Assembly: GCF_014873755.1 (NCBI RefSeq)
Contig: NZ_JADBEG010000001.1
Coordinates: forward strand, 684,501 to 748,500
Reading direction: 5' to 3'
Source of the DNA: Amycolatopsis lexingtonensis
GTDB lineage: Bacteria; Actinomycetota; Actinomycetes; Mycobacteriales; Pseudonocardiaceae
DNA: 64,000 nucleotides
Position 1 is the first letter of the stretch. Every line of letters begins with the position of its first letter. Shown here piece by piece: positions 1-64,000 of this stretch. The translations under genes were made by a program, and so were the position numbers. The notes below the pieces were generated by a model that was not told where the DNA came from, searched no databases, and saw only the letters and a program-made list of their open reading frames with translations.

Positions 1-360
1 CAGTCGGGGCGGTGCCTCGACGTGAACGACAACAGCATCGCCAACGGCGTCCAGACCCAGCTGTGGGACTGCGCCGCGGGACCGAACCAGACGTGGGTCC
101 CGGCGCGCGGCCAGCTCGTCGTCAACGGCACGAAGTGCTTGGACGCCTACGACAACGGCACCGCCAACGGGACGGCCGTGGTCATCTGGGACTGCACCGG
201 CCAGCGCAACCAGCAATGGGCGCTCAACGCCAACGGCACCATCACCAACGCACTGTCCGGGCTGTGCCTCGACGCGAGCGGTGCCGCCACCGCGAACGGC
301 ACCAAGATCATCCTCTGGACGTGCGGCGGCGGGGCCAACCAGCAGTGGACCCGGCGGTGA
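1..360 (+). CDS. C-terminal ricin B-type lectin domain of a secreted protein (5'-truncated)
   Basis: The reading frame is open from the first base, so only the C-terminal 119 residues are in the window. They form a ricin-type beta-trefoil (CBM13): three subdomains, each with a CLD motif followed about 25-30 residues later by a QxW motif (NQTW, NQQW, NQQW at the very C-terminus). In actinobacteria such domains usually end secreted glycoside hydrolases, proteases or esterases and bind galactose- or xylan-type sugars. The catalytic part lies outside the window, so the enzyme class cannot be told. A short GC hairpin sits over the stop codon. Confidence 0.9.
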   Translation, partial: QSGRCLDVNDNSIANGVQTQLWDCAAGPNQTWVPARGQLVVNGTKCLDAYDNGTANGTAVVIWDCTGQRNQQWALNANGTITNALSGLCLDASGAATANGTKIILWTCGGGANQQWTRR

Positions 361-369
361 GTACGCCGG
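351..369 (+). terminator. short GC hairpin at the end of the lectin gene
   Basis: CCGGCG at 351-356 pairs with CGCCGG at 364-369 around a 7-nt loop, spanning the stop codon. It has no T-tract, as usual for actinobacterial terminators. The stem is short, so the call is weak. Confidence 0.3.
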
Positions 370-401
370 ACCCGACTACCGCCAGTTGAACGGACAGCGG
401 C

Positions 402-1502
402 TCAGCGGAGGTACCGGGCGAAGAAGGCGCTCAACACCGCGCGCTGGGTGGCCAGGCTGCGGCCGGGGTCGATCGTGCCGACGTACGGCGCGATCGACCC
501 CGGGTCGAGCCCGAGCCGGGGGAGGAACACCTGGTAGTCGGTGTAGCTGAAGTGCTCGCCGTCGGGCAGGTGGTGCTGGCGGACCGGTCCGTGCTGGTGG
601 CTCAGGAACTCCTGCCAGGAACCGTCGGACGCGGCGCTGTGATTGCCCGCGCTCATCAGGAGGAACGGCCGGTCGAGTCCTTCGGTGGCCACCCGGCCGT
701 AGTCGCGGGCCGACTGGGAATAGGCCATGCTGCCGTCGAGGTCGGCGCCCGCGTCGAGGCGCCGGTCGGACACCATCGTTTCGCCGGTGGTGAAGCCGCC
801 GCCGGAGTGGCCGAACATGCCGGTCCGCGAGAGGTCGAGGGAAAGCCTCGGCAGCTCCCGGTGCTCGGCGTCGGGATTCCCGCCCCGGGCCAGGGTTTCC
901 AGCGAATCGAGGACGAACCGGGTGTCGGCCACCCGGGTGGCGATGAGCCGCTTGCCCGCGTCCGGGCCGGACGGCAGCACCCGCCGTTCGACGCGGCCGC
1001 CGGGGAACTCCACGGCCGCCGGTTCGTGCGTGTGGTCGATCGCCACCGTCACGTAGCCCTCGCTCGTGAGCTGTTCGAGCAGCGCCGTCCCCACCGAGCG
1101 CGGGTACTTCGCGCTGGGCGAATAGAGCACGACCGGCCGCGGTCCGCCGGCCGCGGGAGCGCCGGTGCGGGCGTGCGTGGGGAAGGTGTAGTCGAGCCGG
1201 TCCGCCGGAATGCCCAGCAGGCGCGCGTCTTCTTCGGCAATCGGCCCGGCGGCACCGGGCGTGAGGTAGGGCGCCGGTGCGCCACCCGGTCGGGCGGGGT
1301 ACCGCACGGTGACCATCAGCTCCCGGGTCGTGCCCGCGACCCACGGGTCCGGCCGGGCGTGGTCGACGAGGTGCAGCTCGGTGCTGCCGACGGCGTACGG
1401 GCCGGTGGGCGCGGGCAGCCGGAGCGGCGTAGCGGCCGTGGCGGCGGGGACAGCGGTCAGGAGAAGGGCGCCGGTGACCCCGGCGGCGAGTACTTTTCGC
1501 AT
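402..1502 (-). CDS. secreted alpha/beta hydrolase, PAF-acetylhydrolase-like lipase/esterase
   Basis: A 366-residue protein with a Sec signal peptide (MRK, then a hydrophobic stretch ending near ATAATP, about residue 25). The mature part resembles the platelet-activating-factor acetylhydrolase / chlorophyllase-like alpha/beta hydrolases of actinobacteria. These cleave short-chain esters or oxidised phospholipids outside the cell. The nucleophile elbow is FGHSGGG around residue 233. A likely catalytic His is in the DGEHFSYTDY segment near residue 317, and the acid follows GADLDGSM. The family is confident, the substrate is not known. It stands alone, tail to tail with the lectin gene. The ATG start gives a complete signal peptide. 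Confidence 0.85.
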   Translation of the reverse strand: MRKVLAAGVTGALLLTAVPAATAATPLRLPAPTGPYAVGSTELHLVDHARPDPWVAGTTRELMVTVRYPARPGGAPAPYLTPGAAGPIAEEDARLLGIPADRLDYTFPTHARTGAPAAGGPRPVVLYSPSAKYPRSVGTALLEQLTSEGYVTVAIDHTHEPAAVEFPGGRVERRVLPSGPDAGKRLIATRVADTRFVLDSLETLARGGNPDAEHRELPRLSLDLSRTGMFGHSGGGFTTGETMVSDRRLDAGADLDGSMAYSQSARDYGRVATEGLDRPFLLMSAGNHSAASDGSWQEFLSHQHGPVRQHHLPDGEHFSYTDYQVFLPRLGLDPGSIAPYVGTIDPGRSLATQRAVLSAFFARYLR

Positions 1503-1563
1503 CCTTTGACCGTATTGCCGGGCTCGGCGCCGGACATCGGGATGATCACCGAGAACGACCCCG

Positions 1564-2631
1564 TCAGGGACCCGTCCAGTGGGCGGTCGGCAACGCGGGT
1601 ACGCGGTGGCCGCGGTGGCCGGTCATCTCCCGGCCGGCGACGAGCGCGTTGAGCACCGCTTCCTCGACCGCCTGCACGACCGCTTCGAAGAACGGGTCGA
1701 TCCGGCCCCACGGCACGAACCGGAGGTGCTCGTACTCGGCTTCGGCGGTGCGGGGGAAAGCGCTCGTCAGCGCGCCGGGGTTCGCCGTGCTGAAGGCGAG
1801 GAACAGGTCGCCCGAGAAGTGCGATCCGGTCGTGCCGGTGCGGGCCAGCCCGAGCGGGACCCGCCGGGCGAGCGCCGTGCACTGCCCCGGCAGCAGGGGC
1901 GCGTCCGTCCCGACGACGACGATCACCGAGCCCGCGCCGGGCGGTGCCGGGGCCCAGTCCGCCATCGGGTCGTCCGCCGCCAGCAGCGGGCCCACGGCTT
2001 CCCCGGCGACGGTGAGCTCGCGGCGGCTGCCGAAGTTCGCTTGCACCAGCACGCCCACGGTGTACTCGTCGGAGCCGTACTCGACGAGCCGGGACGCCGT
2101 GCCAGTGCCGCCCTTGAAGCCATAGCAGGTCATCCCCGTGCCGCCGCCGACGGAACCCTCTTCCAGCGCGCCGCCGCGCGCCGCGTCGAGCGCCGCGCCC
2201 GCGTGTCCACTGTGGATCGTCGGGGCGTTGATGTCGTTGAGGTAGCCGTCCCAGGTCTCGGCGACCACCGGCAGGAGCCACTCGGCCGCGACGTCGGGCC
2301 GCTCGCGGACCACCCAGTCGATCACGCCCCGGTGGCACGGCCCGACGGCGTGGGTATTGGTGATCAGCACCGGCAAGGCCAGTGAACCGGTCTCGGCGAG
2401 CCAGGCGGTGCCGGTCATCTCGCCGTTGCCGTTCAAGGAGAACGTCCCGGCCGCGCACGGCACGGCGAAGTCCGCGCGGCCGCGGGGGAGGATCGCGGTG
2501 ACGCCGGTGCGCACCGACTCGCCCTCGACCAGCGTCGTATAGCCGACTTCGACGCCCGGGACGTCGGTGAGCGCGTTGCGCGTGCCGGGCCGGCCGGGCA
2601 GCCTGATGCCGAGGTCGCGCGCCCGGGTCAT
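1564..2631 (-). CDS. P1 family (S58, DmpA/BapA-like) peptidase
   Basis: A 355-residue Ntn-type hydrolase of the DmpA family: L-aminopeptidase/D-esterase or beta-peptidyl aminopeptidase. These proteins cleave themselves into two chains and use the new N-terminal Ser as nucleophile. Visible hallmarks are the N-terminal LTDVPGVEVGY, the NGNGEMTG loop, the INAPTIHSG segment, the glycine-rich GSVGGGTGMTCYGFKGG region and GSHFSGDLFLAFST, which should hold the autoproteolytic Ser. The ATG overlaps the stop of the upstream tetR by ATGA, so the two are translationally coupled. The longer upstream-open frame is only the shadow of tetR. With the divergent APC permease it suggests uptake and hydrolysis of an amino-acid amide or small peptide (inference). 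Confidence 0.88.
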   Translation of the reverse strand: MTRARDLGIRLPGRPGTRNALTDVPGVEVGYTTLVEGESVRTGVTAILPRGRADFAVPCAAGTFSLNGNGEMTGTAWLAETGSLALPVLITNTHAVGPCHRGVIDWVVRERPDVAAEWLLPVVAETWDGYLNDINAPTIHSGHAGAALDAARGGALEEGSVGGGTGMTCYGFKGGTGTASRLVEYGSDEYTVGVLVQANFGSRRELTVAGEAVGPLLAADDPMADWAPAPPGAGSVIVVVGTDAPLLPGQCTALARRVPLGLARTGTTGSHFSGDLFLAFSTANPGALTSAFPRTAEAEYEHLRFVPWGRIDPFFEAVVQAVEEAVLNALVAGREMTGHRGHRVPALPTAHWTGP

Positions 2632-3230
2632 GCCAGCTCCGCCAGGCCGCAGGCGGTGCGGGCGAAGGAAAGCAGCATCGCTTCGGCGGTGGCCCGGTCC
2701 ACCGTGGGCACAGCCTGGGTGAGGTGCAGGCCGTAGCCGTCCTCGAGGGCGACGAGGTTCCGCGCGATCGCGACCGGCTCGGCGGTGAGCGAGAATTCGC
2801 CGGTCGCCGCCCCGGCTTCGAGGATGCCGGTGTAGATCCGCACCTGCCGCTCGAACAGCGCGACGTGCCGGGCGGCGTACGCGGGGTCGCGGCGGGCGAT
2901 CGTGCCGAGTTCGTAGAGCAGCACGCACAGCTCGTCGGACGGCCCGGTGGGCAGGCCGCCGCGGATCGTGGCGAGCAGCCGGTCCCGCGGGGTTCCGCCG
3001 CGGGCGGCGTCCTCCCGCTGGGCGCAGAACCGCTCGACGGCTTCCTGCTGCACCTCCCGCAGCAGGTCGGTCAGGGTGGGGAAGTAGTAGAGCACCGAGC
3101 CCGAGGACAGGCCGGCGCCGTCGGCGATGTCCCGCAGCCGCAGGTTGAGGACCCCGCGCTCGACGACGGCGCGGCGCGCCACCGCGATCAGCTCGGCCCG
3201 CCGCTCGGGGGCCCTGCTCGGTCGTGCCAT
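2628..3230 (-). CDS. TetR family transcriptional regulator
   Basis: A 200-residue TetR repressor. The N-terminal HTH includes LRLRDIADGAGLSSGSVLYYFPTLTDLL, seen here as AGLSSGSVLYYFP, typical of the second and third helices. The C-terminal half is a ligand-binding helical domain. The start at 3230 (MARPSRAP) was preferred over an in-frame ATG at 3266 because the basic N-terminus directly precedes the first helix. It is the first gene of an ATGA-coupled pair with the P1 peptidase and is divergent from the APC permease, so it probably represses both. Candidate operators lie in the 120-bp gap. Confidence 0.85.
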   Translation of the reverse strand: MARPSRAPERRAELIAVARRAVVERGVLNLRLRDIADGAGLSSGSVLYYFPTLTDLLREVQQEAVERFCAQREDAARGGTPRDRLLATIRGGLPTGPSDELCVLLYELGTIARRDPAYAARHVALFERQVRIYTGILEAGAATGEFSLTAEPVAIARNLVALEDGYGLHLTQAVPTVDRATAEAMLLSFARTACGLAELA

Positions 3231-3241
3231 GCGCCCCATTG

Positions 3242-3333
3242 TTCGAACGAGCTTCGAAAAAAGCAAGTACTTGACTATCCGGCTTCGCAGGTTTTTGATG
3301 CGTGCTCACTCGGTTTTTCGAAGGAGCTTCAGA
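3242..3333 (+). promoter_or_regulatory. divergent promoter with two candidate TetR sites upstream of the APC permease
   Basis: Two related 17-mers, TTCGAACGAGCTTCGAA at 3242-3258 and TTCGAAGGAGCTTCAGA at 3317-3333, share TTCGAA-n-GAGCTTC in direct orientation. Between them lies a promoter-like pair, TTGACT (3271-3276) and TTTGAT (3294-3299), 17 bp apart and pointing at the permease start at 3351. The arrangement fits repression by the adjacent TetR. Binding is inference. Confidence 0.5.
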
Positions 3334-3350
3334 GAACTGGAGGCCCGCTC

Positions 3351-4733
3351 GTGACCACCCCCGCCCTGCGCCGCGGCCTGCGCACCCTCGGCACCCTGCT
3401 CATCACGCTCTCGGCGATCAGCCCCGCGTCCTCGGTGTTCATCATCGCGCCGGGCGTGCTCACCGGCGCCGGGACCGGCGCGTTCTTCAGCTTCGCGGCC
3501 GCGGCGGTGGTCGGCGTGTTCATGGCGTTCGTCTACGCCGAACTCGCGTCGGCGTTCCCGGTGGCCGGCGGCGAATACGCGATCGTGGCCCGCACGCTGG
3601 GCCGGCTGCCCGGGTTCGCCGTGCTGGGGCTGATGATCGTCACGCAGGTGCTGATCGTCGCGGTGATCGCGCTCGGCGTCGGGACCTACCTGGGCGTGCT
3701 GTTCCCCGGCCTGCCCGGGCCGGCGGTCGCGGCCGCGACGTGCCTGCTGGCGGCCGTCGTCGGGATCTTCGACATCAAGCTGAACGCGTGGGTGACCGGC
3801 GTCTTCCTGGCCATCGAGATCCTGGCGCTGGTCGTGGTCAGCGCACTCGGGCTGCTCCACCCGGCCCGCCCGCTCACCGACCTGCTCGCCCACCCGGTCG
3901 CGGCCGGCGGCGGCCCGGCGACGATCGGCGCCATCGCGATCGCGACGTCGGTGGCGATGTTCGCCTACAACGGCTACGGCTCGGCGGTGTACTTCGGCGA
4001 GGAGACCCAGGACGCGTCCCGCGGCATCGCCCGCGCGATCCTCCTGGCACTGGCGATCACCGTGGTCGCCGAGCTGGTCCCGGTCACGGCGGTCCTGCTG
4101 GGCGCGCCGGACCTGACCGCGCTGTTCGGCTCGGAGAACATGCTGTCGGCGTTCATCACCGCCCGCGGCGGCGGCACGCTCGACACGGCGCTCAGCCTGG
4201 CGGTCGCGCTCGCGATCGTGAACGCGGTGCTCGCGATCGTGCTGATCAGCTCCCGCCTGGTCTTCAGCAGCGGCCGCGACCGCGCCTGGCCGGGTGCGGT
4301 CAACTGCGCCCTCGCGGCGGTCCACCCCCGCTTCGGCACCCCGTGGGTGGCGACGGCCGGCACCGGGATCGTGGCCGCGGCGCTGTGTTTCGTGGACCCC
4401 CAGCTGCTGCTCGTCGTGACGAGCACGTCGATCGTGGTGGTGTACGCGGCTCTGTGCCTGGGCGCGATCATCGGCCGCCGCACCGGCTCGACAGCGCACG
4501 CGCAGTACCGCATGCCGTGGTTCCCGGTGGCCCCGGTGCTCGCGCTGGCGGTGCTGGTTTTCGTGGCGTACCAGAACATCCTGGACCCGGCGGTCGGCCG
4601 GCCGAGCCTGCTCGTGACGGCGGGGATCGTGGTGCTGGCGACGGGGTACTACGCGCTGGTGCTGCGCCGCCGTGGCGGGTGGGAGCTGGCCGATCCGGTG
4701 GCGGAAACTCCCCGTTCCCGGACAAATAGGTGA
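3351..4733 (+). CDS. APC superfamily amino acid permease
   Basis: A 460-residue, about 12-helix transporter of the amino acid/polyamine/organocation superfamily. The first helix carries the TLLITLSAISPASSVFIIAPG signature (substrate-site bend, seen as SAISPASSVF), followed by AGGEYAIVARTLGRLPGF-type loop sequence (VAGGEYAIVARTLGR). It also has the NGYGSAVYFGEET segment of helix 6-7. The GTG start has a GGAGG Shine-Dalgarno 7 nt upstream. An ATG much farther upstream in the same frame would overlap tetR and is rejected. It is divergent from tetR and the P1 peptidase, so it probably imports the substrate or product of that peptidase. Confidence 0.88.
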   Translation: MTTPALRRGLRTLGTLLITLSAISPASSVFIIAPGVLTGAGTGAFFSFAAAAVVGVFMAFVYAELASAFPVAGGEYAIVARTLGRLPGFAVLGLMIVTQVLIVAVIALGVGTYLGVLFPGLPGPAVAAATCLLAAVVGIFDIKLNAWVTGVFLAIEILALVVVSALGLLHPARPLTDLLAHPVAAGGGPATIGAIAIATSVAMFAYNGYGSAVYFGEETQDASRGIARAILLALAITVVAELVPVTAVLLGAPDLTALFGSENMLSAFITARGGGTLDTALSLAVALAIVNAVLAIVLISSRLVFSSGRDRAWPGAVNCALAAVHPRFGTPWVATAGTGIVAAALCFVDPQLLLVVTSTSIVVVYAALCLGAIIGRRTGSTAHAQYRMPWFPVAPVLALAVLVFVAYQNILDPAVGRPSLLVTAGIVVLATGYYALVLRRRGGWELADPVAETPRSRTNR

Positions 4734-4833
4734 CAAATCGCGGGTAACGGGATCCTGTAACAGGCCCAGTGCGTTGCACGACTAGCGGAGGCGATATCCG
4801 GGAAACGAAACGCACGACGCACCGAGGTTGCGC

Positions 4834-6516
4834 ATGGACGAAGGTTCCCCGTCGAGAATGCTCGACCCCGACCTGTTCGACCGGGGCGACATCTTCTGCT
4901 TCGACACGCAACCGTACCTGGGAGAACTGTTCGAAACCGTCCGGGCGCGCAAGAAGCCGCTGACCGTCGTCGTCGGTGCCGGGGTGTCGATGAACTCCAG
5001 CCTGCCGTCCTGGCGGGAACTCATCGACCGGATGACGAACGAGATCGAGAACTCGAGCACGAAGATGATCGCGTTGCGCGACAGTTCCGATCTGATGCGG
5101 AAAGCCGAGATCGTCCTGCAGATCCTAAAAGACAGCGGTGACGATCTCGAAGACCACGAGTTCATCCGGCGGGCGCTCTATTCCGATTCGCACGTCACGC
5201 CGGGAGTGCTGGCGGAGTCGATCGCGCGGCTGGTCTGCGCGAACCGGAAGTACGCCCGCAAGCGGGCCCGGCTGCTGACGACGAACTTCGACGAGATCCT
5301 CGAAGCGGCGTTGAGCGCGTACTTCGCCGAAGACGAGGTGAAGTCGTTCTCGCTCGAACTGGGCGGCAGTTCCGCGTGGACGGACTGGGATCGATTCCTC
5401 CGCCGGATCGGCGTGATGCACTTGCACGGCCTGGTCCGCCAGCAGGGCGACCCCGGCGAGCCGATCGTCCTCACCGAGTCCCAGTTCCTGAAGTACGGTG
5501 CGCAGGTACGGGAAGTCATCTCGAACGCGCTCGAGGGTGCCTGCACGATCTTCATCGGGCTGGGCATGTCGGACCCGAACCTCGTCGGCCCGCTCTACGC
5601 GACCGCGGAGGCGAGGCCGCCGCGCTTCTCCCTGGTGGTGCCGCCCGGCGTCGACGGGGTCACCACGACCGAGGCCGCTCGCTACGCCATCAACTCGGCT
5701 CGCTACCTCGAGGACAAGCTGGGCCTCAGGCCGATCTTCCTGAAGTCCTACTCGCAGCTGAACCAGGTCATCTCGGATCTCGCGCTCGCCGTCGTGGAAC
5801 CGCGGCGGTACCGGCTCGAGGTGAAGAGCGACGCCTCACTCGTCTACCGCCGGCGGCTCACCCGGGCGCTGGACGACTGCTACGCGGGGGTCGGCTGCGA
5901 GAAATCCGTCGAGATCCCCACCGGGCAAGCCGCCGAAGAACTCACGACCCGGTTGCACCGGGCGCTGGAAATCGAGGACGGCCCGCTTCCCGTCTTGCGG
6001 GAACTCGCGCTGCGGTACGACCATCCGCTCGGCGGCGCGGGCGAGAACTTCGGCCTGTTCCTGTGGCTGCGCAGCCGGGAGCTCGAAGACCGGCGGCACC
6101 GCTACATCCTCAACCTCGTGGGGACGTCGGTGTACGCGCACCGCGAAGACTGGTCGCTGCGCCACCACGTGAAAATCAGCCGGGAAACGGAGTTCGCGGC
6201 CGCGCAAGCGGTTTTCACCGGCATCGTGCAGGCGACGAACCTCACGCCGACCCCGATCGCCCAGATCTGGCGGGGGATTTTCGCGATGCCCATCCTCATG
6301 TCCGGGATCGGCAGCGACCGGATGATCGGGGCCGGCCCAGCCGACGTCCTGACGGTGGGTGCCATCACGCTCAACTCGACGTTCGTCATCACGACCAACG
6401 GCGAGCCGGTGCCGCCCGGGGATCTGTCGTTGATCAGCAAGCTGGACTCGGCGGACAAGAACCTGCTGCTCGAGAGCCTGGACAAGGCCGCGCAGTACGC
6501 GATCCACCCGAGCTGA
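4834..6516 (+). CDS. SIR2-domain protein with C-terminal GAF-like region; candidate defence NADase
   Basis: A 560-residue protein. Residues about 43-260 form a SIR2-like Rossmann domain: VVVGAGVS near 45-52, LPSW, TNFDEIL near 150-156, catalytic-type HLHG near 196-199, and IFIGLGMSDPN near 239-249. This is the SIR2_2/ThsA-type layout found in NAD-depleting phage-defence effectors, not in classical deacetylases: the zinc cysteines are absent. After a linker, about residues 390-530 read like a GAF-type sensor (IWRGIFAMPI, then VLTVGAITLNST), which is my inference from pattern. Start chosen at ATG 4834 with GAGG 6 nt upstream. It stands alone, with no cyclase or STING/SLOG gene next to it. An 11-bp palindrome CCTGTAACAGG at 4754-4764 lies upstream. 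Function as NADase is family-based, not shown. Confidence 0.75.
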   Translation: MDEGSPSRMLDPDLFDRGDIFCFDTQPYLGELFETVRARKKPLTVVVGAGVSMNSSLPSWRELIDRMTNEIENSSTKMIALRDSSDLMRKAEIVLQILKDSGDDLEDHEFIRRALYSDSHVTPGVLAESIARLVCANRKYARKRARLLTTNFDEILEAALSAYFAEDEVKSFSLELGGSSAWTDWDRFLRRIGVMHLHGLVRQQGDPGEPIVLTESQFLKYGAQVREVISNALEGACTIFIGLGMSDPNLVGPLYATAEARPPRFSLVVPPGVDGVTTTEAARYAINSARYLEDKLGLRPIFLKSYSQLNQVISDLALAVVEPRRYRLEVKSDASLVYRRRLTRALDDCYAGVGCEKSVEIPTGQAAEELTTRLHRALEIEDGPLPVLRELALRYDHPLGGAGENFGLFLWLRSRELEDRRHRYILNLVGTSVYAHREDWSLRHHVKISRETEFAAAQAVFTGIVQATNLTPTPIAQIWRGIFAMPILMSGIGSDRMIGAGPADVLTVGAITLNSTFVITTNGEPVPPGDLSLISKLDSADKNLLLESLDKAAQYAIHPS

Positions 6517-6522
6517 CGCGGG

Positions 6523-6681
6523 TCAGTCCTTTTTGGCGCGCTTGGCCTTGATGACCGGCACCCGGCCGGGCACGGACACGTAGACCGAGTTGCCGACTTT
6601 CCGCTTGGGGGATTGGCCGATGACCGGCTCGCCGCGTTCGGCGGGGGTTTCCCGCTCACGCGCCGCCGCGTCTGTGCTCAT
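6523..6681 (-). CDS. small basic-tailed hypothetical protein (52 aa)
   Basis: A short ORF with an AAGGGG Shine-Dalgarno about 7 nt before ATG 6681. The protein has an acidic, Glu/Arg-rich N-half, a GNSVYVSVPGRVP core and a strongly basic C-terminus KAKRAKKD. I do not recognise it. It lies tail to tail with the SIR2 gene, six bases apart. The 286 bases upstream (6682-6967) hold no gene and include an AT-rich stretch around 6755-6880, probably its promoter. Confidence 0.5.
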   Translation of the reverse strand: MSTDAAARERETPAERGEPVIGQSPKRKVGNSVYVSVPGRVPVIKAKRAKKD

Positions 6682-6967
6682 GGCGTCACCCCTTCGCATC
6701 GGACGACCTCTGCGCGGAGGATGCCACAGGGGTCTGGAGAAGTGGTCGAAAGACACTCTCCGCTACCAACATTACGCCGACCGGGGGTTGATGTCGCTGC
6801 TGTTCGTGTCGAAGCATTCATGCGATCACCTTCCGCATCCAGTCGTGGCAGATCGCGGTTAATATGTTACGGGCAGTAGTGTCGGTGGGCAATCAATCAT
6901 TCCCGAAGTCGCCCGTGCCGGCCGAACCGTTACCGGTGGCGGAGGGCTGATTTTTCACCGGCCCCGG

Positions 6968-7588
6968 TCAGTCCCCGGGCTCGATGACCGCCGGCTCGGC
7001 GAACCCGCACGCCAGCGCCCGCAGCGCCGCGTCGAGGTACACCGTGAGATCCGCGTCCGCCCGGGCCGACCAGCGCTCGTACGCCGCGCGGCAGGTCGCC
7101 AGCACCGCGCGGCCCACCGCCAGCGGGTACAGCGCGTCCGGGGGCTGGCCGGTGCGGGCGCCGACGTACGCGCTGACCGCTCGCTCCCACGCGTCGTAGT
7201 GGCGGGTCGCGCTGGCCGCCAGTTCCGGGACCGAGCTGAGCAGGTGCATCCGCATCCGGAGCTCCGGGACGTCCGCGGCGCGGTAGTGGTTGGCGGCGAT
7301 GACCGCCTCGCGGACCGCGTCCAGGACCGGCAGGCCGGCGTCGGCGGCGGCGAGGTGCTCGGTGATCGTGCCGACCTCCGCGTCGAACTCGTTCCACAGG
7401 ACGTCGGACTTGGCGTCGTAGTAGCGGAAGAACGTGCGCCGGCTGACGCCCGCGGCCGCGGCGATCTCGTCGACCGTCGTCTCGTGGAAGCCGCGCTCGG
7501 TGAACAGGCGCAGCGCGATGACCTCCAGTTCGCGGGCGCTCGTGCCGGGTGGCCTGCCGCGGCGGGCCGCGGGGGTGCGTTGGGTCAT
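6968..7588 (-). CDS. mftR: TetR family mycofactocin system regulator MftR
   Basis: A 206-residue TetR protein. The basic N-terminal segment (TPAARRGRPPGTS) precedes a canonical HTH containing TTVDEIAAAAGVSRRTFFRYY. In mycobacteria MftR sits upstream of mftA and represses the cluster until acyl-CoA or a related ligand binds. Here it is divergent from mftA across a 109-bp gap that holds two matching operator-like sites. Start taken at ATG 7588 (MTQRTPAARRGRP). An in-frame ATG at 7636 would run into the operators. The assignment rests on family and position. Confidence 0.88.
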   Translation of the reverse strand: MTQRTPAARRGRPPGTSARELEVIALRLFTERGFHETTVDEIAAAAGVSRRTFFRYYDAKSDVLWNEFDAEVGTITEHLAAADAGLPVLDAVREAVIAANHYRAADVPELRMRMHLLSSVPELAASATRHYDAWERAVSAYVGARTGQPPDALYPLAVGRAVLATCRAAYERWSARADADLTVYLDAALRALACGFAEPAVIEPGD

Positions 7589-7620
7589 CCGGGTGCCGTT
7601 CCCTTTCCGGGGGTTGTTTC

Positions 7621-7667
7621 CGACACTGCGTGACATTACTCTGCTCGATATTCGTCACTGCGTGTCG
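7621..7667 (+). promoter_or_regulatory. two operator-like sites in the mftR-mftA gap
   Basis: GACACTGCGTGAC (7622-7634) and GTCACTGCGTGTC (7654-7666) are two copies of a near-palindrome around CAC-TGC-GTG, 32 bp centre to centre (about three helical turns). As a pair they also form an inverted repeat. They are the obvious MftR binding sites, controlling both mftR and mftA. Binding is inferred from position and symmetry. Confidence 0.65.
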
Positions 7668-7697
7668 AAAATAAGTCCCCGTGCCGAAGGAGTCACG

Positions 7698-7799
7698 ATG
7701 ACCGAGAAGATCGCCGAAGAGCCCGTCGAGGAGACCCCGGTCGCCGAAGACCTGCTGGTCGAGGAGGTCTCGATCGACGGGATGTGCGGTGTCTACTGA
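7698..7799 (+). CDS. mftA: mycofactocin precursor peptide MftA
   Basis: A 33-residue ribosomal precursor. The acidic leader (TEKIAEEPVEETPVAED) is followed by the invariant C-terminal core IDGMCGVY. MftC acts on the final Val-Tyr: it decarboxylates the Tyr oxidatively and then crosslinks it to Val. MftE then cuts the modified dipeptide away from the leader. A strong GAAGGAG Shine-Dalgarno at 7686-7692 lies 5 nt before the ATG. The gene overlaps mftB by 11 bases. The core identifies it without ambiguity. Confidence 0.97.
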   Translation: MTEKIAEEPVEETPVAEDLLVEEVSIDGMCGVY

Positions 7800-8070
7800 A
7801 CCGTTCGACCTGGACGCGGCCTGGCGGCTCGACAGCCGGGTCGCGATCCGGCCGGAACGGTTCGGGGCGCTGCTGTACCACTTCGGCACGCGTCGCCTGT
7901 CCTTCCTGAAGAGCCCGGCCCTGCTGGCCGTCGTCCGGTCCCTGGACGCGCAGCCGAGCGCCCGCGCCGCCTGCGCCGGTGCCGGGGTGGGGGCGCCCGA
8001 GCTGCCGCGCTACCGCGCCGCGCTGGCCGCACTGGCCGAGTCGCGGATGATCCAGCCGAGGAGTCTCTGA
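7789..8070 (+). CDS. mftB: mycofactocin chaperone MftB (RiPP recognition element)
   Basis: A 93-residue protein with a PqqD-like RRE fold. It binds the MftA leader and presents it to the radical SAM enzyme MftC. Family features seen are the N-terminal WRLDSRVAIRPERFGALLYHF block (as DSRVAIRPERFGALLYHF) and the following TRRLSFLKSPAL, then a helical C-half. The GTG start lies inside the 3' end of mftA, an 11-nt overlap that couples precursor and chaperone translation. Its stop shares one base with the mftC start. Confidence 0.95.
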   Translation: MSTEPFDLDAAWRLDSRVAIRPERFGALLYHFGTRRLSFLKSPALLAVVRSLDAQPSARAACAGAGVGAPELPRYRAALAALAESRMIQPRSL

Positions 8071-9212
8071 TGTCCCTTGTGGACGAATTCCAGTACGGGC
8101 TCGACGCGCCCATCTGCCTCACCTGGGAACTGACCTACGCCTGCAACCTTTCCTGCGTGCACTGCCTTTCCTCCTCCGGACGGCGGGACCCGCGCGAACT
8201 GTCCACAGCGGAGTGCAAGGCGCTGATCGACGAGTTCGAGCGCATGCAGGTCTTCTACGTCAACATCGGCGGCGGCGAGCCGACGGTGCGCCCGGACTTC
8301 TGGGAGCTCGTCGACTACGCCACCGAGCACCACGTCGGCGTCAAGTTCTCCACCAACGGCGTCAAGATCACCCCGGAGGTGGCGCGCCGGCTGGCCGCGA
8401 GCGACTACGTCGACGTCCAGATCTCCCTGGACGGCGCCACCGCCGAGGTCAACGACCACGTCCGCGGCCCCGGCTCCTACGCCACCGCGATCCGCGCCAT
8501 GCGGAACCTGGCGGACGCCGGTTTCGAGAACTTCAAGATCTCCGTGGTGATGACGCGCCACAACGTGAGCCAGCTCGACGCGTTCAAGGCGATCGCCGAC
8601 CGCTACGGCGCCCAGCTGCGGATCACGCGGCTGCGCCCGTCCGGCCGCGGCGCCGACACCTGGGACGAGCTGCACCCGACCGCCGCCCAGCAGCGGGAAC
8701 TCTACGACTGGCTGGTGGCGAAGGGCGAGAACGTCCTCACCGGCGACTCGTTCTTCCACCTGGCCGGCTACGGCGGGGGCGGGCTGCCGGGCCTGAACCT
8801 GTGCGGCGCCGGGCGGGTGGTGTGCCTGGTCGACCCGGTCGGCGACGTCTACGCGTGCCCGTTCGCCATCCACGACACCTTCCTGGCCGGCAACACCCGG
8901 TCCGAGGGCGGCTTCGCGCGCGTCTGGCGCGAGTCCGAGCTGTTCACTTCTCTGCGCAGCCCGCAAAGCGCGGGCGCGTGCACGTCGTGCTCGGCGTTCG
9001 ACGCCTGCCGCGGCGGCTGCATGGCCGCCAAGTTCTTCACCGGGCTGCCGCTGGACGGCCCGGACCCGGAATGCGTCCGCGGCCACGGCGAACTCGCGCT
9101 GGCGGGCGTCACCAGCGTCCCGAAGCCGTCGCTGGACCACTCCCACCGGCGCCGCCCGGTCCCGGTCACCATCGGGATGCGCCGCCCCTGCGACGAAAAC
9201 CCGCTGGCCTGA
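8070..9212 (+). CDS. mftC: mycofactocin radical SAM maturase MftC
   Basis: A 380-residue radical SAM/SPASM enzyme. The SAM-cluster motif CxxxCxxC is C25-C29-C32 (CNLSCVHC), followed by the NIGGGEP motif near residue 70. Eight further cysteines lie in the C-terminal third (LCGAG, VVCLVDP, YACPF, ACTSC, DACRGGC, PEC), fitting two auxiliary Fe-S clusters. It catalyses oxidative decarboxylation of the MftA C-terminal Tyr and then Val-Tyr carbon-carbon bond formation, with MftB as partner. It overlaps mftB and mftE by one base each. Confidence 0.97.
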   Translation: MSLVDEFQYGLDAPICLTWELTYACNLSCVHCLSSSGRRDPRELSTAECKALIDEFERMQVFYVNIGGGEPTVRPDFWELVDYATEHHVGVKFSTNGVKITPEVARRLAASDYVDVQISLDGATAEVNDHVRGPGSYATAIRAMRNLADAGFENFKISVVMTRHNVSQLDAFKAIADRYGAQLRITRLRPSGRGADTWDELHPTAAQQRELYDWLVAKGENVLTGDSFFHLAGYGGGGLPGLNLCGAGRVVCLVDPVGDVYACPFAIHDTFLAGNTRSEGGFARVWRESELFTSLRSPQSAGACTSCSAFDACRGGCMAAKFFTGLPLDGPDPECVRGHGELALAGVTSVPKPSLDHSHRRRPVPVTIGMRRPCDENPLA

Positions 9213-9895
9213 TGGTGCGCCTCGCGGACCTGTCCTGGCCGGACGTCGCCGATCGCGCGGCCTCGGGAGCGATCCTGGCGGTCCCGGTCGGCGCGACCGA
9301 GCAGCACGGCCCGCACCTCCCGCTGACGACCGACACCGACATCGCCCTCGAGCTGTGCGACCGGCTGGCCGGGGCCCGCCCGCAAGTCGTGGTGGCCCCG
9401 GCGGTGCCGTACGGCTCGAGCGGCGAGCACGCGGGGTTCGCGGGGACGCTTTCGATCGGCCAGGAGGCGACGGAGTTCTTGCTGCTGGAACTGGGCCGCT
9501 CGGCGGCGGAGACGTTCGGGCGCGTGCTGTTCGTCTCCGCCCACGGCGGCAATACGGGCCCGGTGACCCGCGCGGCGGCCCGGCTGCGGGCGGAGTCGCG
9601 GGACGTTTCGGTGTTCTCGCCGAGCTGGCCGGGGGAGCCGCACGCGGGCCGGGCGGAAACGGCGCTGCAGCTGGCGATGCGGCCGGAAGGTGTCCGGATG
9701 GAGCGGGCGGTGGCGGGGGACCGGAGGCCGATCGGGGAACTGTTGCCGCTGTTGCGGGAGGGCGGGGTGCGCGCGGTCACGACGACCGGCGTGCTCGGCG
9801 ACCCGAGATCGGCGACCGCCGCCGAGGGCGCGGAGTTGCTGGGCGAGCTGACGGCGGCGCTGGTGTCGCATGTGGACGGATGGGGACGGGGATGA
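9212..9895 (+). CDS. mftE: mycofactocin peptidase MftE (creatininase family)
   Basis: A 227-residue creatininase-fold metallopeptidase. Metal-binding motifs are GATEQHGPHLPLTTD near residue 26, SAHGGNTG near residue 108 and PHAGRAET near residue 146. In the known pathway MftE releases the cyclised AHDP dipeptide from the MftC-modified precursor. It directly follows mftC, where Mycobacterium has mftD. It overlaps the following SDR gene by ATGA. Confidence 0.95.
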   Translation: MVRLADLSWPDVADRAASGAILAVPVGATEQHGPHLPLTTDTDIALELCDRLAGARPQVVVAPAVPYGSSGEHAGFAGTLSIGQEATEFLLLELGRSAAETFGRVLFVSAHGGNTGPVTRAAARLRAESRDVSVFSPSWPGEPHAGRAETALQLAMRPEGVRMERAVAGDRRPIGELLPLLREGGVRAVTTTGVLGDPRSATAAEGAELLGELTAALVSHVDGWGRG

Positions 9896-10674
9896 CACGG
9901 ACAGCGCTCGTCACCGGTGCCGCGCGGGGGATCGGGGCCGCCACCGTCCTTCGCCTGGCGCAGCAAGGGTACGCCGTCCTCGCCGTCGACCTGGCCGCCG
10001 ATGATCCCGCCCTGCCCTACCCCCTGGGCACCGAAGCCGAACTCGCCGCCGTTGTCGAAAAGGCGGGCGAGCAAACCGCCCCCTTCATCGCCGACGTCCG
10101 GGACCTCGCAGCAATGCAAGCCGCCGTCGCACAAGCCGAACAGCGCTGGGGCGGCCTCGACGTCGCCATCGCCGCGGCAGGGGTCGTCGCCGGGGGCGTG
10201 CCGCTCTGGGAGGTGCCGGAAGACCAAGAACGGGCGGTCCTGGAGGTCGACCTCCACGGCGTCGTCCACCTCGCCCGCGCCGCCATACCCGCGCTGCTGC
10301 GAAGGCCGCAACCCCGGTCAGGCCGGTTCCTCGCCGTCGCTTCGGCCGCCGCCACGCGGGGGTTGCCGATGCTCGCCGCCTACTGCGCCGCGAAAGCCGG
10401 GGTGGCCGGGCTCGTCCGGGCGCTCGGGGCCGAGCTGGGGGAGACCGGCGTGACCGCCAACGCCGTCAGCCCGGGCTCGACCGACACCCCCATCCTCGCC
10501 GAAAGCGCCCGGCTCTACGCCCTGCCCGACGCCGCCGCCTTCGCCGCGCAGCAGCCGGTCCACCGGCTGCTCGACCCCGATGAAGTCGCCGCCGTGCTGG
10601 CGTTCCTCGCCGGACCGGACAGCGGGGCCGTGACCGGCGCCGTCGTGCCCGTGGACGGAGGGCTGGCCCTGTGA
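9892..10674 (+). CDS. mycofactocin-coupled short-chain dehydrogenase/reductase
   Basis: A 260-residue SDR: TGAARGIG cofactor motif at residues 8-15, AAAG, catalytic YCAAK, and the C-terminal GAVVPVDGG. Between the second beta strand and the DVRD motif there is an insertion of roughly 20 residues beginning PYPLGTEAEL. This insertion marks the mycofactocin-dependent SDR group (TIGR03971-like), in which NAD is held tightly and mycofactocin reoxidises it. It lies inside the maturation operon, ATGA-coupled to mftE and GTGA-coupled to mftF. This suggests it is a dedicated client, perhaps an alcohol dehydrogenase. The substrate is unknown. Confidence 0.9.
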   Translation: MTRTALVTGAARGIGAATVLRLAQQGYAVLAVDLAADDPALPYPLGTEAELAAVVEKAGEQTAPFIADVRDLAAMQAAVAQAEQRWGGLDVAIAAAGVVAGGVPLWEVPEDQERAVLEVDLHGVVHLARAAIPALLRRPQPRSGRFLAVASAAATRGLPMLAAYCAAKAGVAGLVRALGAELGETGVTANAVSPGSTDTPILAESARLYALPDAAAFAAQQPVHRLLDPDEVAAVLAFLAGPDSGAVTGAVVPVDGGLAL

Positions 10675-12080
10675 CGCCCCTGCCACCCGGGTTCCGCGTC
10701 GAACTCGACCGCGACACCAAGCAGCTGACCGCCGACCTCCTCTTCGGCGGCTCCCCGGCCCGCGTCCTGCGGCTGACCGCCGCCGGGCAGGCCGCGTTGC
10801 GGGACCTCGCCGACGCACCCGTCACGTCCGCGGCCACCGGCGCGCTCGCCCGGCACCTCACCGACGCCGGGCTCGCCCACCCCGTGCCGCCCGCACCGGA
10901 CCGGCCCGCGGACCTCACCGTCGTCGTCCCGGTGCTCGGCCGGCCGGGGCCGCTGGCCCGCTGCCTCGCCGGGCTCGGCGACCGGCACCCGGTCCTCGTC
11001 GTCGACGACGGCTCCGCAGACCCCGCCGCCATCGCCGGGGTGGCCGCCGCGCACGGCGCGAAACTCGTGCGCCGGGACGTCAACGGCGGCCCCGGCGTGG
11101 CCCGAAACACCGCGCTGGAACACGTTTCCACCGGGCTGGTGGCCTTTGTGGACAGTGACTGCGTTCCCACGCCCGGCTGGGCGGACGCGCTGGCCGCCCA
11201 CTTCGCCGACCCGCTCGTCGCCGCGGTCGCGCCCCGCGTGCGCGCGCTCGCCCCGGACACCGCCGCCGGCCGGTACACCCGGGCCGCCTCCAGCCTCGAC
11301 CTCGGGGACCGGCCCGCGCGGGTCGCGCCCGGCACGCGGACGTCGTACGTGCCGACCGCCGCGCTCGTCGTCCGCCGGAGCGCACTCACCGAGGTCGGCG
11401 CCTTCGATCCCGCGCTGCGCGTCGGCGAGGACGTCGACCTGGTCTGGCGGCTGCACACGGCCGGGCACCGGATCCGGTACGCCCCGGACGTCACCGTCGC
11501 CCACCACGAACCGGAAAGCTGGCGCGCGCTGCTCGGCAGGCGCGCCCGCTACGGCACGTCCGCCGCGCCGCTGGCGAAGCGGCACCCGGGCGCGCTGGCG
11601 CCGCTGGCACTGCACCCGTGGCCCACCCTCACCGTCGGCGCGCTGCTGGCCGGCCGTCCGCTGCTCGCCGCGGGCGGGTTCGCCGGCGCGGTGGGCGGCA
11701 TGGTCCGCACCCTGCGTGCCCACGACGTCCCGGCCGACGGCGTCGTGCGGGCGATGGCCACCGCCGTCCACCAGACGTGGCTCGGCTGCGGCCGCTACGG
11801 CACCCAGTTCGCCGCGCCGCTGCTCGCCGCCCTGCTGGTCCCGCGGGGGTGGCGCCGCCGCGCCGCCGTCGCGTCCCTGCTGCTCGGCCCGCCGCTGACC
11901 GCGTGGGCCAAGCACAGACCCGGACTCGATCCGGTCCGCTACACCGCGGCCGCGATCGCCGACGACGTCGCGTACGGCGGCGGCGTCTGGGCCGGCTGCC
12001 TGGCCCACCGCACCCTCGAGCCGGTCCGCCCGGCTCTCGTCCGCCGCCCCTTGCGCTTCACCACGAAGGGAACCCGATGA
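10671..12080 (+). CDS. mftF: mycofactocin glycosyltransferase MftF
   Basis: A 469-residue protein. Residues 1-75 form a small N-terminal domain typical of MftF. A GT2 glycosyltransferase domain follows: VVVPVLGRPG, VLVVDDGS, GGPGVARNTAL, then the DSDC metal site and GEDVDLVWR near residue 255. The C-terminal part is hydrophobic and probably membrane-associated (ALAPLALHPWPTLTVGALL region). MftF attaches the oligo-glucose chain to pre-mycofactocin. The GTG start overlaps the SDR stop, and the stop overlaps mftD by ATGA. Confidence 0.94.
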   Translation: MTPLPPGFRVELDRDTKQLTADLLFGGSPARVLRLTAAGQAALRDLADAPVTSAATGALARHLTDAGLAHPVPPAPDRPADLTVVVPVLGRPGPLARCLAGLGDRHPVLVVDDGSADPAAIAGVAAAHGAKLVRRDVNGGPGVARNTALEHVSTGLVAFVDSDCVPTPGWADALAAHFADPLVAAVAPRVRALAPDTAAGRYTRAASSLDLGDRPARVAPGTRTSYVPTAALVVRRSALTEVGAFDPALRVGEDVDLVWRLHTAGHRIRYAPDVTVAHHEPESWRALLGRRARYGTSAAPLAKRHPGALAPLALHPWPTLTVGALLAGRPLLAAGGFAGAVGGMVRTLRAHDVPADGVVRAMATAVHQTWLGCGRYGTQFAAPLLAALLVPRGWRRRAAVASLLLGPPLTAWAKHRPGLDPVRYTAAAIADDVAYGGGVWAGCLAHRTLEPVRPALVRRPLRFTTKGTR

Positions 12081-13270
12081 GCACCTGGTTCGAATCCATC
12101 GCCGAAGCCCAGCGCCGCGCCAAGAAACGGCTGCCCGCGTCGGTCTACTCCGCCCTGATCGCCGGTTCGGAGAAGGGCCTCACGCTGGCCGACAACCTCG
12201 GCGCGTTCGACGAGCTGCGGTTCGCGCCGCGCACGGCGGGCCACCACGCGCAGCGGGAGCTGGGCACGCACGTCCTCGGCCGCGACGTCGCCCTCCCGGT
12301 GCTGATCTCCCCGACCGGCGTGCAGGCCGTGCACCCCGACGGCGAAGTCGCGGTGGCCAGGGCGGCCGCCGCGCGCGGGACGTCGATCGGGCTGTCCTCC
12401 TTCGGCAGCAAGCCGATCGAGGACGTGGTCGCCGCGAACCCGAACACGTACTTCCAGGTCTACTGGACCGGTACGCGCGACGACATCCGCCGCCGTCTCG
12501 ACCGCGCCCGCGCCGCCGGAGCCGTCGGCATCATCCTCACGCTCGACTGGTCGTTCTCGCACAGCCGCGACTGGGGCAGCCCGCACATCCCCGAGCGGCT
12601 GACCCCGCGCGAACTGCTGCGCTTCGCCCCGGAAGGGCTGACCCGCCCGCGCTGGCTCCTGGACTACGTCAAGACGCGGCGGCTGCCCGACTTGAGCGTG
12701 CCGAACATGGCGTCACCGGGCGAAGAAGCACCGACGTTCTTCGGCGCGTACGGCCAGTGGATGCAAACGCCGCCGCCGTCGTGGGAAGACGTGGCCTGGC
12801 TGCGCGCGCAGTGGGACGGGCCGTTCCTGCTCAAGGGCGTGATCCGGGTCGACGAGGCCCGCCGCGCGGTCGACGCCGGCGTCAGCGCGCTCTCGGTGTC
12901 CAACCACGGCGGCAACAACCTCGACGGCACTCCGGCCACGATCCGGGCCCTGCCCGCGATCGCGGACGCGGTCGGCTCGGAGGTCGAAGTCCTGCTGGAC
13001 GGCGGCATCCGCCGCGGCAGCGACGTGGTGAAAGCACTGGCACTCGGGGCCAAGGCGGTCCTGATCGGCCGCGCGTACCTGTGGGGCCTGGCGGCCGGCG
13101 GGCAGGCCGGGGTGGAGAACGTCCTCGACGTGCTGCGCAACGGGATCGACTCGACGCTGCTGGCGCTGGGCAAGAAGAGCGTCCACGAACTCACCCGGGA
13201 GGACGTGCTGGCGCCGGACGGCTTCGCGGCCGAACTCGGCGCCGCGCACGAGCGTGGCCCGGGCTCGTGA
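12077..13270 (+). CDS. mftD: mycofactocin FMN-dependent dehydrogenase MftD
   Basis: A 397-residue lactate/glycolate-oxidase-type FMN enzyme. Signatures are ISPTGVQAVHPDGE, FQVYWTGTR, the active-site SNHGGNNLDG and the phosphate-binding DGGIRRGSDVVKALALGAKAV. MftD oxidatively deaminates AHDP to the alpha-keto-amide pre-mycofactocin, creating the redox centre. It is the last gene here, whereas in mycobacteria it is fourth. No GMC oxidoreductase (mftG) follows. Its stop codon lies in the loop and right arm of a strong hairpin. Confidence 0.95.
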   Translation: MSTWFESIAEAQRRAKKRLPASVYSALIAGSEKGLTLADNLGAFDELRFAPRTAGHHAQRELGTHVLGRDVALPVLISPTGVQAVHPDGEVAVARAAAARGTSIGLSSFGSKPIEDVVAANPNTYFQVYWTGTRDDIRRRLDRARAAGAVGIILTLDWSFSHSRDWGSPHIPERLTPRELLRFAPEGLTRPRWLLDYVKTRRLPDLSVPNMASPGEEAPTFFGAYGQWMQTPPPSWEDVAWLRAQWDGPFLLKGVIRVDEARRAVDAGVSALSVSNHGGNNLDGTPATIRALPAIADAVGSEVEVLLDGGIRRGSDVVKALALGAKAVLIGRAYLWGLAAGGQAGVENVLDVLRNGIDSTLLALGKKSVHELTREDVLAPDGFAAELGAAHERGPGS

Positions 13271-13286
13271 GCCCGGGCCACGCTCG
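13249..13286 (+). terminator. bidirectional terminator between mftD and the snapalysin gene
   Basis: A perfect 18-bp stem, 13249-13266 with 13269-13286, with a 2-nt loop at base pairing limit. The left arm is the last codons of mftD and the loop/right arm contain the TGA. It sits between two convergent genes, six bases before the snapalysin stop, so it can end transcripts from both sides. Confidence 0.85.
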
Positions 13287-13292
13287 GCGGGA

Positions 13293-13847
13293 TCAGTAGC
13301 CGTAAACGGTTTCGTAGACCCGCTCCTGCGCGTTCGTCGCGACCAGGCCGTTGGCCCACAGCTGGTTCACGCGGCTGCGCTCGGTCGAGTTCGGGAACGC
13401 GTTCGTGCAGGACGGGCCGGGGCCGCCACCCGACATCAGCTCCGAGCACGGGCCCGAGTAGTGGTCGGGCAGCCCGAGGGCGTGGCCGGTCTCGTGGGCC
13501 GCGATGCGGGTCGGGTTGTACTGGCGGGCCTGGGTGTAGTCGATGAAGATGGTGCCGCTGCCGTGCCCGTTGGTCGAGGCGTAGGACCCGCGGGGGTCGT
13601 TGCCCTCGGTGTAGCGCAGGCTCGCGCCGGAGTTGCGCTCGACCAGTCTGACGTTGGTGACGCTGTTGTTCCAGTTGGCGGCACCGGCGTTGATCACCGA
13701 GCGGAACGTCGGTGCGCTGGCGGTGCTGTAGTACACCGTGGTGACCGCGGCTTCCTGCTCGGTGGCGGCCGACGCGGTCCCCGCGGCGAGCGGGGTCAGG
13801 GTCAGGGCGAGTGCGGCTGCGCCGACCAGGGCGAACTTCCTCGACAT
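13293..13847 (-). CDS. snapalysin-type small neutral metalloprotease (M7)
   Basis: A 184-residue secreted zinc protease. The signal peptide ends at GTASAA (about residue 28), followed by a short propeptide and then the catalytic domain. Zinc motif [15 protein letters not shown] fits HExxHxxGxxD (third ligand Asp), the mark of the M7 family. The following [16 protein letters not shown] holds the Met-turn and a disulfide. The size matches Streptomyces small neutral proteases, which cleave on the P1' side of Tyr/Phe. No LysR activator lies next to it, unlike many Streptomyces homologues. Confidence 0.93.
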
Positions 13848-13996
13848 CGGAGAACTCCTCGTGGGGACGGGGATTTGCCGGATTTGCGCGCGCTGTCGAG
13901 AATTTACCGGGAAGACACCTTGGTCCGGAGCCGACTAACGTAGGGGCCGGGAAGTGGTGATTTACCACCACCTTCGACGGGTTGACACCGCCGCGG

Positions 13997-14554
13997 TCAG
14001 CTCTCCCGGGTCAGGTCCAGCAACTGCTGCTCCAGCTGCCGTGCCGCGGCGACGTCGATGCCGACGCCCCACAGCGGCGCGGTGCTCGCCCCGTCGGCCG
14101 CGGCCACCACGAGGGTGACGACGGACGCGGGCAGCCCGTCGTCGTGGAGCTCGCGGTCCCAGCGCTCGGCGTCCGCGCGCGCCATCGCGCCGATCTCCGG
14201 GATCGAGATCAGCTGGGCGATCAGCGCGATGTTCTCCCGGACGGCGACCTCGTCCTGGGACGTGTCCAGCGACGCCCGGACGTAGGCGCGGGTGAGCCGC
14301 CCCGGCGCGGTGTCGGTGGGGTCGAGCGCCGCGTGCACCTCGGCGCGGAAGGTGTCGAGGATGTCCTGGGCGAGCGTGCGCACCAGCGCGTCCTTGGCCG
14401 GGAAGTGGTACAGCAGCCCGCCTTTCGACACGCCGGCTTCCCGCGCGATGTCGTCGAGCGACGCCGAGATCCCGCGCGTGCGGATGGCGGTCGCGGCCGC
14501 GTCGAGCAGCGCCCGGCGGGTTTCTCCCGGGCCGCGCCCGGCTTTGCGAGGCAT
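13997..14554 (-). CDS. TetR family regulator of the adjacent DHA2 exporter
   Basis: A 185-residue TetR protein. The N-terminus is basic (MPRKAGRGPGETRR) and the HTH contains ISASLDDIAREAGVSKGG, followed by LLYHFPAKDAL. The C-terminal domain is of the TetR_C_37 kind (inference). The ATG lies 2 bases after the exporter stop, so it is second in a two-gene operon and autoregulated through the exporter promoter. The 38-bp palindrome upstream of the exporter is its probable site. Confidence 0.88.
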   Translation of the reverse strand: MPRKAGRGPGETRRALLDAAATAIRTRGISASLDDIAREAGVSKGGLLYHFPAKDALVRTLAQDILDTFRAEVHAALDPTDTAPGRLTRAYVRASLDTSQDEVAVRENIALIAQLISIPEIGAMARADAERWDRELHDDGLPASVVTLVVAAADGASTAPLWGVGIDVAAARQLEQQLLDLTRES

Positions 14555-14556
14555 GC

Positions 14557-16044
14557 TCAGTCCTTTCCGGACGGAATGGTACGCCAGGCGATCAGCGCGG
14601 CGACGGCGGTGACGGCGGCCGCCGCCAGCGACGTGACCTGCATGGCGCCGGTGAAGGCGTCCCGCGCCGCCTGCGCGAGGTCCGACGCCGGGTCGAGCGC
14701 GGCCGTGGCCGAAGCGAGGGACTCCCGGACCTCGCCGGGCGCGCCGGCGGGCAGGAAAGCGCGGTACACCACGGTGACCAGCGAGCCGAGGAGCGCGATG
14801 CCCAGTGCCGCACCGAGTTCGTAGGCCGTCTCGGAGATCGCCGACGCCGAGCCCGCCTTGTCCCGCGGGACGGCCGAGAGCACCGAGTCGACGGTGAGCG
14901 TCAGCGCCAGCCCGACGCCGAGGCCGACCGGCACCAGGGTCAGGCCCAGCCACCAGTACTGCGGCGCCTCTTCGGCGACGGCGACGAGCGCCAGCCCGAG
15001 CGCGGCGACGGCCAGGCCCGCGGCGACGGCCCGGCCCTGCCCGAGCCGCCGCACGACCACGCCGACCGCGGCCACGACGACGATCGAGGCCAGCGTCGCC
15101 GGCATCTCCGCGAGCCCCGCCCGCAGCGGCGAGAAACCACGCACCAGCTGCAGGTACTGCGAGAAGAAGAACAATAGTCCCATCAGCGCGAAGACCGCGA
15201 TGAAGTTCGCGAGCACCGCGCCGCTGAACGCGCCGTTGCGGAACAGGTCGACGTCGATCAGCGGGCCGGCCGTCCGCCGCTGACGGCGGATGAACAGCAC
15301 CCCGGCGGCGATACCGAGCGCGGCGGCCACGGCCACCCGCGCGTCGACGCCTTCGCTGACGGCGTGCTTGACCGCGTAGACGAGCGGGACGATCGCCACC
15401 ATCGACAGCGCCGCCGAGAGCAGGTCGAACCGGCCCGGGTTCGGGTCGCGCGACTCGGGGAGCAGGACCGCGCCCGCGATCAGGAAGGCGATGACGACCG
15501 GCACGTTGATCAGGAACACCGAGCCCCACCAGTAGTGCTCCAGCAGGGTGCCGCCGAGGAGCGGGCCGAGCGCGATGCCGCCGCCGGACCCGGCCGACCA
15601 GATCGCGATGGCGCGGGTGCGCTCGCGCGGGTCGGCGAACAGGGTGCGGATGAGCGAGAGCGTCGACGGCATGATCGTCGCACCCGCGACGCCGAGCAGC
15701 AGCCGGGCGACGACGAGCACGCCGGCGGTCGGGGCGAAGGCGGCCAGGACGGAGGCGGCGCCGAACGCGGCCGTGCCGAGGAGCAGCACCTTCTTGCGGC
15801 CGAAGCGGTCGGCGAGGTTCCCCGCCGTGACGAGCAGACCGGCCAGCGCCAGGGAGTAGACGTCGCCGATCCACAGGATTTCGGTGGCGCTCGGCGCGAG
15901 TTCGCGGGTCAGCGACGGCACGGCGAGGTACAGCACGGTGCCGTCGATCGCGAGCAGGAGCACCGCGCCGACGAGCACGCCCAGCGCGGCCCACCGGCGA
16001 CGGGGGCTGAGGGACGGGTGGAGCGGTGCCCGGGTCGTGGTCAT
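14557..16044 (-). CDS. DHA2 family (QacA/SmvA-like) MFS drug exporter
   Basis: A 495-residue, 14-helix drug:H+ antiporter. Motif D1/A: LAIDGTVLYLAVPSLTREL in helix 1 and GNLADRFGRKK in the loop between helices 2 and 3. Motif C-like GSGGGIALGPLLGG lies in helix 5. It is closest to the QacA/SmvA/LfrA type that expels cationic compounds. A -10-like TATAGT lies 7 bases before the ATG and no Shine-Dalgarno is visible, so the message is probably leaderless. The promoter lies inside the large palindrome. It forms an operon with tetR downstream. Confidence 0.9.
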   Translation of the reverse strand: MTTTRAPLHPSLSPRRRWAALGVLVGAVLLLAIDGTVLYLAVPSLTRELAPSATEILWIGDVYSLALAGLLVTAGNLADRFGRKKVLLLGTAAFGAASVLAAFAPTAGVLVVARLLLGVAGATIMPSTLSLIRTLFADPRERTRAIAIWSAGSGGGIALGPLLGGTLLEHYWWGSVFLINVPVVIAFLIAGAVLLPESRDPNPGRFDLLSAALSMVAIVPLVYAVKHAVSEGVDARVAVAAALGIAAGVLFIRRQRRTAGPLIDVDLFRNGAFSGAVLANFIAVFALMGLLFFFSQYLQLVRGFSPLRAGLAEMPATLASIVVVAAVGVVVRRLGQGRAVAAGLAVAALGLALVAVAEEAPQYWWLGLTLVPVGLGVGLALTLTVDSVLSAVPRDKAGSASAISETAYELGAALGIALLGSLVTVVYRAFLPAGAPGEVRESLASATAALDPASDLAQAARDAFTGAMQVTSLAAAAVTAVAALIAWRTIPSGKD

Positions 16045-16082
16045 ACCCGTTACTATACCGTCTGGACGGTACAGTAACGGGT
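16045..16082 (-). promoter_or_regulatory. 38-bp palindromic operator/promoter of the DHA2 exporter
   Basis: Two 18-bp arms (16045-16062 and 16065-16082) pair with one mismatch around a TG centre. The inner core is TACCGTCTGGACGGTA, a typical TetR operator form. On the minus strand the arm nearest the gene contains TATAGT at 16057-16052, followed after 7 bases by the start codon, so operator and -10 box coincide. Confidence 0.8.
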
Positions 16083-16097
16083 GACGTCAGCCACCGC

Positions 16098-16922
16098 TCA
16101 GGGCTTCGCCAGGAAGAAGTAGGCGTAGTTCTTGTCGAGGTCGTTGCGCGGCACCAGCTGGACGGCCGCGGGCGTCAGGCCGCACCGCGTGGCCAGCTCC
16201 CAGAAGTCCGCGATCGGGTAGGTCGTCATCTCCGCGAGCCCGGACCGGTAGCCGCGGCGGCGCGGCCGGGTCCACCAGCTGCCGGTGTCGTACTTGATCT
16301 GGATGAGGGCCAGGCCGCCGGGTGCCAGCAGCCGCGACGCGATGCGCAGCAGGCGTTCGCCGTACTCCGGCGTCGGGATCAGCTCGAAGACGTAGAAGCT
16401 GAGGAACACGTCGCAGGGCTCACCGATCTTCGCCAGTGCCGCTTCGGGCTCCTCGACGTCGATGGAGACCGGCGTGAACGGCGTGTCGCACACGGCGGCG
16501 ACCTCGCGCCCGCACTCGGCCAGCGTGTCGGCGGAGATGTCGACGCCGAAGTACTCCAGGGCGCGCGGGGCGAAGCTGACCGCGTTGGCGCCCCCGCCGC
16601 AGCCCCAGTCGACGATCCGGTGCCACGGCCGCGTGAACCCGGCCATCCCGGCACCCCGCTCGAACAGCTCGAGGTGCTCGCGGCCGATGCGCGACCAGAG
16701 GTCGTTGTCCTGGAACACCGACGCGTCCCGCCAGTGCGAATTCGCCCGCCACCGGTCGCCGGCCGGGTCGCGCCAGTACGCCTGCGCGTCGGTCGAGATC
16801 CGGCCTTCGGACTGCCGGGCTCCCACGCCGGTCAGCGTCCGCTGGACCAGGTCTTCCGCCCGCCGGGCGATCCGTTTCGCGTGCCGGGTCGCGGTCGACG
16901 TGCTGGGCGCCAAGCTGAACAT
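16098..16922 (-). CDS. class I SAM-dependent methyltransferase
   Basis: A 274-residue protein. The N-terminal 70 residues are basic and helical (TATRHAKRIARRAEDL). A Rossmann methyltransferase domain follows: motif I VDWGCGGGANAVSFAP near residue 105, then VDIS (motif II), PCDVFLSFYVFELIP (motif III/post-II) and LAPGGLALIQIKYD. The WRANSHWRD and GYRSGLAEMTTYP parts do not betray a substrate. It resembles methyltransferases that modify sugars or small metabolites in glycan or antibiotic loci, but no such locus is here. The start codon abuts the gap shared with a divergent small gene. Confidence 0.8.
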   Translation of the reverse strand: MFSLAPSTSTATRHAKRIARRAEDLVQRTLTGVGARQSEGRISTDAQAYWRDPAGDRWRANSHWRDASVFQDNDLWSRIGREHLELFERGAGMAGFTRPWHRIVDWGCGGGANAVSFAPRALEYFGVDISADTLAECGREVAAVCDTPFTPVSIDVEEPEAALAKIGEPCDVFLSFYVFELIPTPEYGERLLRIASRLLAPGGLALIQIKYDTGSWWTRPRRRGYRSGLAEMTTYPIADFWELATRCGLTPAAVQLVPRNDLDKNYAYFFLAKP

Positions 16923-17069
16923 GTGTCACCATCCGCGGTAGGGGTTGTGCCACCGGGAATGTCGACGGAGCGACGGCGGTTGTTTGGGGGCGAAGGTCCT
17001 CGCCGGTCCCGTGCGGAAAAGGACCGGATCGGGCCGGACGGCCCTGGCGGGGCACCGGGAGGAGCGGGG

Positions 17070-17300
17070 ATGACGGCCGAAGAGCTGATGATCGAGTTCG
17101 CGCTGACCCGGCTGGACCACCCGGACCTCGACCTGGAGGAGATCGCGGCGCTGGTCGTCCGCCGGGGCGGGCCGGAGCGCGAGCTGGAGTTCGCGTCCCG
17201 CAACCTGGCCGACCGCGGCGAGCTGCGCGGCACGGCCTTCCGGACGGCGGTGGAGCACGTGCTGCGGGTGGTGCTCACCCTGCGCGGCCCCTCGGACTAG
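17070..17300 (+). CDS. small helical hypothetical protein (76 aa)
   Basis: The start at ATG 17070 has a GGGAGGAG Shine-Dalgarno about 7 nt upstream. An in-frame ATG at 16959 would add a Gly/Arg-rich stretch of low coding character. The protein is acidic and mostly helical (EELMIEFALTRLDHPDLDLE, EEIAALVVRRGG). I do not recognise the family. It is divergent from the methyltransferase. Confidence 0.5.
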   Translation: MTAEELMIEFALTRLDHPDLDLEEIAALVVRRGGPERELEFASRNLADRGELRGTAFRTAVEHVLRVVLTLRGPSD

Positions 17301-17313
17301 CGCACCCGGTCCG

Positions 17314-17371
17314 GCGGTGTCTTGAATGAGTCATTCAGGACCTCCGAAGACCTGAATGAGTCATTCAAGAC
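17314..17371. repeat. dispersed 58-bp palindromic repeat, copy 1
   Basis: Two inverted 21-bp arms (17318/19-17339 and about 17351-17371) flank an 11-nt spacer. Each arm contains the 15-bp palindrome TGAATGAGTCATTCA. The same 58 bases occur at 47954-48011 with a single change. In this copy the right arm has GAGTC where perfect pairing needs GACTC. The element lies in the gap between a small gene and the 3' end of a ROK gene. Confidence 0.8.
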
Positions 17372-17377
17372 CGCTCG

Positions 17378-17446
17378 GGCGCCGGTGGCCGTCCGGTGCA
17401 GGCCGCGGCGGTCGAAGGTCAGTTGGCGGGCTGTGCCCAGTGCCGC
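17378..17446. repeat. partial duplication of the ROK repressor 3' end
   Basis: About 69 bases at 17378-17446 repeat 17465-17533, which encode the last residues of the ROK regulator, at a constant offset of 87 bp with roughly seven substitutions and no gaps. The extra copy lies beyond the stop codon, next to the 58-bp palindrome, and is not translated as part of the gene. It looks like a scar of duplication or element insertion. Confidence 0.7.
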
Positions 17447-17461
17447 GGCGTCCGTACCTCC

Positions 17462-18673
17462 TCAGGCGCCGGTGGCCGCCCGGTGCAGGCCGCGGCGGTC
17501 GAAGACCAGTTCGCGGGCCGTGCCCAGCGCCGTCGCGATCGCGCCCGCCAGGACCGCGTCCTCACCCAGCTGGCCCGCCACGATCTCCGGGACCACCGGG
17601 ATCGTCGCCGCCAGCGCGCGGCGCATCGGCTCGGCCAGGAGGTCCGCGTTGCCGCCGATACCGCCGCCCAGCACGATCAGGCGCGGGTCCAGGACCGCCG
17701 TCACCGCCGAGACCACGTACGCCAGCTTCTCCGCTTCCTCCTCAACCACGGCGAGCGCCCGCGCGTCGCCCGCGCGGGCCAACCGGAACACGTCCTTCGC
17801 GGTGCGCGCCTTCGTCAGGCCCCGCGCCCGGGCCGCGTCGACGACGGCCTGGCCCGCGGCCGCCGTTTCGACCGGGCCGGGGCGGCGGGCGGCCGCTCCC
17901 GCCGGCAGCGGGCCGTAGGGCAGGTCCGCGATCTCGCCCGCCGCGCCGTGCGCGCCGCGGAACAGCTTGCCCTCGACCAGCAGGCCCATGCCGATGCCGG
18001 TGCCGATGGTCAGGCACACCAGCACGTCGACGCCGAGTGCCGCGCCGAGGGCGTGCTCGCCGACCGCGCACAGGTTCGCGTCGTTCTCCACCACCACGTC
18101 CGAGCCGGCGGCGGCCAGTGCCGCGACGAGTTCGTGCAGCAGCCCGCGCCGCTCCCAGCCCGGCAGGTTGGGCGCGCGGTGCACGGTGCCGGACGCCGGG
18201 TCGGGGACGCCGGGGGTGCCGACGACCGTCGACACGACTTCGTGCGGCCGCAGCCCGGCCGCGGCCACCGCGCGTTCGACTGATTCGCTCACCGTGCGCA
18301 CCAGCGCGCTCGCCGAGCGGCACCGGTTGGGCTCGTCGAACCGGGTGACGATGCTGCCTTCGAGGTCGGCCACGGCGATCCGGATCGCGCGCCGCCCGAT
18401 GTCGACGCCGACGACGTGCCCGGCGTCCGGCGCGGCCTGGTAGACGACGGCCGCGCGCCCCGGCCCGGACAGGCTGCGCCCAGTGGTCCGGACCAGTCCG
18501 TGCTGCTCGAGGTCGAGCAGCGCCTGTCCCACCGTGGGTTTCGAAAGTCCCGTGTCCGCCGCGATCTGCGGCCGCGTCGCCTCGCCGTGGCCGCGCAGCC
18601 GGTCCAGGACCAGGCGCTGGTTGAGCGCCCGCATGTTCGCCGGGGTTCCCACCTGCGGCCCGTTTTGCCCCAC
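17462..18673 (-). CDS. ROK family transcriptional repressor (NagC/XylR type)
   Basis: A 403-residue regulator. Residues about 15-75 form a winged HTH (RPQIAADTGLSKPTVGQALLDLE, seen as ADTGLSKPTVGQALL). A ROK sugar-binding domain follows: VGVDIGRRAIR, ENDANLCAVGEH and LTIGTGIGMGLL with GAHGAAGEI. The zinc-binding Cys cluster of active ROK kinases is missing. Such proteins release DNA when they bind a sugar. The GTG start has AGGAGG 5-6 nt upstream. It is divergent from the APC-GH2-ROK kinase operon, which it most likely controls. Confidence 0.88.
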   Translation of the reverse strand: MGQNGPQVGTPANMRALNQRLVLDRLRGHGEATRPQIAADTGLSKPTVGQALLDLEQHGLVRTTGRSLSGPGRAAVVYQAAPDAGHVVGVDIGRRAIRIAVADLEGSIVTRFDEPNRCRSASALVRTVSESVERAVAAAGLRPHEVVSTVVGTPGVPDPASGTVHRAPNLPGWERRGLLHELVAALAAAGSDVVVENDANLCAVGEHALGAALGVDVLVCLTIGTGIGMGLLVEGKLFRGAHGAAGEIADLPYGPLPAGAAARRPGPVETAAAGQAVVDAARARGLTKARTAKDVFRLARAGDARALAVVEEEAEKLAYVVSAVTAVLDPRLIVLGGGIGGNADLLAEPMRRALAATIPVVPEIVAGQLGEDAVLAGAIATALGTARELVFDRRGLHRAATGA

Positions 18674-18734
18674 TCAGTCCTCCTGTGTTGCCGCAAGTTT
18701 ATCCACGGAACTCTTCCGGCCCCGCTCGTTCTAT

Positions 18735-18753
18735 GTTAAGAAACTTTACTAAC
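18735..18753 (+). promoter_or_regulatory. ROK-type operator upstream of the GH2 operon
   Basis: GTTAAGAAACTTTACTAAC (18735-18753) is an imperfect palindrome (GTTA-n-AA...TT-n-TAAC) of the TTAGTAAA/TTTACTAA form known for actinobacterial ROK regulators. It lies 20 bases before the GTG of the permease and 62 bases from the ROK start, so it can serve both promoters. Confidence 0.65.
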
Positions 18754-18772
18754 TACTAGCCGGAGGCACGCC

Positions 18773-20196
<1,424 letters not shown>

Positions 20197-20200
<4 letters not shown>

Positions 20201-23001
20201 CCCGGAAGCTCGCGGCCCTCGCCGCGCTGCTCCTCGTGCCCGGCGTGCTGAGCGTGGCCGCGCCGGCGTCCGCGCAGCCGGACTTCGCGAAGCCGCACGG
20301 GCAGACCACCATCGGCACGCGGGGCTGGCAGGTCCTCACGACCGCGAAGGTCAAGGACGGCGGCGAAAAGGTCTCCACCCCGGGGTACGCCACCCGCGGC
20401 TGGCTGCCGGTGAAGCCGGACGACGCCGGCGCGCCCGGCACCGAGATCGCCGCGCTCGTCCAGAACGGCCAGTGCCCGGACGTCTTCTTCTCCGACAACC
20501 TGCGCAAGTGCTTCGGGTACGTCGACAAGCTCGGCCCCGTCGTCACGAAGCCGTTCTCGGACCCGTGGTGGTACCGCACCGACTTCACCCCGGACATCCG
20601 GCCCGGCCAGCACGCGAAGCTGACCATCCCGGGCATCGTCGGCGAGGGCGACGTCTGGGTGAACGGGAAGCTGGTCGCCACCAAGGACGTCGTGAGCGGC
20701 GCGTTCGCCGGTCACACCTTCGACGTCTCGAAGCTGGTGAAGCCGGGCAAGAACACCCTGGCGATCAAGGTCTACCCGAACGACCCGCTGAAGATGTACA
20801 CCCTCGACCAGGTCGACTGGGGCCAGATCCCGCCGGACAACAACACCGGCATCCAGTTCCCGCCGACACTGCAGGTGTCCGACGCGCTCACCGGCGACAA
20901 CGCCCACGTGGTGCAGGACAACGCGCCCGACCTGTCCAGCTCTTCGCTGACGGTGAAGGTGGACGTCACCAACGACACGGCCGCGCCGCAGACCGGTGAC
21001 GTCGCCGCGACGATCACCCCGCCGTCGGGCGAGCCGATCGTCGTCGGGCAGCGCGTGACGATCCCGGCGAACACCAAGCGGACGGTCGCGTTCGCGCCGG
21101 TGAAGATCGCGCACCCGCGGGTCTGGTGGCCGTACTCGATGGGTGACCAGCCGCTGTACACGCTGACCACCGCGGTCTCGCAGGACGGCGTGCTCTCGAC
21201 GTCGTCGAAGAGCACCTTCGGCATCCGCACGGTGACTTCGCGGCTGGTCGGGAAGTCCGCGGCGCTGCCCGAGGGCGCACGGCAGTTCACGATCAACGGC
21301 AAGGACTTCGTGTTCCGCGGCGGCGGGTTCGCGCCGGACCTGTTCCTGCGCTACGACTCCGCCGACACCGCGCACCAGATCGCGCTGATCAAGAACCTGG
21401 GCCTGTCCGGCGTCCGGCTCGAAGGCCACGACATGCCGCAGGACTTCTACGACCAGGCCGACCGCGCCGGGCTGTTGGTCATCGGCGGGTTCCTCTGCTG
21501 CGACGCGTGGCAGCCCGAGGACGCCTCGAAGCTGACCGAGCGCGACTACCGGATCATGCACGACTCCGCGTACACCATCGCGCAAATGGAACGGAACCAC
21601 CCGAGCGTCTTCAACTACGGCTGGAGCGACAACGAGCCGGTGCCGCGCCAGGAGTCCGAGACGCTGAAGGCGTTCAAGGAAGCCGACTTCCAGGTCCCGG
21701 TGATCGCTTCGGCGGAGTACAAGAGCACGCCGACGCTGGGCCAGTCCGGGGAGAAGGAGGGACCGTACGACTGGGTCCCGCCGTCCTACTGGTACGACAG
21801 CTCGCACTTCGACGCCGAGGATTCCTCCCGCACGAACGCCGGTGGCGCGTGGGGCTTCGCGAGCGAGCAGAGCGCCGGGCACACCGTGCCGACGCTCGAC
21901 TCGATCAAGCGGTTCCTCTCGCCCGCCGAGCAGGCGAAGCTCTGGCAGGACCCGGCGTACAACCAGTACCACGCGAACTTCGAGCCGGGACACGGTGGTT
22001 ACGCGTTCGGCACGTTGTACACGCTCGACCAGTCGATCCAGCGGCGGTACGGCAAGTGGAACTCGCTGGAGTCCTATGTGGACCTGGCGAACATCGCGAA
22101 CTACGAAAACACCCGTTCGCAGTTCGAGGCGTTCCTGCACCACTCGAAGGACAAGGACAGCCCGTCGACCGGCGTCGTCTACTGGCAGCTGAACAAGGGC
22201 TGGCCGACGCTGCTGTGGTCGCTCTACAACGACGACGGCGACCAGGCGGGCGCGTTCTTCGGCGCCAAGAAGGCGAACAAGCCGCTGCACGCGCTCTACG
22301 GCTACGACAACGGGTCCGTGACGCTCGACAACCTCGGCGCGGCCACGCAGTCCGGGCTTTCGGTGCAAGCCCGCGTGCTCGACACCGCGGGCAAGGTCCT
22401 CGACGACCAGACCGCTTCCGGGATTTCGCTCGCCTCACAGGGAGTGCGCACCGGGGTGCTGAAGCCGAAGGTGCCCGCCGAGACGAAGGCGCCGGCGAAG
22501 GCGCAGGTCTACTTCGTCGAGCTGCAGGTCAAGCAGGGCGGGAAGGTCGTGGACCGGAACGTCTACTGGCTCTCGACGCAGAAGGACGTCGTCGACTGGG
22601 GCAAGACGCTGGGCAACCCGCAGGCGACGCTGTCGCAGTACGGCAACCTGCAGGCGCTGCAGAACCTGCCGAAGTCGCAGGTCGGCGCGGTGGCGTCGAC
22701 GCGGCGGAGCGGCGGCGACCTCGTCACCACGGTGACGGTGACCAACACGGCGAAGACGCCGGGCGCGGCGTTCTTCCTGCGGGCCGACGTCCGCCGCGGG
22801 ACGCCGGACGGCCGTGAGGCTGCGGGGGACAACCAGCTCGCGAACGCGACCTGGGACGACAACGACATCACGCTGTGGCCGGGCCAGTCGCAGACGCTGA
22901 CGGTGACGTACCGGGCGTCCGACCTGCGGGGCGCGGCGCCGGTGATCAGCGTCGACGGGCTGAACACGGGCCGGATCGTGGTGCGGGGGAGCGGCGCGTG
23001 A
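20197..23001 (+). CDS. secreted GH2 glycosidase, exo-beta-D-glucosaminidase-like
   Basis: A 934-residue enzyme with a signal peptide ending at ASAQP (about residue 27). GH2 layout follows: sugar-binding jelly roll (WWYRTDF, GDVWVNGKLVA), Ig-like domain, (beta/alpha)8 barrel, then C-terminal beta domains. Barrel landmarks are the NHPSVFNYGWSDNEP segment (D478, E480) and GFASEQSAG (E557). This spacing and the SDNE form resemble the CsxA branch of GH2, in which Asp and Glu are catalytic. The ROK repressor and ROK kinase neighbours suggest released glucosamine or another monosaccharide is sensed and phosphorylated. A mannosidase-like specificity cannot be excluded. It is GTGA-coupled to the kinase. 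Confidence 0.85.
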
Positions 23002-23888
23002 GCGAGGACCGGATTCTCGGCATCGACTTCGGCGGCACGAAGGTGGCGCTGGGGCTCGCCGGCCGCGACGGCACCCTGCTGGCCACGCGCCGGCTGGACA
23101 CCGACGCGCAGGCGGGGGCCGAGCAGGTGGTGGTGCGTGCGCTCGCCGCGGCCCGGTCGCTCCTGGCCGAGTCGGGGGCCGCGCCGGCCGCCATCGGCGT
23201 CGTCAGCCCGGGGATCGTGCTGCCGGACCGGATCCTGCTCGCGCCGAACGTGCCGGGCTGGGAGCAGCTGCGCCTGGCGGAGCTGGTGGCCGCGGAGTTC
23301 CCGGACGTGCCGATCTCGGTGGGCACGGACGCGAAGGCGGCGGCACTGGCGGAATGGCGCTGGGGCGCGCTGGCCGGCGCCGACCCGGCGGTGTTCCTGT
23401 CCCTGGGCACGGGCATCGCGGCAGCGGTGCTGGTCGGCGGCCGGGTGCTGACCGGCGCCAACGGAGCTGCGGGCGAGATCGGGTACAACCTGCTCTCGCC
23501 GCAGGACACCGAGGGCTTCGCGAGCGGAGCGGCGCCGCTCGAGGAAGCCGTCGGTGGACGTGGGCTGGGCGGCCGGGCAAGCGACTTGCTCGGCCGCCCG
23601 GTCACCGCCGGCGAACTGTTCGCACTGGCCAAGGAGAACGTCGAGGCCAAGGAACTGGTGACGGCGGCGCTCGACGAGCTGTCGATGCACGTGGCCAACC
23701 TGGCGATCTTCCTGGACCCCCAGCGCATCGCGGTCGGCGGAGGGTTGGTCCGCTCGGCGGACGTCCTGCTGCCGGCACTGGCGGACCGGCTGGCGCACGC
23801 GGTCCCGTTCCCGCCGGAGCTGGTATCGGCCCGGTTCGACCAGGACGCGTCGTTGCTGGGCGCGGTGGCACTGGCACTGGGCGAGTAG
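22998..23888 (+). CDS. ROK family sugar kinase
   Basis: A 296-residue ROK protein without HTH. The N-terminal phosphate loop is GIDFGGTKVALGL. TDAKAAALAEW replaces the usual ENDANA stretch, LSLGTGIAAAVLVGGR is the second phosphate motif, and GANGAAGEIG follows. The CxCGxxGC zinc motif found in bacterial glucokinases and NagK is replaced by NLLSPQDTEGFASGAAPLEE. It is therefore a zinc-less ROK like some actinobacterial and plant-associated members. It probably phosphorylates the monosaccharide freed by the GH2 enzyme. The GTG overlaps that gene's stop. Confidence 0.85.
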   Translation: MSEDRILGIDFGGTKVALGLAGRDGTLLATRRLDTDAQAGAEQVVVRALAAARSLLAESGAAPAAIGVVSPGIVLPDRILLAPNVPGWEQLRLAELVAAEFPDVPISVGTDAKAAALAEWRWGALAGADPAVFLSLGTGIAAAVLVGGRVLTGANGAAGEIGYNLLSPQDTEGFASGAAPLEEAVGGRGLGGRASDLLGRPVTAGELFALAKENVEAKELVTAALDELSMHVANLAIFLDPQRIAVGGGLVRSADVLLPALADRLAHAVPFPPELVSARFDQDASLLGAVALALGE

Positions 23889-23995
23889 CCGTCCGGGTGA
23901 CGCGCCGGTGCCCCGACCCGGCGCGCCACCCGGCATCACGTAACGGCGGCTCGCGTCTCCGCGACCTTCCCGGGCAGGAAAGCCCGAGGGGAACC

Positions 23996-24733
23996 ATGGA
24001 CGCGATCAACGACTTCATCGAGCAGTACCTCAAGGGGCCGGACGACCTGATCGAGATGGTGCTCGGCTGGTCGCTCTTCCCCGGCATCGTGCTGACCCTG
24101 TTCCTCTTGCACGGTTTCGTCACGTCGTGGCTGGACGTCGGCAAGAAGACGATCAAGGCGGCCCGTGCGGCGAAGGAGATCGGCGGCCGGATCACCGGCA
24201 CACCGCGCGGACGGCTGGGCGCCGCGCTCGGGGTGACCGCGCTGGTGCTCGTCCTGGAAGCGGCGTGGGCGTTCGCCGCCGTCGTGATGGGCAACATCCT
24301 CTACTACGCCTACTACAAGGCTCCCGCCGAATTCCCGGACCCGCAGCACAACTTCCTCAGCCTGCCGCCGCACGGGCTCTTCTACCGGATCGACTGGCTG
24401 GGCTACAGCTTCTTCAGCTCGATCTACGTGCCGCTGCTGCTGGTCCTGCTCGCCCTCACGGTGGCGCGGCCGGCGTGGATCGGCAACCTCGGCGTGTGGG
24501 TCGCGAACCTGCCCATGATCGTGCTGGTGGTGACCACCGTGTTCGTGGTCTTCATCGAGCTGGTCCTCGACGTCTGGTTCGGCGGCGCGCCGATCGCGAA
24601 GTACCCCGAACTGGCGTGGCAGGGAAGTTTCCTCGGGGTCGCGGCCGTCTTCGCGCTCGCCTCGCTCGCCGCGTTCTCGGCGGCGGCCCGGCTGCGCGGC
24701 CACTGGGCGGTACTGCTCGCCCGCCCGGCCTAG
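23996..24733 (+). CDS. integral membrane protein of unknown function (245 aa)
   Basis: Five or so predicted membrane segments: LFPGIVLTLFLLHGFV, ALGVTALVLVLEAAWAFAAV, SIYVPLLLVLLALTV, LPMIVLVVTTVFVVFIELV and FLGVAAVFALASLAAFSAAA. A soluble loop of about 40 residues rich in aromatic residues (YYAYYKAPAEFPDPQHN) lies between the second and third. I do not recognise the family. The GAGGGG Shine-Dalgarno precedes ATG 23996 by 5 nt. Its stop overlaps the stop of the convergent MFS gene. Confidence 0.7.
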   Translation: MDAINDFIEQYLKGPDDLIEMVLGWSLFPGIVLTLFLLHGFVTSWLDVGKKTIKAARAAKEIGGRITGTPRGRLGAALGVTALVLVLEAAWAFAAVVMGNILYYAYYKAPAEFPDPQHNFLSLPPHGLFYRIDWLGYSFFSSIYVPLLLVLLALTVARPAWIGNLGVWVANLPMIVLVVTTVFVVFIELVLDVWFGGAPIAKYPELAWQGSFLGVAAVFALASLAAFSAAARLRGHWAVLLARPA

Positions 24734-25938
24734 GCTCCGGCCGCCGCCAGTTCCTCGGTCCGCCGGAACGCCGCCGGCGAAAGCTGGAACCACACCAGGA
24801 CCGCGCTCAGCGCCTGCACCGCGGCCACCACCACCCAGACGCCCCGCAGACTCCAGTGCGCCGCGACCAGCCCGCCGGTCAGCGCGCCCAGCGGCGTCAG
24901 CCCCCAGGCCAGCGCCCGGTGGCTGGTCAGCACCCGGCCCAGCAGCGGGGCCGGAGTGAAGCGCTGGCGGCTGGACTGCGAACAGACGTTCCAGACCAGC
25001 ACCGTCGAGGTCAGGAACACCAGCACCACGCCGATCAGCGGCGGCCACGGTGGCAGCACGGCCAGCAGCAGCGGGGCCACCGCGCCCAGGCTCTGCGCCA
25101 GCCGCATCGACCACGAGTAGCCGAGGCGGTCGACGATCCGCTGGACCACGAACGACGACACCACCCAGCCGACGGCGAGGCAGGCCAGCAGCAGGCCGTA
25201 GCCGACCGAGCCGACGTGCAGGATCTGCGTCGCGTACAGCACGAACATCGAGTTGCCGGCGCTGGCGGCGAACGACCCCAGCGCGACGTTCAGCGTGATC
25301 GACCGCAGCAGCGGCGTCCGCACCAGGTGGGTGAGCCCGGCCGAGAGGTCCCGCAGCGGGTGGGTGCGCGCGGCGACCACGGACGTCGACGGGATGCGCC
25401 GGGTCAGCAGCAGCGCCAGCAGCGCGAACGCGGCCGCCAGCCAGGCGGGCGCTCCGGTGGACACGGCGACGAGGAAGCCGGTCAGCGGCGGCACGACGAA
25501 CTGCACCACGCCCCGGTCGATCACCGTCAGCCGCGCGTTGGCGTGGGCCAGGCGGTCCGGTTCGACGAGTTCGGGCACCAGCGCCCCGCTCGCGCCGTCC
25601 CCGAGCACCTGCGCCGAGGTGACGACGAAGGCGACGACCAGCAGCACGGGCAGGCTCAGCACCCCCGCCGACGCGACGGCCCCGAGCACGAGCGCGGCCC
25701 CGACCTGCACGGCGTAGGCCCAGGCGAGCACGGCGGTCCGCCGCACGCGGTCGATGAGCACCCCGGCGAACAGCGACAGCAGCAGCCACGGCGCCTGCCC
25801 GGCGACGTTGACCAGCGAGATCTCCCGCGGGTCGGTCGTGACGGACACGGCGAGCAGCGGCAGCGCGGCCAGCATCAGCCCTTCGGCGGACGAACCGGAC
25901 ACCGCTACGGCCTGCAACCGGGCCCATCTGCTCGCCAT
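24730..25938 (-). CDS. MFS transporter, MFS_3 / enterobactin-exporter-like
   Basis: A 402-residue, 12-helix MFS protein of the EntS/MFS_3 kind. ALPLLAVSVTTDPREISLVN in helix 1 and the loop between helices 2 and 3, FAGVLIDRVRRTAVL, fit motif A. GDGASGALVPELV follows in helix 4-5. Such proteins export siderophores or drugs. Start at ATG 25938 (MASRWARLQ) rather than 25974, since the extra 12 residues are Gly/Arg-rich. No biosynthetic partner is adjacent. Confidence 0.82.
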   Translation of the reverse strand: MASRWARLQAVAVSGSSAEGLMLAALPLLAVSVTTDPREISLVNVAGQAPWLLLSLFAGVLIDRVRRTAVLAWAYAVQVGAALVLGAVASAGVLSLPVLLVVAFVVTSAQVLGDGASGALVPELVEPDRLAHANARLTVIDRGVVQFVVPPLTGFLVAVSTGAPAWLAAAFALLALLLTRRIPSTSVVAARTHPLRDLSAGLTHLVRTPLLRSITLNVALGSFAASAGNSMFVLYATQILHVGSVGYGLLLACLAVGWVVSSFVVQRIVDRLGYSWSMRLAQSLGAVAPLLLAVLPPWPPLIGVVLVFLTSTVLVWNVCSQSSRQRFTPAPLLGRVLTSHRALAWGLTPLGALTGGLVAAHWSLRGVWVVVAAVQALSAVLVWFQLSPAAFRRTEELAAAGA

Positions 25939-25979
25939 GATCACCACCCTGCCGAAGACGGGCCCGCGACCCAAGCGAA

Positions 25980-27239
25980 TTACGGTTGACGCCGGCGCCC
26001 GAGGCGGTTCGCCAGCGGCGCCGACCCGATCCCGTGCAGCACCACGCTGCCCAGGACGCAGACCACGGTGATCGTCAGCACGATGTCCTCCTCACCCGTG
26101 GCGAGACCGTTGAGCGCGAGCAGCCCGAAGACGATCGACGTCGTCCCGCGGGGGCCGAGCGCGCCGATCAGGAACCGGTCGCGGCCCGACAGGTCCGTGC
26201 GGAGCAGAGACAGCACGACCGGGCCGATGCGCAGGACGGTGAGCGCGGCGAGGCAGAACACGACGACCTGCCAGCTCAGCCCGAACCGGACGACCAGCAC
26301 GCTGATCGCGCCGACCACGAACCACATGCCCATGGTCAGCAGGCCGGTGACCTCCTCCAGCAGCTGCAGCTCCGCCGTGGGGTCGGTCAGGATGTCGCGG
26401 GCCCGCCCCGGGACCTTGCGGATGTAGGAGGCGGCGCTGCCGCGGAAGACGTACCGGAACGCGATGCCGCAGACGAACGACGCCACGAAGCCGTTGCCGT
26501 CGATGGCGACGGTCGCCGCGTAGGCCAGCAGCGGGGTCGTCAGCACCGCGACCCGGCGGCCGTGCGCGGACGTCCAGCCCGCATGGGCGGCCAGGAACAG
26601 CAGGAGCCCGATCAACGCGCCGGTGGCGGCGCCCATGACGACCGCCTTGATCGCGAACGGCAGCGCCGTGGCCAGCGCGTCCTCCGCGGTGTTCTGCTGG
26701 TTGTCCGTCCGCGCCAGGATCAGCGCGAACAGGAACACCGGCGAGACCAGCCCGTCGTTGTAGCCGCTTTCGATGTTGAGCACGCCGCGCACCGGGGCCG
26801 GCAGGTTGCGGTCGCGGACCACGCGCTCGGCCGCGGCGAAGTCGCTCGGGATCACGATGCACGCGATCAGCAGGAGCAGCGGCCACGACAGGTCCGGCAG
26901 AAGCACGGCCCCGAGCAGCACCGCCAGCGCGATGCTCAGCGGCATGGCGATGAGCAGGACGCGCGCGACGAGGCCGGGGGAGCGGCCCCACAGCCGTCCG
27001 CCGCGGACCTCGGTGGCGTCGACGAACAGCAGCATCGCGAGGATGAGCTCGGCGACGTGCTGGGCGATCTCGGTGTTGAACACCTCGAGGACCGTGTCCG
27101 GCGCCACGGTCAGCGCGGCCGCGGCCCCGCACACCACCATGAGCACCGGGGCGGCGATGTTCCACCGGTCCAGCCGCGCCGCGAGCAGCGAGCGGAGTAG
27201 GAAGGCGGCCGAAAGCACCAGGAGTGCGGGGATGAACAT
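25980..27239 (-). CDS. CPA1 family Na+(K+)/H+ antiporter
   Basis: A 419-residue membrane antiporter of about 12 helices. Family motifs are LFVDATEVRGGRL in helix 3-4, IPSDFAAAERV in place of the usual TDP, NIESGYNDGLVSPVFLF (the ESxxNDG motif) and GALGPRGTTSIVFGLLAL near the end. It exchanges cytoplasmic Na+ or K+ for protons. The SDF in place of TDPA is unusual and may alter ion choice. The gene is separate from its neighbours, facing the same way as the stress protein gene downstream in order. Confidence 0.87.
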   Translation of the reverse strand: MFIPALLVLSAAFLLRSLLAARLDRWNIAAPVLMVVCGAAAALTVAPDTVLEVFNTEIAQHVAELILAMLLFVDATEVRGGRLWGRSPGLVARVLLIAMPLSIALAVLLGAVLLPDLSWPLLLLIACIVIPSDFAAAERVVRDRNLPAPVRGVLNIESGYNDGLVSPVFLFALILARTDNQQNTAEDALATALPFAIKAVVMGAATGALIGLLLFLAAHAGWTSAHGRRVAVLTTPLLAYAATVAIDGNGFVASFVCGIAFRYVFRGSAASYIRKVPGRARDILTDPTAELQLLEEVTGLLTMGMWFVVGAISVLVVRFGLSWQVVVFCLAALTVLRIGPVVLSLLRTDLSGRDRFLIGALGPRGTTSIVFGLLALNGLATGEEDIVLTITVVCVLGSVVLHGIGSAPLANRLGRRRQP

Positions 27240-27310
27240 CGGGCTCCACGGCTCGGTCTCGGCTTCGGGTCGCCGCCGAGCCTACCGTCCGATGTGGAGG
27301 GAGACGTGGC

Positions 27311-27784
27311 TCACGGGACCACGAGGACCGGCCAGTGACCCGCCCGGATGAGCTTCGTCGCGACCGAACCCGCGAACCGGTGCCCGGCCTTCTGGGACGC
27401 GCCGACCACCACCGTGTCGGCGTGGCAGCGATCCGCCGTGTCCCGGAGCGTCGCGTACGGGTCGCCGAACGACGTCACGAACGTGACCGGCACCCCCAGC
27501 TCCTCGGCCGCTTCGCGCATCTGGCCGCGCAGCTCCGCCGAGAGGTGGGTGGCCGTGTCGTGGTCGATCAGCGTCGCGACGGCCGGCCGCAGCGGCAGCA
27601 GGGGAGCGTGGGCGGCGACGAAGGCGACGACCAGCCGGCTGCCTTGGCGCCGCGCCATGCCGAACGCGAACGCCGCCGCCCGCATGGCGGTGTCGGTGCC
27701 GTCCACCCCGGCCAGGATGGCCCGCGCCGCCGGGTCGCGGCGCGGGCCGAAGTGCTCCACAGTGGACTGGAACGCCCCCTCCAT
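27311..27784 (-). CDS. universal stress protein (UspA family)
   Basis: A 157-residue single-domain USP: AILAGVDGTDTAMRAAAFA at the start and a C-terminal VVVGASQKAGHRFAGSVATKLI, fitting the G-x2-G-x9-G(S/T) nucleotide loop with changes, then PVLVVP. The frame stays open far upstream, but codons before 27784 are shadows of the MFS and TetR genes. ATG 27784 has an AGGGG sequence 8 nt upstream. It starts 11 bases after the DHA2 exporter stop and may be cotranscribed with it. Confidence 0.85.
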   Translation of the reverse strand: MEGAFQSTVEHFGPRRDPAARAILAGVDGTDTAMRAAAFAFGMARRQGSRLVVAFVAAHAPLLPLRPAVATLIDHDTATHLSAELRGQMREAAEELGVPVTFVTSFGDPYATLRDTADRCHADTVVVGASQKAGHRFAGSVATKLIRAGHWPVLVVP

Positions 27785-27795
27785 CGGGTCCGCCC

Positions 27796-29364
27796 CTACC
27801 GCGCGGCCGGTTCCGGCGCGGCGGGCTCGGCGGTCTTGTCCAGGTCGATCGTCGTGCGCAGGGTGATCGGCTTCAGCAGCAGCGCCGCGATGACGCCGAC
27901 GACCGCGACGGCCGCCGAAATCAGGAAGATGTGCGCGGTCGCGTCGCCGTACACCGTGTGCACGACCGTCTGGACCTGCGGCGGCAGCGCCTTGAGGTTC
28001 AGCGCGCTGACCCCGCCCGTCGCCGCCTGGCCCGCCGGCACGTGCAGCGCGGCGGCCAGGTCGGCGGAGACGCGGTTGGCGAGGACGGCGCCGAGCACCG
28101 AGACGCCGATGGTGCCGCCGAGGGACCGGAAGAACGTCACCGACGCGCTCGCCGCGCCGAGGTCGCGCAGCGGGACGTCGTTCTGCACGGCCAGCACGAG
28201 GTTCTGCATGGTCATGCCCACGCCGACGCCGACCACGGCCATCGCGATCCCGATGAGCCACAGCGGCGTGGCGTGGTCGACCGTGCCCAGCCCGAGGAAG
28301 CCGAGGACCAGGACGATCGTGCCGGCCACGATGTACGGCTTGATCCGGCCGGTGCGGCTGATCAGCCTGCCGGAGACGGTCGAGGACACCAGCACGCCGG
28401 CCATCAGCGGCATGGTCAGCAGGCCGGCTTCGGTGGGCGTGTAGCCGCGGCCGATCTGGAAGTACTGGCCGAGGAACACCGCGCCGCCGAACATCGCCAT
28501 GCCGACCGCGAGGCTCGCCAGGATCGCCAGCGCGGGCGTGCGCTGGACGACGATCTTCAGCGGCACGACGGGTTCGCGCACCTTCGTCTCCACCAGCACG
28601 GCGAGCGCCAGGAGCACGAGCCCGCCCGCGACCATGACGGCGGTCGGCCAGGAGAGCCAGTCGAACGAGTTGCCGACGAACGAGACCCAGATCAGCAGCA
28701 CGCTCACGCCGGCCGCGATCAGCCCGGCGCCGAGGTAGTCGACCTTCACGTCGTCGCGGCGCACGGTCTCCAGCTTGAGCGTCCGCTGCAGCACGATGAA
28801 GGCGAGCACGGCGATCGGGACGCCGACGAAGAAGCACCAGCGCCAGCCCAGCCACGGCACGTCCACGATCAGGCCGCCCAGCAGCGGCCCGCCGACCGTG
28901 GCGACCGCCATCACGGCGCCGAGGTAGCCGTTGTACCGGCCGCGCTCGCGCGGCGGGATGATCGCCGCGATCACCACCTGGACCAGCGCCTGCAGGCCGC
29001 CGACGCCGATGCCCTGGAACGCGCGCGCGGCGATCAGCTGCCCGGTGTCCTGGCTGAAGCCGCTGATCATCGAGCCGGCCACGAAGATCACGATGGCGAC
29101 CTGGACCAGCGTCTTCTTGTTGAACAGGTCGGCGAGCTTGCCCCAGATCGGGGTGGTGGCCGTCGCCGCGAGCAGCGTGGCCGTGACGACCCAGGTGTAC
29201 TGCGTCTGGGTGCCGTTCAGCGAGCCGATGATCAGCGGCAGCGACGTCGAGACGACGGTCGAGCTGATCATGGCCACGAACAGGGCCAGCAGCAGGCCGG
29301 ACAGCGATTCGAGCACTTCGCGGTGCCGCATCGTCCCGGACGGGTCGGTTGTTTCGGACTTCAT
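27796..29364 (-). CDS. DHA2 family (EmrB/QacA) MFS multidrug exporter
   Basis: A 522-residue, 14-helix exporter. Helix 1 reads VAMISSTVVSTSLPLIIGSL, the following TWVVTATLLAATATTPIWGKLADLFNKK carries motif A (GKLADLFNKK), and GPLLGGLIVDVPWLGWRWCFF is the family's helix 5-6 region. The C-terminus is an Ala/Glu/Pro tail. It is divergent from a TetR gene with two tandem palindromes in the gap, the common exporter-repressor layout. Compounds expelled are unknown. Confidence 0.9.
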   Translation of the reverse strand: MKSETTDPSGTMRHREVLESLSGLLLALFVAMISSTVVSTSLPLIIGSLNGTQTQYTWVVTATLLAATATTPIWGKLADLFNKKTLVQVAIVIFVAGSMISGFSQDTGQLIAARAFQGIGVGGLQALVQVVIAAIIPPRERGRYNGYLGAVMAVATVGGPLLGGLIVDVPWLGWRWCFFVGVPIAVLAFIVLQRTLKLETVRRDDVKVDYLGAGLIAAGVSVLLIWVSFVGNSFDWLSWPTAVMVAGGLVLLALAVLVETKVREPVVPLKIVVQRTPALAILASLAVGMAMFGGAVFLGQYFQIGRGYTPTEAGLLTMPLMAGVLVSSTVSGRLISRTGRIKPYIVAGTIVLVLGFLGLGTVDHATPLWLIGIAMAVVGVGVGMTMQNLVLAVQNDVPLRDLGAASASVTFFRSLGGTIGVSVLGAVLANRVSADLAAALHVPAGQAATGGVSALNLKALPPQVQTVVHTVYGDATAHIFLISAAVAVVGVIAALLLKPITLRTTIDLDKTAEPAAPEPAAR

Positions 29365-29393
29365 GGCATCCCTTCACACGATCCGGGCAAGTA

Positions 29394-29425
29394 TTGCTCA
29401 TTGAGCAAACTTGCACAATGAGCAA
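29394..29425. promoter_or_regulatory. two tandem TetR operators between exporter and tetR
   Basis: TTGCTCATTGAGCAA (29394-29408) is a perfect 7+1+7 palindrome. TTGCACAATGAGCAA (29411-29425) is a variant copy. Their centres are 17 bp apart, about 1.6 helical turns, as in QacR-type paired binding. The sites are 30 bases from the exporter ATG and 27 from the tetR ATG. Confidence 0.8.
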
Positions 29426-29451
29426 CTCATTCCCGTCGCTAGGCTGCCCGC

Positions 29452-30033
29452 ATGGACATCCCCGGCTCGCTGCGCGACCGCAAGAAGGCGGCGACGCGGC
29501 AGTCGCTGCACGAGGCGGCGCTGCGCCTGGCGATGGAGCACGGGCTCGACGGCGTGACGGTCGAGGACATCGCGGACGCCGTGGGCGTGTCGCGCCGGAC
29601 GTTCTCGAACTACTTCGCGAACAAGGAGGACGCGGTCCTGCACGCCGACCGCGAGCGCACGCGAGAGCTGGTTGCGCTGGTCGAGGCCCGGCCGGCCGGG
29701 GAGAAGCCGTGGCCGGCGCTGCGCGCGGCGAGCCGCGCCCTGAACCGCGCGGGGGCCGCGCCCGACCGCGAGTGGGTGGCGCAGCTGCGCCTGCTGCGGC
29801 GGCACCCGTCCCTGCTCGCCCGGCAGGCGGGGGACCAGATCGCCTTGGAACGGGATCTGGCGGCCGTGCTGGTGGCGCGGGGACCCGGTCTGGACGAGGG
29901 GACGGCCCGCCTGATGGCGGCGACGTTCCTCGCCGCGCTGCGGACGGGAGCCGTGCTGTGGCTGGAAAGCGCGGACGAACGCCCGTTGGCCGAACTGGTG
30001 GACGATCTCCTGGGCCGCGTCCAGTTCGGCTGA
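29452..30033 (+). CDS. TetR family repressor of the DHA2 exporter
   Basis: A 193-residue TetR protein. The basic start (RDRKKAATRQSLHEAAL) and HTH VTVEDIADAVGVSRRTFSNYFANKED are canonical. The C-terminal part matches the TetR_C_17-like domains of exporter-linked regulators (inference). It is divergent from the exporter, with two operators between them. A hairpin follows the gene. Confidence 0.88.
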   Translation: MDIPGSLRDRKKAATRQSLHEAALRLAMEHGLDGVTVEDIADAVGVSRRTFSNYFANKEDAVLHADRERTRELVALVEARPAGEKPWPALRAASRALNRAGAAPDREWVAQLRLLRRHPSLLARQAGDQIALERDLAAVLVARGPGLDEGTARLMAATFLAALRTGAVLWLESADERPLAELVDDLLGRVQFG

Positions 30034-30044
30034 ACCGGACCCGG

Positions 30045-30079
30045 CCTCCGGCGATCGGTCGGGGCACGAGCCCCGGAGG
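30045..30079 (+). terminator. hairpin after the tetR gene
   Basis: CCTCCGG (30045-30051) can pair with CCGGAGG (30073-30079), and an alternative inner stem CGGGGC (30060-30065) / GCCCCG (30070-30075) has a 4-nt loop. It lies 11 bases after the tetR stop. Confidence 0.55.
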
Positions 30080-30139
30080 TTGACCTCGATGGCGGTGCCG
30101 GGATCGGCTTCGAGGGGGCGGCCGCCTTGTCCTCTCAGG

Positions 30140-30670
30140 CCTGTCCCGGCGTGGTGTACGGTCGGCGGAGCGGCATGCCGCTCCGCCGACCACGTGCAGG
30201 GCCGGCCCGCCGCGCTTCCACGGGTCGCCGCCATCGGCCTGGGGCTTGAGGACGTTGAGTCGAGGCAGAATGTCGCGTTCGCATTCGATTTCGAACAACC
30301 GCTCCCGGCGGAACGCTGCTTCCGTGTAGCCCTTTCCGCAGGGCTCGCTGAGGCTTCCGACCGAGAACCGGGTCGACACCGCCGTTCATGCCGAAGCCGA
30401 CTGCAAGCCACAGCACCGAACCCGGCCCGATCGGCCAGTGCTTGAGCCGTGGCTCGTCGCGTGATCGGCCGACCGGAGGTAGAACTCCGGCGCCACGAAC
30501 ACTTCCAGCGTGTCGGCGTTGTCCAGTCGGTGCTTTCGGGCGTCTTCGGCACGGCGATGTCGGGCACCGGGTCGCACAGCTTCCCGAGCGGCAATCCCGC
30601 GAGCGGCTACACCGCCTGGTCGAGGAGGCGGGTGGCGGTCGGTACTTCGTGGGCGACGTAGCGGAAAACG
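30140..30670 (-). pseudogene. decayed minus-strand reading frame, unrecognised
   Basis: The 900 bases between tetR and the ATP-grasp gene hold no intact gene. On the minus strand protein-like stretches appear in shifting frames: YVAHEVPTATRLLDQAV then a stop, LEVFVAPEFYLRSADHATSH, GLSEPCGKGYTEAAF-like sequence (actually SLSEPCGKGYTEAAFRRE) and FEIECERDILPRLNVLKPQ. Two of these share a frame broken by a stop near 30386; the others need frameshifts. This suggests a broken gene, but I cannot name its family. Downstream of 30200 only a large palindrome is evident, and 30690-30937 shows nothing convincing. Confidence 0.35.
30160..30191. repeat. perfect 32-bp palindrome
   Basis: The 16 bases at 30160-30175 are the exact reverse complement of 30176-30191, centred on GGCATGCC, with no spacer. 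It could form a strong cruciform or act as a terminator for minus-strand transcription coming out of the biosynthetic operon, or for the decayed gene. A protein-binding or recombination role is also possible. Confidence 0.75.
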
Positions 30671-30937
30671 GATGCACGGCACGGTTCGACCTTCCCCGCA
30701 GCGGGGAACGGCGGCCGACGCTGCCCCCTCCCGTAGCCAGGCTTTCGGCCGCGCAGGTCTTTTCGCCGGTCGCGGTCTCCGCTTTCGGGTTCCGATGATC
30801 TTTCGCCTGGGTGGTGCGCGGGGTCGCAGCCCGGCACGTCGGCACAGGCCACACCGACCAGCGGCTTCACAGGTACTCGGTGGCGATCGTCCTGGGGAGC
30901 GTGTCGGGGGAGCCCCGCACTTCGAGGTCGCGACCGG

Positions 30938-32464
30938 TCAATGGGGTCTGCCAAACCTTGACGGTCTCCGCCGCACTGTGTCGGCAAGGTGATCGAGCAG
31001 CGTGACGAAGTCCGATTCGATCGAGTCGCAGTCGGCTGCGGACGTGCCGATGAAAGTTCCGCCGATTTTGCCGTACGGCTCGAGTGACGACCAAAGGTGC
31101 GGAATGGTCCCACGACCGGTCCGCTGTTGGAAGCCCACTTTCGGTGCGCTGCGCAACGCGCCGAGAAGAGCAGTGCTGGAAACTCCGGCCCACCTGGACG
31201 AGTGCAGGCTGTCGGTTCCTTTGTAGAAGACTTGCTGCCCCAGTGGATCGACGAAGGTTCCTTCGGCTGTCCAGCTACCTCGGCGCACCGCACTGACCAT
31301 CCGCCGAGGATGGGTGCTGCCGGTTTGGCGGAGGTTGATCTCGACTGCGTCGACTCGTGGAGTTCGCTTCCCGGGGTAGGCGACGAAGTCGACACCGACA
31401 TGGCCGGTCACGCCGAGGCCTGCTAAGTGGTCGAACACCGCGCGCGCATGTTTCCCGACTCTGACGCGGTAAGCGGCGTCCGCCGGGAAACGGCAACCCA
31501 TGAAGTCGCCGGCTGCACCGGTAATCTGGTCGTGGGTCGCCAAGAAGTCGACCAGTGCGCCGCCGCCTCGGTGGAGGTACCCGAGCGCGCTCGGGGATCG
31601 CGATCGACCGGTCGAATCGCCGGGTATAACCTGTTCCGCGACAGCGCCTGTCGTGACGACGTGGCGGAGAAAGTCATCGGTTGCCATCAATGGACTGCAC
31701 GGCCTCAAGGCGTTCGCGATGCATGCCGCCGAAGCCGGTGAAGGCAACAGCGAGGTGTCGACGACCGCGTTTCCGTGGCCGCTGCCGAAGCCGGCATCCA
31801 GCTTGACCATCCAACGCCCCCGGCCGAAGCGGACGCCGAGGTCGTCCAAGGTCGATGCCAGGTCCTGCACAGTTCGATCGAGGTGGTATGACCCAGCTGG
31901 ATGGGGCACGCCGGCGGCTCGGAAGACCTGGCGGCTACCGGACTTGGTCCCCCACTTCAGCAGGTGGGGATCGGTGTCCACCAGATCGACTCCAAGCCGC
32001 TCCGCGAGTTTGGCCATTTGCCGGCTGGATGCGTAACAGGAAAGGCCTTCCACGCGGTGACCCTGGCGCCGGGCCGAATCGAGGGTGGCTCGTAGTCGAT
32101 CAATGACCGCTGGCTGGCCGAGCACCTTCGTGCTGAGATGCGATTCGGACCCGTCCTCCAACTCGACCAAAGCCTGCCTATCAGGGCGTTGATGCTGCTC
32201 TGGCAGAAGGCTGAACAGGTGTGTGACAACGTCCTGACCGATCGGCGGAGCTTGAAGCATGATGATCGCCAGATCATCCTCGGCACCGACGGTGAGACAT
32301 TCCCACAATCCGCGGGATCCGGAGAGCCATCGGCCACGGCCGAAAGCCATTTCTTCGGGGGCGAACTCCTGGGAGGGGCAGGCCACGCGTACACGCAGGT
32401 CGTCGCACCCGGCCAACATCCTGTCGAAGCGTCTTAGCGTCGTAGCCCAATCGGCCCGTCTCAT
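30938..32464 (-). CDS. ATP-grasp peptide/amino-acid ligase, PGM1-like
   Basis: A 508-residue ligase. Residues 1 to about 180 resemble the pre-ATP-grasp region of PGM1-type enzymes (DRMLAGCDDLRVRVACPSQE...). The ATP-grasp core follows: FGRGRWMVKLDAGFGSGHG (ATP-binding loop), VAEQVIPG, then GVTGHVGVDFVAY and DAVEINLRQTGSTHPRRM, with the Mg-binding Glu-x-Asn. Members join a carboxylate to an amine through an acyl phosphate, e.g. in pheganomycin biosynthesis. ATG 32464 was chosen over longer frames for a GGGGGC sequence 7 nt upstream and loss of coding character beyond. Last gene of a six-gene minus-strand operon. Substrates are unknown; supply by the racemase and PLP enzymes is inferred. Confidence 0.75.
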   Translation of the reverse strand: MRRADWATTLRRFDRMLAGCDDLRVRVACPSQEFAPEEMAFGRGRWLSGSRGLWECLTVGAEDDLAIIMLQAPPIGQDVVTHLFSLLPEQHQRPDRQALVELEDGSESHLSTKVLGQPAVIDRLRATLDSARRQGHRVEGLSCYASSRQMAKLAERLGVDLVDTDPHLLKWGTKSGSRQVFRAAGVPHPAGSYHLDRTVQDLASTLDDLGVRFGRGRWMVKLDAGFGSGHGNAVVDTSLLPSPASAACIANALRPCSPLMATDDFLRHVVTTGAVAEQVIPGDSTGRSRSPSALGYLHRGGGALVDFLATHDQITGAAGDFMGCRFPADAAYRVRVGKHARAVFDHLAGLGVTGHVGVDFVAYPGKRTPRVDAVEINLRQTGSTHPRRMVSAVRRGSWTAEGTFVDPLGQQVFYKGTDSLHSSRWAGVSSTALLGALRSAPKVGFQQRTGRGTIPHLWSSLEPYGKIGGTFIGTSAADCDSIESDFVTLLDHLADTVRRRPSRFGRPH

Positions 32465-32481
32465 GCGTTCGCCCCCGGTGG

Positions 32482-33180
32482 TCAGTCGTCTCCGAGCGCC
32501 CAGTCCAGAGCCGCCTCCACGTGGAGCAGCGTCGTGTCGAAGACCGGCAACGGGGAGTTTTCCGTGTCCAGCAGCAATCCGATCTCGGTGCACCCGAGGA
32601 TCACGGCTTCCGCGCCCCTCTTTGCGAGTGAGCTGACGATCTCTTGGTAGGCGACTCTGGAATGATCCAACACTTTCCCGAGGCACAACTCGTTGTAGAT
32701 GACGTCGTGCACGATCCCGCGTTCACGTTCGTCGGGAACCACGACCGTCAAGCCGCGGTTGACTAGCCTGGAACGGTAGAACTCGTGTTCCATCGTGTAC
32801 CGGGTGCCCAGGAGCCCGACGCAGCTGACGCCCGCCTTCTCGAGCGCTTGGGCCGTGCCGTCGGCGATGTGGAGAACGGGTATGGAGACCGCGTCACGAA
32901 GGTTGTCGAACACGCGATGCATCGTGTTGGTGCACAGCACGACGCAGTCCGCGCCGCCTCGTTCCAGGTCGCGGGCGTGGGCGGCCAGATGGGCTCCGGC
33001 CTTGACCCATTCACCCTGTTCTTGCATCTTTTCGATCTCGGCGAAGTCGACCGAAGCCATCAGGCACCGCGCGGAGTGGAGGCCGCCGAGTCTGCGTCGG
33101 ATGCCGCGGTTGAGTTCCTGGTAGTAGATCACGGTTGATTCCCAACTCATTCCACCCAGTAATCCGATATTCTTCATCAT
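32482..33180 (-). CDS. aspartate/glutamate racemase family protein
   Basis: A 232-residue cofactor-independent racemase. The start NIGLLGGMSWEST is typical of the aspartate racemase branch. The two catalytic cysteines are C83 (VLCTNTMH) and C197 (LGCTEIG). A role in making a D-amino acid for the ATP-grasp ligase, 17 bases downstream, is the simplest reading. Substrate may be Asp, Glu or a beta-substituted analogue. Start ATG 33180 (MMKN) with AGGCGG about 8 nt upstream. A longer frame to 33267 would overlap the upstream gene's end. Confidence 0.88.
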   Translation of the reverse strand: MMKNIGLLGGMSWESTVIYYQELNRGIRRRLGGLHSARCLMASVDFAEIEKMQEQGEWVKAGAHLAAHARDLERGGADCVVLCTNTMHRVFDNLRDAVSIPVLHIADGTAQALEKAGVSCVGLLGTRYTMEHEFYRSRLVNRGLTVVVPDERERGIVHDVIYNELCLGKVLDHSRVAYQEIVSSLAKRGAEAVILGCTEIGLLLDTENSPLPVFDTTLLHVEAALDWALGDD

Positions 33181-33193
33181 CGATAGCCGCCTG

Positions 33194-34372
33194 TCATTTG
33201 AGTTGAATAGTCGTGGTCTGCTGAAGATCATCGAAAAAACATCTACTGAGCGTGGACAGTACGTCACTCAATCGAGTGGTGGGCAGCGCGAAATTCAAAC
33301 GCGCGAACCTTGAATGACCTTCGCCGAAGAGGGTACCACGCTGAAGGATGACCTTCGCTTCCGCTTCAAAAGTGGCCAGTGGATCGACGGCGACGTCCGC
33401 TATCTCATTGAGATCGAGCCAGGCGAAGTATGTCGCGTCGGGTGGAACATGTCCCACGGTCGTGGGCCTGAAGGCGGATGTGACGAGTGCTCGGTTTTGT
33501 CGGAGTTGCCGTCGAAATCCGGTCAGCCACGGCTCGCATTCCGTCCATGCAGCAACAGTGGCCTCGATGCCGAGAATCCCGGCGCCGCTTCGCAGGTGCC
33601 ACGGAATCTGCAAGTAGCGCCGATGCAGTGTCGAACTTCCGAAATGCCCGACCGCGCATCGCAAGCCGGGGATGTTGAAACTCTTCGCTGCCGAGGTGAA
33701 CACGATCGTGCGCCCGGCGCTGTTGCCCACGGTGGCGATCGACCGATGCGGCATCTCGTAGGTGAGGTCGTGATGGATCTCGTCGGCGAAGATCACGGCG
33801 TCGTCGACGGCAGCGCGTTCGGCGATGGCTTCCAGCTGTCCGGTCGTGAAAATTCGCCCGGTCGGGTTATGTGGTTGACACAGGATGATGACAGCGACCC
33901 GTTCGGATGAGAGAGGTGGCGACGCCGGTGCGGGTTCTACCGGAACCAGCACGGGCTTCCTGCCCAGGCGTTCGATGGCTGCCACGATCGGGGGGTAAGA
34001 GGGAGTGTGAGTCAAAATGCGCTCTCCCGGCTTGCTGAACTCCAGGATCACGCAACACAGCGCTTGCATCACCTGAGCGCAGATCTCCACGCGTCCTGGA
34101 TCGATTGGGACCCCGAACTTCACGTCCATCCGGTCGGCGAACGTTTCCGCAAGCAGGTGCGGGCCACCGCGGGGTGAGTCGAAATCCGGGTACCCGAGGT
34201 CCGACGCCGCGACCGCGTTAGCCAGTGCCTCGCGAATCGGCTCGGCGACCGCGAAGTCCGCCTCCGCGATGTCCAGCGGCACGAGCCCGGACCGAGTCCG
34301 GCTCCACTTGAGGCTTTTTCTGGTTCGGAGCTGATGCGCATCGAGCGGGACCAGTCCCATGTCGGTGCTCAC
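33194..34372 (-). CDS. PLP-dependent class I/II aminotransferase (PatB/MalY-like)
   Basis: A 392-residue fold-type I PLP enzyme. N-terminal SGLVPLDIAEADFAVAEPI is the MalY/PatB mark. Then LCQPHNPTGR, DEIHHDL with D197 for the pyridine nitrogen, and the Schiff-base lysine K230 in FTSAAKSFNIPGL. Members are C-S beta-lyases or aminotransferases. In a cluster with serine acetyltransferase and a CysK homologue it may act on a beta-substituted alanine. The GTG start overlaps the stop of the acetyltransferase (GTGA). An internal ATG at 34360 is an alternative. Confidence 0.86.
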   Translation of the reverse strand: MSTDMGLVPLDAHQLRTRKSLKWSRTRSGLVPLDIAEADFAVAEPIREALANAVAASDLGYPDFDSPRGGPHLLAETFADRMDVKFGVPIDPGRVEICAQVMQALCCVILEFSKPGERILTHTPSYPPIVAAIERLGRKPVLVPVEPAPASPPLSSERVAVIILCQPHNPTGRIFTTGQLEAIAERAAVDDAVIFADEIHHDLTYEMPHRSIATVGNSAGRTIVFTSAAKSFNIPGLRCAVGHFGSSTLHRRYLQIPWHLRSGAGILGIEATVAAWTECEPWLTGFRRQLRQNRALVTSAFRPTTVGHVPPDATYFAWLDLNEIADVAVDPLATFEAEAKVILQRGTLFGEGHSRFARLNFALPTTRLSDVLSTLSRCFFDDLQQTTTIQLK

Positions 34373-35088
34373 AGCGGAACCGTCGTCTGCGACGCCGCAC
34401 CCTGCTCGACTGTCTGGAGCTTCGTGACCACGCGCACCCTGGATCCGGCCGGGATGCTGGACGTGATGTGCGCGCCTGGATCGATTCGGCAGTCATCGCC
34501 AATGGTGACCGGCCCGAAGATGTAGACGTCCCCCGCGATGACCACACGGTTGCCGATTCTGGGGTGCCGCGGTCGCGAAGGGCTGGTGGGAACACCGATC
34601 TTGCGACCGCCGAGCACGACATTCTGCAGGAAGTAGCAGTCTTCCCCGACCCGGGCGTGTTCGCCGATCACTGTGCCCCATCCGTGGTCGATCACCATCC
34701 GGCGCCCGATCACGGCGGCCGGGTGAATCTCCACCCCGGTGCGGACCTTGGCTTCCTCTGATATCCGCCGGGCTGCGCCGGCGACCCGGCGGTCGACCGG
34801 AAAGTGCTGCTTGCCCGGTAGGGCCAACGAGTGGACCGAGTGGGCGACCCGGTACGCCAAAAGCGCGTGAAAGCTCAGATAGCTGCCGTACACGTAGTTT
34901 GGATCGGTGTGGCCCGCCGCGTCACGCATCGTCAGCGACTGGAGGTCTTCCATGACGGTTGGCACGACCCGCAAGACGGCCTCGCGCACGAGACGCGCCG
35001 GTATTCCCGCGTCGTCCAGAAGGGGAAGGACAGGACCAGTGAGGGCGACGGCGTCAGCTGAGACCCGCATGAGCAGGTGATCACCCAT
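34369..35088 (-). CDS. serine O-acetyltransferase (CysE-like)
   Basis: A 239-residue left-handed beta-helix acetyltransferase. The N-terminal half is helical and the C-terminal half carries hexapeptide repeats: GVEIHPAAVIGRRMVIDHGWGTVIGEHARVG (shown as VIDHGWGTVIGE), VVLGGRK, HPRIGNRVVIAGDVYIFGP and VTIGDDCRIDPGA. The catalytic-type DH pair is in IDHGWG. CysE makes O-acetyl-L-serine, the acceptor substrate of CysK enzymes. This copy overlaps the CysK-like gene by 8 bases and looks pathway-dedicated, not general cysteine synthesis. Confidence 0.9.
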   Translation of the reverse strand: MGDHLLMRVSADAVALTGPVLPLLDDAGIPARLVREAVLRVVPTVMEDLQSLTMRDAAGHTDPNYVYGSYLSFHALLAYRVAHSVHSLALPGKQHFPVDRRVAGAARRISEEAKVRTGVEIHPAAVIGRRMVIDHGWGTVIGEHARVGEDCYFLQNVVLGGRKIGVPTSPSRPRHPRIGNRVVIAGDVYIFGPVTIGDDCRIDPGAHITSSIPAGSRVRVVTKLQTVEQGAASQTTVPL

Positions 35089-35995
35089 AGTCTTCTCCTC
35101 GGTCGAACAGGAAGGTGAGCAGGACGTGGTCGTGGACGTCGCGGTAGACCTCGTCGACCCGGACCAGCGCCGCGTAGTTGGCGAGACTGCTCGGACCGAC
35201 GTCGAAACGGTGGTTACTCATCAGGCGCTGCTTGGCGATGGCCAGGTCGCGTTCCGAGACGGGAATGACTTCGTCGAGTTCGGCGACCGGGAAGAAGGGT
35301 GCTGCTTGGCCTACGGCGATCCCTTGGATCGAGTGCTCCCCGTAGCGACCGGCGCGCAGGTCGCAATGGGGTGGTTCGACGCCAACGGTGCGGACCGCAC
35401 GGAATGTTCTCCTCAGCGCCGTGCTGACACCTCGCATCGTTGCGCCGGTTCCCAGGCCGCTGACCAGGACGACGGTGGCCTCTTCCGGCACGTCGGCCAG
35501 CTGCAGCTGATGCGCGACCTCGGGCCCGGTGAAGGATTCGTGGGTCGCGGGATTCGCCGGATTGCCGAACTGGTTCAGGTAGTGGTAGCGGTCGCGGTCG
35601 GTCGCGAGCAGTTCGGCGACAGCCTCGCCGTTGTCCTGAGCGCCGGGGAAGTCGGTGTCCCGGTCCAATACCGTGGCACCAAGGCGTCGCGCCAGGGATT
35701 TCTTGGCTGCCGAGTAGCCCGAGTCGGTCACCAGGGTCAACGCGTACCCGCGGACCGAGGCTTCCACGGCCAAGCCGACACCGAGGTTGCCGCCGGTGCG
35801 CTCGAGCAGAACCCGGCCGCCGGGGCCACCGACGAACCCGGCCGCCTCGGCGTCATCCACGAGGCAGCGGGCGACTCTGGCCTTGTGGCTGCGGCCGGGG
35901 TGCAGGAACTCGCACTTGAGAAAACGGCCTGGGCTGTCCGGTACCAGGGGGGTGGCGATGGTCGCCTGCTGATTCCCGTTGCGCGAGGTCCGCAT
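35081..35995 (-). CDS. cysteine-synthase-like PLP enzyme (beta-replacement)
   Basis: A 304-residue fold-type II PLP enzyme. The lysine is K38 in LHPGRSHKAR. The substrate loop is ERTGGNLGVG instead of TSGNTG, the phosphate loop is SGLGTGATMRG, and SIQGIAVG lies near the C-terminus. With O-acetylserine from the neighbouring acetyltransferase it would swap acetate for another nucleophile, giving cysteine or a beta-substituted alanine. The altered active-site loop suggests a specialised nucleophile, as in DcsD or SbnA relatives (inference). Its ATG overlaps the NTPase stop in TGATG. Confidence 0.85.
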   Translation of the reverse strand: MRTSRNGNQQATIATPLVPDSPGRFLKCEFLHPGRSHKARVARCLVDDAEAAGFVGGPGGRVLLERTGGNLGVGLAVEASVRGYALTLVTDSGYSAAKKSLARRLGATVLDRDTDFPGAQDNGEAVAELLATDRDRYHYLNQFGNPANPATHESFTGPEVAHQLQLADVPEEATVVLVSGLGTGATMRGVSTALRRTFRAVRTVGVEPPHCDLRAGRYGEHSIQGIAVGQAAPFFPVAELDEVIPVSERDLAIAKQRLMSNHRFDVGPSSLANYAALVRVDEVYRDVHDHVLLTFLFDRGEDYG

Positions 35996-38682
35996 CAGCC
36001 ACCACCGCGCACCGAGTTGAGAATGGCCCTTGCCCGGACGGTGCGAGGATGCCCCTTGCCCAGCAGGCGAACAAAGCCCTCGAGTACGGATTGGCTTTCC
36101 CGCACGGCCTCGTCGACCAGCCCGAGTGCCCGCAGCACGACCGCAAGATTCGATCGGCTGGTCAATGTCGACGGGTGGTCGGGGCCGCGGAGACGGGTGA
36201 ATCCGGTGACGACCGCCTCTTGCTCGACCTTGGCCTTGGTGAGGTGGTTGAGGGAGTAGAGGCTTACGGCCAGGTTCCCGCGGCTCGTCAGCGTTGACGG
36301 GTGATCGGAACCCAGTATCCGGCTGAATCCGTCCACGACCAACTCCTGCTCGATCCTGGCTTCGTCGATCCTGCCGAGTTCGAATAGCAGCGATGCGAGG
36401 TAGTTCCGGCTCGTCAGTGTCGACGGGTGGTCGCCGTCGAAGGTGCGGGTAAAGCCGGCCACGACCTGCCTGTGTTCTTCTTCGGCTTGCTCGTCCAAGC
36501 CGAGTGCGTGAAGCGCGACCGCGTGGTTCGACCGGCAGGTCAGCGTCGTCGGGTGGTCTTTGCCGAGCACCTTCGCGAAGCCTTCGACTGTTTCGCGATG
36601 AGCTTTTTCGGCTTCCTTGAAGTGACCCAGTGCGTTCTGGACGACCGCCAGGTTGGACAGAGCGGTCAGCGTCGTCGGGTTGTCGGGGCCGAGGACGCAA
36701 CTGAAGCCTTCGAACACGGCGGTGTGTAGCTCTTCGGCTTCGGCGAGCCGGTCCGGGGCGTGCAGGACGAGAGTCGGGCTTCCTTTGCTGGTCAGGGCAT
36801 CGGGGTGGTCCGGGCCGAAGATCCTGGTACTGGTGTCCAGTACGGTCCGGTGCTCGGCCTCGGCGTCCTCGACCCTGCCGAGGGCGACCAGCACCGCTGC
36901 GGTATTGGTCACCCCGCGACTTGCCTCTGCGGTGGCCATTCGCAATCGCCGTTCGTAGGCCCTCAACACCCAGCAGTGCTCGGACTCGGCCTCCTCGTAG
37001 AGCCCGAGGTCGTGCAGGACCATCGCGAGGTTGTTCCGGTTTGTCAACGTCGCGGGGTGGTCCGAGCCCAGGGTTCGTGCGCGGACCTCGTGCACGATCC
37101 GGTGCTGTGCCGCCGCATCGTCCAACCGGCCCAGATCGTGCAAGACGAGCGCCAGGTTGTTGCGGCTGGCAAGCGTGCCTGGATTGTCTGGGCCGAGCGC
37201 GTCCAACCGAGCCGCGAGAACCGCGCGGTGCTCTTGTTCGGCTTCGTTCAGTCTCCCCATTATCCGCAACATCGCGGCATAGTGGCCCCAGGCGGCGAGT
37301 GCGGACTCGCTGGAGCTTCCGTGTGTGCCGGCTCGAGTCCCGCGTGCCTTGTCGAAGGCGTCGAGGGCTATTTGGTAACGCGCATGCAGACGTGCGGTGA
37401 TCCCGACCCGCATGATCTCGGCGGTGTCGGCGTTGTCCAGGCAGGCTCGCAGCACGGAGTCGGAGACAGGGCGGGTGGCCGCACGAGTGGTCTCGTCTAC
37501 CAGGTAGTCGAATACCTCGACCATGTCGTCTCCCGGGGCGCCGTCGGGAATGAGCAACGCCGTGGTCTGCCCTTCGGCGACCGCCCAGAGCCAGGCCTCG
37601 TTGACCGGTTCGCCGGCGACGCGCTTGCCGCCGCGAACCGGCAAATACTCTTCGGCGAGCCGGGTGATGAGGGCTCGGGGCAATGGCCCTGTGAGGCCGG
37701 CGCGCCTGCAGTCCACGGCGGCCGCCACCAAGGCGGCGCCGCGCATGTTCTCGCCTCCGTCACGAGCGGCTTTCCACCGTTTCATCAGTTCGGGACCCGC
37801 AGCCAGGTATTCGCCGATGCCGAACGTCTCTGCGTGCTTGAGGGCGTCGGCGATCCGTTCGTCACGCTGGACCCTCGTCCGGGCCCGGTCCTGTTCGGCG
37901 TCGGAAAACATCCTCGGGAGATCGATGCGGTCGGCGAGCGCGAGGGTGTCCAAGATCTCGTGCGTCACCGTTCTCGAGCCGTGGTCGGTGCTGTCGTACT
38001 TGGTGAGTTCGGACGAGCGGATGGTTCCGACGATGAAGCGCCCGCACGTGGCGTCACCGGTCAGCCGGTAGACCGCGTTAGAGGTGAAGCCGTCGTCGCC
38101 GAGAAAGCGTTCCAGATTGTCCAGGAATAGCACCGCGTTACGCATGGTCTCCATTTTTGAGACCGCAGATTCCAGTGCTTTCTTGTCCTGGACAGCTACT
38201 AGGGTGTGATTGCGCAGTTCGGCAGATATGCTTTCGTATGCGGTCCGTGTCTTCCCGGCTGTCGAGTCTCCGGAAATCAACACGAACCCGGGCGTGGCGA
38301 GCAGTTCTCGTAGTTCCGAGTCGATGTCGCGTGGGACGTAGACCGGCTGGGCGTTGGCGGGATTTGTGCCGCCGCGAAGCTTTCGGGACGGGTGTACTCC
38401 GAGTACCGTCGGATCGGTCACCTGGCGGACGGTGGGGAGCTTGCGTCCGCTGATCCGCAGGCAGCCGTTGCGCATGGCCAGATCCTGGGTGTGCCCCCTC
38501 TTCAGCACTTCGAGGAGCGAGCTTCGCCAGTGATCGGCAAAGATTGCGAGGATTGCCGCTGCCGCCGACGAGACTGCCAAGATCACCGGCGTATCGACCT
38601 TGGCCACAGCGAGGGTGGCGGGAAGGGCGACGGCGACCGCGGCCCCCACGGCCAGGATTGCCGGACGTGCGTACTTGGCCAT
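35995..38682 (-). CDS. membrane-anchored P-loop NTPase with TPR array
   Basis: An 895-residue protein. Two hydrophobic helices (about 7-28 and 31-49) anchor the N-terminus. A STAND/AAA-like NTPase follows: Walker A GDSTAGKT 138-145, Walker B VLFLDNLE with D188. From about residue 495 there are nine 42-residue TPR units of the GPDHPSTLTSRSNLAVVLRALG kind (shown as DHPSTLTSRSNLAV) and a partial tenth. Start ATG 38682 with GAAGGTGA 5 nt upstream; a longer frame to 38877 lacks such a site and would bury the helices. It is translationally coupled to the CysK-like gene. It could be a sensor, scaffold or defence-type signalling protein. Its tie to the pathway is positional. Confidence 0.78.
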   Translation of the reverse strand: MAKYARPAILAVGAAVAVALPATLAVAKVDTPVILAVSSAAAAILAIFADHWRSSLLEVLKRGHTQDLAMRNGCLRISGRKLPTVRQVTDPTVLGVHPSRKLRGGTNPANAQPVYVPRDIDSELRELLATPGFVLISGDSTAGKTRTAYESISAELRNHTLVAVQDKKALESAVSKMETMRNAVLFLDNLERFLGDDGFTSNAVYRLTGDATCGRFIVGTIRSSELTKYDSTDHGSRTVTHEILDTLALADRIDLPRMFSDAEQDRARTRVQRDERIADALKHAETFGIGEYLAAGPELMKRWKAARDGGENMRGAALVAAAVDCRRAGLTGPLPRALITRLAEEYLPVRGGKRVAGEPVNEAWLWAVAEGQTTALLIPDGAPGDDMVEVFDYLVDETTRAATRPVSDSVLRACLDNADTAEIMRVGITARLHARYQIALDAFDKARGTRAGTHGSSSESALAAWGHYAAMLRIMGRLNEAEQEHRAVLAARLDALGPDNPGTLASRNNLALVLHDLGRLDDAAAQHRIVHEVRARTLGSDHPATLTNRNNLAMVLHDLGLYEEAESEHCWVLRAYERRLRMATAEASRGVTNTAAVLVALGRVEDAEAEHRTVLDTSTRIFGPDHPDALTSKGSPTLVLHAPDRLAEAEELHTAVFEGFSCVLGPDNPTTLTALSNLAVVQNALGHFKEAEKAHRETVEGFAKVLGKDHPTTLTCRSNHAVALHALGLDEQAEEEHRQVVAGFTRTFDGDHPSTLTSRNYLASLLFELGRIDEARIEQELVVDGFSRILGSDHPSTLTSRGNLAVSLYSLNHLTKAKVEQEAVVTGFTRLRGPDHPSTLTSRSNLAVVLRALGLVDEAVRESQSVLEGFVRLLGKGHPRTVRARAILNSVRGGG
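35998..37200 (-). repeat. tandem 126-bp repeats encoding TPR units
   Basis: Nine full and one partial in-frame units of 126 bp (42 residues), each centred on a DHPxTLTxRxNLA motif. They vary from unit to unit, so they are an old array, not a recent expansion. Confidence 0.8.
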
Positions 38683-39213
38683 CAAGTCACCTTCGACTCG
38701 CATTTGGGATGTCGATCTCGCGTAACCGGCCGGGTGTCTCTGGCTAATTTGTAGGTGGACACTGAGTTCTGGACCGTCTACACTACCAAGATTTTTTATG
38801 TGGTCGAAGTGCGTGGTCGACGATGACCAGCTTTTGTCCATATTTTGTCGATCTGGTGCGAGATGCGCTTCGGCCATCTGCGGACCGCGCCGGTCTAGAT
38901 GACTTCGCCGCGCCGCAAGTTTCCGGTGTTGCGTGGGCGGTCCGTCGGGGAACGTTTCGGTTGTGCGGGCGAAGTTCGTCGATTCAGCGGTAGTTCCTGG
39001 CCTGGTTCGGCGGGTACGCGACCTGTGAGGAGCTCGTATCGACTGCAGTTCCTCTCCATCGTTTTCGGCAAGGCGCTCACTTCGACCGGAGTCAGGAGAA
39101 GGAGTGTCCCGTGGGGGTAATCGATGTCATCGTGCCGAGCCATGGTCGGCGACCCGTGGACAACCTCGGAAAATGAGTGGTGCGTGCGCGGAGCTTGGGG
39201 CTAGCTTGCTGCC
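38683..39213. other. mostly non-coding region upstream of the NTPase operon
   Basis: This 531-base stretch holds the promoter region of the minus-strand operon (an AT-rich tract TTTTTTATG near 38790) and one small possible gene on the minus strand (38895-39143). No clear hairpin or RNA gene is seen. Confidence 0.5.
38895..39143 (-). CDS. possible small hypothetical protein (82 aa)
   Basis: An ATG-started frame. Its first third looks protein-like (DDIDYPHGTLLLLTPVEVSA), its last third is Pro/Arg-rich. No good Shine-Dalgarno is visible and I do not recognise it. It would lie upstream of, and in line with, the NTPase operon. It may be spurious. Confidence 0.3.
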   Translation of the reverse strand: MARHDDIDYPHGTLLLLTPVEVSALPKTMERNCSRYELLTGRVPAEPGQELPLNRRTSPAQPKRSPTDRPRNTGNLRRGEVI

Positions 39214-40278
39214 GTGGCTGAGATCTTCGGGAGCTGTGACGATCGGTTCAGTGTTGTCGCGCAGACGCTGGCGGCTTCGCTGGACGGCGACGACGTGGGT
39301 GCTTCGGTCGCTGTCGTCGTGGCCGGCGAACCCGTGGTCGACCTGTGGGGCGGCCACCTCGACGCGGCGCGCACCACGCCCTGGGAACGCGACACCATCA
39401 CCAATGTCTGGTCCACCACCAAGACGATGACCGCGCTGTGCGCGCTCATCCTGGCCGACCGCGGCGAGCTGGACCTGGACGCGCCGGTCGCGGCGTACTG
39501 GCCCGAATTCGCCGCCGCGGGCAAGGAAACCGTGCTGGTGCGGCACTTGCTCGGGCACACCGCGGGCCTGCCGGACTTCGAGGGGCCGATCGCCGTCGAA
39601 GACCTCTACGACTGGCCGGCCGTGACGGCGAGGCTGGCCGCGCAGGCCCCGCGGTGGGCGCCGGGCAGCGCGGGCGGGTACCACTCCGTGACGTTCGGGT
39701 TCCTGATCGGCGAAGTGGTCCGCCGCGTCACCGGGCGCAGCCTCGGCACCTTCTTCGCCGAAGAGGTCGCCGGTCCGGTGGGCGCCGACTTCCACATCGG
39801 ACTGAGCGCCGAGCACGACCACCGGGTCGCGCCGCTGCTCGCCGATCCGCTGGGCGACAAGCCGCCGGGTTTCCTCATCGGCGTCTCGGATTCCCACCCG
39901 CTCGCCTGGCGGCGCGCGGAACTGCCCGCGGTCAACGGTTACGGCAACGCGCGCTCGGTGGCCCTCCTGCAGTCGGCGCTGTCGTGCGGGGGAGTGGCCG
40001 GCGGCGTCCGGCTGCTGTCGGCGGCCGGCAGCGAGCGCGTGTTCGAGGAGCAGTTCCACGGCGTGGACCGCGTGCTCGGCACCTCGATGCGTTACGGCTT
40101 GGGCTACCGCCTCGAAGGCCGCACGTGCTCGTGGGGCGGCTGGGGCGGTTCGGTGGTGCTCTCCGACGCCGACCTCGGCATGACGGTGGCGTACGTGATG
40201 AACCAGGTCCTCTGGGAGGACGGGTACGCCCGCGGGCTCAGCGTCGTGATGGCCGCCTACGACGCCATCATGGCTTAA
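39214..40278 (+). CDS. beta-lactamase-fold serine hydrolase (class C/EstB-like)
   Basis: A 354-residue cytoplasmic member of the serine beta-lactamase/esterase family, with no signal peptide. Catalytic Ser-x-x-Lys is in VWSTTKTM near residue 67. The Tyr site is GGYHSVTFG near residue 150, where Tyr-x-Asn has become YHS, as in EstB-type esterases. CSWGGWGG near the C-terminus corresponds to the third motif. Such enzymes hydrolyse short esters or D-amino-acid peptides rather than beta-lactams. The GTG start lies 70 bases from the divergent small ORF. Confidence 0.87.
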   Translation: MAEIFGSCDDRFSVVAQTLAASLDGDDVGASVAVVVAGEPVVDLWGGHLDAARTTPWERDTITNVWSTTKTMTALCALILADRGELDLDAPVAAYWPEFAAAGKETVLVRHLLGHTAGLPDFEGPIAVEDLYDWPAVTARLAAQAPRWAPGSAGGYHSVTFGFLIGEVVRRVTGRSLGTFFAEEVAGPVGADFHIGLSAEHDHRVAPLLADPLGDKPPGFLIGVSDSHPLAWRRAELPAVNGYGNARSVALLQSALSCGGVAGGVRLLSAAGSERVFEEQFHGVDRVLGTSMRYGLGYRLEGRTCSWGGWGGSVVLSDADLGMTVAYVMNQVLWEDGYARGLSVVMAAYDAIMA

Positions 40279-40484
40279 AGCGCGCGAACCGGAACGGTGA
40301 TATCCTCGTGGTGTCCGGACCACTCGGTTCCTGAATTTTCGCTCCGACGATTCTTCTGCCCGGCGAGATCCACCGACCTCACCGACGGCCGTCGATTTCC
40401 GGCGCCTTCGCCCAGCTTTGCAGCGTGACACCAGAGGCCGCTCCACGCGAGCGTGCGCGTGGACCGATGTGAAGGGGAATGTCC

Positions 40485-40730
40485 ATGAGCGACATCGTTC
40501 TGGCCCAGACGGCCAACATCAACCCCGGCCTGGCGGCCATCGGGTACGGACTCGGCGCGATCGGCCCGGGAATCGGCGTCGGCCTGATTTTCGCGGCCGT
40601 CATCAATGGTACCGCACGGCAGCCGGAAGCGCGCGGGAAACTGCAGACGATGGGTTACTCGACGTTCGTGCTTTCCGAAGTGCTCGCGTTGATCGGCGTC
40701 GTCATCTATTTCATCACGTACTCCAAGTGA
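40485..40730 (+). CDS. orphan F0 ATP synthase subunit c paralogue
   Basis: An 81-residue, two-helix proteolipid. Helix 1 is INPGLAAIGYGLGAIGPGIG, the polar loop is ARQPEARGK (the c-subunit RQP loop), and helix 2 is STFVLSEVLALIGVVIYFI with the proton-carrying E65. It matches actinobacterial AtpE in helix 1 and loop but has a divergent helix 2. No other atp gene is nearby, so this is a second, unlinked copy or a relative with another role. Start ATG 40485 has GAAGGGGA 6 nt upstream; the ATG at 40479 touches that site. Confidence 0.88.
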   Translation: MSDIVLAQTANINPGLAAIGYGLGAIGPGIGVGLIFAAVINGTARQPEARGKLQTMGYSTFVLSEVLALIGVVIYFITYSK

Positions 40731-40748
40731 GGGCGAGGGGCCGGCCGT

Positions 40749-41168
40749 TCACCGCCGCACGCGGGCGGCGTGCTCGGCCAGCCCGGTCGCCATGTCCTGC
40801 ATGAAGCGCCGCAGGTACCGACGGAGGAACCAGCGCATGCCCCAGCGCGCGGAGTACGTGCCGTGCCACCGGATCCGCGTCCCGCCGCCGGAGAGTTCGT
40901 GCAGCTCGACCGCGGCGCGGTAGTCGGTCAGCTGCGGGTTTTCCGCGCCCTCGTAGGCGAAGCGGCGTTCGGGTTCCAGTGCGGTGATGCGCTCCTTGGT
41001 CACGACCTTCCCGGTGCGGAACGCGCGGACCGCGCCGACGCCTTCGGACTGCTCGCTTTCCAGCGCGTCGATCCGCGACCAAGCCGGCCAGGTCCGGGCA
41101 TCGAGCAGCAGGGCCCATACGGCCGAGGGCGGCGCGGGGGACTCGGCCGTGACGTCATAGGAGGTCAT
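40749..41168 (-). CDS. SRPBCC family protein (polyketide cyclase/dehydrase-like)
   Basis: A 139-residue START/Bet v1-like fold: YDVTAESPAPPSAVWALLLDARTWPAWS (seen as PAPPSAVWALLLDARTWPAW) at the N-terminus, then antiparallel strands (RFAYEGAENPQ, TRIRWHGTYSARWG) and a long C-terminal helix. It binds a hydrophobic ligand in a cavity. The ligand cannot be told. A longer frame to 41312 is Arg/Pro-rich and rejected. It follows the AraC gene on the same strand with a 59-base gap. Confidence 0.82.
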   Translation of the reverse strand: MTSYDVTAESPAPPSAVWALLLDARTWPAWSRIDALESEQSEGVGAVRAFRTGKVVTKERITALEPERRFAYEGAENPQLTDYRAAVELHELSGGGTRIRWHGTYSARWGMRWFLRRYLRRFMQDMATGLAEHAARVRR

Positions 41169-41227
41169 GCGGCCACGGTAGGGCGGTGGCCGGTCCCGGC
41201 TCCAGGTCCGGGATTGCGGTGCACCGC

Positions 41228-42094
41228 TCAGGAATTGCGGTAGGCCGACGGGCGGATGCCGGTGTGCCGCAGGAAGGCGGCGGAGAGGGGACCGGGGCCG
41301 GCGAAGCCGCACCGCGCCGCGATCCGGTCGAGCGCGAGGTCCGTGCCGCGCAGCAGCCGCTTCGCCTCCTCGACCCGCAGCCGGGTGAGGAACCGGTGCG
41401 GCGTCTCGCCGGTCGCCGCCTTGAAGACCCGGACGAGGTGGTAGACGGACAGGTGCACCTCGGCGGCCACGTCGGCCAGGGTGACCGGTTCGGCGAGCCG
41501 TTCGCGCATGATCGCCACGGCGGCGCGCACCCGCGCGTCTTCCCGGGCGGGGGCGGGCTCGGCGCGCTTCCGCCCGTGCCGGGTGAGGAGGTGCGTGGTC
41601 AGGAAGGCGGCGGCGGACTCGGCGTAGAGCTCACCGGCCTCGCCGGGGAACCCGATCGTGCGAACGGCTTCCTCGAGCAGGGCATCCCCGGCGGCCAGGG
41701 ACGCGGCCACGGCGTCGAAGTCCACGGTGCCGCCTAGCTGCGCCGCCACCGCATCGACGGTGTCGCGCGGGATGTGGATCTGGACGCTCCGCATCGACGC
41801 GTCCCCGCGGTAACGGCGCGACGCGGGCCGGTGCGGGATCCCCAGCTGGAGCCGCCCGGGCACCCAGGGCGCGCCGGCCGCCATCTCCGCCCGCCCGGAC
41901 ACCGGGAGCACCAGGTGCAGGTCGGCGGTGCCGGGCAGGTGCAGGTCCTCGGCGACGGGCACGTGCTCGAACCGCTGGACGAGCAGCGACCGCCAGCCCG
42001 AGTGTTCCCAGCTGCAGAACGTCCGCCGGACGTAGCGCTCCCACGCCACTCCGGCGTAGGGCTGGAGGTCGAACCGGGCGGAGTCGAACACCAT
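41228..42094 (-). CDS. AraC/XylS family transcriptional regulator
   Basis: A 288-residue activator. The N-terminal about 180 residues form a cupin-like sensor (TADLHLVLPVSGRAEM, GIPHRPASRRYRGD). The C-terminal double HTH has VTLADVAAEVHLSVYHLVRVFKAATG (seen as LADVAAEVHLSVYHLVRVFK) and GETPHRFLTRLRVEEAKRLL, then LDRIAARCGFAGPGPLSAAFLRHTG. It begins 10 bases after the lacI stop, so the two regulators share an operon. Targets unknown. Confidence 0.88.
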   Translation of the reverse strand: MVFDSARFDLQPYAGVAWERYVRRTFCSWEHSGWRSLLVQRFEHVPVAEDLHLPGTADLHLVLPVSGRAEMAAGAPWVPGRLQLGIPHRPASRRYRGDASMRSVQIHIPRDTVDAVAAQLGGTVDFDAVAASLAAGDALLEEAVRTIGFPGEAGELYAESAAAFLTTHLLTRHGRKRAEPAPAREDARVRAAVAIMRERLAEPVTLADVAAEVHLSVYHLVRVFKAATGETPHRFLTRLRVEEAKRLLRGTDLALDRIAARCGFAGPGPLSAAFLRHTGIRPSAYRNS

Positions 42095-42104
42095 GATCTC
42101 GAGG

Positions 42105-43100
42105 TTAGCGGCGCACCCGGGTCGACTCGCGGACGACCAGTTCCGGGGTGAACACCACCGCCTGGCGCTCCACCGTCGTGTCCGCCGTCTCCGCCAGCAG
42201 CAGTTCCGCCGCCGTGCGGCCGAGGCGGCGGGCCGGCTGGCGGACCGAGGTCAGCGGGACCGCCGCGGCGCCGGCGAACTCGATGTCGTCGTAGCCGACG
42301 ATCGCCATCTCCTCGGGGACGCGGACGCCCGCGCCCACCATGGCCTGCAGCACGCCGAGGGCGAGCAGGTCGTTCGCGCAGAAGACCGCCGTGGGCCGGG
42401 GGCTCGTGCCGAGCAGGCGCGCGCCCGCGTCTCGGCCCGAGCTGACGTCCAGGCCGATCGCCTCCAGCACGGTCAGCTCCGCCGCCGAACCGGCGAGGGC
42501 CGTGCGGACGCCCTGCTCGCGGTCGCGGCACTGGGTGAGGATCGCCGGGCCGTTGACGAACGCGATCCGGTGGTGCCCGGTCTCCAGCAGGTGCCGGGCC
42601 GCGAGCGCGCCGCCCGCGATGTCGTCGACCGCCACCGAACTCGCCTCCGACGCCGGTGCCTTGCGGTCGACGAAGACGTACGGCGTGCCGCTGCGCCGGA
42701 ACGCGCGCAGGGCTTCACCCGAGGTGGCGACCGGGCTCAGCAGCACCCCGCGAACCCGCTGTTCGGCGAACATCGCCAGGTACGACGCCTCGAGGTCGGA
42801 GCGCTGGCCGCTGTTGCAGGTGATGATGTTGAGGCCCTCGGCGTGCGCGGCCTGCTCGGCCCCGCGGGCGACGTCTACGAAGAACGGGTTCCCGAGGTCG
42901 AGCACGAGCAGCCCCATGATGCGGCTGCGCCCGGCCCGCAGCTGCCGCGCCGACTCGTCCCGGACGTAGCCGAGCTCTTCGATCACCGACAGCACCCGGT
43001 TGCGCGTGGCCGTGGCGACCACGTGCGGCCGGTTGACCACATTGGACACCGTGCCGATCGAGACGCCCGCGCGCTTGGCGACGTCCTTGATGCCGACCAC
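42105..43100 (-). CDS. LacI family transcriptional regulator
   Basis: A 331-residue repressor. The HTH begins at residue 2, GIKDVAKRAGVSIGTVSNVVN, followed by the hinge helix region RQLRAGRSRIMGLLV. A periplasmic-binding-protein-like sugar domain follows, with DLGNPFFVDVARGAEQAAH and FCANDLLALGVLQAM. It is divergent from a secreted PNGase-A-like gene. A perfect LacI-type operator lies 39 bases upstream of its start. It probably senses a sugar and controls itself, araC and the secreted protein (inference). Confidence 0.9.
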   Translation of the reverse strand: MVGIKDVAKRAGVSIGTVSNVVNRPHVVATATRNRVLSVIEELGYVRDESARQLRAGRSRIMGLLVLDLGNPFFVDVARGAEQAAHAEGLNIITCNSGQRSDLEASYLAMFAEQRVRGVLLSPVATSGEALRAFRRSGTPYVFVDRKAPASEASSVAVDDIAGGALAARHLLETGHHRIAFVNGPAILTQCRDREQGVRTALAGSAAELTVLEAIGLDVSSGRDAGARLLGTSPRPTAVFCANDLLALGVLQAMVGAGVRVPEEMAIVGYDDIEFAGAAAVPLTSVRQPARRLGRTAAELLLAETADTTVERQAVVFTPELVVRESTRVRR

Positions 43101-43138
43101 CGCACCCCCTCGCTGAGAAGGCGTGAGCCTACCACGTT

Positions 43139-43152
43139 CTGAAACGTTTCAG
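43139..43152. promoter_or_regulatory. LacI-family operator
   Basis: CTGAAACGTTTCAG is a perfect 14-bp palindrome with the central CG typical of LacI/GalR sites. It lies between lacI (start 43100) and the PNGase-A-like gene (start 43232). Confidence 0.85.
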
Positions 43153-43231
43153 GCGCCGATTCCCGCCGATAGTCGGATGATCGCGCGGCTAGGCTCCGAG
43201 CCGGGAGTGCCTGCCGCTGGGAGGAGTCCGG

Positions 43232-44893
43232 GTGCGGATCTTCACGATCGTCCTGTCACTGGTGCTGACGTGGGTGCTCTCCGGGGCCGTCGCCTCGGCC
43301 TCGCCCGTCGTGGAAGGGGACACCGACGATCCGGTGACCGCCGCGCCCGCGGTGACGCGGCCCGACACCGCGCACTGCAGTGTCACCCTCGCCGATGCCT
43401 TCCGCTCCAACGCCGCCGACGGCACGCCGCAGTTCTACGAGGGCACGCTCGCGCCGCCCAAGGCCTGTCCGGGGCCGTGGGCGAAGGTCGTCATGGATCA
43501 GACCGTCACCGTGAGCGGGCGGCAGTACGACCGGATCGGCGATCTGCGGATCGGGGGGACCGAGGTCTGGTGGGGGACGACCGAGGAGCCCAGTGGTGAG
43601 GGCAAGCGCGCGATCACCTACCACTTCGACAAGGACCTCACGCCCTACGCCGCGCTGCTGCGCACGCCGCAGCCGTTCCACGGCGGCATCGAGAACTACA
43701 ACTCGCCGGTCTACACCGGGGTCTACGCCCAGACCGTGACGCTCACCTACTACCAGGCCGACCGGAAGCACCCCGCGCCCGGGACCGCCGATCACGTCGC
43801 CGGGTTCGGGCACGCCGACGCGACCCCCGCGGCGCCGACCGTGCACTTCAGCGCGAAAGACCTGCCGCGCAACATCACCCGCGCCTACCTCGAGGTCACC
43901 CTCGAAGGCCACGCCTGCGACGAGCAGTGGTTCGACGACGTCCCCGACGAGGTGTCGGCGAAGTACCCGGCCGCCGGGCTCTGCGGCAAGGGGCCCTACC
44001 GCGAAGCGAACTTCGCGATCGACGGGACCGCCGCCGGCAGCGCTTTCACCTTCCCGCACATCTACTCCGGCGGGATCGTGCCGCAGCTGTGGCGGCCGAT
44101 CGTGGCGATCGACACCTTCAGCCTGCATGCCGAAACCTACGACGTGACACCGTTCGCGGGCCGGCTCGTGGACGGCGGGACGCATGACTTCTCCTTCTCC
44201 TTCCCGGACATCGGCGGCGAGTTCACCGTCGTCCCGACGCTACTGCTCTACACCGACAAAAACGCGGCGCGCACGTCCGGCGCCCTGGTCCAGGACGACG
44301 TCGCCGCCGCACCCGAGCGGAAAACGGCGGTGCGGGACATCGACGGCGGCGTGAACGTCACCGTCACCGCGAAGCGCCACGACGTGACCGCCGGCTACGT
44401 CGACACCTCCGCCGGCCGCGTGTACACCCGCGTCGAACGCACCCGCGACTACCGCAACAGCGACGACGTCACCGGCGGCGGCTTCACCCAGCACGTCGTG
44501 CAGGCCGACTCGGGGCAGCAGACCTCGGTGTCCACAGTGGACGGCCGGGTGCGGTCCGCCGCCCGGCACACGTGGTCCTACCCGCTGACCACCGACGCCA
44601 CCGCGAACATCACCGACGACCAGAACCTGCGGATCTCCGGTTCGGCCGAGATGACGAAGGAGCTCGGCGACCTCACCGGTGACGGCCGGAGCTGGCGGCC
44701 GGTGCGCGCGTCGCGGGAATGGCTGAGCTCCTCAGGCGTGCTGGCCCGCACCAACGGCGTCAACACCGAGGCCGACGGACGCTCGCGGACGTCGTTCGCC
44801 GGCTCGGACGACCTCGGCCGCCCGTACTTCCACTACGCCGCCAGCGAGCACGGGCTGATCACGGTGAACCGGGAGGTCCCGCCGCGGAGGTGA
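43232..44893 (+). CDS. secreted peptide-N-glycosidase A-like protein
   Basis: A 553-residue exported protein (signal peptide to about ASASP, residue 24). The body matches the PNGase A family (PF12222-like): VWWGTTEEPS, GGIENYNSPVYTGVYAQTVTLTYY (seen as ENYNSPVYTGVY), HFSAKDLPRNITRAYLEV, then GHACDEQWFDDVP and PYREANFAIDG. PNGase A removes N-glycans from glycoproteins by cleaving the Asn side-chain amide. In actinobacteria a role in glycoprotein use is plausible. The GTG start has GGGAGG 8 nt upstream. Control by the divergent LacI is likely. Confidence 0.82.
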   Translation: MRIFTIVLSLVLTWVLSGAVASASPVVEGDTDDPVTAAPAVTRPDTAHCSVTLADAFRSNAADGTPQFYEGTLAPPKACPGPWAKVVMDQTVTVSGRQYDRIGDLRIGGTEVWWGTTEEPSGEGKRAITYHFDKDLTPYAALLRTPQPFHGGIENYNSPVYTGVYAQTVTLTYYQADRKHPAPGTADHVAGFGHADATPAAPTVHFSAKDLPRNITRAYLEVTLEGHACDEQWFDDVPDEVSAKYPAAGLCGKGPYREANFAIDGTAAGSAFTFPHIYSGGIVPQLWRPIVAIDTFSLHAETYDVTPFAGRLVDGGTHDFSFSFPDIGGEFTVVPTLLLYTDKNAARTSGALVQDDVAAAPERKTAVRDIDGGVNVTVTAKRHDVTAGYVDTSAGRVYTRVERTRDYRNSDDVTGGGFTQHVVQADSGQQTSVSTVDGRVRSAARHTWSYPLTTDATANITDDQNLRISGSAEMTKELGDLTGDGRSWRPVRASREWLSSSGVLARTNGVNTEADGRSRTSFAGSDDLGRPYFHYAASEHGLITVNREVPPRR

Positions 44894-44946
44894 GCCCGGT
44901 CTCGCCGTCGCTCACCCGATCGGGCTAGTGCGGTACTGTCGGGTAC

Positions 44947-46224
44947 ATGGGGAGTCTCCGTGCACGGGTCCTGGGCTGGGTCGGCCGCCGGTACCTCGCC
45001 CGGCAGTCGAAAAAGGGCTTCGACCTCGAAAAGATGTCGTCGATCCTGCCCGATTCGGCACTGCTGCCGCTGAAGCGCGACGGGCTCGACCCGGTCGCCG
45101 CGATGGCCGAGCGCCGCGCCGAGGCGCCGATCGGCAAGCTCGACCTGCCGTTCGGGATGAACGCCTGGCTGGTCACGGGTTACGACGAGGCTAAGGCCGT
45201 CCTCGGCAAGGCCACCGGGTTCTCCAGCGACTTCGGCAACCTCGTCGGCAACGCCGGGGTGACCGCGGACCAGAACCCCGGCGGCCTCGGCTTCGCGGAC
45301 CCGCCGGTGCACACGCGGCTGCGCAAGCTGCTCACGCCCGAGTTCACGATGCGCCGGCTCGGCAGGCTGGCCCCGCGGATCGACGAGATCGTCGCCGAGC
45401 AGCTCGACGCGATGGCCAAGACCGAGGGCCCGGTCGACCTGTGGCAGGCGTTCGCGCTGCCGATCCCGTCGCTGACCATCTGCGAACTGCTCGGGGTGTC
45501 CTATGAGGACCGTGCGGAGTTCCAGCGGCTGAGCACCGCCCGCTTCGACCTCTTCGGCGGCGCGGGCGCGTCGCTCGGTGCGATGTCGGAGTCGCTGACC
45601 TACCTGCTCGACATCGTCAAGAAGCAGCGCGAGGAGCCCGGCGACGGCCTGCTCGGCATGCTGATCAAGGAACACGGCGACGAGATCGACGACCGCGAAC
45701 TGGCCGGCCTCGCCGACGGCGTCCTCACCGGCGGCCTCGAGACGACGGCGAGCATGCTGGCGCTCGGCGCGCTGGTGCTGCTGCGCGACGAGAAGGCCCT
45801 CGAAGCCGTCCGCGGGGACGACGAGTCCGTGCACCGCTTCGTCGAGGAACTGCTGCGCTACCTGACCGTGGTGCAGATGGCGTTCCCACGCTTCGCCAAG
45901 CAGGACATGGACATCGCCGGCGTCCACATCGCGCAAGGCGACATCGTGCTGGTGTCGCTGTCGGCCGCGGACCGCGACCCGAAGCTGGGCGCGGGCATGG
46001 ACGAGTTCGACGCCACCCGCGAGCCGACGTCCCACCTGGCGTTCAGCTACGGCATCCACCGGTGCATCGGCGCGGAGCTGGCCCGCATGGAGCTGCGCAC
46101 GGCGTACCCGGCCCTGATCAAGCGGTTCCCGAACCTGCGGCTCGCCGTTCCGGAGCAAGACCTTTCGTTCCGCAAGGTGTCCATTGTGTACGGACTGGAC
46201 GAGCTGCCGGTCCTGGTCGACTGA
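44947..46224 (+). CDS. cytochrome P450
   Basis: A 425-residue soluble bacterial P450. I-helix GGLETTAS near residue 261, K-helix EELLRYL near residue 300 (ExxR), and heme loop FSYGIHRCIG with Cys373. Other typical parts are FADPPVHTRLRKLL and EFTMRRLGRL in the B-C region. The substrate is unknown. No ferredoxin or reductase gene is adjacent. It is convergent with the DUF1152 gene, four bases apart. Confidence 0.94.
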   Translation: MGSLRARVLGWVGRRYLARQSKKGFDLEKMSSILPDSALLPLKRDGLDPVAAMAERRAEAPIGKLDLPFGMNAWLVTGYDEAKAVLGKATGFSSDFGNLVGNAGVTADQNPGGLGFADPPVHTRLRKLLTPEFTMRRLGRLAPRIDEIVAEQLDAMAKTEGPVDLWQAFALPIPSLTICELLGVSYEDRAEFQRLSTARFDLFGGAGASLGAMSESLTYLLDIVKKQREEPGDGLLGMLIKEHGDEIDDRELAGLADGVLTGGLETTASMLALGALVLLRDEKALEAVRGDDESVHRFVEELLRYLTVVQMAFPRFAKQDMDIAGVHIAQGDIVLVSLSAADRDPKLGAGMDEFDATREPTSHLAFSYGIHRCIGAELARMELRTAYPALIKRFPNLRLAVPEQDLSFRKVSIVYGLDELPVLVD

Positions 46225-46227
46225 GCC

Positions 46228-47187
46228 TCAGTGCGGGATGGCCCGCCGCGGCCGTCGCCCGACGCGGTCGCGGTGCGCTTCGATGACCATGGCGACCTCG
46301 GTGGCGGTGTCCGTGCCGGCGAGCTCCGGCAGGTAGCCGACCTCGGCGGCCAGGATCGCCAGGTCCGCCGCGAAGTAGACGCCCATCAGCGGGTTCACGA
46401 ACAGCTCGCTGCCCGCGGTGCGGGTGGTGGAGTGCACGTCCCCGAACTCGCCCCGCAGCGCGGCGGCGATCTGCCCCTGGACGATGCTCGGCCGGTCCGG
46501 GGTCGCGCGGTTCGCGTCCGCGACGGCGTCCAGGTAAGCAGCCGCTTCCGGGGAGGCCGACGGGATCGACAGCGCGCCCAGGTACCCGCCGGCCCGGTCG
46601 AGGGCGGCGAGGTTCTCCAGCACGTGGGCGTGGCAGACGCCGTGGAAGGCGTCGATGCCGAAGCCGAGGCTGACGACGACGCGGTCGATGCCTTCGAGCG
46701 CGGCCACCGCGGCGAGGCTCGCCATGTCCTCTTCGGGCGTGCCGAGCCCCGACTCGTCCCCGCGCAGCAGGATGTCCGTGCCGCCGTCGACGAGCACCAC
46801 CGCGTCCGCGCCGAGCCGGCCGGCCAGGTCCTCGTACGCCGCTCGCAGCGGCCGGGCGCCGACCCGGGGGAAGGCGTGGACGACGCCGGGCCAGCCCTGG
46901 GTTTCGAGCCAGCGGGCGAGCGTCCGCTCGGGGAAGTACGCGTCGTCGCCCGCGCTGCCGGGGTGCACCCGCGCGACGTCCGGGGCGATCCAGTCGTCGA
47001 GATCGAGGCGGTTCAGGTCGCTGAACGCCAGGTTCGCGAAGTGCACTTCCTTGCCCTGCGCGCGCAGGGCGACGGCCAGCGGGATCCCGGCGTAGACGTC
47101 GAACCCGCCACCGGCGCCCGCGACGAGCACGCGGCGCGCGGACTTCAGGCGGGTGAACAGCGGTGGTTCGGCGAGGGTGTGCACCAC
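46228..47187 (-). CDS. DUF1152 family protein
   Basis: A 319-residue protein of the DUF1152 family. The start VLVAGAGGGFDVYAGIPLAV suggests a nucleotide or metabolite loop, followed by VVLVDGGTDILLRGDESGLGTPEEDM (seen as DGGTDILLRGDESGLGTPEE) and LGFGIDAFHGVCHAHVLEN. The family has no settled function. The protein is cytoplasmic. Confidence 0.85.
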   Translation of the reverse strand: MVHTLAEPPLFTRLKSARRVLVAGAGGGFDVYAGIPLAVALRAQGKEVHFANLAFSDLNRLDLDDWIAPDVARVHPGSAGDDAYFPERTLARWLETQGWPGVVHAFPRVGARPLRAAYEDLAGRLGADAVVLVDGGTDILLRGDESGLGTPEEDMASLAAVAALEGIDRVVVSLGFGIDAFHGVCHAHVLENLAALDRAGGYLGALSIPSASPEAAAYLDAVADANRATPDRPSIVQGQIAAALRGEFGDVHSTTRTAGSELFVNPLMGVYFAADLAILAAEVGYLPELAGTDTATEVAMVIEAHRDRVGRRPRRAIPH

Positions 47188-47239
47188 GCCATGCTACGGG
47201 GATTCCGCCACCGGGCGGGCCCGATCGTCCACTGTGGAC

Positions 47240-47857
47240 TCAGCGCACCCCGCGCGGACGGAACTGGATGCTGATCCGCGGCCCGACCGCCCGGCTCGTC
47301 TTCGGGATCGCGTGTTCCCACGTGCGCTGGCACGAGCCGCCCATGACGATCAGGTCGCCGTGGCCGAGGGCGTAGCGGTGGGACTCGCCGCCCCCGCGGG
47401 GGCGCAGGGCCAGCTGGCGGGCCGTGCCGACCGAGAGGATCGCGACCATCGTGTCTTCCGTGCTGCCGCGGTCGCCGTGCCAGGCGACGCTGTCGCGGCC
47501 GTCGCGGTAGTAGCACAGGCCCGCCGTGCGGAACGGCTCGCCGAGCTCGCCCGCGTAGTGCTCGCTCAGCGCGGCGCGCGCCTCGGCCAGCACGGGGTGG
47601 GGGAGCGGAGCCGCTTCGCGGTAGAAGCACAGCAGGCGCGGGACGTCGACGAGCCGGTCGTACATCCGGCGCCGCTCGGCCTGCCACGGGACGCCGGTGA
47701 CGAGGTCGGTGAACACCTCGCCGGCGCCCTCGAGCCAGCCGGGCTGCACGTCGATCCACGCGCCCGCCCCGAGTTCGGTCCGGCGCGGGGCCAGCTCGTG
47801 CAGCGTGACGGGGCCGGATTCGCCGAACAGCGATGCCTGCAGTGCCGGGGTCGTCAT
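47240..47857 (-). CDS. alkB: AlkB-like 2-oxoglutarate/Fe(II) dioxygenase
   Basis: A 205-residue AlkB. The iron ligands are H127 and D129 (AWHGDRG) and H182 (TWEHAIPK). The 2-oxoglutarate contact is RISIQFR at the C-terminus. It removes alkyl groups from N1-methyladenine and N3-methylcytosine by oxidation. The ATG at 47857 was chosen, since residues upstream are Arg-rich and lie over the operator. A LexA-type box lies 22 bases upstream, so it is probably DNA-damage inducible. Confidence 0.93.
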   Translation of the reverse strand: MTTPALQASLFGESGPVTLHELAPRRTELGAGAWIDVQPGWLEGAGEVFTDLVTGVPWQAERRRMYDRLVDVPRLLCFYREAAPLPHPVLAEARAALSEHYAGELGEPFRTAGLCYYRDGRDSVAWHGDRGSTEDTMVAILSVGTARQLALRPRGGGESHRYALGHGDLIVMGGSCQRTWEHAIPKTSRAVGPRISIQFRPRGVR

Positions 47858-47878
47858 GGGTTCGACCGTACACCACGT

Positions 47879-47894
47879 TCGAACAGATGTTCTA
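47879..47894 (-). promoter_or_regulatory. LexA (SOS) box upstream of alkB
   Basis: TCGAACAGATGTTCTA matches the actinobacterial/Gram-positive LexA site (GAAC-n4-GTTC, flanked by TC on one side). It lies 22 bases before the alkB start. Confidence 0.75.
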
Positions 47895-47953
47895 CGTGAA
47901 ACATCGGCCGGACCCGCGACAAGGGTTCCGGCAAAGTCGCGCCGGGTGGGTCC

Positions 47954-48011
47954 GCGGTGTCTTGAATGAGTCATTCAGGACCTCCGAAGACCTGAATGAC
48001 TCATTCAAGAC
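47954..48011. repeat. dispersed 58-bp palindromic repeat, copy 2
   Basis: Identical to 17314-17371 apart from one base. Here the two 21-bp arms pair perfectly around the 11-nt spacer ACCTCCGAAGA. It lies in the gap upstream of alkB. Confidence 0.85.
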
Positions 48012-48055
48012 GTCAGCGAAGCTGTCGCCGAGCGAGCCTCGGGAGCCGGGGCAAG

Positions 48056-48112
48056 GCGGGCTGAAGGGGACTTTCCTGCGATGGGATGAGAGCAACGTCC
48101 CCTTCAGCCCGC
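48056..48112. repeat. long inverted repeat (16-bp arms)
   Basis: GCGGGCTGAAGGGGAC at 48056-48071 pairs perfectly with 48097-48112, with a 25-nt loop. It is 18 bases after the stop of the RibD-C reductase, so it may end that transcript, or be another dispersed element next to the 58-bp repeat. Confidence 0.7.
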
Positions 48113-48130
48113 GACCGCACCCGCGACCGG

Positions 48131-48706
48131 TCAGCGGACGAACTCGTAGACCAGCTTCTGGATCCCGTTGCCGTAGGACGCGCTGTCGATCAGCTTCAGG
48201 CTCTGCTTGTCCTTGTCGGTCTCGCTGAACAGCCGCTTCCCGGCGCCGAGCAGCACCGGGAACACCAGGAGGTGGAGCCGGTCGATCAGGCCCGCGTCGG
48301 CCAGCGACCGGTTCAGGGTGGCGCTGCCGTTGACGATGATCGGGCCGCCCTCGGTCTCCTTGAGCGCGGCGACGTCGTCCAGTGACCGCAGGATCGTCGT
48401 CTCGCCCCAGTTGTCCACCAGGTCCGTCTCTTTGAGTGTGGTCGACACGACGTACTTCGGCATCGCGTTGTAGCCGGCGAACTCGACGGTCATGCCCGGC
48501 CAGACCGGCGCGAAGGCCTGGTAGCTGACGCGGCCCAGCAGGAGCGCGGTGGCCTCTTCCTGCTCGGTGCCCTTGATCTCGTACGCGGCCGGCTCGAACT
48601 CCACGTCCTTGAAGGTCCAGCCCGCGTTGCGGTAGCCGGGCTCGCCGCCGGGGGCTTCGACGACGCCGTCGAGCGAGACGAACGAGGTGGAGATCAGGGT
48701 GCGCAT
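48131..48706 (-). CDS. dihydrofolate reductase family protein (RibD C-domain)
   Basis: A 191-residue NADPH-dependent reductase fold: LISTSFVSLDGVVEAPGGE at the start, LLLGRVSYQAFAPVWPG, then GPIIVNGSATLNRSLADAGLIDRLHLLVFPVLLG (seen as NGSATLNRSLADAGLID). These YyaP/YwjB-like proteins have unknown substrates. ATG 48706 has GAGGAG 6 nt upstream; a longer frame to 48739 is rejected on that ground. Confidence 0.88.
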   Translation of the reverse strand: MRTLISTSFVSLDGVVEAPGGEPGYRNAGWTFKDVEFEPAAYEIKGTEQEEATALLLGRVSYQAFAPVWPGMTVEFAGYNAMPKYVVSTTLKETDLVDNWGETTILRSLDDVAALKETEGGPIIVNGSATLNRSLADAGLIDRLHLLVFPVLLGAGKRLFSETDKDKQSLKLIDSASYGNGIQKLVYEFVR

Positions 48707-48855
48707 GTTTGCTCCTCGGAGGATCGGTGGTGCCTTCACGAGTCTGTCGAACGAGCACGGCCGGATTCGACACGGCCCGGAAAACTCTTGTCCGTGACGG
48801 CTCGGGCTCGTACAGTCACCATCACCGCCGCCTCGAGTGATCCAGGAGGTCGACG

Positions 48856-49458
48856 GTGCGCAGAATGCACGGTGCGGGTGTGGTCGTGGCGGTCGCGGCA
48901 GGGCTCGCGATCCTCGCCCCCGCGGCGAACGCCCAGGTCGGGACGGGTCCGTGGACCCCGGAGTCGCCGAGCTATTCGGAGCAGGAGCGGGGGTGCGGCC
49001 AGCTTTCCGGGCTCACCTTCCAGCTCACCTGCTCGACTTCGAGCGGTGATCAGCGCGCGGAACGCCGCTACGCCACCTACACCGGCGGCACTCACCAGTT
49101 CGAGGGCTCGTTCAAGATCACCAGCATGACCGGCTCCCGGATCAGTCTCAAGCAGACGTTCCGGGACGGCTCGAACGCCGGGCCGTACTTCATGCTGGCC
49201 GTCGAGAAGGGCGGCCGGCTGTACGCGGTGGAGGGCGGGGCGACGCTGGGCAGCGGCGCGACCGTCGGCACGTCGGTGCGGGTCAACACGATCAACCAGG
49301 TCGGCAGCTCGCACAAGGTGTACCTCAACGGCTCGCTGAAGCAGACGATCTCCAGCGCGAGCGGCAGCTACTACGACAAGTTCGGCAGCTACCGCACGTC
49401 CAGTGGCGCGGGGCCGATCACCGTGCAGTGGAGCGGCGTGAAGTTCTGGCGCAAGTGA
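48856..49458 (+). CDS. secreted jelly-roll protein, polysaccharide-lyase-like
   Basis: A 200-residue exported protein (signal peptide to AANAQ, about residue 27). The mature part has alternating strands: RAERRYATYTGGTHQFEGSF, then ISLKQTF and PYFMLAVEKGGRLYAV, and ends in YYDKFGSYRTSSGAGPITVQ. This resembles the concanavalin-like jelly roll of PL7/PL20-type alginate or glucuronan lyases, but the standard catalytic motifs are not clear, so it may be a binding protein. The GTG start has AGGAGGT 5 nt upstream. Confidence 0.65.
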   Translation: MRRMHGAGVVVAVAAGLAILAPAANAQVGTGPWTPESPSYSEQERGCGQLSGLTFQLTCSTSSGDQRAERRYATYTGGTHQFEGSFKITSMTGSRISLKQTFRDGSNAGPYFMLAVEKGGRLYAVEGGATLGSGATVGTSVRVNTINQVGSSHKVYLNGSLKQTISSASGSYYDKFGSYRTSSGAGPITVQWSGVKFWRK

Positions 49459-49464
49459 CGCACC

Positions 49465-49498
49465 GGCGGCGCTCCCGGATCAGGCCGGGGGCGCCGCC
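49465..49498. terminator. bidirectional terminator between convergent genes
   Basis: GGCGGCGCTCCCGG (49465-49478) pairs with CCGGGGGCGCCGCC (49485-49498) with one mismatch and a 6-nt loop. It spans the end of the pseudouridine synthase gene and follows the secreted protein gene by 6 bases. Confidence 0.75.
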
Positions 49499-50418
49499 CA
49501 CGCGTCGGGGTCGTCCCAGGCGGACAGCCGCAGGCCACTGGTGAACCGCCGGGGCGTCCCGGTGACCGGGTCGTCGAAGGCGAGCACCTTCGCCAGCAGC
49601 TGCAACGGTTTCGTGAAGTCACCGAGCGGTTTTTCGCGCAGCTGCGGGTAGAAGTCGTCGCCGAGGATGGGGACGCCGAGCCCGCTGAGGTGGACGCGCA
49701 GCTGGTGCGTCCGGCCGGTCGACGGCTTCAGCCGGTAGCGCCCCAGCCCGTCGCGGTGCTCGAGCAGTTCGACGTGCGTCTCGGCGTTCGGCTCGCCCGG
49801 CTCTTCGCGTGCCGCGAGCACGCCGCGCTCCTTGACGATCCGGCTCCGGACGGTCCGCGGCAGCTCCAGGCCCGGGTCGTAGGGCGCGATCGCCTCGTAC
49901 TCCTTGTGCACCCGGCGGTCGCGGAACAGCGTCTGGTACTTCCCGCGCAGCTCCGGCGTGATCACGAACATCACCACGCCGGCGGTGACCCGGTCGAGCC
50001 GGTGCGCGGGGGACAGGTGCGGCAGGCCGAGGTCGCGTCGCAGCCGCACGAGCGCCGTCTCGAGGATGTGCTGCCCGCGCGGGATGGTCGCCAGGAAGTG
50101 CGGCTTGTCGACGACCAGCAGGTGCTCGTCGCGGTGCACGACGCGGATTTCGAACGGGACCGGCACCTCGTCGGGCAGGTCGCGGTGGAACCAGATGAAC
50201 GAGCCGGGCTCGAACGGCGTGTCGACGCCGAGCGGGCCGTCGACGCCGTGGATGCGCTCCTCGCGCAGCATTTCCTCGATGCGGGCCGGTGCCACGCGGG
50301 GCAGCCGGTCGACGAGGTGCGCCAGAAGGGTCGGCCACTCGCCGTCGGCGGGGAGCTTGAGCCGGGCGGGGTCCAGCCCGTGGCGCGGCGGGATCGGCGG
50401 CCTGAGCTTGCGTCTCAT
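49480..50418 (-). CDS. RluA-family RNA pseudouridine synthase
   Basis: A 312-residue synthase. The catalytic Asp is D142 in AHRLDRVTAGV. It also has VVHRDEHLLVVDKPHFLA, VHKEYEAIA, and near the C-terminus STGRTHQLRVHLSGLGVPILGD (seen as GRTHQLRVHLSGLGVPI). It isomerises uridine in rRNA or tRNA; the target is not clear. The N-terminal 80 residues are an atypical S4-less region. It is followed upstream by a DUF5313 gene on the same strand, 16 bases away. Confidence 0.9.
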   Translation of the reverse strand: MRRKLRPPIPPRHGLDPARLKLPADGEWPTLLAHLVDRLPRVAPARIEEMLREERIHGVDGPLGVDTPFEPGSFIWFHRDLPDEVPVPFEIRVVHRDEHLLVVDKPHFLATIPRGQHILETALVRLRRDLGLPHLSPAHRLDRVTAGVVMFVITPELRGKYQTLFRDRRVHKEYEAIAPYDPGLELPRTVRSRIVKERGVLAAREEPGEPNAETHVELLEHRDGLGRYRLKPSTGRTHQLRVHLSGLGVPILGDDFYPQLREKPLGDFTKPLQLLAKVLAFDDPVTGTPRRFTSGLRLSAWDDPDAWAAPPA

Positions 50419-50434
50419 CGTCCTCTGACTCTAC

Positions 50435-50827
50435 TTAACCCTCCGAAGGGGTCCGGTAGCGCGCGAGGTAGCGGGCGGTCGCTTCGGCGTTCTTCGCCTC
50501 GGCGGCTTCGGCGCGGATGCGGCGGCCGGTGTTGTGCGGGAACCCCTGCCTGCCGAGCCGGTGCTCGACGCTCTCCTCCATGTACGCGCAGGAGTAGAAG
50601 TACGCGACGAGCCCGGCCATGAGGACCAGGGAGAGCCGCAGCCAGATCGAGCCGGGCAGCAGCAGCCACACCGCGCACAGCGGCAGGATGCCGACCGACC
50701 GCTGCAGCACGTACCGCGCGCGCCAGTGCTTGGACGTCGCATCGTGCAGGGCCCAGTCGTTGAGCCGCTCGGGGAGCCGCACGCCGACGGCGTAACCGAA
50801 CCAGCGGAGCACACTCGGTCGTTCCAT
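50435..50827 (-). CDS. DUF5313-like small membrane protein
   Basis: A 130-residue protein with two close membrane helices (SVGILPLCAVWLLLPGSIWL, RLSLVLMAGLVAYFYSCAYM). The start RWFGYAVGVRLPERLNDWALHD matches the actinobacterial DUF5313 type. The C-terminus is a charged helix rich in Ala and Glu. Function unknown. It is divergent from a MarR regulator, with operators between them, and may be under its control. Confidence 0.8.
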   Translation of the reverse strand: MERPSVLRWFGYAVGVRLPERLNDWALHDATSKHWRARYVLQRSVGILPLCAVWLLLPGSIWLRLSLVLMAGLVAYFYSCAYMEESVEHRLGRQGFPHNTGRRIRAEAAEAKNAEATARYLARYRTPSEG

Positions 50828-50836
50828 GAGTTGGAT

Positions 50837-50868
50837 AGTACACTAATGCTTAGTGCACTAATCATTAG
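50837..50868. promoter_or_regulatory. paired MarR operator-like palindromes
   Basis: A 23-bp imperfect palindrome at 50837-50859 (arms AGTACACTAA and TTAGTGCACT) overlaps an 11-bp palindrome CTAATCATTAG at 50858-50868. Both lie between the DUF5313 and marR starts. Confidence 0.65.
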
Positions 50869-50898
50869 CGCGATCGACGACACAGTAGGATCGGCGGC

Positions 50899-51336
50899 AT
50901 GATCGACCTGGGTGAGGACCCCCTGAAGCTGGACCGGCAGGTGTGCTTCGCGCTGTCGGTGGCTTCGCGCAGCGTGATCGCGATCTACCGGCCGCTGCTC
51001 GAGCCGTACGGCCTGACCCATCCGCAGTACCTGGTGATGCTCGCGCTGTGGGAGCGCTCGCCGCGCTCGGTGAAGGACCTCGGCGCGTCGCTGCGCCACG
51101 AGCCCGCGACGCTTTCGCCGCTGCTGAAGCGGCTGGAGGCGCTGGGGTACGTGACGCGCGCCCGCAGCCGGGAGGACGAGCGGCAGCTGACCGTCGAGCT
51201 GACGGCGAAGGGCCGCGCGCTGCGGGCGGAAGCGGAGAAGATCCCGTACAAGGTCGTCGAGACCCTCGGGATGGAGCTGCCCGAGCTGGAGGCGCTGCAC
51301 GCCGCGCTGAGCCGGGTCATCGCCGCGACCGCCTGA
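50899..51336 (+). CDS. MarR family regulator, OhrR-like
   Basis: A 145-residue MarR protein. The N-terminal LDRQVCFALSVASRSVIAIY places a single cysteine, C16, where OhrR has its peroxide-sensing thiol. The winged HTH includes SVKDLGASLRHEPATLSPLLKRLE (seen as HEPATLSPLLKRLEALGYV) and SREDERQLTVELTAKG. It probably senses organic peroxides or another electrophile. No ohr peroxidase gene is nearby. Operator-like palindromes lie upstream. Confidence 0.85.
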   Translation: MIDLGEDPLKLDRQVCFALSVASRSVIAIYRPLLEPYGLTHPQYLVMLALWERSPRSVKDLGASLRHEPATLSPLLKRLEALGYVTRARSREDERQLTVELTAKGRALRAEAEKIPYKVVETLGMELPELEALHAALSRVIAATA

Positions 51337-51390
51337 GGAATTCCCGGCCGCCCGGCGCGTTGCCCCTGGAAGAGCCTTCCGGGAGGAACC

Positions 51391-52272
51391 GTGCTGAAGA
51401 TCAGGCTGGGCGTCGCGCCGGCGGCGGGAACGGGACCCGGCGAGTTCGCCGGGCTGGCGCGGCGGCTGGAGGCGGCCGGCGTCGACTCGCTGTGGTTGTC
51501 CGAACTCGTCTACTCGCCCGAAGTCGATCCCATGATCGGGATGACGCACGCGCTCGCGACGACGGAGAAGCTCAAGGTCGGCACCGGCGTGGCGATCCTG
51601 CCGGGCCGGCACCCGGTGCTCGTCGCGAAGCAGCTGCTCACCCTGGCCGGCCTCGCGCCCAAGCGGGTGCTCCCGGTGTTCGGGCTGCGCCCGGCCCGCA
51701 CCGCCGAGCACGATCTCTTCCCGGTGCCCGCCGGGCGGCGCGCCGCGGTGTTCGACGAGTCGCTGACCCTGCTGCGGCGGCTGCTCGAAGAGGACGACGT
51801 CTCCTTCGACGGCGAGTTCTTCCGCGTCGACGGGGCCCGCCTCGGGCCGCGCCCGGCCAAGCGGCTGGACGTCTGGCTCGGGGGAGCGGCGCCGGCCGCG
51901 CTGCGCCGCGCCGGGCGGCTCGCCGACGGGTGGCTCGGCAGCTTCCACACACCGGCCCAGGCGCGCGACGCCCGCATCGCGATCCAGGAGGCCGCGGCGG
52001 ACGCCGGGCGCGAGATCGAAGCCGACCACTTCGGGCTCAGCCTGCCCGTGGCCGACAAGGGAGTGCCGGACGAGCTGCTGGCCGCGGCGGCGAAGCGGCA
52101 GCCGGGCGTGCCGGTCGAGGACCTGGTGGCGACCAGCTGGCCCGAGGCGCGCCGGCTGGTCGAGCAGCACATCGAGGCCGGTCTGACGAAGTTCGTCATC
52201 CGGCCCGGGCACGGCGACTTCGAGGAGTTCCTGGCGAACTTCCAGGCGGAACTGATGCCACTGCAGAACTGA
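51391..52272 (+). CDS. LLM class (luciferase-like) oxidoreductase, probably F420-dependent
   Basis: A 293-residue TIM-barrel protein: EFAGLARRLEAAGVDSLWLSE, VGTGVAILPGRHPVLVAKQL and VWLGGAAPAALRRAGRLADGWLGS (seen as LGGAAPAALRRAGRLADGW). Actinobacterial members use F420 or FMN. The substrate is unknown. The GTG start has GGGAGG 6 nt upstream. It precedes tetR and cupin genes on the same strand; an operator-like palindrome starts just after its stop. Confidence 0.87.
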   Translation: MLKIRLGVAPAAGTGPGEFAGLARRLEAAGVDSLWLSELVYSPEVDPMIGMTHALATTEKLKVGTGVAILPGRHPVLVAKQLLTLAGLAPKRVLPVFGLRPARTAEHDLFPVPAGRRAAVFDESLTLLRRLLEEDDVSFDGEFFRVDGARLGPRPAKRLDVWLGGAAPAALRRAGRLADGWLGSFHTPAQARDARIAIQEAAADAGREIEADHFGLSLPVADKGVPDELLAAAAKRQPGVPVEDLVATSWPEARRLVEQHIEAGLTKFVIRPGHGDFEEFLANFQAELMPLQN

Positions 52273-52273
52273 C

Positions 52274-52293
52274 TGTACCTACTGGTATGTACA
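52274..52293 (+). promoter_or_regulatory. TetR operator upstream of the tetR-cupin pair
   Basis: TGTACCTACTGGTATGTACA has inverted TGTAC/GTACA ends and an inner TACC...GGTA pair. It lies 10 bases before the GTG of tetR, so the regulator is probably autoregulated. Confidence 0.6.
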
Positions 52294-52302
52294 CTCAGGT
52301 CC

Positions 52303-52842
52303 GTGGACACGAGGGAACGCCTCATCGAGAGCACCCGCACGTTGTTGTGGGAGCGCGGGTACGTCGGGACCAGCCCGAAGACCATCCAGCGGCTCGCCGG
52401 CGCCGGCCAGGGCAGCATGTACCACCACTTCTCCGGCAAGGAGGAGCTGGCGCGCGCGGCGATCGACCGCACCGCCGAGGAGCTGCGGGCCGCCGCCGAA
52501 GCGCAGCTGTCCGGGCCCGGCACCGCGCTCGAGCGCATCACGGCCTACCTCCGCCGTGAGCGCGACGTCCTGCGGGGCTGCCCGGTCGGGCGGCTGACGC
52601 AGGACCCGGACGTCATGGCCGCGCCGGTGCTCCGCGAGCCGGTCGAAGAGACGTTCTCCTGGCTGCGCACGCGCCTCGCCGAAGTCGTCGCGGAGGACGG
52701 CGGCGGGCTCGACCCGGCGGCGACTGCGGCCGCCATCGTCGCGACGCTGCAGGGCGGCTACGTCCTCGCCAGGGCCGCGGACCGCACCGAGCCGTTCGAG
52801 CAGGCGATCGAGGGCATCCTCGCGCTGCTGAAGACCCGCTGA
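52303..52842 (+). CDS. TetR family transcriptional regulator
   Basis: A 179-residue TetR protein. HTH: GTSPKTIQRLAGAGQGSMYHHFSGKEEL (seen as IQRLAGAGQGSMYHHFSGKE). The C-terminal domain resembles the YcdC/LfrR-like group with GCPVGRLTQDPDVM, a stretch found in regulators of quinone or multidrug responses. It starts with GTG and is followed 10 bases later by a cupin gene, likely its target partner. Confidence 0.87.
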   Translation: MDTRERLIESTRTLLWERGYVGTSPKTIQRLAGAGQGSMYHHFSGKEELARAAIDRTAEELRAAAEAQLSGPGTALERITAYLRRERDVLRGCPVGRLTQDPDVMAAPVLREPVEETFSWLRTRLAEVVAEDGGGLDPAATAAAIVATLQGGYVLARAADRTEPFEQAIEGILALLKTR

Positions 52843-52852
52843 AGGGGAAGCC

Positions 52853-53194
52853 GTGCCGACCGAACCGCTGAGCCGGGTGATCGTCCTCGACCAGGAACTC
52901 CCGGCCCCGCTGGCGACCTCGAGGGTCGAAATCCGGCGGATCACCATCGCCCCCGGGTACGCCGCCGGGCTGCACGTCCACAACGGACCCGTCTTCGGCA
53001 GCATCGAAACGGGCTCGGCCGTCTACCAGATCGAGGGCGGCCCGGAGACCGTGCTCGAGCCGGGAGACGTCTTCTACGAGCCCGAAGGCGTCCGGATCGC
53101 CCGGTTCGACGCGCGGGACGAGGGCGTGACGTTCCTCGGCTACTTCCTGCTCGGCGACGGGATGACCGCCGAACTCGTCTTCCCCGACGCCTAG
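52853..53194 (+). CDS. cupin domain protein
   Basis: A 113-residue single cupin. Motif 1 is GLHVHNGPVFGSIETGSAVYQIEG (seen as HVHNGPVFGSIETGSA) and motif 2 is EPGDVFYEPEGVRIARFD. Only some metal ligands (two His) are present, so metal binding is uncertain. It is coupled to tetR and may detoxify or bind that regulator's ligand. The stop overlaps that of the convergent exporter. Confidence 0.83.
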   Translation: MPTEPLSRVIVLDQELPAPLATSRVEIRRITIAPGYAAGLHVHNGPVFGSIETGSAVYQIEGGPETVLEPGDVFYEPEGVRIARFDARDEGVTFLGYFLLGDGMTAELVFPDA

Positions 53195-54705
53195 AACTCC
53201 AGCTGCTCGGTCTTGCGTGGCATCAGCAGCAGCGCCAGCACCGAGAGCGCCGCCACCGCCAGCAGGCCGACGAACACGTAGTGCGTCGCGTCGTTCAGCG
53301 CGCCCCGGACGAACGTCGCCACCGGGGAATCGGAGTGGCCGCCCAGCACCAGGCTCGTCGCGTCCACCGACGGCGGCAGCTTGCCCGCCACCTCCGCCGG
53401 CGGGTTCGCGAACCGCGAAGCCAGCGTCGCGTTCGCGATCGCGCCGAACACCGCCGCGCCGACCGCGCTGCCCAGTGACCGGCTGAACAGGTTCGTCGCG
53501 GTGACCACGCCGCGGCGGTCCCAGCCCACCACCGACTGGATCGCCACCAGGGTCGGGCTCGCCGCCAGGCCGAGGCCGATGCCGAGGACGAACGCCGCGA
53601 GCGCGGCCGACCAGATCGACGACGTCGCGCCCAGCGTGGCCACCAGCACGCCGCCCCCGATGATGAACACGCTGCCGATCAGCGCCGTGTCGCGGAAGCC
53701 GATGCGCAGGTAGATCTTGCCCGCCAGGGACGCCGAAATCGGCCAGCCGACCGTCAGCGCCGCGACCGCGAACCCGGCCACCAGCGCGCCCGCACCGAGC
53801 ACGCCCTGCGCGTACGTCGGCAGGTACGACGTCAGGCCCATCAGGACCGCGCCGACCACGACCGCGACCAGGTTGCCGCCCACCAGGATCCGCCGGGTGA
53901 ACACCCACAGCGGCAGCACCGGCTCGGCCGCGCGCTTCTCCACCAGCACGAACGCCACCAGCATCGCCGCGCCCACGACGAAGATCGCCACGCTGGGCAG
54001 CGAGCCCCACGCCCACGCGACGCCGCCTTCGAGCAGGCCCAGGATCACCAGCGAGCAGCCGACGGTGAGCAGCGCGGCGCCGGTGTAGTCGACCTTGTGC
54101 GGCTTGCGCTCCACGCGCTCGGCGAAGTTGCGGAACAGCATCAGCGCGGCGATCGCGCCGAGCGGCAGGTTGACGAAGAAGATCCACCGCCAGTCCAGGT
54201 ACTCGGCGAACACGCCGCCGAGGGTCGGGCCGACCACCGACGCGACGCCCCAGACACTGGCGACGTAGCCCTGCACCCGGGCGCGTTCCTCCACCGTGTA
54301 GAGGTCGCCGATGATCGTCATCGACATCGGCTGGATCGCGCCGGCCCCGATGCCCTGCACCGCGCGGGCGGCGATCAGCACCGGCATGCTCCACGCGGCC
54401 CCGCACAGCACCGAGCCGATGAGGAACGCCGCGATCCCGAAGAACATCACCGGGCGGCGGCCGAGGACGTCGGCGAACTTGCCGTAGAGCGGCACGGTGA
54501 CGGCCTGGGTGAGCAGGTAGATCGAGAACAGCCACGGGAACTGCGAAAACCCGCCGAGGTCGCGCACCACCGAGGGGACCGCGGTCGCGATGATCGTGCT
54601 GTCCAGCGCGACCAGCGCGGTGCTGAGCATGACGGCGACCAGCACCGGGCCGCGTTCCGAACGGAAGCCGACCCCCTTGACGCTGGTGGCGGCGGGTGTC
54701 GTCAT
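53191..54705 (-). CDS. DHA2 family MFS multidrug exporter
   Basis: A 504-residue, 14-helix exporter. Helix 1 reads STALVALDSTIIATAVPSVV, motif A is GKFADVLGRRPVM, and GPTLGGVFAEYLDWRWIFFVN is the helix 5-6 block. The start at 54705 (MTTPAATSV) has GAGGAG about 9 nt upstream. The frame is open to a TTG at 54744 with an ATG at 54732, but these lack a good ribosome site. It is convergent with the tetR-cupin pair. Confidence 0.88.
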   Translation of the reverse strand: MTTPAATSVKGVGFRSERGPVLVAVMLSTALVALDSTIIATAVPSVVRDLGGFSQFPWLFSIYLLTQAVTVPLYGKFADVLGRRPVMFFGIAAFLIGSVLCGAAWSMPVLIAARAVQGIGAGAIQPMSMTIIGDLYTVEERARVQGYVASVWGVASVVGPTLGGVFAEYLDWRWIFFVNLPLGAIAALMLFRNFAERVERKPHKVDYTGAALLTVGCSLVILGLLEGGVAWAWGSLPSVAIFVVGAAMLVAFVLVEKRAAEPVLPLWVFTRRILVGGNLVAVVVGAVLMGLTSYLPTYAQGVLGAGALVAGFAVAALTVGWPISASLAGKIYLRIGFRDTALIGSVFIIGGGVLVATLGATSSIWSAALAAFVLGIGLGLAASPTLVAIQSVVGWDRRGVVTATNLFSRSLGSAVGAAVFGAIANATLASRFANPPAEVAGKLPPSVDATSLVLGGHSDSPVATFVRGALNDATHYVFVGLLAVAALSVLALLLMPRKTEQLEF

Positions 54706-54821
54706 CGGCGGGCTGCTCCTCGGGGCGGTCATGTCCGGGGTCAACTACTTTGCAGTCCTAAGCATTCCACCGCGAGGCACCGCATCCCAGCGAATTTCCG
54801 TCTCCGCGTCGATCGCGCAAG

Positions 54822-55991
54822 ATGGGAGGGGTGAACGACTGGATCCGGCCGATCGGGCGGGGCTGGGTGGTCCGCGACGCGGTCCCCGGTCCCGACGTCG
54901 ACGAGTTCGCCGAGCCCGACCGGGTGGCCGACGCGCTGGCCGCGCCGGGGGCCGGCGACACGCTGCTGGCCGTGCAGCACCCCGCGCGCACGCCCGCGGC
55001 GCTGGCGCGAGGCCTCGACCTGGCCGCCGCCGTCCCGGTCGCCCGCGCGGTGCTCGAACGGCTCCGCAAGCGGTCCTACCGGCCGGTGCGCGAGGTCGTC
55101 GCGCCGTACCGGATCGAAGGGCCGGACGGCGTCGCGCTGGGCCTGCTCTGCCTGGTCGACCCGGCCGCGGTGACCGACGACGGCACCGCGCGGGTCCGGC
55201 ACACCGAGGACGTCTACCCCGACGTCGTGGCCGAGCGGGCCGCCGTGCTCGCCGGGCTCGGCTGCGCGACCAGTGCGGCGCTGCTCGTCCCGGCCACCGG
55301 CGGGGACCTTTTGACCGACGAGGTCGCCCGCGCGTGCGGCGCGCTCGGCCTGCCCGATCTGTCCACTTCGGACGCGGCCGGGCGGCGGCACGACCTGTGG
55401 GTGGTGCCCGCCGGACCGCTGCAGCACCGCCTGCTGGCCGCGGCCGGCGCCGCGGAACTCCTGGTCGCCGACGGCAACCACCGCGTGGCCGCGGCCGCGG
55501 CGGCCGGGCACGGCAGCCTGCTCGCCCTGGTCACCGCGGGCCCGGAGCTGCGGATCGGCGCGATCCACCGGGTGCTCACCGGCACCGGCCTCGGCCCGGA
55601 GGACCTGGTCTCCCGCTGGTCGGCGGCGGGCCTGGACGTGCGCTACGACGAGCACGCGGCGCCGGTCACCGGCGAGGCGGTGGTGCGCGCGGGCACGGCG
55701 GTGCTGCGGGTCGTGCTCCCGAAGCCCGAGGTGCCAGGACCGGTCATCGACCACGAGATCGTCGAGCGCGTCCTCTTCGCGGAGGCGCTGGGCATCGACC
55801 CCGACGGGCCGTGCTCGCACCCGCTCCCCGACGGCCGCCCGGTGCCGCCGGACGCCGACGCGGTGGTCCTGCTGGCCCCGGTGAGCCGCGCGGACGTCCT
55901 CGCCGTGCACGCGGCGGGGCGGCGGATGCCGCGGAAGGCCACGTACTTCACGCCGAAGCCGCGCAGTGGACTGGTGCTGGCGGAGCTCTAG
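54822..55991 (+). CDS. DUF1015 family protein
   Basis: A 389-residue protein of the DUF1015 group, sometimes annotated as SerC-associated and of unknown function. Visible blocks are an N-terminal DWIRPIGRGWVVRDAVPGPD, the HTEDVYPD motif, VADGNHRVAAAAA and the C-terminal RKATYFTPKPRSGLVL. A VADGNHR loop is the family hallmark. The ATG at 54822 has no good ribosome site and a GTG at 54831 follows a GGGAGG too closely, so the exact start is uncertain. Confidence 0.85.
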   Translation: MGGVNDWIRPIGRGWVVRDAVPGPDVDEFAEPDRVADALAAPGAGDTLLAVQHPARTPAALARGLDLAAAVPVARAVLERLRKRSYRPVREVVAPYRIEGPDGVALGLLCLVDPAAVTDDGTARVRHTEDVYPDVVAERAAVLAGLGCATSAALLVPATGGDLLTDEVARACGALGLPDLSTSDAAGRRHDLWVVPAGPLQHRLLAAAGAAELLVADGNHRVAAAAAAGHGSLLALVTAGPELRIGAIHRVLTGTGLGPEDLVSRWSAAGLDVRYDEHAAPVTGEAVVRAGTAVLRVVLPKPEVPGPVIDHEIVERVLFAEALGIDPDGPCSHPLPDGRPVPPDADAVVLLAPVSRADVLAVHAAGRRMPRKATYFTPKPRSGLVLAEL

Positions 55992-56022
55992 AAGCTGGGC
56001 GAAGTGGTCTCCGGTAGCGGGG

Positions 56023-56859
56023 TCACCCGCGTTCGGGCCGAGCGCCCCAATGTGGCCTTCGGTGCGTCTGACGCACCCAAGGCGGCCTTCGGTGCGCAAG
56101 ACGCAACCAAGGCCACCTTGGGGCGCGTTCGCCGGCGGCATACGAAGCCGCGTTGAGGACGTCGTAGCGCCAGCGCATCGGGTAGCCGAACTCGTGGACC
56201 CACGGCCCGAGCGGCTCACCCGTCGACCGCCGCCGGAACAACCCGCGTTCCAGGAGGTACTCCTCGCCACCGCGGCGGGCTTCGTGTGTTTCCGGCGTGC
56301 CGCCAGTCGCGTTCTCGTACGCCAGCAACCCTTTGAGGGAGTTGAGTGTCGAGTGGACGGACGAACGCGTCGAGCCTTCGACCCACTCGCAGTTCCAGCC
56401 GCCGTCCGGCAGCCGGTGGGTGGTGAACCACGCGGCGATGCCGGCGACGTCCGCGCCGAGCCACAGCCCGTTGGCCAGGGTCCAGGCGTTGATGCAGCAG
56501 TCGACTTCGCCGTCCCAGTAGGGCAGGTCGTCGTACTCCCACCGGCAGTTCGCGGCCAGCAGCCCGGCCGTGCCGCCCAGGACGGCGGCGTCGAGGCCCC
56601 ATTCGCGCAGGGCGTTCAGTGACCACGTCGTCGCCGTCCAGGGCTGGGGCTCGTCGCCACGGAAGCCGGCCGGGAAGAACGCGCCGCCCGCCCAGCGGCC
56701 GTCGGGGTCCTGCGCCGCCAGCAGCCGCGCGCCGAACCCCTCCGACGCGACCCGGGCGCGCGTCGCTTCCCAGACCTCCGGTGGGGCGCCCGCGAGGTCC
56801 CGCTCGACTTGCCAGCGCAGGGCCGGGTCCGAGTCGAGCAGCCACGCGAGCACGTCCAC
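56023..56859 (-). CDS. squalene-cyclase/prenyltransferase-repeat-like protein
   Basis: A 278-residue alpha/alpha-barrel protein. Repeats of QxxDGxW type are visible: AAQDPDGRWAGGAFF, LREWGLDAAVLGG and HRLPDGGWNCEWVEGS, with aromatic cores (WDGEVDCCINAW). The fold is like terpene cyclase or prenyltransferase subunits, but it lacks their catalytic acids, so it may be structural. The GTG start overlaps the DinB stop (TAGTG). The last about 30 residues (after YAAGERAP) are encoded by a dispersed inverted repeat and are Arg/Trp/Pro-rich, so the natural C-terminus was probably replaced. Confidence 0.75.
   Translation of the reverse strand: MDVLAWLLDSDPALRWQVERDLAGAPPEVWEATRARVASEGFGARLLAAQDPDGRWAGGAFFPAGFRGDEPQPWTATTWSLNALREWGLDAAVLGGTAGLLAANCRWEYDDLPYWDGEVDCCINAWTLANGLWLGADVAGIAAWFTTHRLPDGGWNCEWVEGSTRSSVHSTLNSLKGLLAYENATGGTPETHEARRGGEEYLLERGLFRRRSTGEPLGPWVHEFGYPMRWRYDVLNAASYAAGERAPRWPWLRLAHRRPPWVRQTHRRPHWGARPERG
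56042..56126. repeat. dispersed inverted repeat at the end of a gene
   Basis: Arms GCGCCCCAATGTGGCCTT (56042-56059) and 56109-56126 pair with one mismatch. Between them lie two further copies of GGCCTTCGGTGCG with GACGCA palindromes. Such units built on CCAAGGTGGCCTT and GTGCGTC look like intergenic repeats. Here it forms the C-terminal codons of the minus-strand gene. Confidence 0.7.
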
Positions 56860-57365
56860 TAGGCCCCCGTGACGCCGTCGATCGCTTCCCGGATGAAGTC
56901 CGCGTGGCCGTTGTGCCGGGCGTATTCGTGGATCATGTGCAGCATCACCAGCCGCAGCGACACGTCCTCGCCCCAGCGCGCCTGGTGGCCGGTGACGTCG
57001 AGGGACTCGGCCGCCTCTTCGATCTTGCGGGAGTGCTCCACTTCTTCCTGCCACGCGGCGAAGGCTTCCGCGCGCGTGGAGGAACTCGCGTCGTAGGCGG
57101 CCTGGAAGTCGCCTTCGGCCGACCACCGCAGCGGGATGTCTTCGGCGTTGATCACCCGCCGGAACCAGGTGCGCTCCACTTCGGCCATGTGCCGGACGAG
57201 CCCGAGCAGCGACAGCGTCGACGGCGGGCTGGCGGCGCGGCGGAGGTCCTCGTCGGACAGTCCGTCGCACTTCATCGCGAGGGTGGCGCGGTGGAAGTCG
57301 AGGAACGTGCGCAGCATTTCGCGCTCGCCCCCGGTCAAGGGTGGTTCTGGGCGTTCGGTCGTCAC
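56859..57365 (-). CDS. DinB family protein (DUF664)
   Basis: A 168-residue four-helix DinB/DUF664 protein. Metal-site histidines are likely H59 (VRHMAEVE), and those in MLHMIHEYARHNGHAD near residue 150. In actinobacteria some act as mycothiol-dependent transferases or isomerases. The target here is unknown. It is upstream of and overlaps the prenyltransferase-like gene. Confidence 0.88.
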   Translation of the reverse strand: MTTERPEPPLTGGEREMLRTFLDFHRATLAMKCDGLSDEDLRRAASPPSTLSLLGLVRHMAEVERTWFRRVINAEDIPLRWSAEGDFQAAYDASSSTRAEAFAAWQEEVEHSRKIEEAAESLDVTGHQARWGEDVSLRLVMLHMIHEYARHNGHADFIREAIDGVTGA

Positions 57366-57419
57366 GAGTCAGTGTGTATCACGCCCAAAAATGTCGTACC
57401 CGTGTTTTAAGCTCGCGCG

Positions 57420-58499
57420 GTGGACTTGCCCGTGATGCCGCCGGTGCGGCCGATGCTCGCGAAAGCCGTGCACGAGGTGCCTCGTGACCCGGGGCTGCTC
57501 TACGAGCCCAAGTGGGACGGCTTCCGCTGCGTCGTGTTCCGCGACGGCGACGAGATCGAGCTGGGTTCGCGCAACGACCGCCCGCTGACCCGCTACTTCC
57601 CGGAGCTGGTCGAGCTGCTGGCCGCCGCGCTGCCGCCCCGCTGCGTCGTGGACGGCGAGATCGTGCTGGTCACGCCCGCGGGGCTCGACTTCGAGGCGCT
57701 GCAGCTGCGGCTGCACCCGGCGGCCTCGCGCGTGCGCAAGCTGGCCGAGGAGACGCCGGCCAGCTTCATCGCGTTCGACCTGCTCGCCCTCGGCGACACC
57801 GACCTCACCGAGGCGCCCTTCCGGGAGCGGCGCGAACAGCTGGAAAGCATCCTCCGCGCCGACGCCGAAGGCCTCCAGCGCGTCCACCTGACCCCGCTCA
57901 GCGACGACCCGGCGCAGGCCGAGGACTGGTTCACCCGGTTCGAGGGCGCGGGCTTCGACGGTGTCATGGCGAAGCCCGCGGACCTGCCGTACGAGCAGGA
58001 CAAGCGGGTGATGCTGAAGGTCAAGCACGAGCGCACGGCCGACTGCGTCGTGACCGGCTTCCGCTGGCACAAGGACGGCGCGGGCATCGGTTCGCTGCTG
58101 CTCGGGCTGTTCGACGGCGAGGGCGTGCTGCACCACGTCGGCGTGGCCAGCAGCTTCACCAAGGCGCGGCGGGCCGAGCTGGTCGACGAGCTGGCGCCGC
58201 TGCGCGAGAACGCGCTCGAGAACCACCCGTGGCGGTCGTGGGCGGAGTACCAGCCCGAGCCCGGCAGGCAACCGGGCGCGATGAGCCGCTGGGCACCGCA
58301 GAAGGACCTCTCCTGGGAGCCGCTGCGGCCCGAGTGGGTGGCGGAGGTCCGCTACGAGCACCTGCAGGGCGGCCGGTTCCGCCACGGCGGGCGGCTGGTC
58401 CGGTTCCGGCCCGACCGCACCCCGGAGTCCTGCACGTACGCCCAGCTCGACGAGGCGCCGCCCGCCGAGCTCGCCAAGCTGTTCGGGGAGGCGCGATGA
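57420..58499 (+). CDS. ATP-dependent DNA ligase (LigC/LigD-ligase type)
   Basis: A 359-residue DNA ligase. The adenylated lysine is K31 in EPKWDGFR. Further motifs are RNDRPLTRYFPE (motif Ia/III region), VVDGEIV, FDGVMAKP (motif IV) and VMLKVKHERTADCV (motif V). An OB domain with RPEWVAEVRYEH follows. In mycobacteria LigC serves DNA repair and excision pathways. It overlaps a separate primase-polymerase gene by ATGA. No Ku gene is in the window. The GTG start lacks a strong ribosome site. Confidence 0.92.
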   Translation: MDLPVMPPVRPMLAKAVHEVPRDPGLLYEPKWDGFRCVVFRDGDEIELGSRNDRPLTRYFPELVELLAAALPPRCVVDGEIVLVTPAGLDFEALQLRLHPAASRVRKLAEETPASFIAFDLLALGDTDLTEAPFRERREQLESILRADAEGLQRVHLTPLSDDPAQAEDWFTRFEGAGFDGVMAKPADLPYEQDKRVMLKVKHERTADCVVTGFRWHKDGAGIGSLLLGLFDGEGVLHHVGVASSFTKARRAELVDELAPLRENALENHPWRSWAEYQPEPGRQPGAMSRWAPQKDLSWEPLRPEWVAEVRYEHLQGGRFRHGGRLVRFRPDRTPESCTYAQLDEAPPAELAKLFGEAR

Positions 58500-59500
58500 G
58501 CGAGGCCGTGCTGCTCGACGTCGACGGCGTCGAGGTCAAGATCAGCAGCCCGGACAAGGTGTACTTCCCGGAGCGCGGCGAGACGAAGCTCGACCTCGTC
58601 GAGTACTACCGCGCGATCTCGGGACCGCTGCTGTCCCGGCTCGGCGGGCGCCCGCTGCTGCTGGAGCGCTACCCCGACGGCGCGGGCGGCAAGAACTGGT
58701 TCCAGAAGCGCGTGCCGAAGGGCGCGCCGCCGTGGCTGAGCACCACCGTCGTCTCGACGCCGAACGGCACGACGAGCGACGCGCTGGTGGCGAAGGATCT
58801 CGCGCACATCCTGTGGGCGGTGAACCTCGGCTGCCTCGGCTTCCACGTGTGGCCCTACCGCGCGGACACGCCCGAGGTCACCGACGAGCTGCGCGTCGAC
58901 CTCGACCCGTCACCCGGGATCGGCTTCGACGAGCTGCGCGAGGCCGCGGTGCTGACCCGGGAGTTCCTGGCCGAGCACGGCATCGAAGGCCACCTGAAGA
59001 CGTCCGGTTCGCGGGGCCTGCACCTGTACGTGCTGCTCGAACCGCGCTGGGACAGCTTCCAGGTCCGGGCCGCGGCGGTCGCGCTGGCGCGGGCGCTCGA
59101 ACGCCGTCACTCGGCGAAGATCACCGCGCAGTGGTGGAAGGAGGAACGCGGCTCGCGCGTGTTCGTCGACTTCAACCAGAACGCCCCGCACAAGACCGTG
59201 TTCGGCACCTGGTGCGTGCGGCCGCGGGTGGGCGGCCAGGTGTCCACGCCGATCGGCTGGGACGAACTGGACACGGTGGAGCCGGACACACTCACCCTGA
59301 GCACGGTTCCCGCGCGAGTGGCCGAACGCGGCGACCCGTGGGCCGGCGCGGGGGAGCGGCCGCAGTCGATCGAGCCGCTGCTGGCGATGTCCGAAGCGGA
59401 CCTGGCGAACGGCCTGATGGACGCGCCGTGGCCGCCGGTCTACCCGAAGATGCCCAACGAGCCGCCGCGGGTGGCGCCGAGCCGCGCGAAGAAGGCGTGA
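58496..59500 (+). CDS. LigD-type polymerase/primase domain protein (PrimPol-C-like)
   Basis: A 334-residue archaeo-eukaryotic primase-like polymerase. Catalytic Asp pair in RVDLDPSPG near residue 138, nucleotide-binding TSGSRGLHLYV near residue 169 (S-x-H), and FVDFNQNAPHKTV. Such proteins add ribonucleotides at gaps or ends in repair with a partner ligase. Here polymerase and ligase are separate, coupled polypeptides rather than one LigD. The C-terminus ends in basic SRAKKA. It is translated from ATGA. Confidence 0.92.
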   Translation: MSEAVLLDVDGVEVKISSPDKVYFPERGETKLDLVEYYRAISGPLLSRLGGRPLLLERYPDGAGGKNWFQKRVPKGAPPWLSTTVVSTPNGTTSDALVAKDLAHILWAVNLGCLGFHVWPYRADTPEVTDELRVDLDPSPGIGFDELREAAVLTREFLAEHGIEGHLKTSGSRGLHLYVLLEPRWDSFQVRAAAVALARALERRHSAKITAQWWKEERGSRVFVDFNQNAPHKTVFGTWCVRPRVGGQVSTPIGWDELDTVEPDTLTLSTVPARVAERGDPWAGAGERPQSIEPLLAMSEADLANGLMDAPWPPVYPKMPNEPPRVAPSRAKKA

Positions 59501-59501
59501 A

Positions 59502-59948
59502 GTGGCCACCGTCGCGGAGTGCCCGGCCGACGACGGGTTGCTGCTCGCCCTGATGACGGCGATGACGGCCGAACTGATCGTGGTCTACGACCTGCCCCCG
59601 GACGCCCAGCCCCGCCCACTGGCCCCGGCCAGCCGCTACCTCCTGGCCCGCGACGGCCCCCGCGCGATCGGCTGCTGCGCGGTCGAACCGGTCGAGCCGG
59701 GCCTGTCCGAGCTGAAGCGCCTGTTCGTCGCCCCGGACGCCCGCGGCACCGACGTCTCGGGAGCCCTGGTCGCCGAGTCCGAACGCCTCGCCCGCCACCA
59801 GGGCGCGGTCCGCCTCCGCCTGGAAACGGGCATCCGCCAGCGGGCGGCGATGCGCCTGTACGAGCGTGCGGGGTACCGGCGGGTGCCGAACTTCCCGCCG
59901 CACGAAAGCGATCCCGAGTCGGTCTGCTACGAGAAGGCGCTCGCTTAG
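59502..59948 (+). CDS. GNAT family N-acetyltransferase
   Basis: A 148-residue GNAT fold. The beta4 strand is SELKRLFVAPDARGTDVSGALV with the acetyl-CoA pyrophosphate loop in APDARGTDVSG. LETGIRQRAAMRLYERAGYRR is motif B and the helix after it. The substrate is unknown. The GTG start lies one base after the polymerase stop, so it belongs to the ligase operon. Its stop overlaps that of the convergent zinc-ribbon gene. Confidence 0.87.
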   Translation: MATVAECPADDGLLLALMTAMTAELIVVYDLPPDAQPRPLAPASRYLLARDGPRAIGCCAVEPVEPGLSELKRLFVAPDARGTDVSGALVAESERLARHQGAVRLRLETGIRQRAAMRLYERAGYRRVPNFPPHESDPESVCYEKALA

Positions 59949-60208
59949 ACCTCGAGGTCCAGCGACAACTGCGCACGGTCCTCGCCGTCCGCGGACGCGC
60001 CCGACAGCGTGGCGACGCACCCCGGGCAGGGCGTGAGCTCCGCCGTCGTCAAGTCGACCGGTTTCCAGCTGCGGGATTCGCGCTCGCCGCAGGCGGAGCG
60101 GCGGTAGCGGAGGTCGCCGGAGCGGGTCATCAGGTGGGCCAGGGGGACGTCTTCGGGCAGCACGCCGACCCGGTACCAGCGGGGTGTGCTCACCGCGGTG
60201 GTCGTCAT
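59945..60208 (-). CDS. small Cys-rich, possibly metal-binding protein
   Basis: An 87-residue protein. The CGERES near residue 40 and CPGCVATL near residue 61 could bind zinc, although only three cysteines in two motifs are clear. The N-terminal part (WYRVGVLPEDVPLAHLMTR) and the C-terminal acidic tail (AQLSLDLEV) are conserved-looking. The likely start is ATG 60208. I do not recognise the family. Confidence 0.65.
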   Translation of the reverse strand: MTTTAVSTPRWYRVGVLPEDVPLAHLMTRSGDLRYRRSACGERESRSWKPVDLTTAELTPCPGCVATLSGASADGEDRAQLSLDLEV

Positions 60209-60267
60209 GGGCGACAGTCTCCGCCGCGGTGGGCGGGGCGGGAGCGCATTTGCCGGTCGTCGGCGTG

Positions 60268-61275
60268 TCAGGCCTGGTCGGGGAGGTAGCGGAGGATGTG
60301 CAGCAGGCCGCGCTCGTCGACCACCGACGGATCCGGGGCCACGCACCCGCGCAGCTCGGCCAGGACGGCGTCGGTGTCGAGGCCGGCGCCGATCAGCACC
60401 AGCTCGGTGCGGTGCGGCTCCCGCGCGGGCCACGGCGAACGCGCCAGCTGCACGAAGCCGCCGACCGTGTGCAGGTGGAAGCGGGCGTCGATGCCGAAGT
60501 CGGCCTGGCCCTTCATGCGGTAGAGCCCGGCCGGGCGGCGCTCCAGGAAGTCCACGAACGCGCGGGGCGCCAGTGGCGTCTCGGCCGTGAACGTGACCGT
60601 CTGGTAGCTCGCGTGCAGGTGCTCGGCGTGGTCGTGCTCCTCGCGCAGGTCGTCGAACGACAGCTGGCCGACGCGCTCACCGCGGGGTTCGGGGTCGAAG
60701 AACAGCCTCGGGTCGACGCGGCCGTGCTCGGTGACCAGCAGCGGACGGCCGGGTGCCAGCTCTTCGACGACCGCCGTCAGCTTCGCGAGCGTTTCGGCGG
60801 ACACCCGGTCGGCCTTGTTCAGCACCACGAGGTCGGCCAGCCGCAGGTGGTCGGCCAGTTCGGGGTGGCGCTCGCGGGCCGCTTCGAACTCGGCCGCGTC
60901 CACGACCTCGGCGAGCCCGCCGTAGCGGATGTCCGGGTTCTCGCTGGCGATCATCAGCCGGATGAGGTCGCGGGGCTCGGCGATGCCGCTGGCCTCGACC
61001 ACGATGACGTCGATGCCCGCTTCGGCCGAGGAGAGCCGGCCGAGCATCGCGTCCAGGCCGCTCGCGTCGACCGCGCAGCACAGGCAGCCGTTGCCGAGCG
61101 AAACCATCGTGTCGACCTGGCCGGCGACCGCGAGCGCGTCGACGTTCACCTGGCCGAAGTCGTTGACCACGACGCCGACCCGGGCGCCTTCGCGGTTGGC
61201 GAGCAGGTGGTTGAGCAGCGTCGTCTTGCCCGCGCCGAGGAACCCGGCGACGAGGACCACGGGAATCGGGCTCAC
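60268..61275 (-). CDS. COG0523 (CobW/ZNG1-like) GTPase
   Basis: A 335-residue G3E GTPase. Walker A GFLGAGKTTL at residues 11-20, the metal-binding CxCC at C64-C66-C67 (GNGCLCC), VVEASGIAEP (Walker B region) and VLNKADRVS. The C-terminal CobW domain holds a His-rich EEHDHAEHLHASY, typical of zinc metallochaperones. Such proteins deliver metal to client enzymes when it is scarce. The GTG start at 61275 (SPIPVVLVAG) is taken, the upstream frame being Arg/Pro-rich. No Zur box was identified. Confidence 0.87.
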   Translation of the reverse strand: MSPIPVVLVAGFLGAGKTTLLNHLLANREGARVGVVVNDFGQVNVDALAVAGQVDTMVSLGNGCLCCAVDASGLDAMLGRLSSAEAGIDVIVVEASGIAEPRDLIRLMIASENPDIRYGGLAEVVDAAEFEAARERHPELADHLRLADLVVLNKADRVSAETLAKLTAVVEELAPGRPLLVTEHGRVDPRLFFDPEPRGERVGQLSFDDLREEHDHAEHLHASYQTVTFTAETPLAPRAFVDFLERRPAGLYRMKGQADFGIDARFHLHTVGGFVQLARSPWPAREPHRTELVLIGAGLDTDAVLAELRGCVAPDPSVVDERGLLHILRYLPDQA

Positions 61276-61640
61276 GCACCCGACTCTAACGGCGCGCGCG
61301 GGCGCGCTGATACATGGGGGACCGCGGCCGCGAAAGGCCGTCCGCCGAAATCCCACGAAAAGGTGAAAGGCCGTTTCCGGGAAAGGATCACGGTGCTCGC
61401 GCAGTCCACTGTGATCGATTGACTGGAAATGCGCAGCGCCATGTCCGAATGACGCTTGGTAGCAGTGATTCTCCCGGAGTTTTCCCTGGTTGAAGCCTTA
61501 TTCAAGCATTGTCGGTGTGGAATTCACGATCGGGGGAGTGCGGCACGCGAATCGTGGGGTACTCTCCTCCGCCTGGCCGGAGGTGCCGGGGGCGGCAGTA
61601 CCTCCAGGCCCGCTCGTCGTCGGCGACCATCGGAGGAACG
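61276..61640. other. non-coding region upstream of the nitric oxide synthase locus
   Basis: No gene is seen in these 365 bases. They hold inverted repeats: CACGAT (61525-61530) with ATCGTG (61551-61556), TTGAA/TTCAA around 61490-61505, and CCTCC (61566-61570) with GGAGG (61579-61583). Any may serve as operators or attenuator stems for the downstream NOS unit. No known riboswitch was recognised. Confidence 0.45.
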
Positions 61641-61697
61641 GTGAACCTTTTCGTCGGGATGCAGAGCACGATTCCGGAGAGTGGGGAAGCACGGTGA
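61641..61697 (+). CDS. leader peptide overlapping the nos start
   Basis: An 18-residue ORF, MNLFVGMQSTIPESGEAR, begins with GTG 61641 behind a strong CGGAGGAA Shine-Dalgarno. Its TGA overlaps the GTG of the nitric oxide synthase (GTGA). It probably couples translation to the synthase gene or senses some signal as a leader. It is too short to be recognised, and the peptide itself may have no function. Confidence 0.5.
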   Translation: MNLFVGMQSTIPESGEAR

Positions 61698-62860
61698 CCG
61701 TTACACCTGAGCGGGTGACGGCACCGCTGCCGCTTTACCCTCAGCGCGTCTCGGGGGAACAGAGCGTCAATTCCGCGGAAGCGGAAGAATTCCTGGACCG
61801 GATGTTCGCGGAGGGCGCCGCCGAAGAAGGCGACCGGTTCGAGAACCGGCTCGCCGAAGTCCGGGCGGAAATCGCCGAAACGGGAACCTACCGCCACACC
61901 GCGGCCGAGCTGGCGTACGGCGCGCGCACCGCGTGGCGCAACTCGGCCCGCTGCATCGGCAGGCTGTACTGGCGCAGTCTCCGGATCCGCGACCGGCGGC
62001 GGGTCACCGACCCCGCGGCGATCGCCGGCGAATGCGTCGCCCACCTGCGCCAGGCCACCCGCGGCGGGCGCATCCGGCCGACGGTCACCGTCTTCGCGCC
62101 CGACACGCCGGGCACGCCGGGGCCGCGCATCCACAACGAGCAGCTGATCCGCTACGCCGGCTACCGCCTCGACGACGGCTCGGTCCTCGGCGACCCCCGG
62201 TACACCGGGTTCACCGAACGGGTGCGAAGACTCGGCTGGCGCCCGCCGGAGCGCAGAGGCTCCTTCGACGTCCTCCCGCTGCTGGTCGAGGCGCGCCCCG
62301 GGGAGCCGCGGCTGTTCACGCTGCCCGCGGACGCCGTGCTGGAGGTCCCGCTCACCCACCCCGACCACCGCTGGTTCGCCGGTCTCGGCCTGCGCTGGCA
62401 CGCCGTGCCCGCGATCAGCGACATGCCGCTGGAGATCGGCGGGGTCACCTACCCCGCGGCGCCGTTCAACGGCTGGTACCTCGGCACCGAGATCGGCGCC
62501 CGGAACCTGGCCGACGAGCAGCGCTACGACCTGCTGCCGGTCGTCGCCGAGCTGATGGGCCTGCCGACGTCGTGCGAGCGCACGCTGTGGCGCGACCGGG
62601 CGCTGGTCGAGCTGACCCTGGCGGTCCAGCACTCGTTCGACGCCGCCAGCGTGACCATCGCCGACCACCACACCGAGTCGCGCCGGTTCCTGGCCCACCT
62701 CGAACGCGAGGAGCGGGCGGGCCGCCGGTGCCCGGCCGACTGGAGCTGGATCGTGCCGCCGGTGTCCGGTGGCCAGACCGCCGTGTTCCACCGCTACTAC
62801 GACGAGCCCGACCCGGCGCTGCGCCCGGCGTTCTTGCCGCCCGCGGCCACCGGAGGGTGA
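61694..62860 (+). CDS. nos: nitric oxide synthase oxygenase (bacterial NOS)
   Basis: A 388-residue bacterial NOS oxygenase domain. The proximal heme cysteine is C87 in WRNSARCIGRLYW. The substrate arginine glutamate is E266 in NGWYLGTEIGARNLAD. LADEQRYDLLPVVAE and ADHHTESRRFLAHLE are further family blocks. It lacks the reductase domain of animal NOS and needs an outside electron donor. It makes NO and citrulline from arginine through N-hydroxyarginine. The GTG start at 61694 has GGGGAAG about 6 nt upstream and overlaps the leader ORF. A longer frame to 61490 is rejected since it overlaps that leader. Confidence 0.93.
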   Translation: MTVTPERVTAPLPLYPQRVSGEQSVNSAEAEEFLDRMFAEGAAEEGDRFENRLAEVRAEIAETGTYRHTAAELAYGARTAWRNSARCIGRLYWRSLRIRDRRRVTDPAAIAGECVAHLRQATRGGRIRPTVTVFAPDTPGTPGPRIHNEQLIRYAGYRLDDGSVLGDPRYTGFTERVRRLGWRPPERRGSFDVLPLLVEARPGEPRLFTLPADAVLEVPLTHPDHRWFAGLGLRWHAVPAISDMPLEIGGVTYPAAPFNGWYLGTEIGARNLADEQRYDLLPVVAELMGLPTSCERTLWRDRALVELTLAVQHSFDAASVTIADHHTESRRFLAHLEREERAGRRCPADWSWIVPPVSGGQTAVFHRYYDEPDPALRPAFLPPAATGG

Positions 62861-62965
62861 ACGGGCGGGGCCACGGAACCACGAAGAGCAACGTAAAAGC
62901 GCCCGTATGGCGGATCGTGCCCGTCCCGCGGCGCGGCTCGGTCCGCCAAGGCCGACAATGGGGGA

Positions 62966-63472
62966 ATGTCCCTGGTCCTCGTCGCCTACGCCGGGCGCCA
63001 CGGCGGAACCCGGCAGATCGCCGAGGTGATCGCCGCCGAGCTCGGCGGGACCGGCCTGACCGTCGACGTGCGCGACGCCGCCGACGTCGCCGGGGTCGAG
63101 GACTACGCCGCGGTCGTCGTCGGCAGCGCCCTGTACTACCACCGGTGGCGCCCGGAGGCGGTCCGGCTGCTGGAGCGCAACGCCCGGGCGCTGGCCGAGC
63201 GCCCGGTCTGGCTGTTCCACAGCGGACCGTGCGGCCCGGGCGCCGCCGGACGGCAGGTCAGCCTGCCGCCGAACGTGGCGCTGCTGGCCGCGCGCATCGA
63301 CGCCGAACGCACCGCGACCTTCGGCGGGCGCCTCGACCCGGCGACCGTGCGCGGCCTGGTCCCGCGCCTGTTCGCGGCCGGGCGGCGGGCCGGCGACTTC
63401 CGCGACTGGGACCGGATCAAGGCCTGGGCCCGGGACGTCGGGCGCCGGGTCCGCACCCGCGTCTCGCTCTGA
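62966..63472 (+). CDS. flavodoxin-domain protein
   Basis: A 168-residue flavodoxin-like protein. The phosphate loop AYAGRHGGTRQIAEVIA replaces the usual SxTGNT motif, VVVGSALYYHRW is the second loop, and FHSGPCGPG and DWDRIKAWARDV complete the domain (HemG/protoporphyrinogen-oxidase-like). It starts 105 bases after the NOS gene on the same strand, so it may supply electrons to it or act in heme synthesis. The small protein size fits a single FMN domain. Confidence 0.82.
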   Translation: MSLVLVAYAGRHGGTRQIAEVIAAELGGTGLTVDVRDAADVAGVEDYAAVVVGSALYYHRWRPEAVRLLERNARALAERPVWLFHSGPCGPGAAGRQVSLPPNVALLAARIDAERTATFGGRLDPATVRGLVPRLFAAGRRAGDFRDWDRIKAWARDVGRRVRTRVSL

Positions 63473-63549
63473 CCCTTGCCCGCCCCCGGCGGTGAGTGCT
63501 AAACCCTGCCTGCGGTCTTCCGGTGAACAACCGACGGGACGGGGCAAAC

Positions 63550-64000
63550 GTGACGGAACGCAAAGCGGAAGCGGAATCGGCTCCGGCGAAGAAAGCGCTT
63601 ACATCCGATCAGCGCAACGCCTTCCTCGCGGCGCTGCTCGGCTGGAGCATGGACTCGTTCGACTACTTCCTCGTCGTCTTCGTCCTGGCGGACATCGCCA
63701 AGGACAAGTCGTTCGGCGCGACGGCGACGCAGCTGGCGTTCATCACCACGGCCACGCTGGTGATGCGCCCGGTCGGCGCGCTGCTGTTCGGCCTGTGGGC
63801 CGACCGGGTGGGCCGGCGGATCCCGCTGATGGCCGACGTCCTGCTGTACTCGGTGGCCGGCCTGCTCTGCGCGTTCGCCCCGAACTTCACCGTGCTGCTC
63901 GTCCTGCGGTTCGTCTACGGCATCGGCATGGGCGGCGAGTGGGGCCTCGGCGCGGCACTGGCGATGGAGAAGATCCCGGTGGCCCGCCGCGGGTTCTTCT
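63550..64000 (+). CDS. MFS metabolite:H+ symporter (3'-truncated by window)
   Basis: The first 150 residues of an MFS transporter. After a charged N-terminus (TERKAEAESAPAKKA), helix 1 reads LLGWSMDSFDYFLVVFVLAD. Then comes motif A GLWADRVGRRIPL and YGIGMGGEWGLGAAL, the mark of the metabolite:H+ symporter / sialate-lactate (SHS) group. It would import a carboxylate with protons. The GTG start has ACGGGGC a few bases upstream. The rest lies beyond the window. Confidence 0.85.
   Translation, partial: MTERKAEAESAPAKKALTSDQRNAFLAALLGWSMDSFDYFLVVFVLADIAKDKSFGATATQLAFITTATLVMRPVGALLFGLWADRVGRRIPLMADVLLYSVAGLLCAFAPNFTVLLVLRFVYGIGMGGEWGLGAALAMEKIPVARRGFF

Follow-up and report, generated by a model that had tools for sequence, protein, structure and literature searches.

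The DNA considered here is a stretch of 64,000 nucleotides (the window) from Amycolatopsis lexingtonensis, whose genome of 10.74 Mb forms a single contig (GC 0.708). It carries on the minus strand six genes, which are transcribed in the order TPR-NTPase, CYSK, SAT, PATB, RAC and LIG and lie within an inserted block of DNA:

30822-39166, no strand: inserted island of 8,345 bp that holds the six genes, with CGG (3 bp) at both ends
38683-39166, minus strand: leader of 484 bp within the island, presumed from its position only to hold the operon promoter
38895-39143, minus strand: frame of 82 amino acids in the leader (score 8 in a simple gene caller), probably not a gene
35995-38682, minus strand: TPR-NTPase (895 amino acids, ATG start), with N-terminal membrane-type helices, a P-loop NTPase and a TPR superhelix, STAND-like
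35081-35995, minus strand: CYSK (304 amino acids, ATG start), a fold-type II PLP enzyme, O-acetylserine sulfhydrylase-like, in a clade of its own
34369-35088, minus strand: SAT (239 amino acids, ATG start), serine O-acetyltransferase-like, with the CysE fold
33194-34372, minus strand: PATB (392 amino acids, GTG start), a MalY/PatB-like fold-type I PLP enzyme
32482-33180, minus strand: RAC (232 amino acids, ATG start), a YgeA-type cofactor-independent amino-acid racemase
30938-32464, minus strand: LIG (508 amino acids, ATG start), an ATP-grasp amino-acid ligase of the BesA/PGM1 kind

The preliminary description of this DNA had reported six minus-strand genes with overlaps at the first three junctions and short gaps at the last two, and the coordinates bear this out: in the order of transcription, neighbouring genes overlap by 1, 8 and 4 bases and are then separated by 13 and 17 bases. 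The overlap of 8 bases between CYSK and SAT is also present in Nocardia transvalensis (L010). The names given to the genes likewise agree with the family matches (PF00291 for CYSK, TIGR01172/PF00132 for SAT, TIGR04350/PF00155 for PATB, PF01177/TIGR00035 for RAC, PF24923 for LIG, and TPR repeats). The gene starts are chosen ones: a simple gene caller favoured 38877 (TPR-NTPase), 33231 (RAC) and 32419 (LIG), and the original starts were retained because relatives align from them (in L010 from residue 4 of the TPR-NTPase, 5 of LIG and 1 of RAC).

The unit is wider than the 30938-38682 originally delimited. When the operon with its surroundings (17 kb of DNA) was searched against 15 genomes, of which 10, the window's own among them, belong to the genus, the left flank (ending at window 30821) was found to run straight into the right flank (from 39167) in two genomes of the same genus, G069 and G047, which make up the comparison of the uninterrupted site (L108 and L109, respectively). 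When the joined flanks are aligned, CGG occurs once in both relatives and at each end of the 8,345-bp insertion, as could arise from a short target-site duplication or from microhomology. The GC content of the island is 0.642 versus 0.721 and 0.717 in the 20 kb on either side, and GC3 of its genes is 0.71-0.82 versus 0.915-0.985 for seven flanking genes. Acquisition of the island by horizontal transfer is well supported because of the uninterrupted site in the relatives, the GC and GC3 values and the restriction of the LIG clade, among the 80 genomes examined in the genus, to the window's own.

Besides the six genes, the island consists of the leader with its one low-scoring frame and a 116-bp tail. 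There is no integrase or transposase among its called genes and no tRNA in the 64,000-nt window, and a search for inverted repeats at the island ends gave weak matches only (E 1.3 or worse). A comparison of the leader with its counterparts in L010, L011 and L013 gave no significant match, so that no conserved upstream DNA was found. A gene for an exporter or for resistance is usual in an antibiotic pathway; the island contains neither, a point against reading it as a biosynthetic operon. The adjoining genes for an MFS transporter and a TetR protein were considered as the unit's exporter and excluded, since the left flank is present in both relatives with the uninterrupted site.

Two observations concern the flanks. 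A small gene at window 40479-40730 (plus strand) has DNA about 79% similar elsewhere in the same genome and 89% similar in two relatives; its product presumably resembles subunit c of ATP synthase, and we recognised no further atp gene nearby. At window 6968-13270 there is a row of genes that by eye is mycofactocin-like (TetR, small binding protein, radical SAM enzyme, creatininase-like protein, SDR, glycosyltransferase, FMN dehydrogenase).

Conservation of the neighbourhood in other actinobacteria had been named as a check, and the neighbourhood was found. A scan with the LIG alignment, made with one genome per species and two peptide patterns only, yielded four loci. All six genes in identical order are present in Nocardia transvalensis NBRC 15921 (L010) and in a Catenulispora MAG (L011). 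The identities to the window in L010 and L011, respectively, are 62 and 56% for the TPR-NTPase, 62 and 62% for CYSK, 56 and 58% for SAT, 55 and 52% for PATB, 73 and 74% for RAC, and 51 and 51% for LIG. The third locus, a 4.3-kb contig of Parafrankia EUN1f (L013), contains PATB, RAC and LIG together with an initial portion of the TPR gene, which encodes a protein 46% identical to that of the window over 160 residues. A second Parafrankia contig (L095, 5.5 kb) carries the beginning of PATB, with CYSK-SAT on the opposite strand. Since the two contigs overlap in PATB, where they have at least 200 identical bases in common, Parafrankia EUN1f evidently has all six genes, rearranged and divergent. 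In the fourth locus (L012, Actinomadura) LIG lies in a different cluster, and none of the remaining five genes is matched there.

An all-versus-all comparison of the called genes (E 1e-10) of the window, L010, L011, L012, L053 and L095 revealed as common genes the six and an M20 peptidase that adjoins the operon in L010 and in Parafrankia; the remainder were two weak regulator-like pairs (L010/L053) and a weak match of L011 to window 1-360. The M20 amidohydrolases (L010:2295-3473 and L095:3246-4283) are 39% identical to each other and could be accessory deacylases or dipeptidases.

For the question of co-inheritance, clades were delimited for three of the proteins. The LIG clade comprises 50 proteins besides that of the window (P0002-P0051), after which the match score falls from 279 to 193 bits, and the CYSK clade 62 proteins with at least 51% identity, before a gap in the match list. 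The TPR clade (23 proteins, the window's included) was set by eye at a cut of 50% identity and omits the two-domain proteins P0150, P0151 and P0154. In the pairing of proteins, contigs of equal size were assumed to be the same contig. On this basis 26 of the 50 LIG proteins are paired with a CYSK protein, and 22 of the 31 that lie on contigs of at least 10 kb. The 24 without a CYSK partner (window excluded) divide into 15 on contigs below 10 kb and 9 of the 31 on longer ones. Seventeen of the 23 TPR proteins are paired with a LIG or a CYSK protein and 6 have no partner. Some absences are search misses: the TPR gene of L010 and LIG of L011 exist, yet are missing from the protein lists. The pairwise distances of CYSK and LIG correlate with r = 0.93 over 27 contigs and, over 12 contigs, with r = 0.93 (CYSK-LIG), 0.96 (CYSK-TPR) and 0.95 (LIG-TPR), values reached by 0 of 5000 permutations that, as calculated with no control for host phylogeny, indicate shared history and not direct interaction.

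The TPR gene travels with the enzymes, because its orthologues in the operons of L010 and L011 are 62 and 56% identical, as compared to 36% (residues 12-568) for the best paralogue in the same genome. By these comparisons the TPR-NTPase is a co-inherited part of the unit. The proposal would have been refuted by homologues scattered singly in relatives with no conserved linkage; linkage is conserved, and the CYSK, LIG and TPR clades co-occur on contigs of equal size. The six genes form one conserved, co-inherited, inserted unit, and the main catalytic motifs are kept.

In one metagenome contig of 27,460 bases a protein of 1157 amino acids (P0145) joins the TPR-NTPase and PATB in one frame, with the intervening stretch missing. 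The fusion was rejected as proof of an interaction: the C-terminus of the TPR protein and the N-terminus of PATB are missing at the join, and none of the CYSK proteins listed could be paired with the contig by size. It looks like a deletion or an artefact of metagenome assembly.

The LIG and CYSK clades are sparse, a result that weighs against the reading favoured below. A phylum-wide search with the LIG alignment (E 1e-60) gave matches in 42 of 396 genomes, all but the window's with at most 288 bits, as compared to 734. In the window's family 14 of 200 genomes matched, the window alone at clade level, and in a Streptomyces-like genus 9 of 392, of which only G547 (566 bits) reached clade level. 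The lower-scoring matches represent the wider PGM1-like ligase family. In another family no member of the LIG clade was found in 301 genomes at E 1e-90, a set without a known positive. The CYSK clade was found in 0 of 312 genomes, again a set without a known positive and so no evidence of absence; the genomes listed repeat those of the Streptomyces-like LIG search and were not counted as independent. The same applies to a further CYSK search (E 1e-70), whose single match, G1347, has the same coordinates as the Catenulispora genome of L011 and was taken as the same MAG. Among plasmids there was no CYSK relative at E 1e-50, and five records contained distant LIG relatives (29 to 33% identity). 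Viral contigs (8 and 43 pattern matches) encoded no relative of LIG or CYSK.

G547 carries SAT and LIG (L044, L053), and L053:9201-11776 is a two-gene variant of the unit. At the 4.3-kb locus L044, tblastn found of the other five genes SAT alone and no CYSK, PATB or RAC; a gene-to-gene comparison of the 20-kb stretch L053 gave SAT and LIG only, and the whole genome has no member of the CYSK clade at E 1e-70. In both G547 and Parafrankia the SAT protein extends further at its C-terminus. The two-gene variant suggests either a functional core of SAT and LIG or a remnant in G547. Given this pair, the six genes may not always be needed together.

CYSK (PF00291, 143.6 bits) scores 155.7 bits with the model TIGR01136 (cysKM), below the cut-off of 344.15, and in its match list the identity drops from 51-69% to 36-37%, a gap that sets the clade apart. 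In an alignment of 60 rows (A2) the motifs PGRSHK and GGNLG are invariant, the latter preceded by T in at least 90%; GPSS is kept in three of four loci. The asparagine loop reads TGGNLG, versus TSGNTG in two aligned solved cysteine synthases. SAT scores 113.5 bits with TIGR01172 (cut-off 210.65), a cut-off that must be considered strict because only 8 of 14 control genomes pass it while all 14 match. SAT can be aligned to solved serine acetyltransferases, and the motifs RD, EIHP, DHG and RHP are present in 4/4 loci. Counting the island's, there are 20 PALP matches in the host genome, and apart from SAT no CysE-like match exceeds 43 bits; the island SAT is therefore not redundant with a strong CysE elsewhere in the genome.

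With primary CysE and CysK the island's pair has in common the folds, the PLP lysine and the serine acetyltransferase motifs; it differs in scores far below the curated cut-offs, in the separate CYSK clade and in its location on an accessory island. CYSK and SAT are not clear orthologues of the primary enzymes, and primary cysteine metabolism was ruled out by the cut-offs, the clade gap and the distribution, the ligase being confined to a single one of the 80 genomes in the genus. A related reading is that of a transferred sulfur or thiol module, in which SAT and CYSK would form cysteine, PATB and RAC would handle cysteine or D-cysteine, and LIG would synthesize a gamma-glutamyl-cysteine-like thiol or a storage dipeptide. 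We consider this unlikely, though the least so of the alternatives: CYSK is far under the cysKM cut-off and differs from the solved cysteine synthases in the loop, so patchy a distribution would be odd for a basic thiol function, and the genome has other PALP enzymes.

The preliminary description had called the racemase Asp/Glu type, which holds: RAC scores 212.2 bits with TIGR00035 (cut-off 93.1), and its best PDB match is the aspartate/glutamate racemase 5hqt (E 1.1e-76). With the equivalog model NF007569 (PRK10200) it reaches 283.9, below 417. The cysteine motifs CTNTMH and GCTE are present in 4/4 loci. With the glutamate racemase models RAC scores 31.5 and 32.6 bits (cut-offs 146.65 and 328), so that, as judged by family matches only, there is no clear orthology to murein metabolism.

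PATB scores 211.4 bits with TIGR04350 (cut-off 340), and its PDB relatives include the beta-cystathionase 3fdb and MalY (1d2f). By alignment the PLP lysine K230 and Y126 are present in 4/4 loci, where exact motif patterns had failed in places. The MalY of L. sakei has both racemase and beta-lyase activity (PMC5845896). PATB may act as a racemase, may free a thiol from a precursor, or may be the partner of the TPR protein in a MalY-MalT-like manner.

LIG is PGM1-like, as first described: it scores 45.1 bits with PF24923 (cut-off 27), a family also matched by 72 of 73 relatives, and the only PDB relative found is BesA (8yi6), the L-propargylglycine--L-glutamate ligase. With the BesA equivalog model NF042917 the score is 120.1 bits, below 750, which makes LIG a relative and not an orthologue of BesA. 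The two homologous ATP-grasp proteins can be aligned over 438 profile positions and have motifs in common. Over four loci EIN-R is present in 4/4, WGTKSG in 3/4 and GCRFPA exactly in 2/4; that Parafrankia has LGGKAQ instead of WGTKSG was counted against the operon being a biosynthetic pathway. LIG is 29% identical to a match on the plasmid of Streptantibioticus cattleyicolor, which we take to be besA. BesA joins glutamate to propargylglycine, an NRPS-independent amide formation that is a model for the LIG step; the gene partners of BesA and of the pheganomycin PGM1-type ligases differ from those of LIG.

The preliminary description had compared the gene set with that of D-cycloserine biosynthesis. 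In the dcs pathway the SAT is DcsE, the CysK-like enzyme DcsD, the racemase DcsC and the ATP-grasp enzyme DcsG, and DcsA and DcsB supply hydroxyurea. The comparison stands with respect to the general logic (O-acetylserine, a CysK-like enzyme, a racemase and an ATP-grasp enzyme), and the O-ureidoserine synthase 3x43 is found among the best 60 of 107 CYSK PDB matches, where it is not the closest. Beyond that it fails: the racemase and ligase families differ, and the operon adds a PatB-like enzyme and the TPR-NTPase. As had been stated, DcsA and DcsB are absent from the operon; no counterpart exists among the called genes of the island 30822-39166 (the six and the 82-amino-acid frame), and no hydroxyurea-supply gene is common to the neighbourhoods of L010 and L011. 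Membership in the D-cycloserine system was ruled out by the island content. A D-cycloserine-like cyclic product, with LIG closing the ring like DcsG, is very improbable, also since the racemase is of the Asp/Glu type and BesA, the solved relative of LIG, joins two amino acids.

The TPR-NTPase matches Pfam TPR families and, with 19.5 bits, stays under the cut-off of 27.2 for nSTAND3, which is exceeded in the approximately 45% identical relatives P0150 (38.3) and P0151 (32.5). Its AF2 model has a pLDDT of 83.5. With Foldseek the STAND-TPR protein 6mfv is found at rank 7 (E 7.5e-8, 804 columns; TM 0.24 and 0.32, rmsd 26.2), whereby the structure matches listed test almost only residues 408-895. 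With NF040586, the TPR protein of the FxSxx-COOH system, the score is 309.9 bits (cut-off 300); the best-matching stretch (431-736) is the TPR part, and the island is without the radical SAM enzyme of that system. Relatives at E 1e-20 number 498, and among the best 120 of them is P0253, a SARP-STAND-TPR regulator in which SARP transcription-factor domains are fused to a related NTPase-TPR protein. The TPR-NTPase, to which the preliminary description had given no role, is probably a membrane-anchored STAND-type sensor.

Could the unit be a STAND-controlled conflict or defence operon, with the TPR-NTPase as a sensor of phage, a rival or stress and the five enzymes as the source of a small toxic or signalling amino-acid derivative? 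The gene is STAND-like, co-inherited, first in the operon and overlaps the next one, and the unit forms an island of low GC that is sparsely distributed and precisely inserted, all of which would fit. No PADLOC model matches any of the six proteins (E up to 0.01), however, the island has no nuclease, protease or other direct effector, and the many relatives of the TPR protein, with a SARP-fused one among them, fit ordinary regulation. We regard a defence operon as distinctly unlikely.

In E. coli the STAND-TPR activator MalT is repressed by the PLP enzyme MalY, and the island likewise brings together a STAND-TPR-like protein and a MalY-like PLP enzyme. At the positions of the MalY residues that contact MalT, as given in PMC10427625, an alignment read by eye places in PATB C181T, D182G, E185E, S218A, N219T and A221G, with A84 unplaced. 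Only 1 of the 6 placeable contact positions is unchanged in PATB, so that membership in the MalT-MalY system was rejected and the system retained as an analogy only. The island's TPR protein differs further from MalT in having membrane-type helices and in yielding no match to a DNA-binding domain. A bold version of the analogy, to which we assign little probability, is that a MalT-like membrane NTPase, checked by its MalY-like partner, switches on the synthesis of a novel O-acetylserine-derived D-amino-acid dipeptide for bacterial conflict or signalling. If true, the unit would found a new class, with an NLR-type sensor in control of a ligation pathway dedicated to a small molecule.

The proposal of a non-NRPS pathway for an amino acid or a dipeptide remains the best fit, with linkage conserved and no clear orthology found to primary cysteine or, by family matches, murein metabolism; product, substrates and the order of reactions are proposals. 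On balance we favour, by a modest degree, a compact, horizontally moving, NRPS-independent biosynthetic operon. In its favour are the gene sets of L010, L011 and Parafrankia, the distance correlations, the coincidence of island and operon, BesA as the sole solved relative found for LIG, the natural-product setting of the LIG relative in Actinomadura (L012) and the lack of another strong CysE-like match in the genome. SAT would acetylate L-serine to O-acetylserine, which is exactly the substrate class of CYSK, a point counted in favour of the pathway. CYSK would then replace the acetyl group, via the PLP-aminoacrylate, by a nucleophile to yield a beta-substituted alanine. PATB could catalyze C-S cleavage or chemistry at the alpha-carbon of this compound or of the partner amino acid, and RAC would provide an amino acid in the D form, probably acidic by analogy with its E. 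coli relative. LIG would activate a carboxylate with ATP as acyl phosphate and join two amino acids or close a ring. The TPR-NTPase, located in the membrane, would switch or scaffold the pathway as a STAND-type sensor. The PATB step is the weakest point of this scheme and counts against it, since C-S lyases usually break down what an O-acetylserine sulfhydrylase has formed. With low confidence, and by analogy, the product could be a dipeptide of a beta-substituted alanine and an acidic, possibly D-configured, amino acid.

The folds of the enzymes and the ligation logic are known. In the open-licence PMC literature, a scope outside of which lie most subscription journals and preprints, we recognised no description of the gene set; the combination with a STAND-like partner thus appears to be without precedent there, which as an absence is weak evidence. 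NRPS-independent pathways with ATP-grasp ligases are easily missed in genome mining. Here the six genes fill one inserted block, and a candidate minimal gene set is thereby defined ahead of experiment. If a new amino acid or dipeptide is made, the island would offer a small expressible pathway, a new CysK clade and a STAND-type sensor tied to small-molecule synthesis.

Relatives of LIG are also found in other surroundings. In Actinomadura sp. KC216 (L012:3-9000) a relative with 45% identity to that of the window lies among typical natural-product genes, which encode an aminodeoxychorismate-type synthase, a prephenate-dehydrogenase-like protein (below cut-off), an asparagine-synthase-like protein, a glutathione-synthetase-like ATP-grasp protein and two methyltransferases; the cluster looks like one for an aromatic-amino-acid natural product. 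Distant relatives of LIG (L054:7453-11580 and L056:8386-11351) adjoin a methyltransferase-domain protein of 489-490 amino acids, and that of L054 also adjoins another CysK-like gene, a parallel pairing of a ligase with a CysK-like enzyme.
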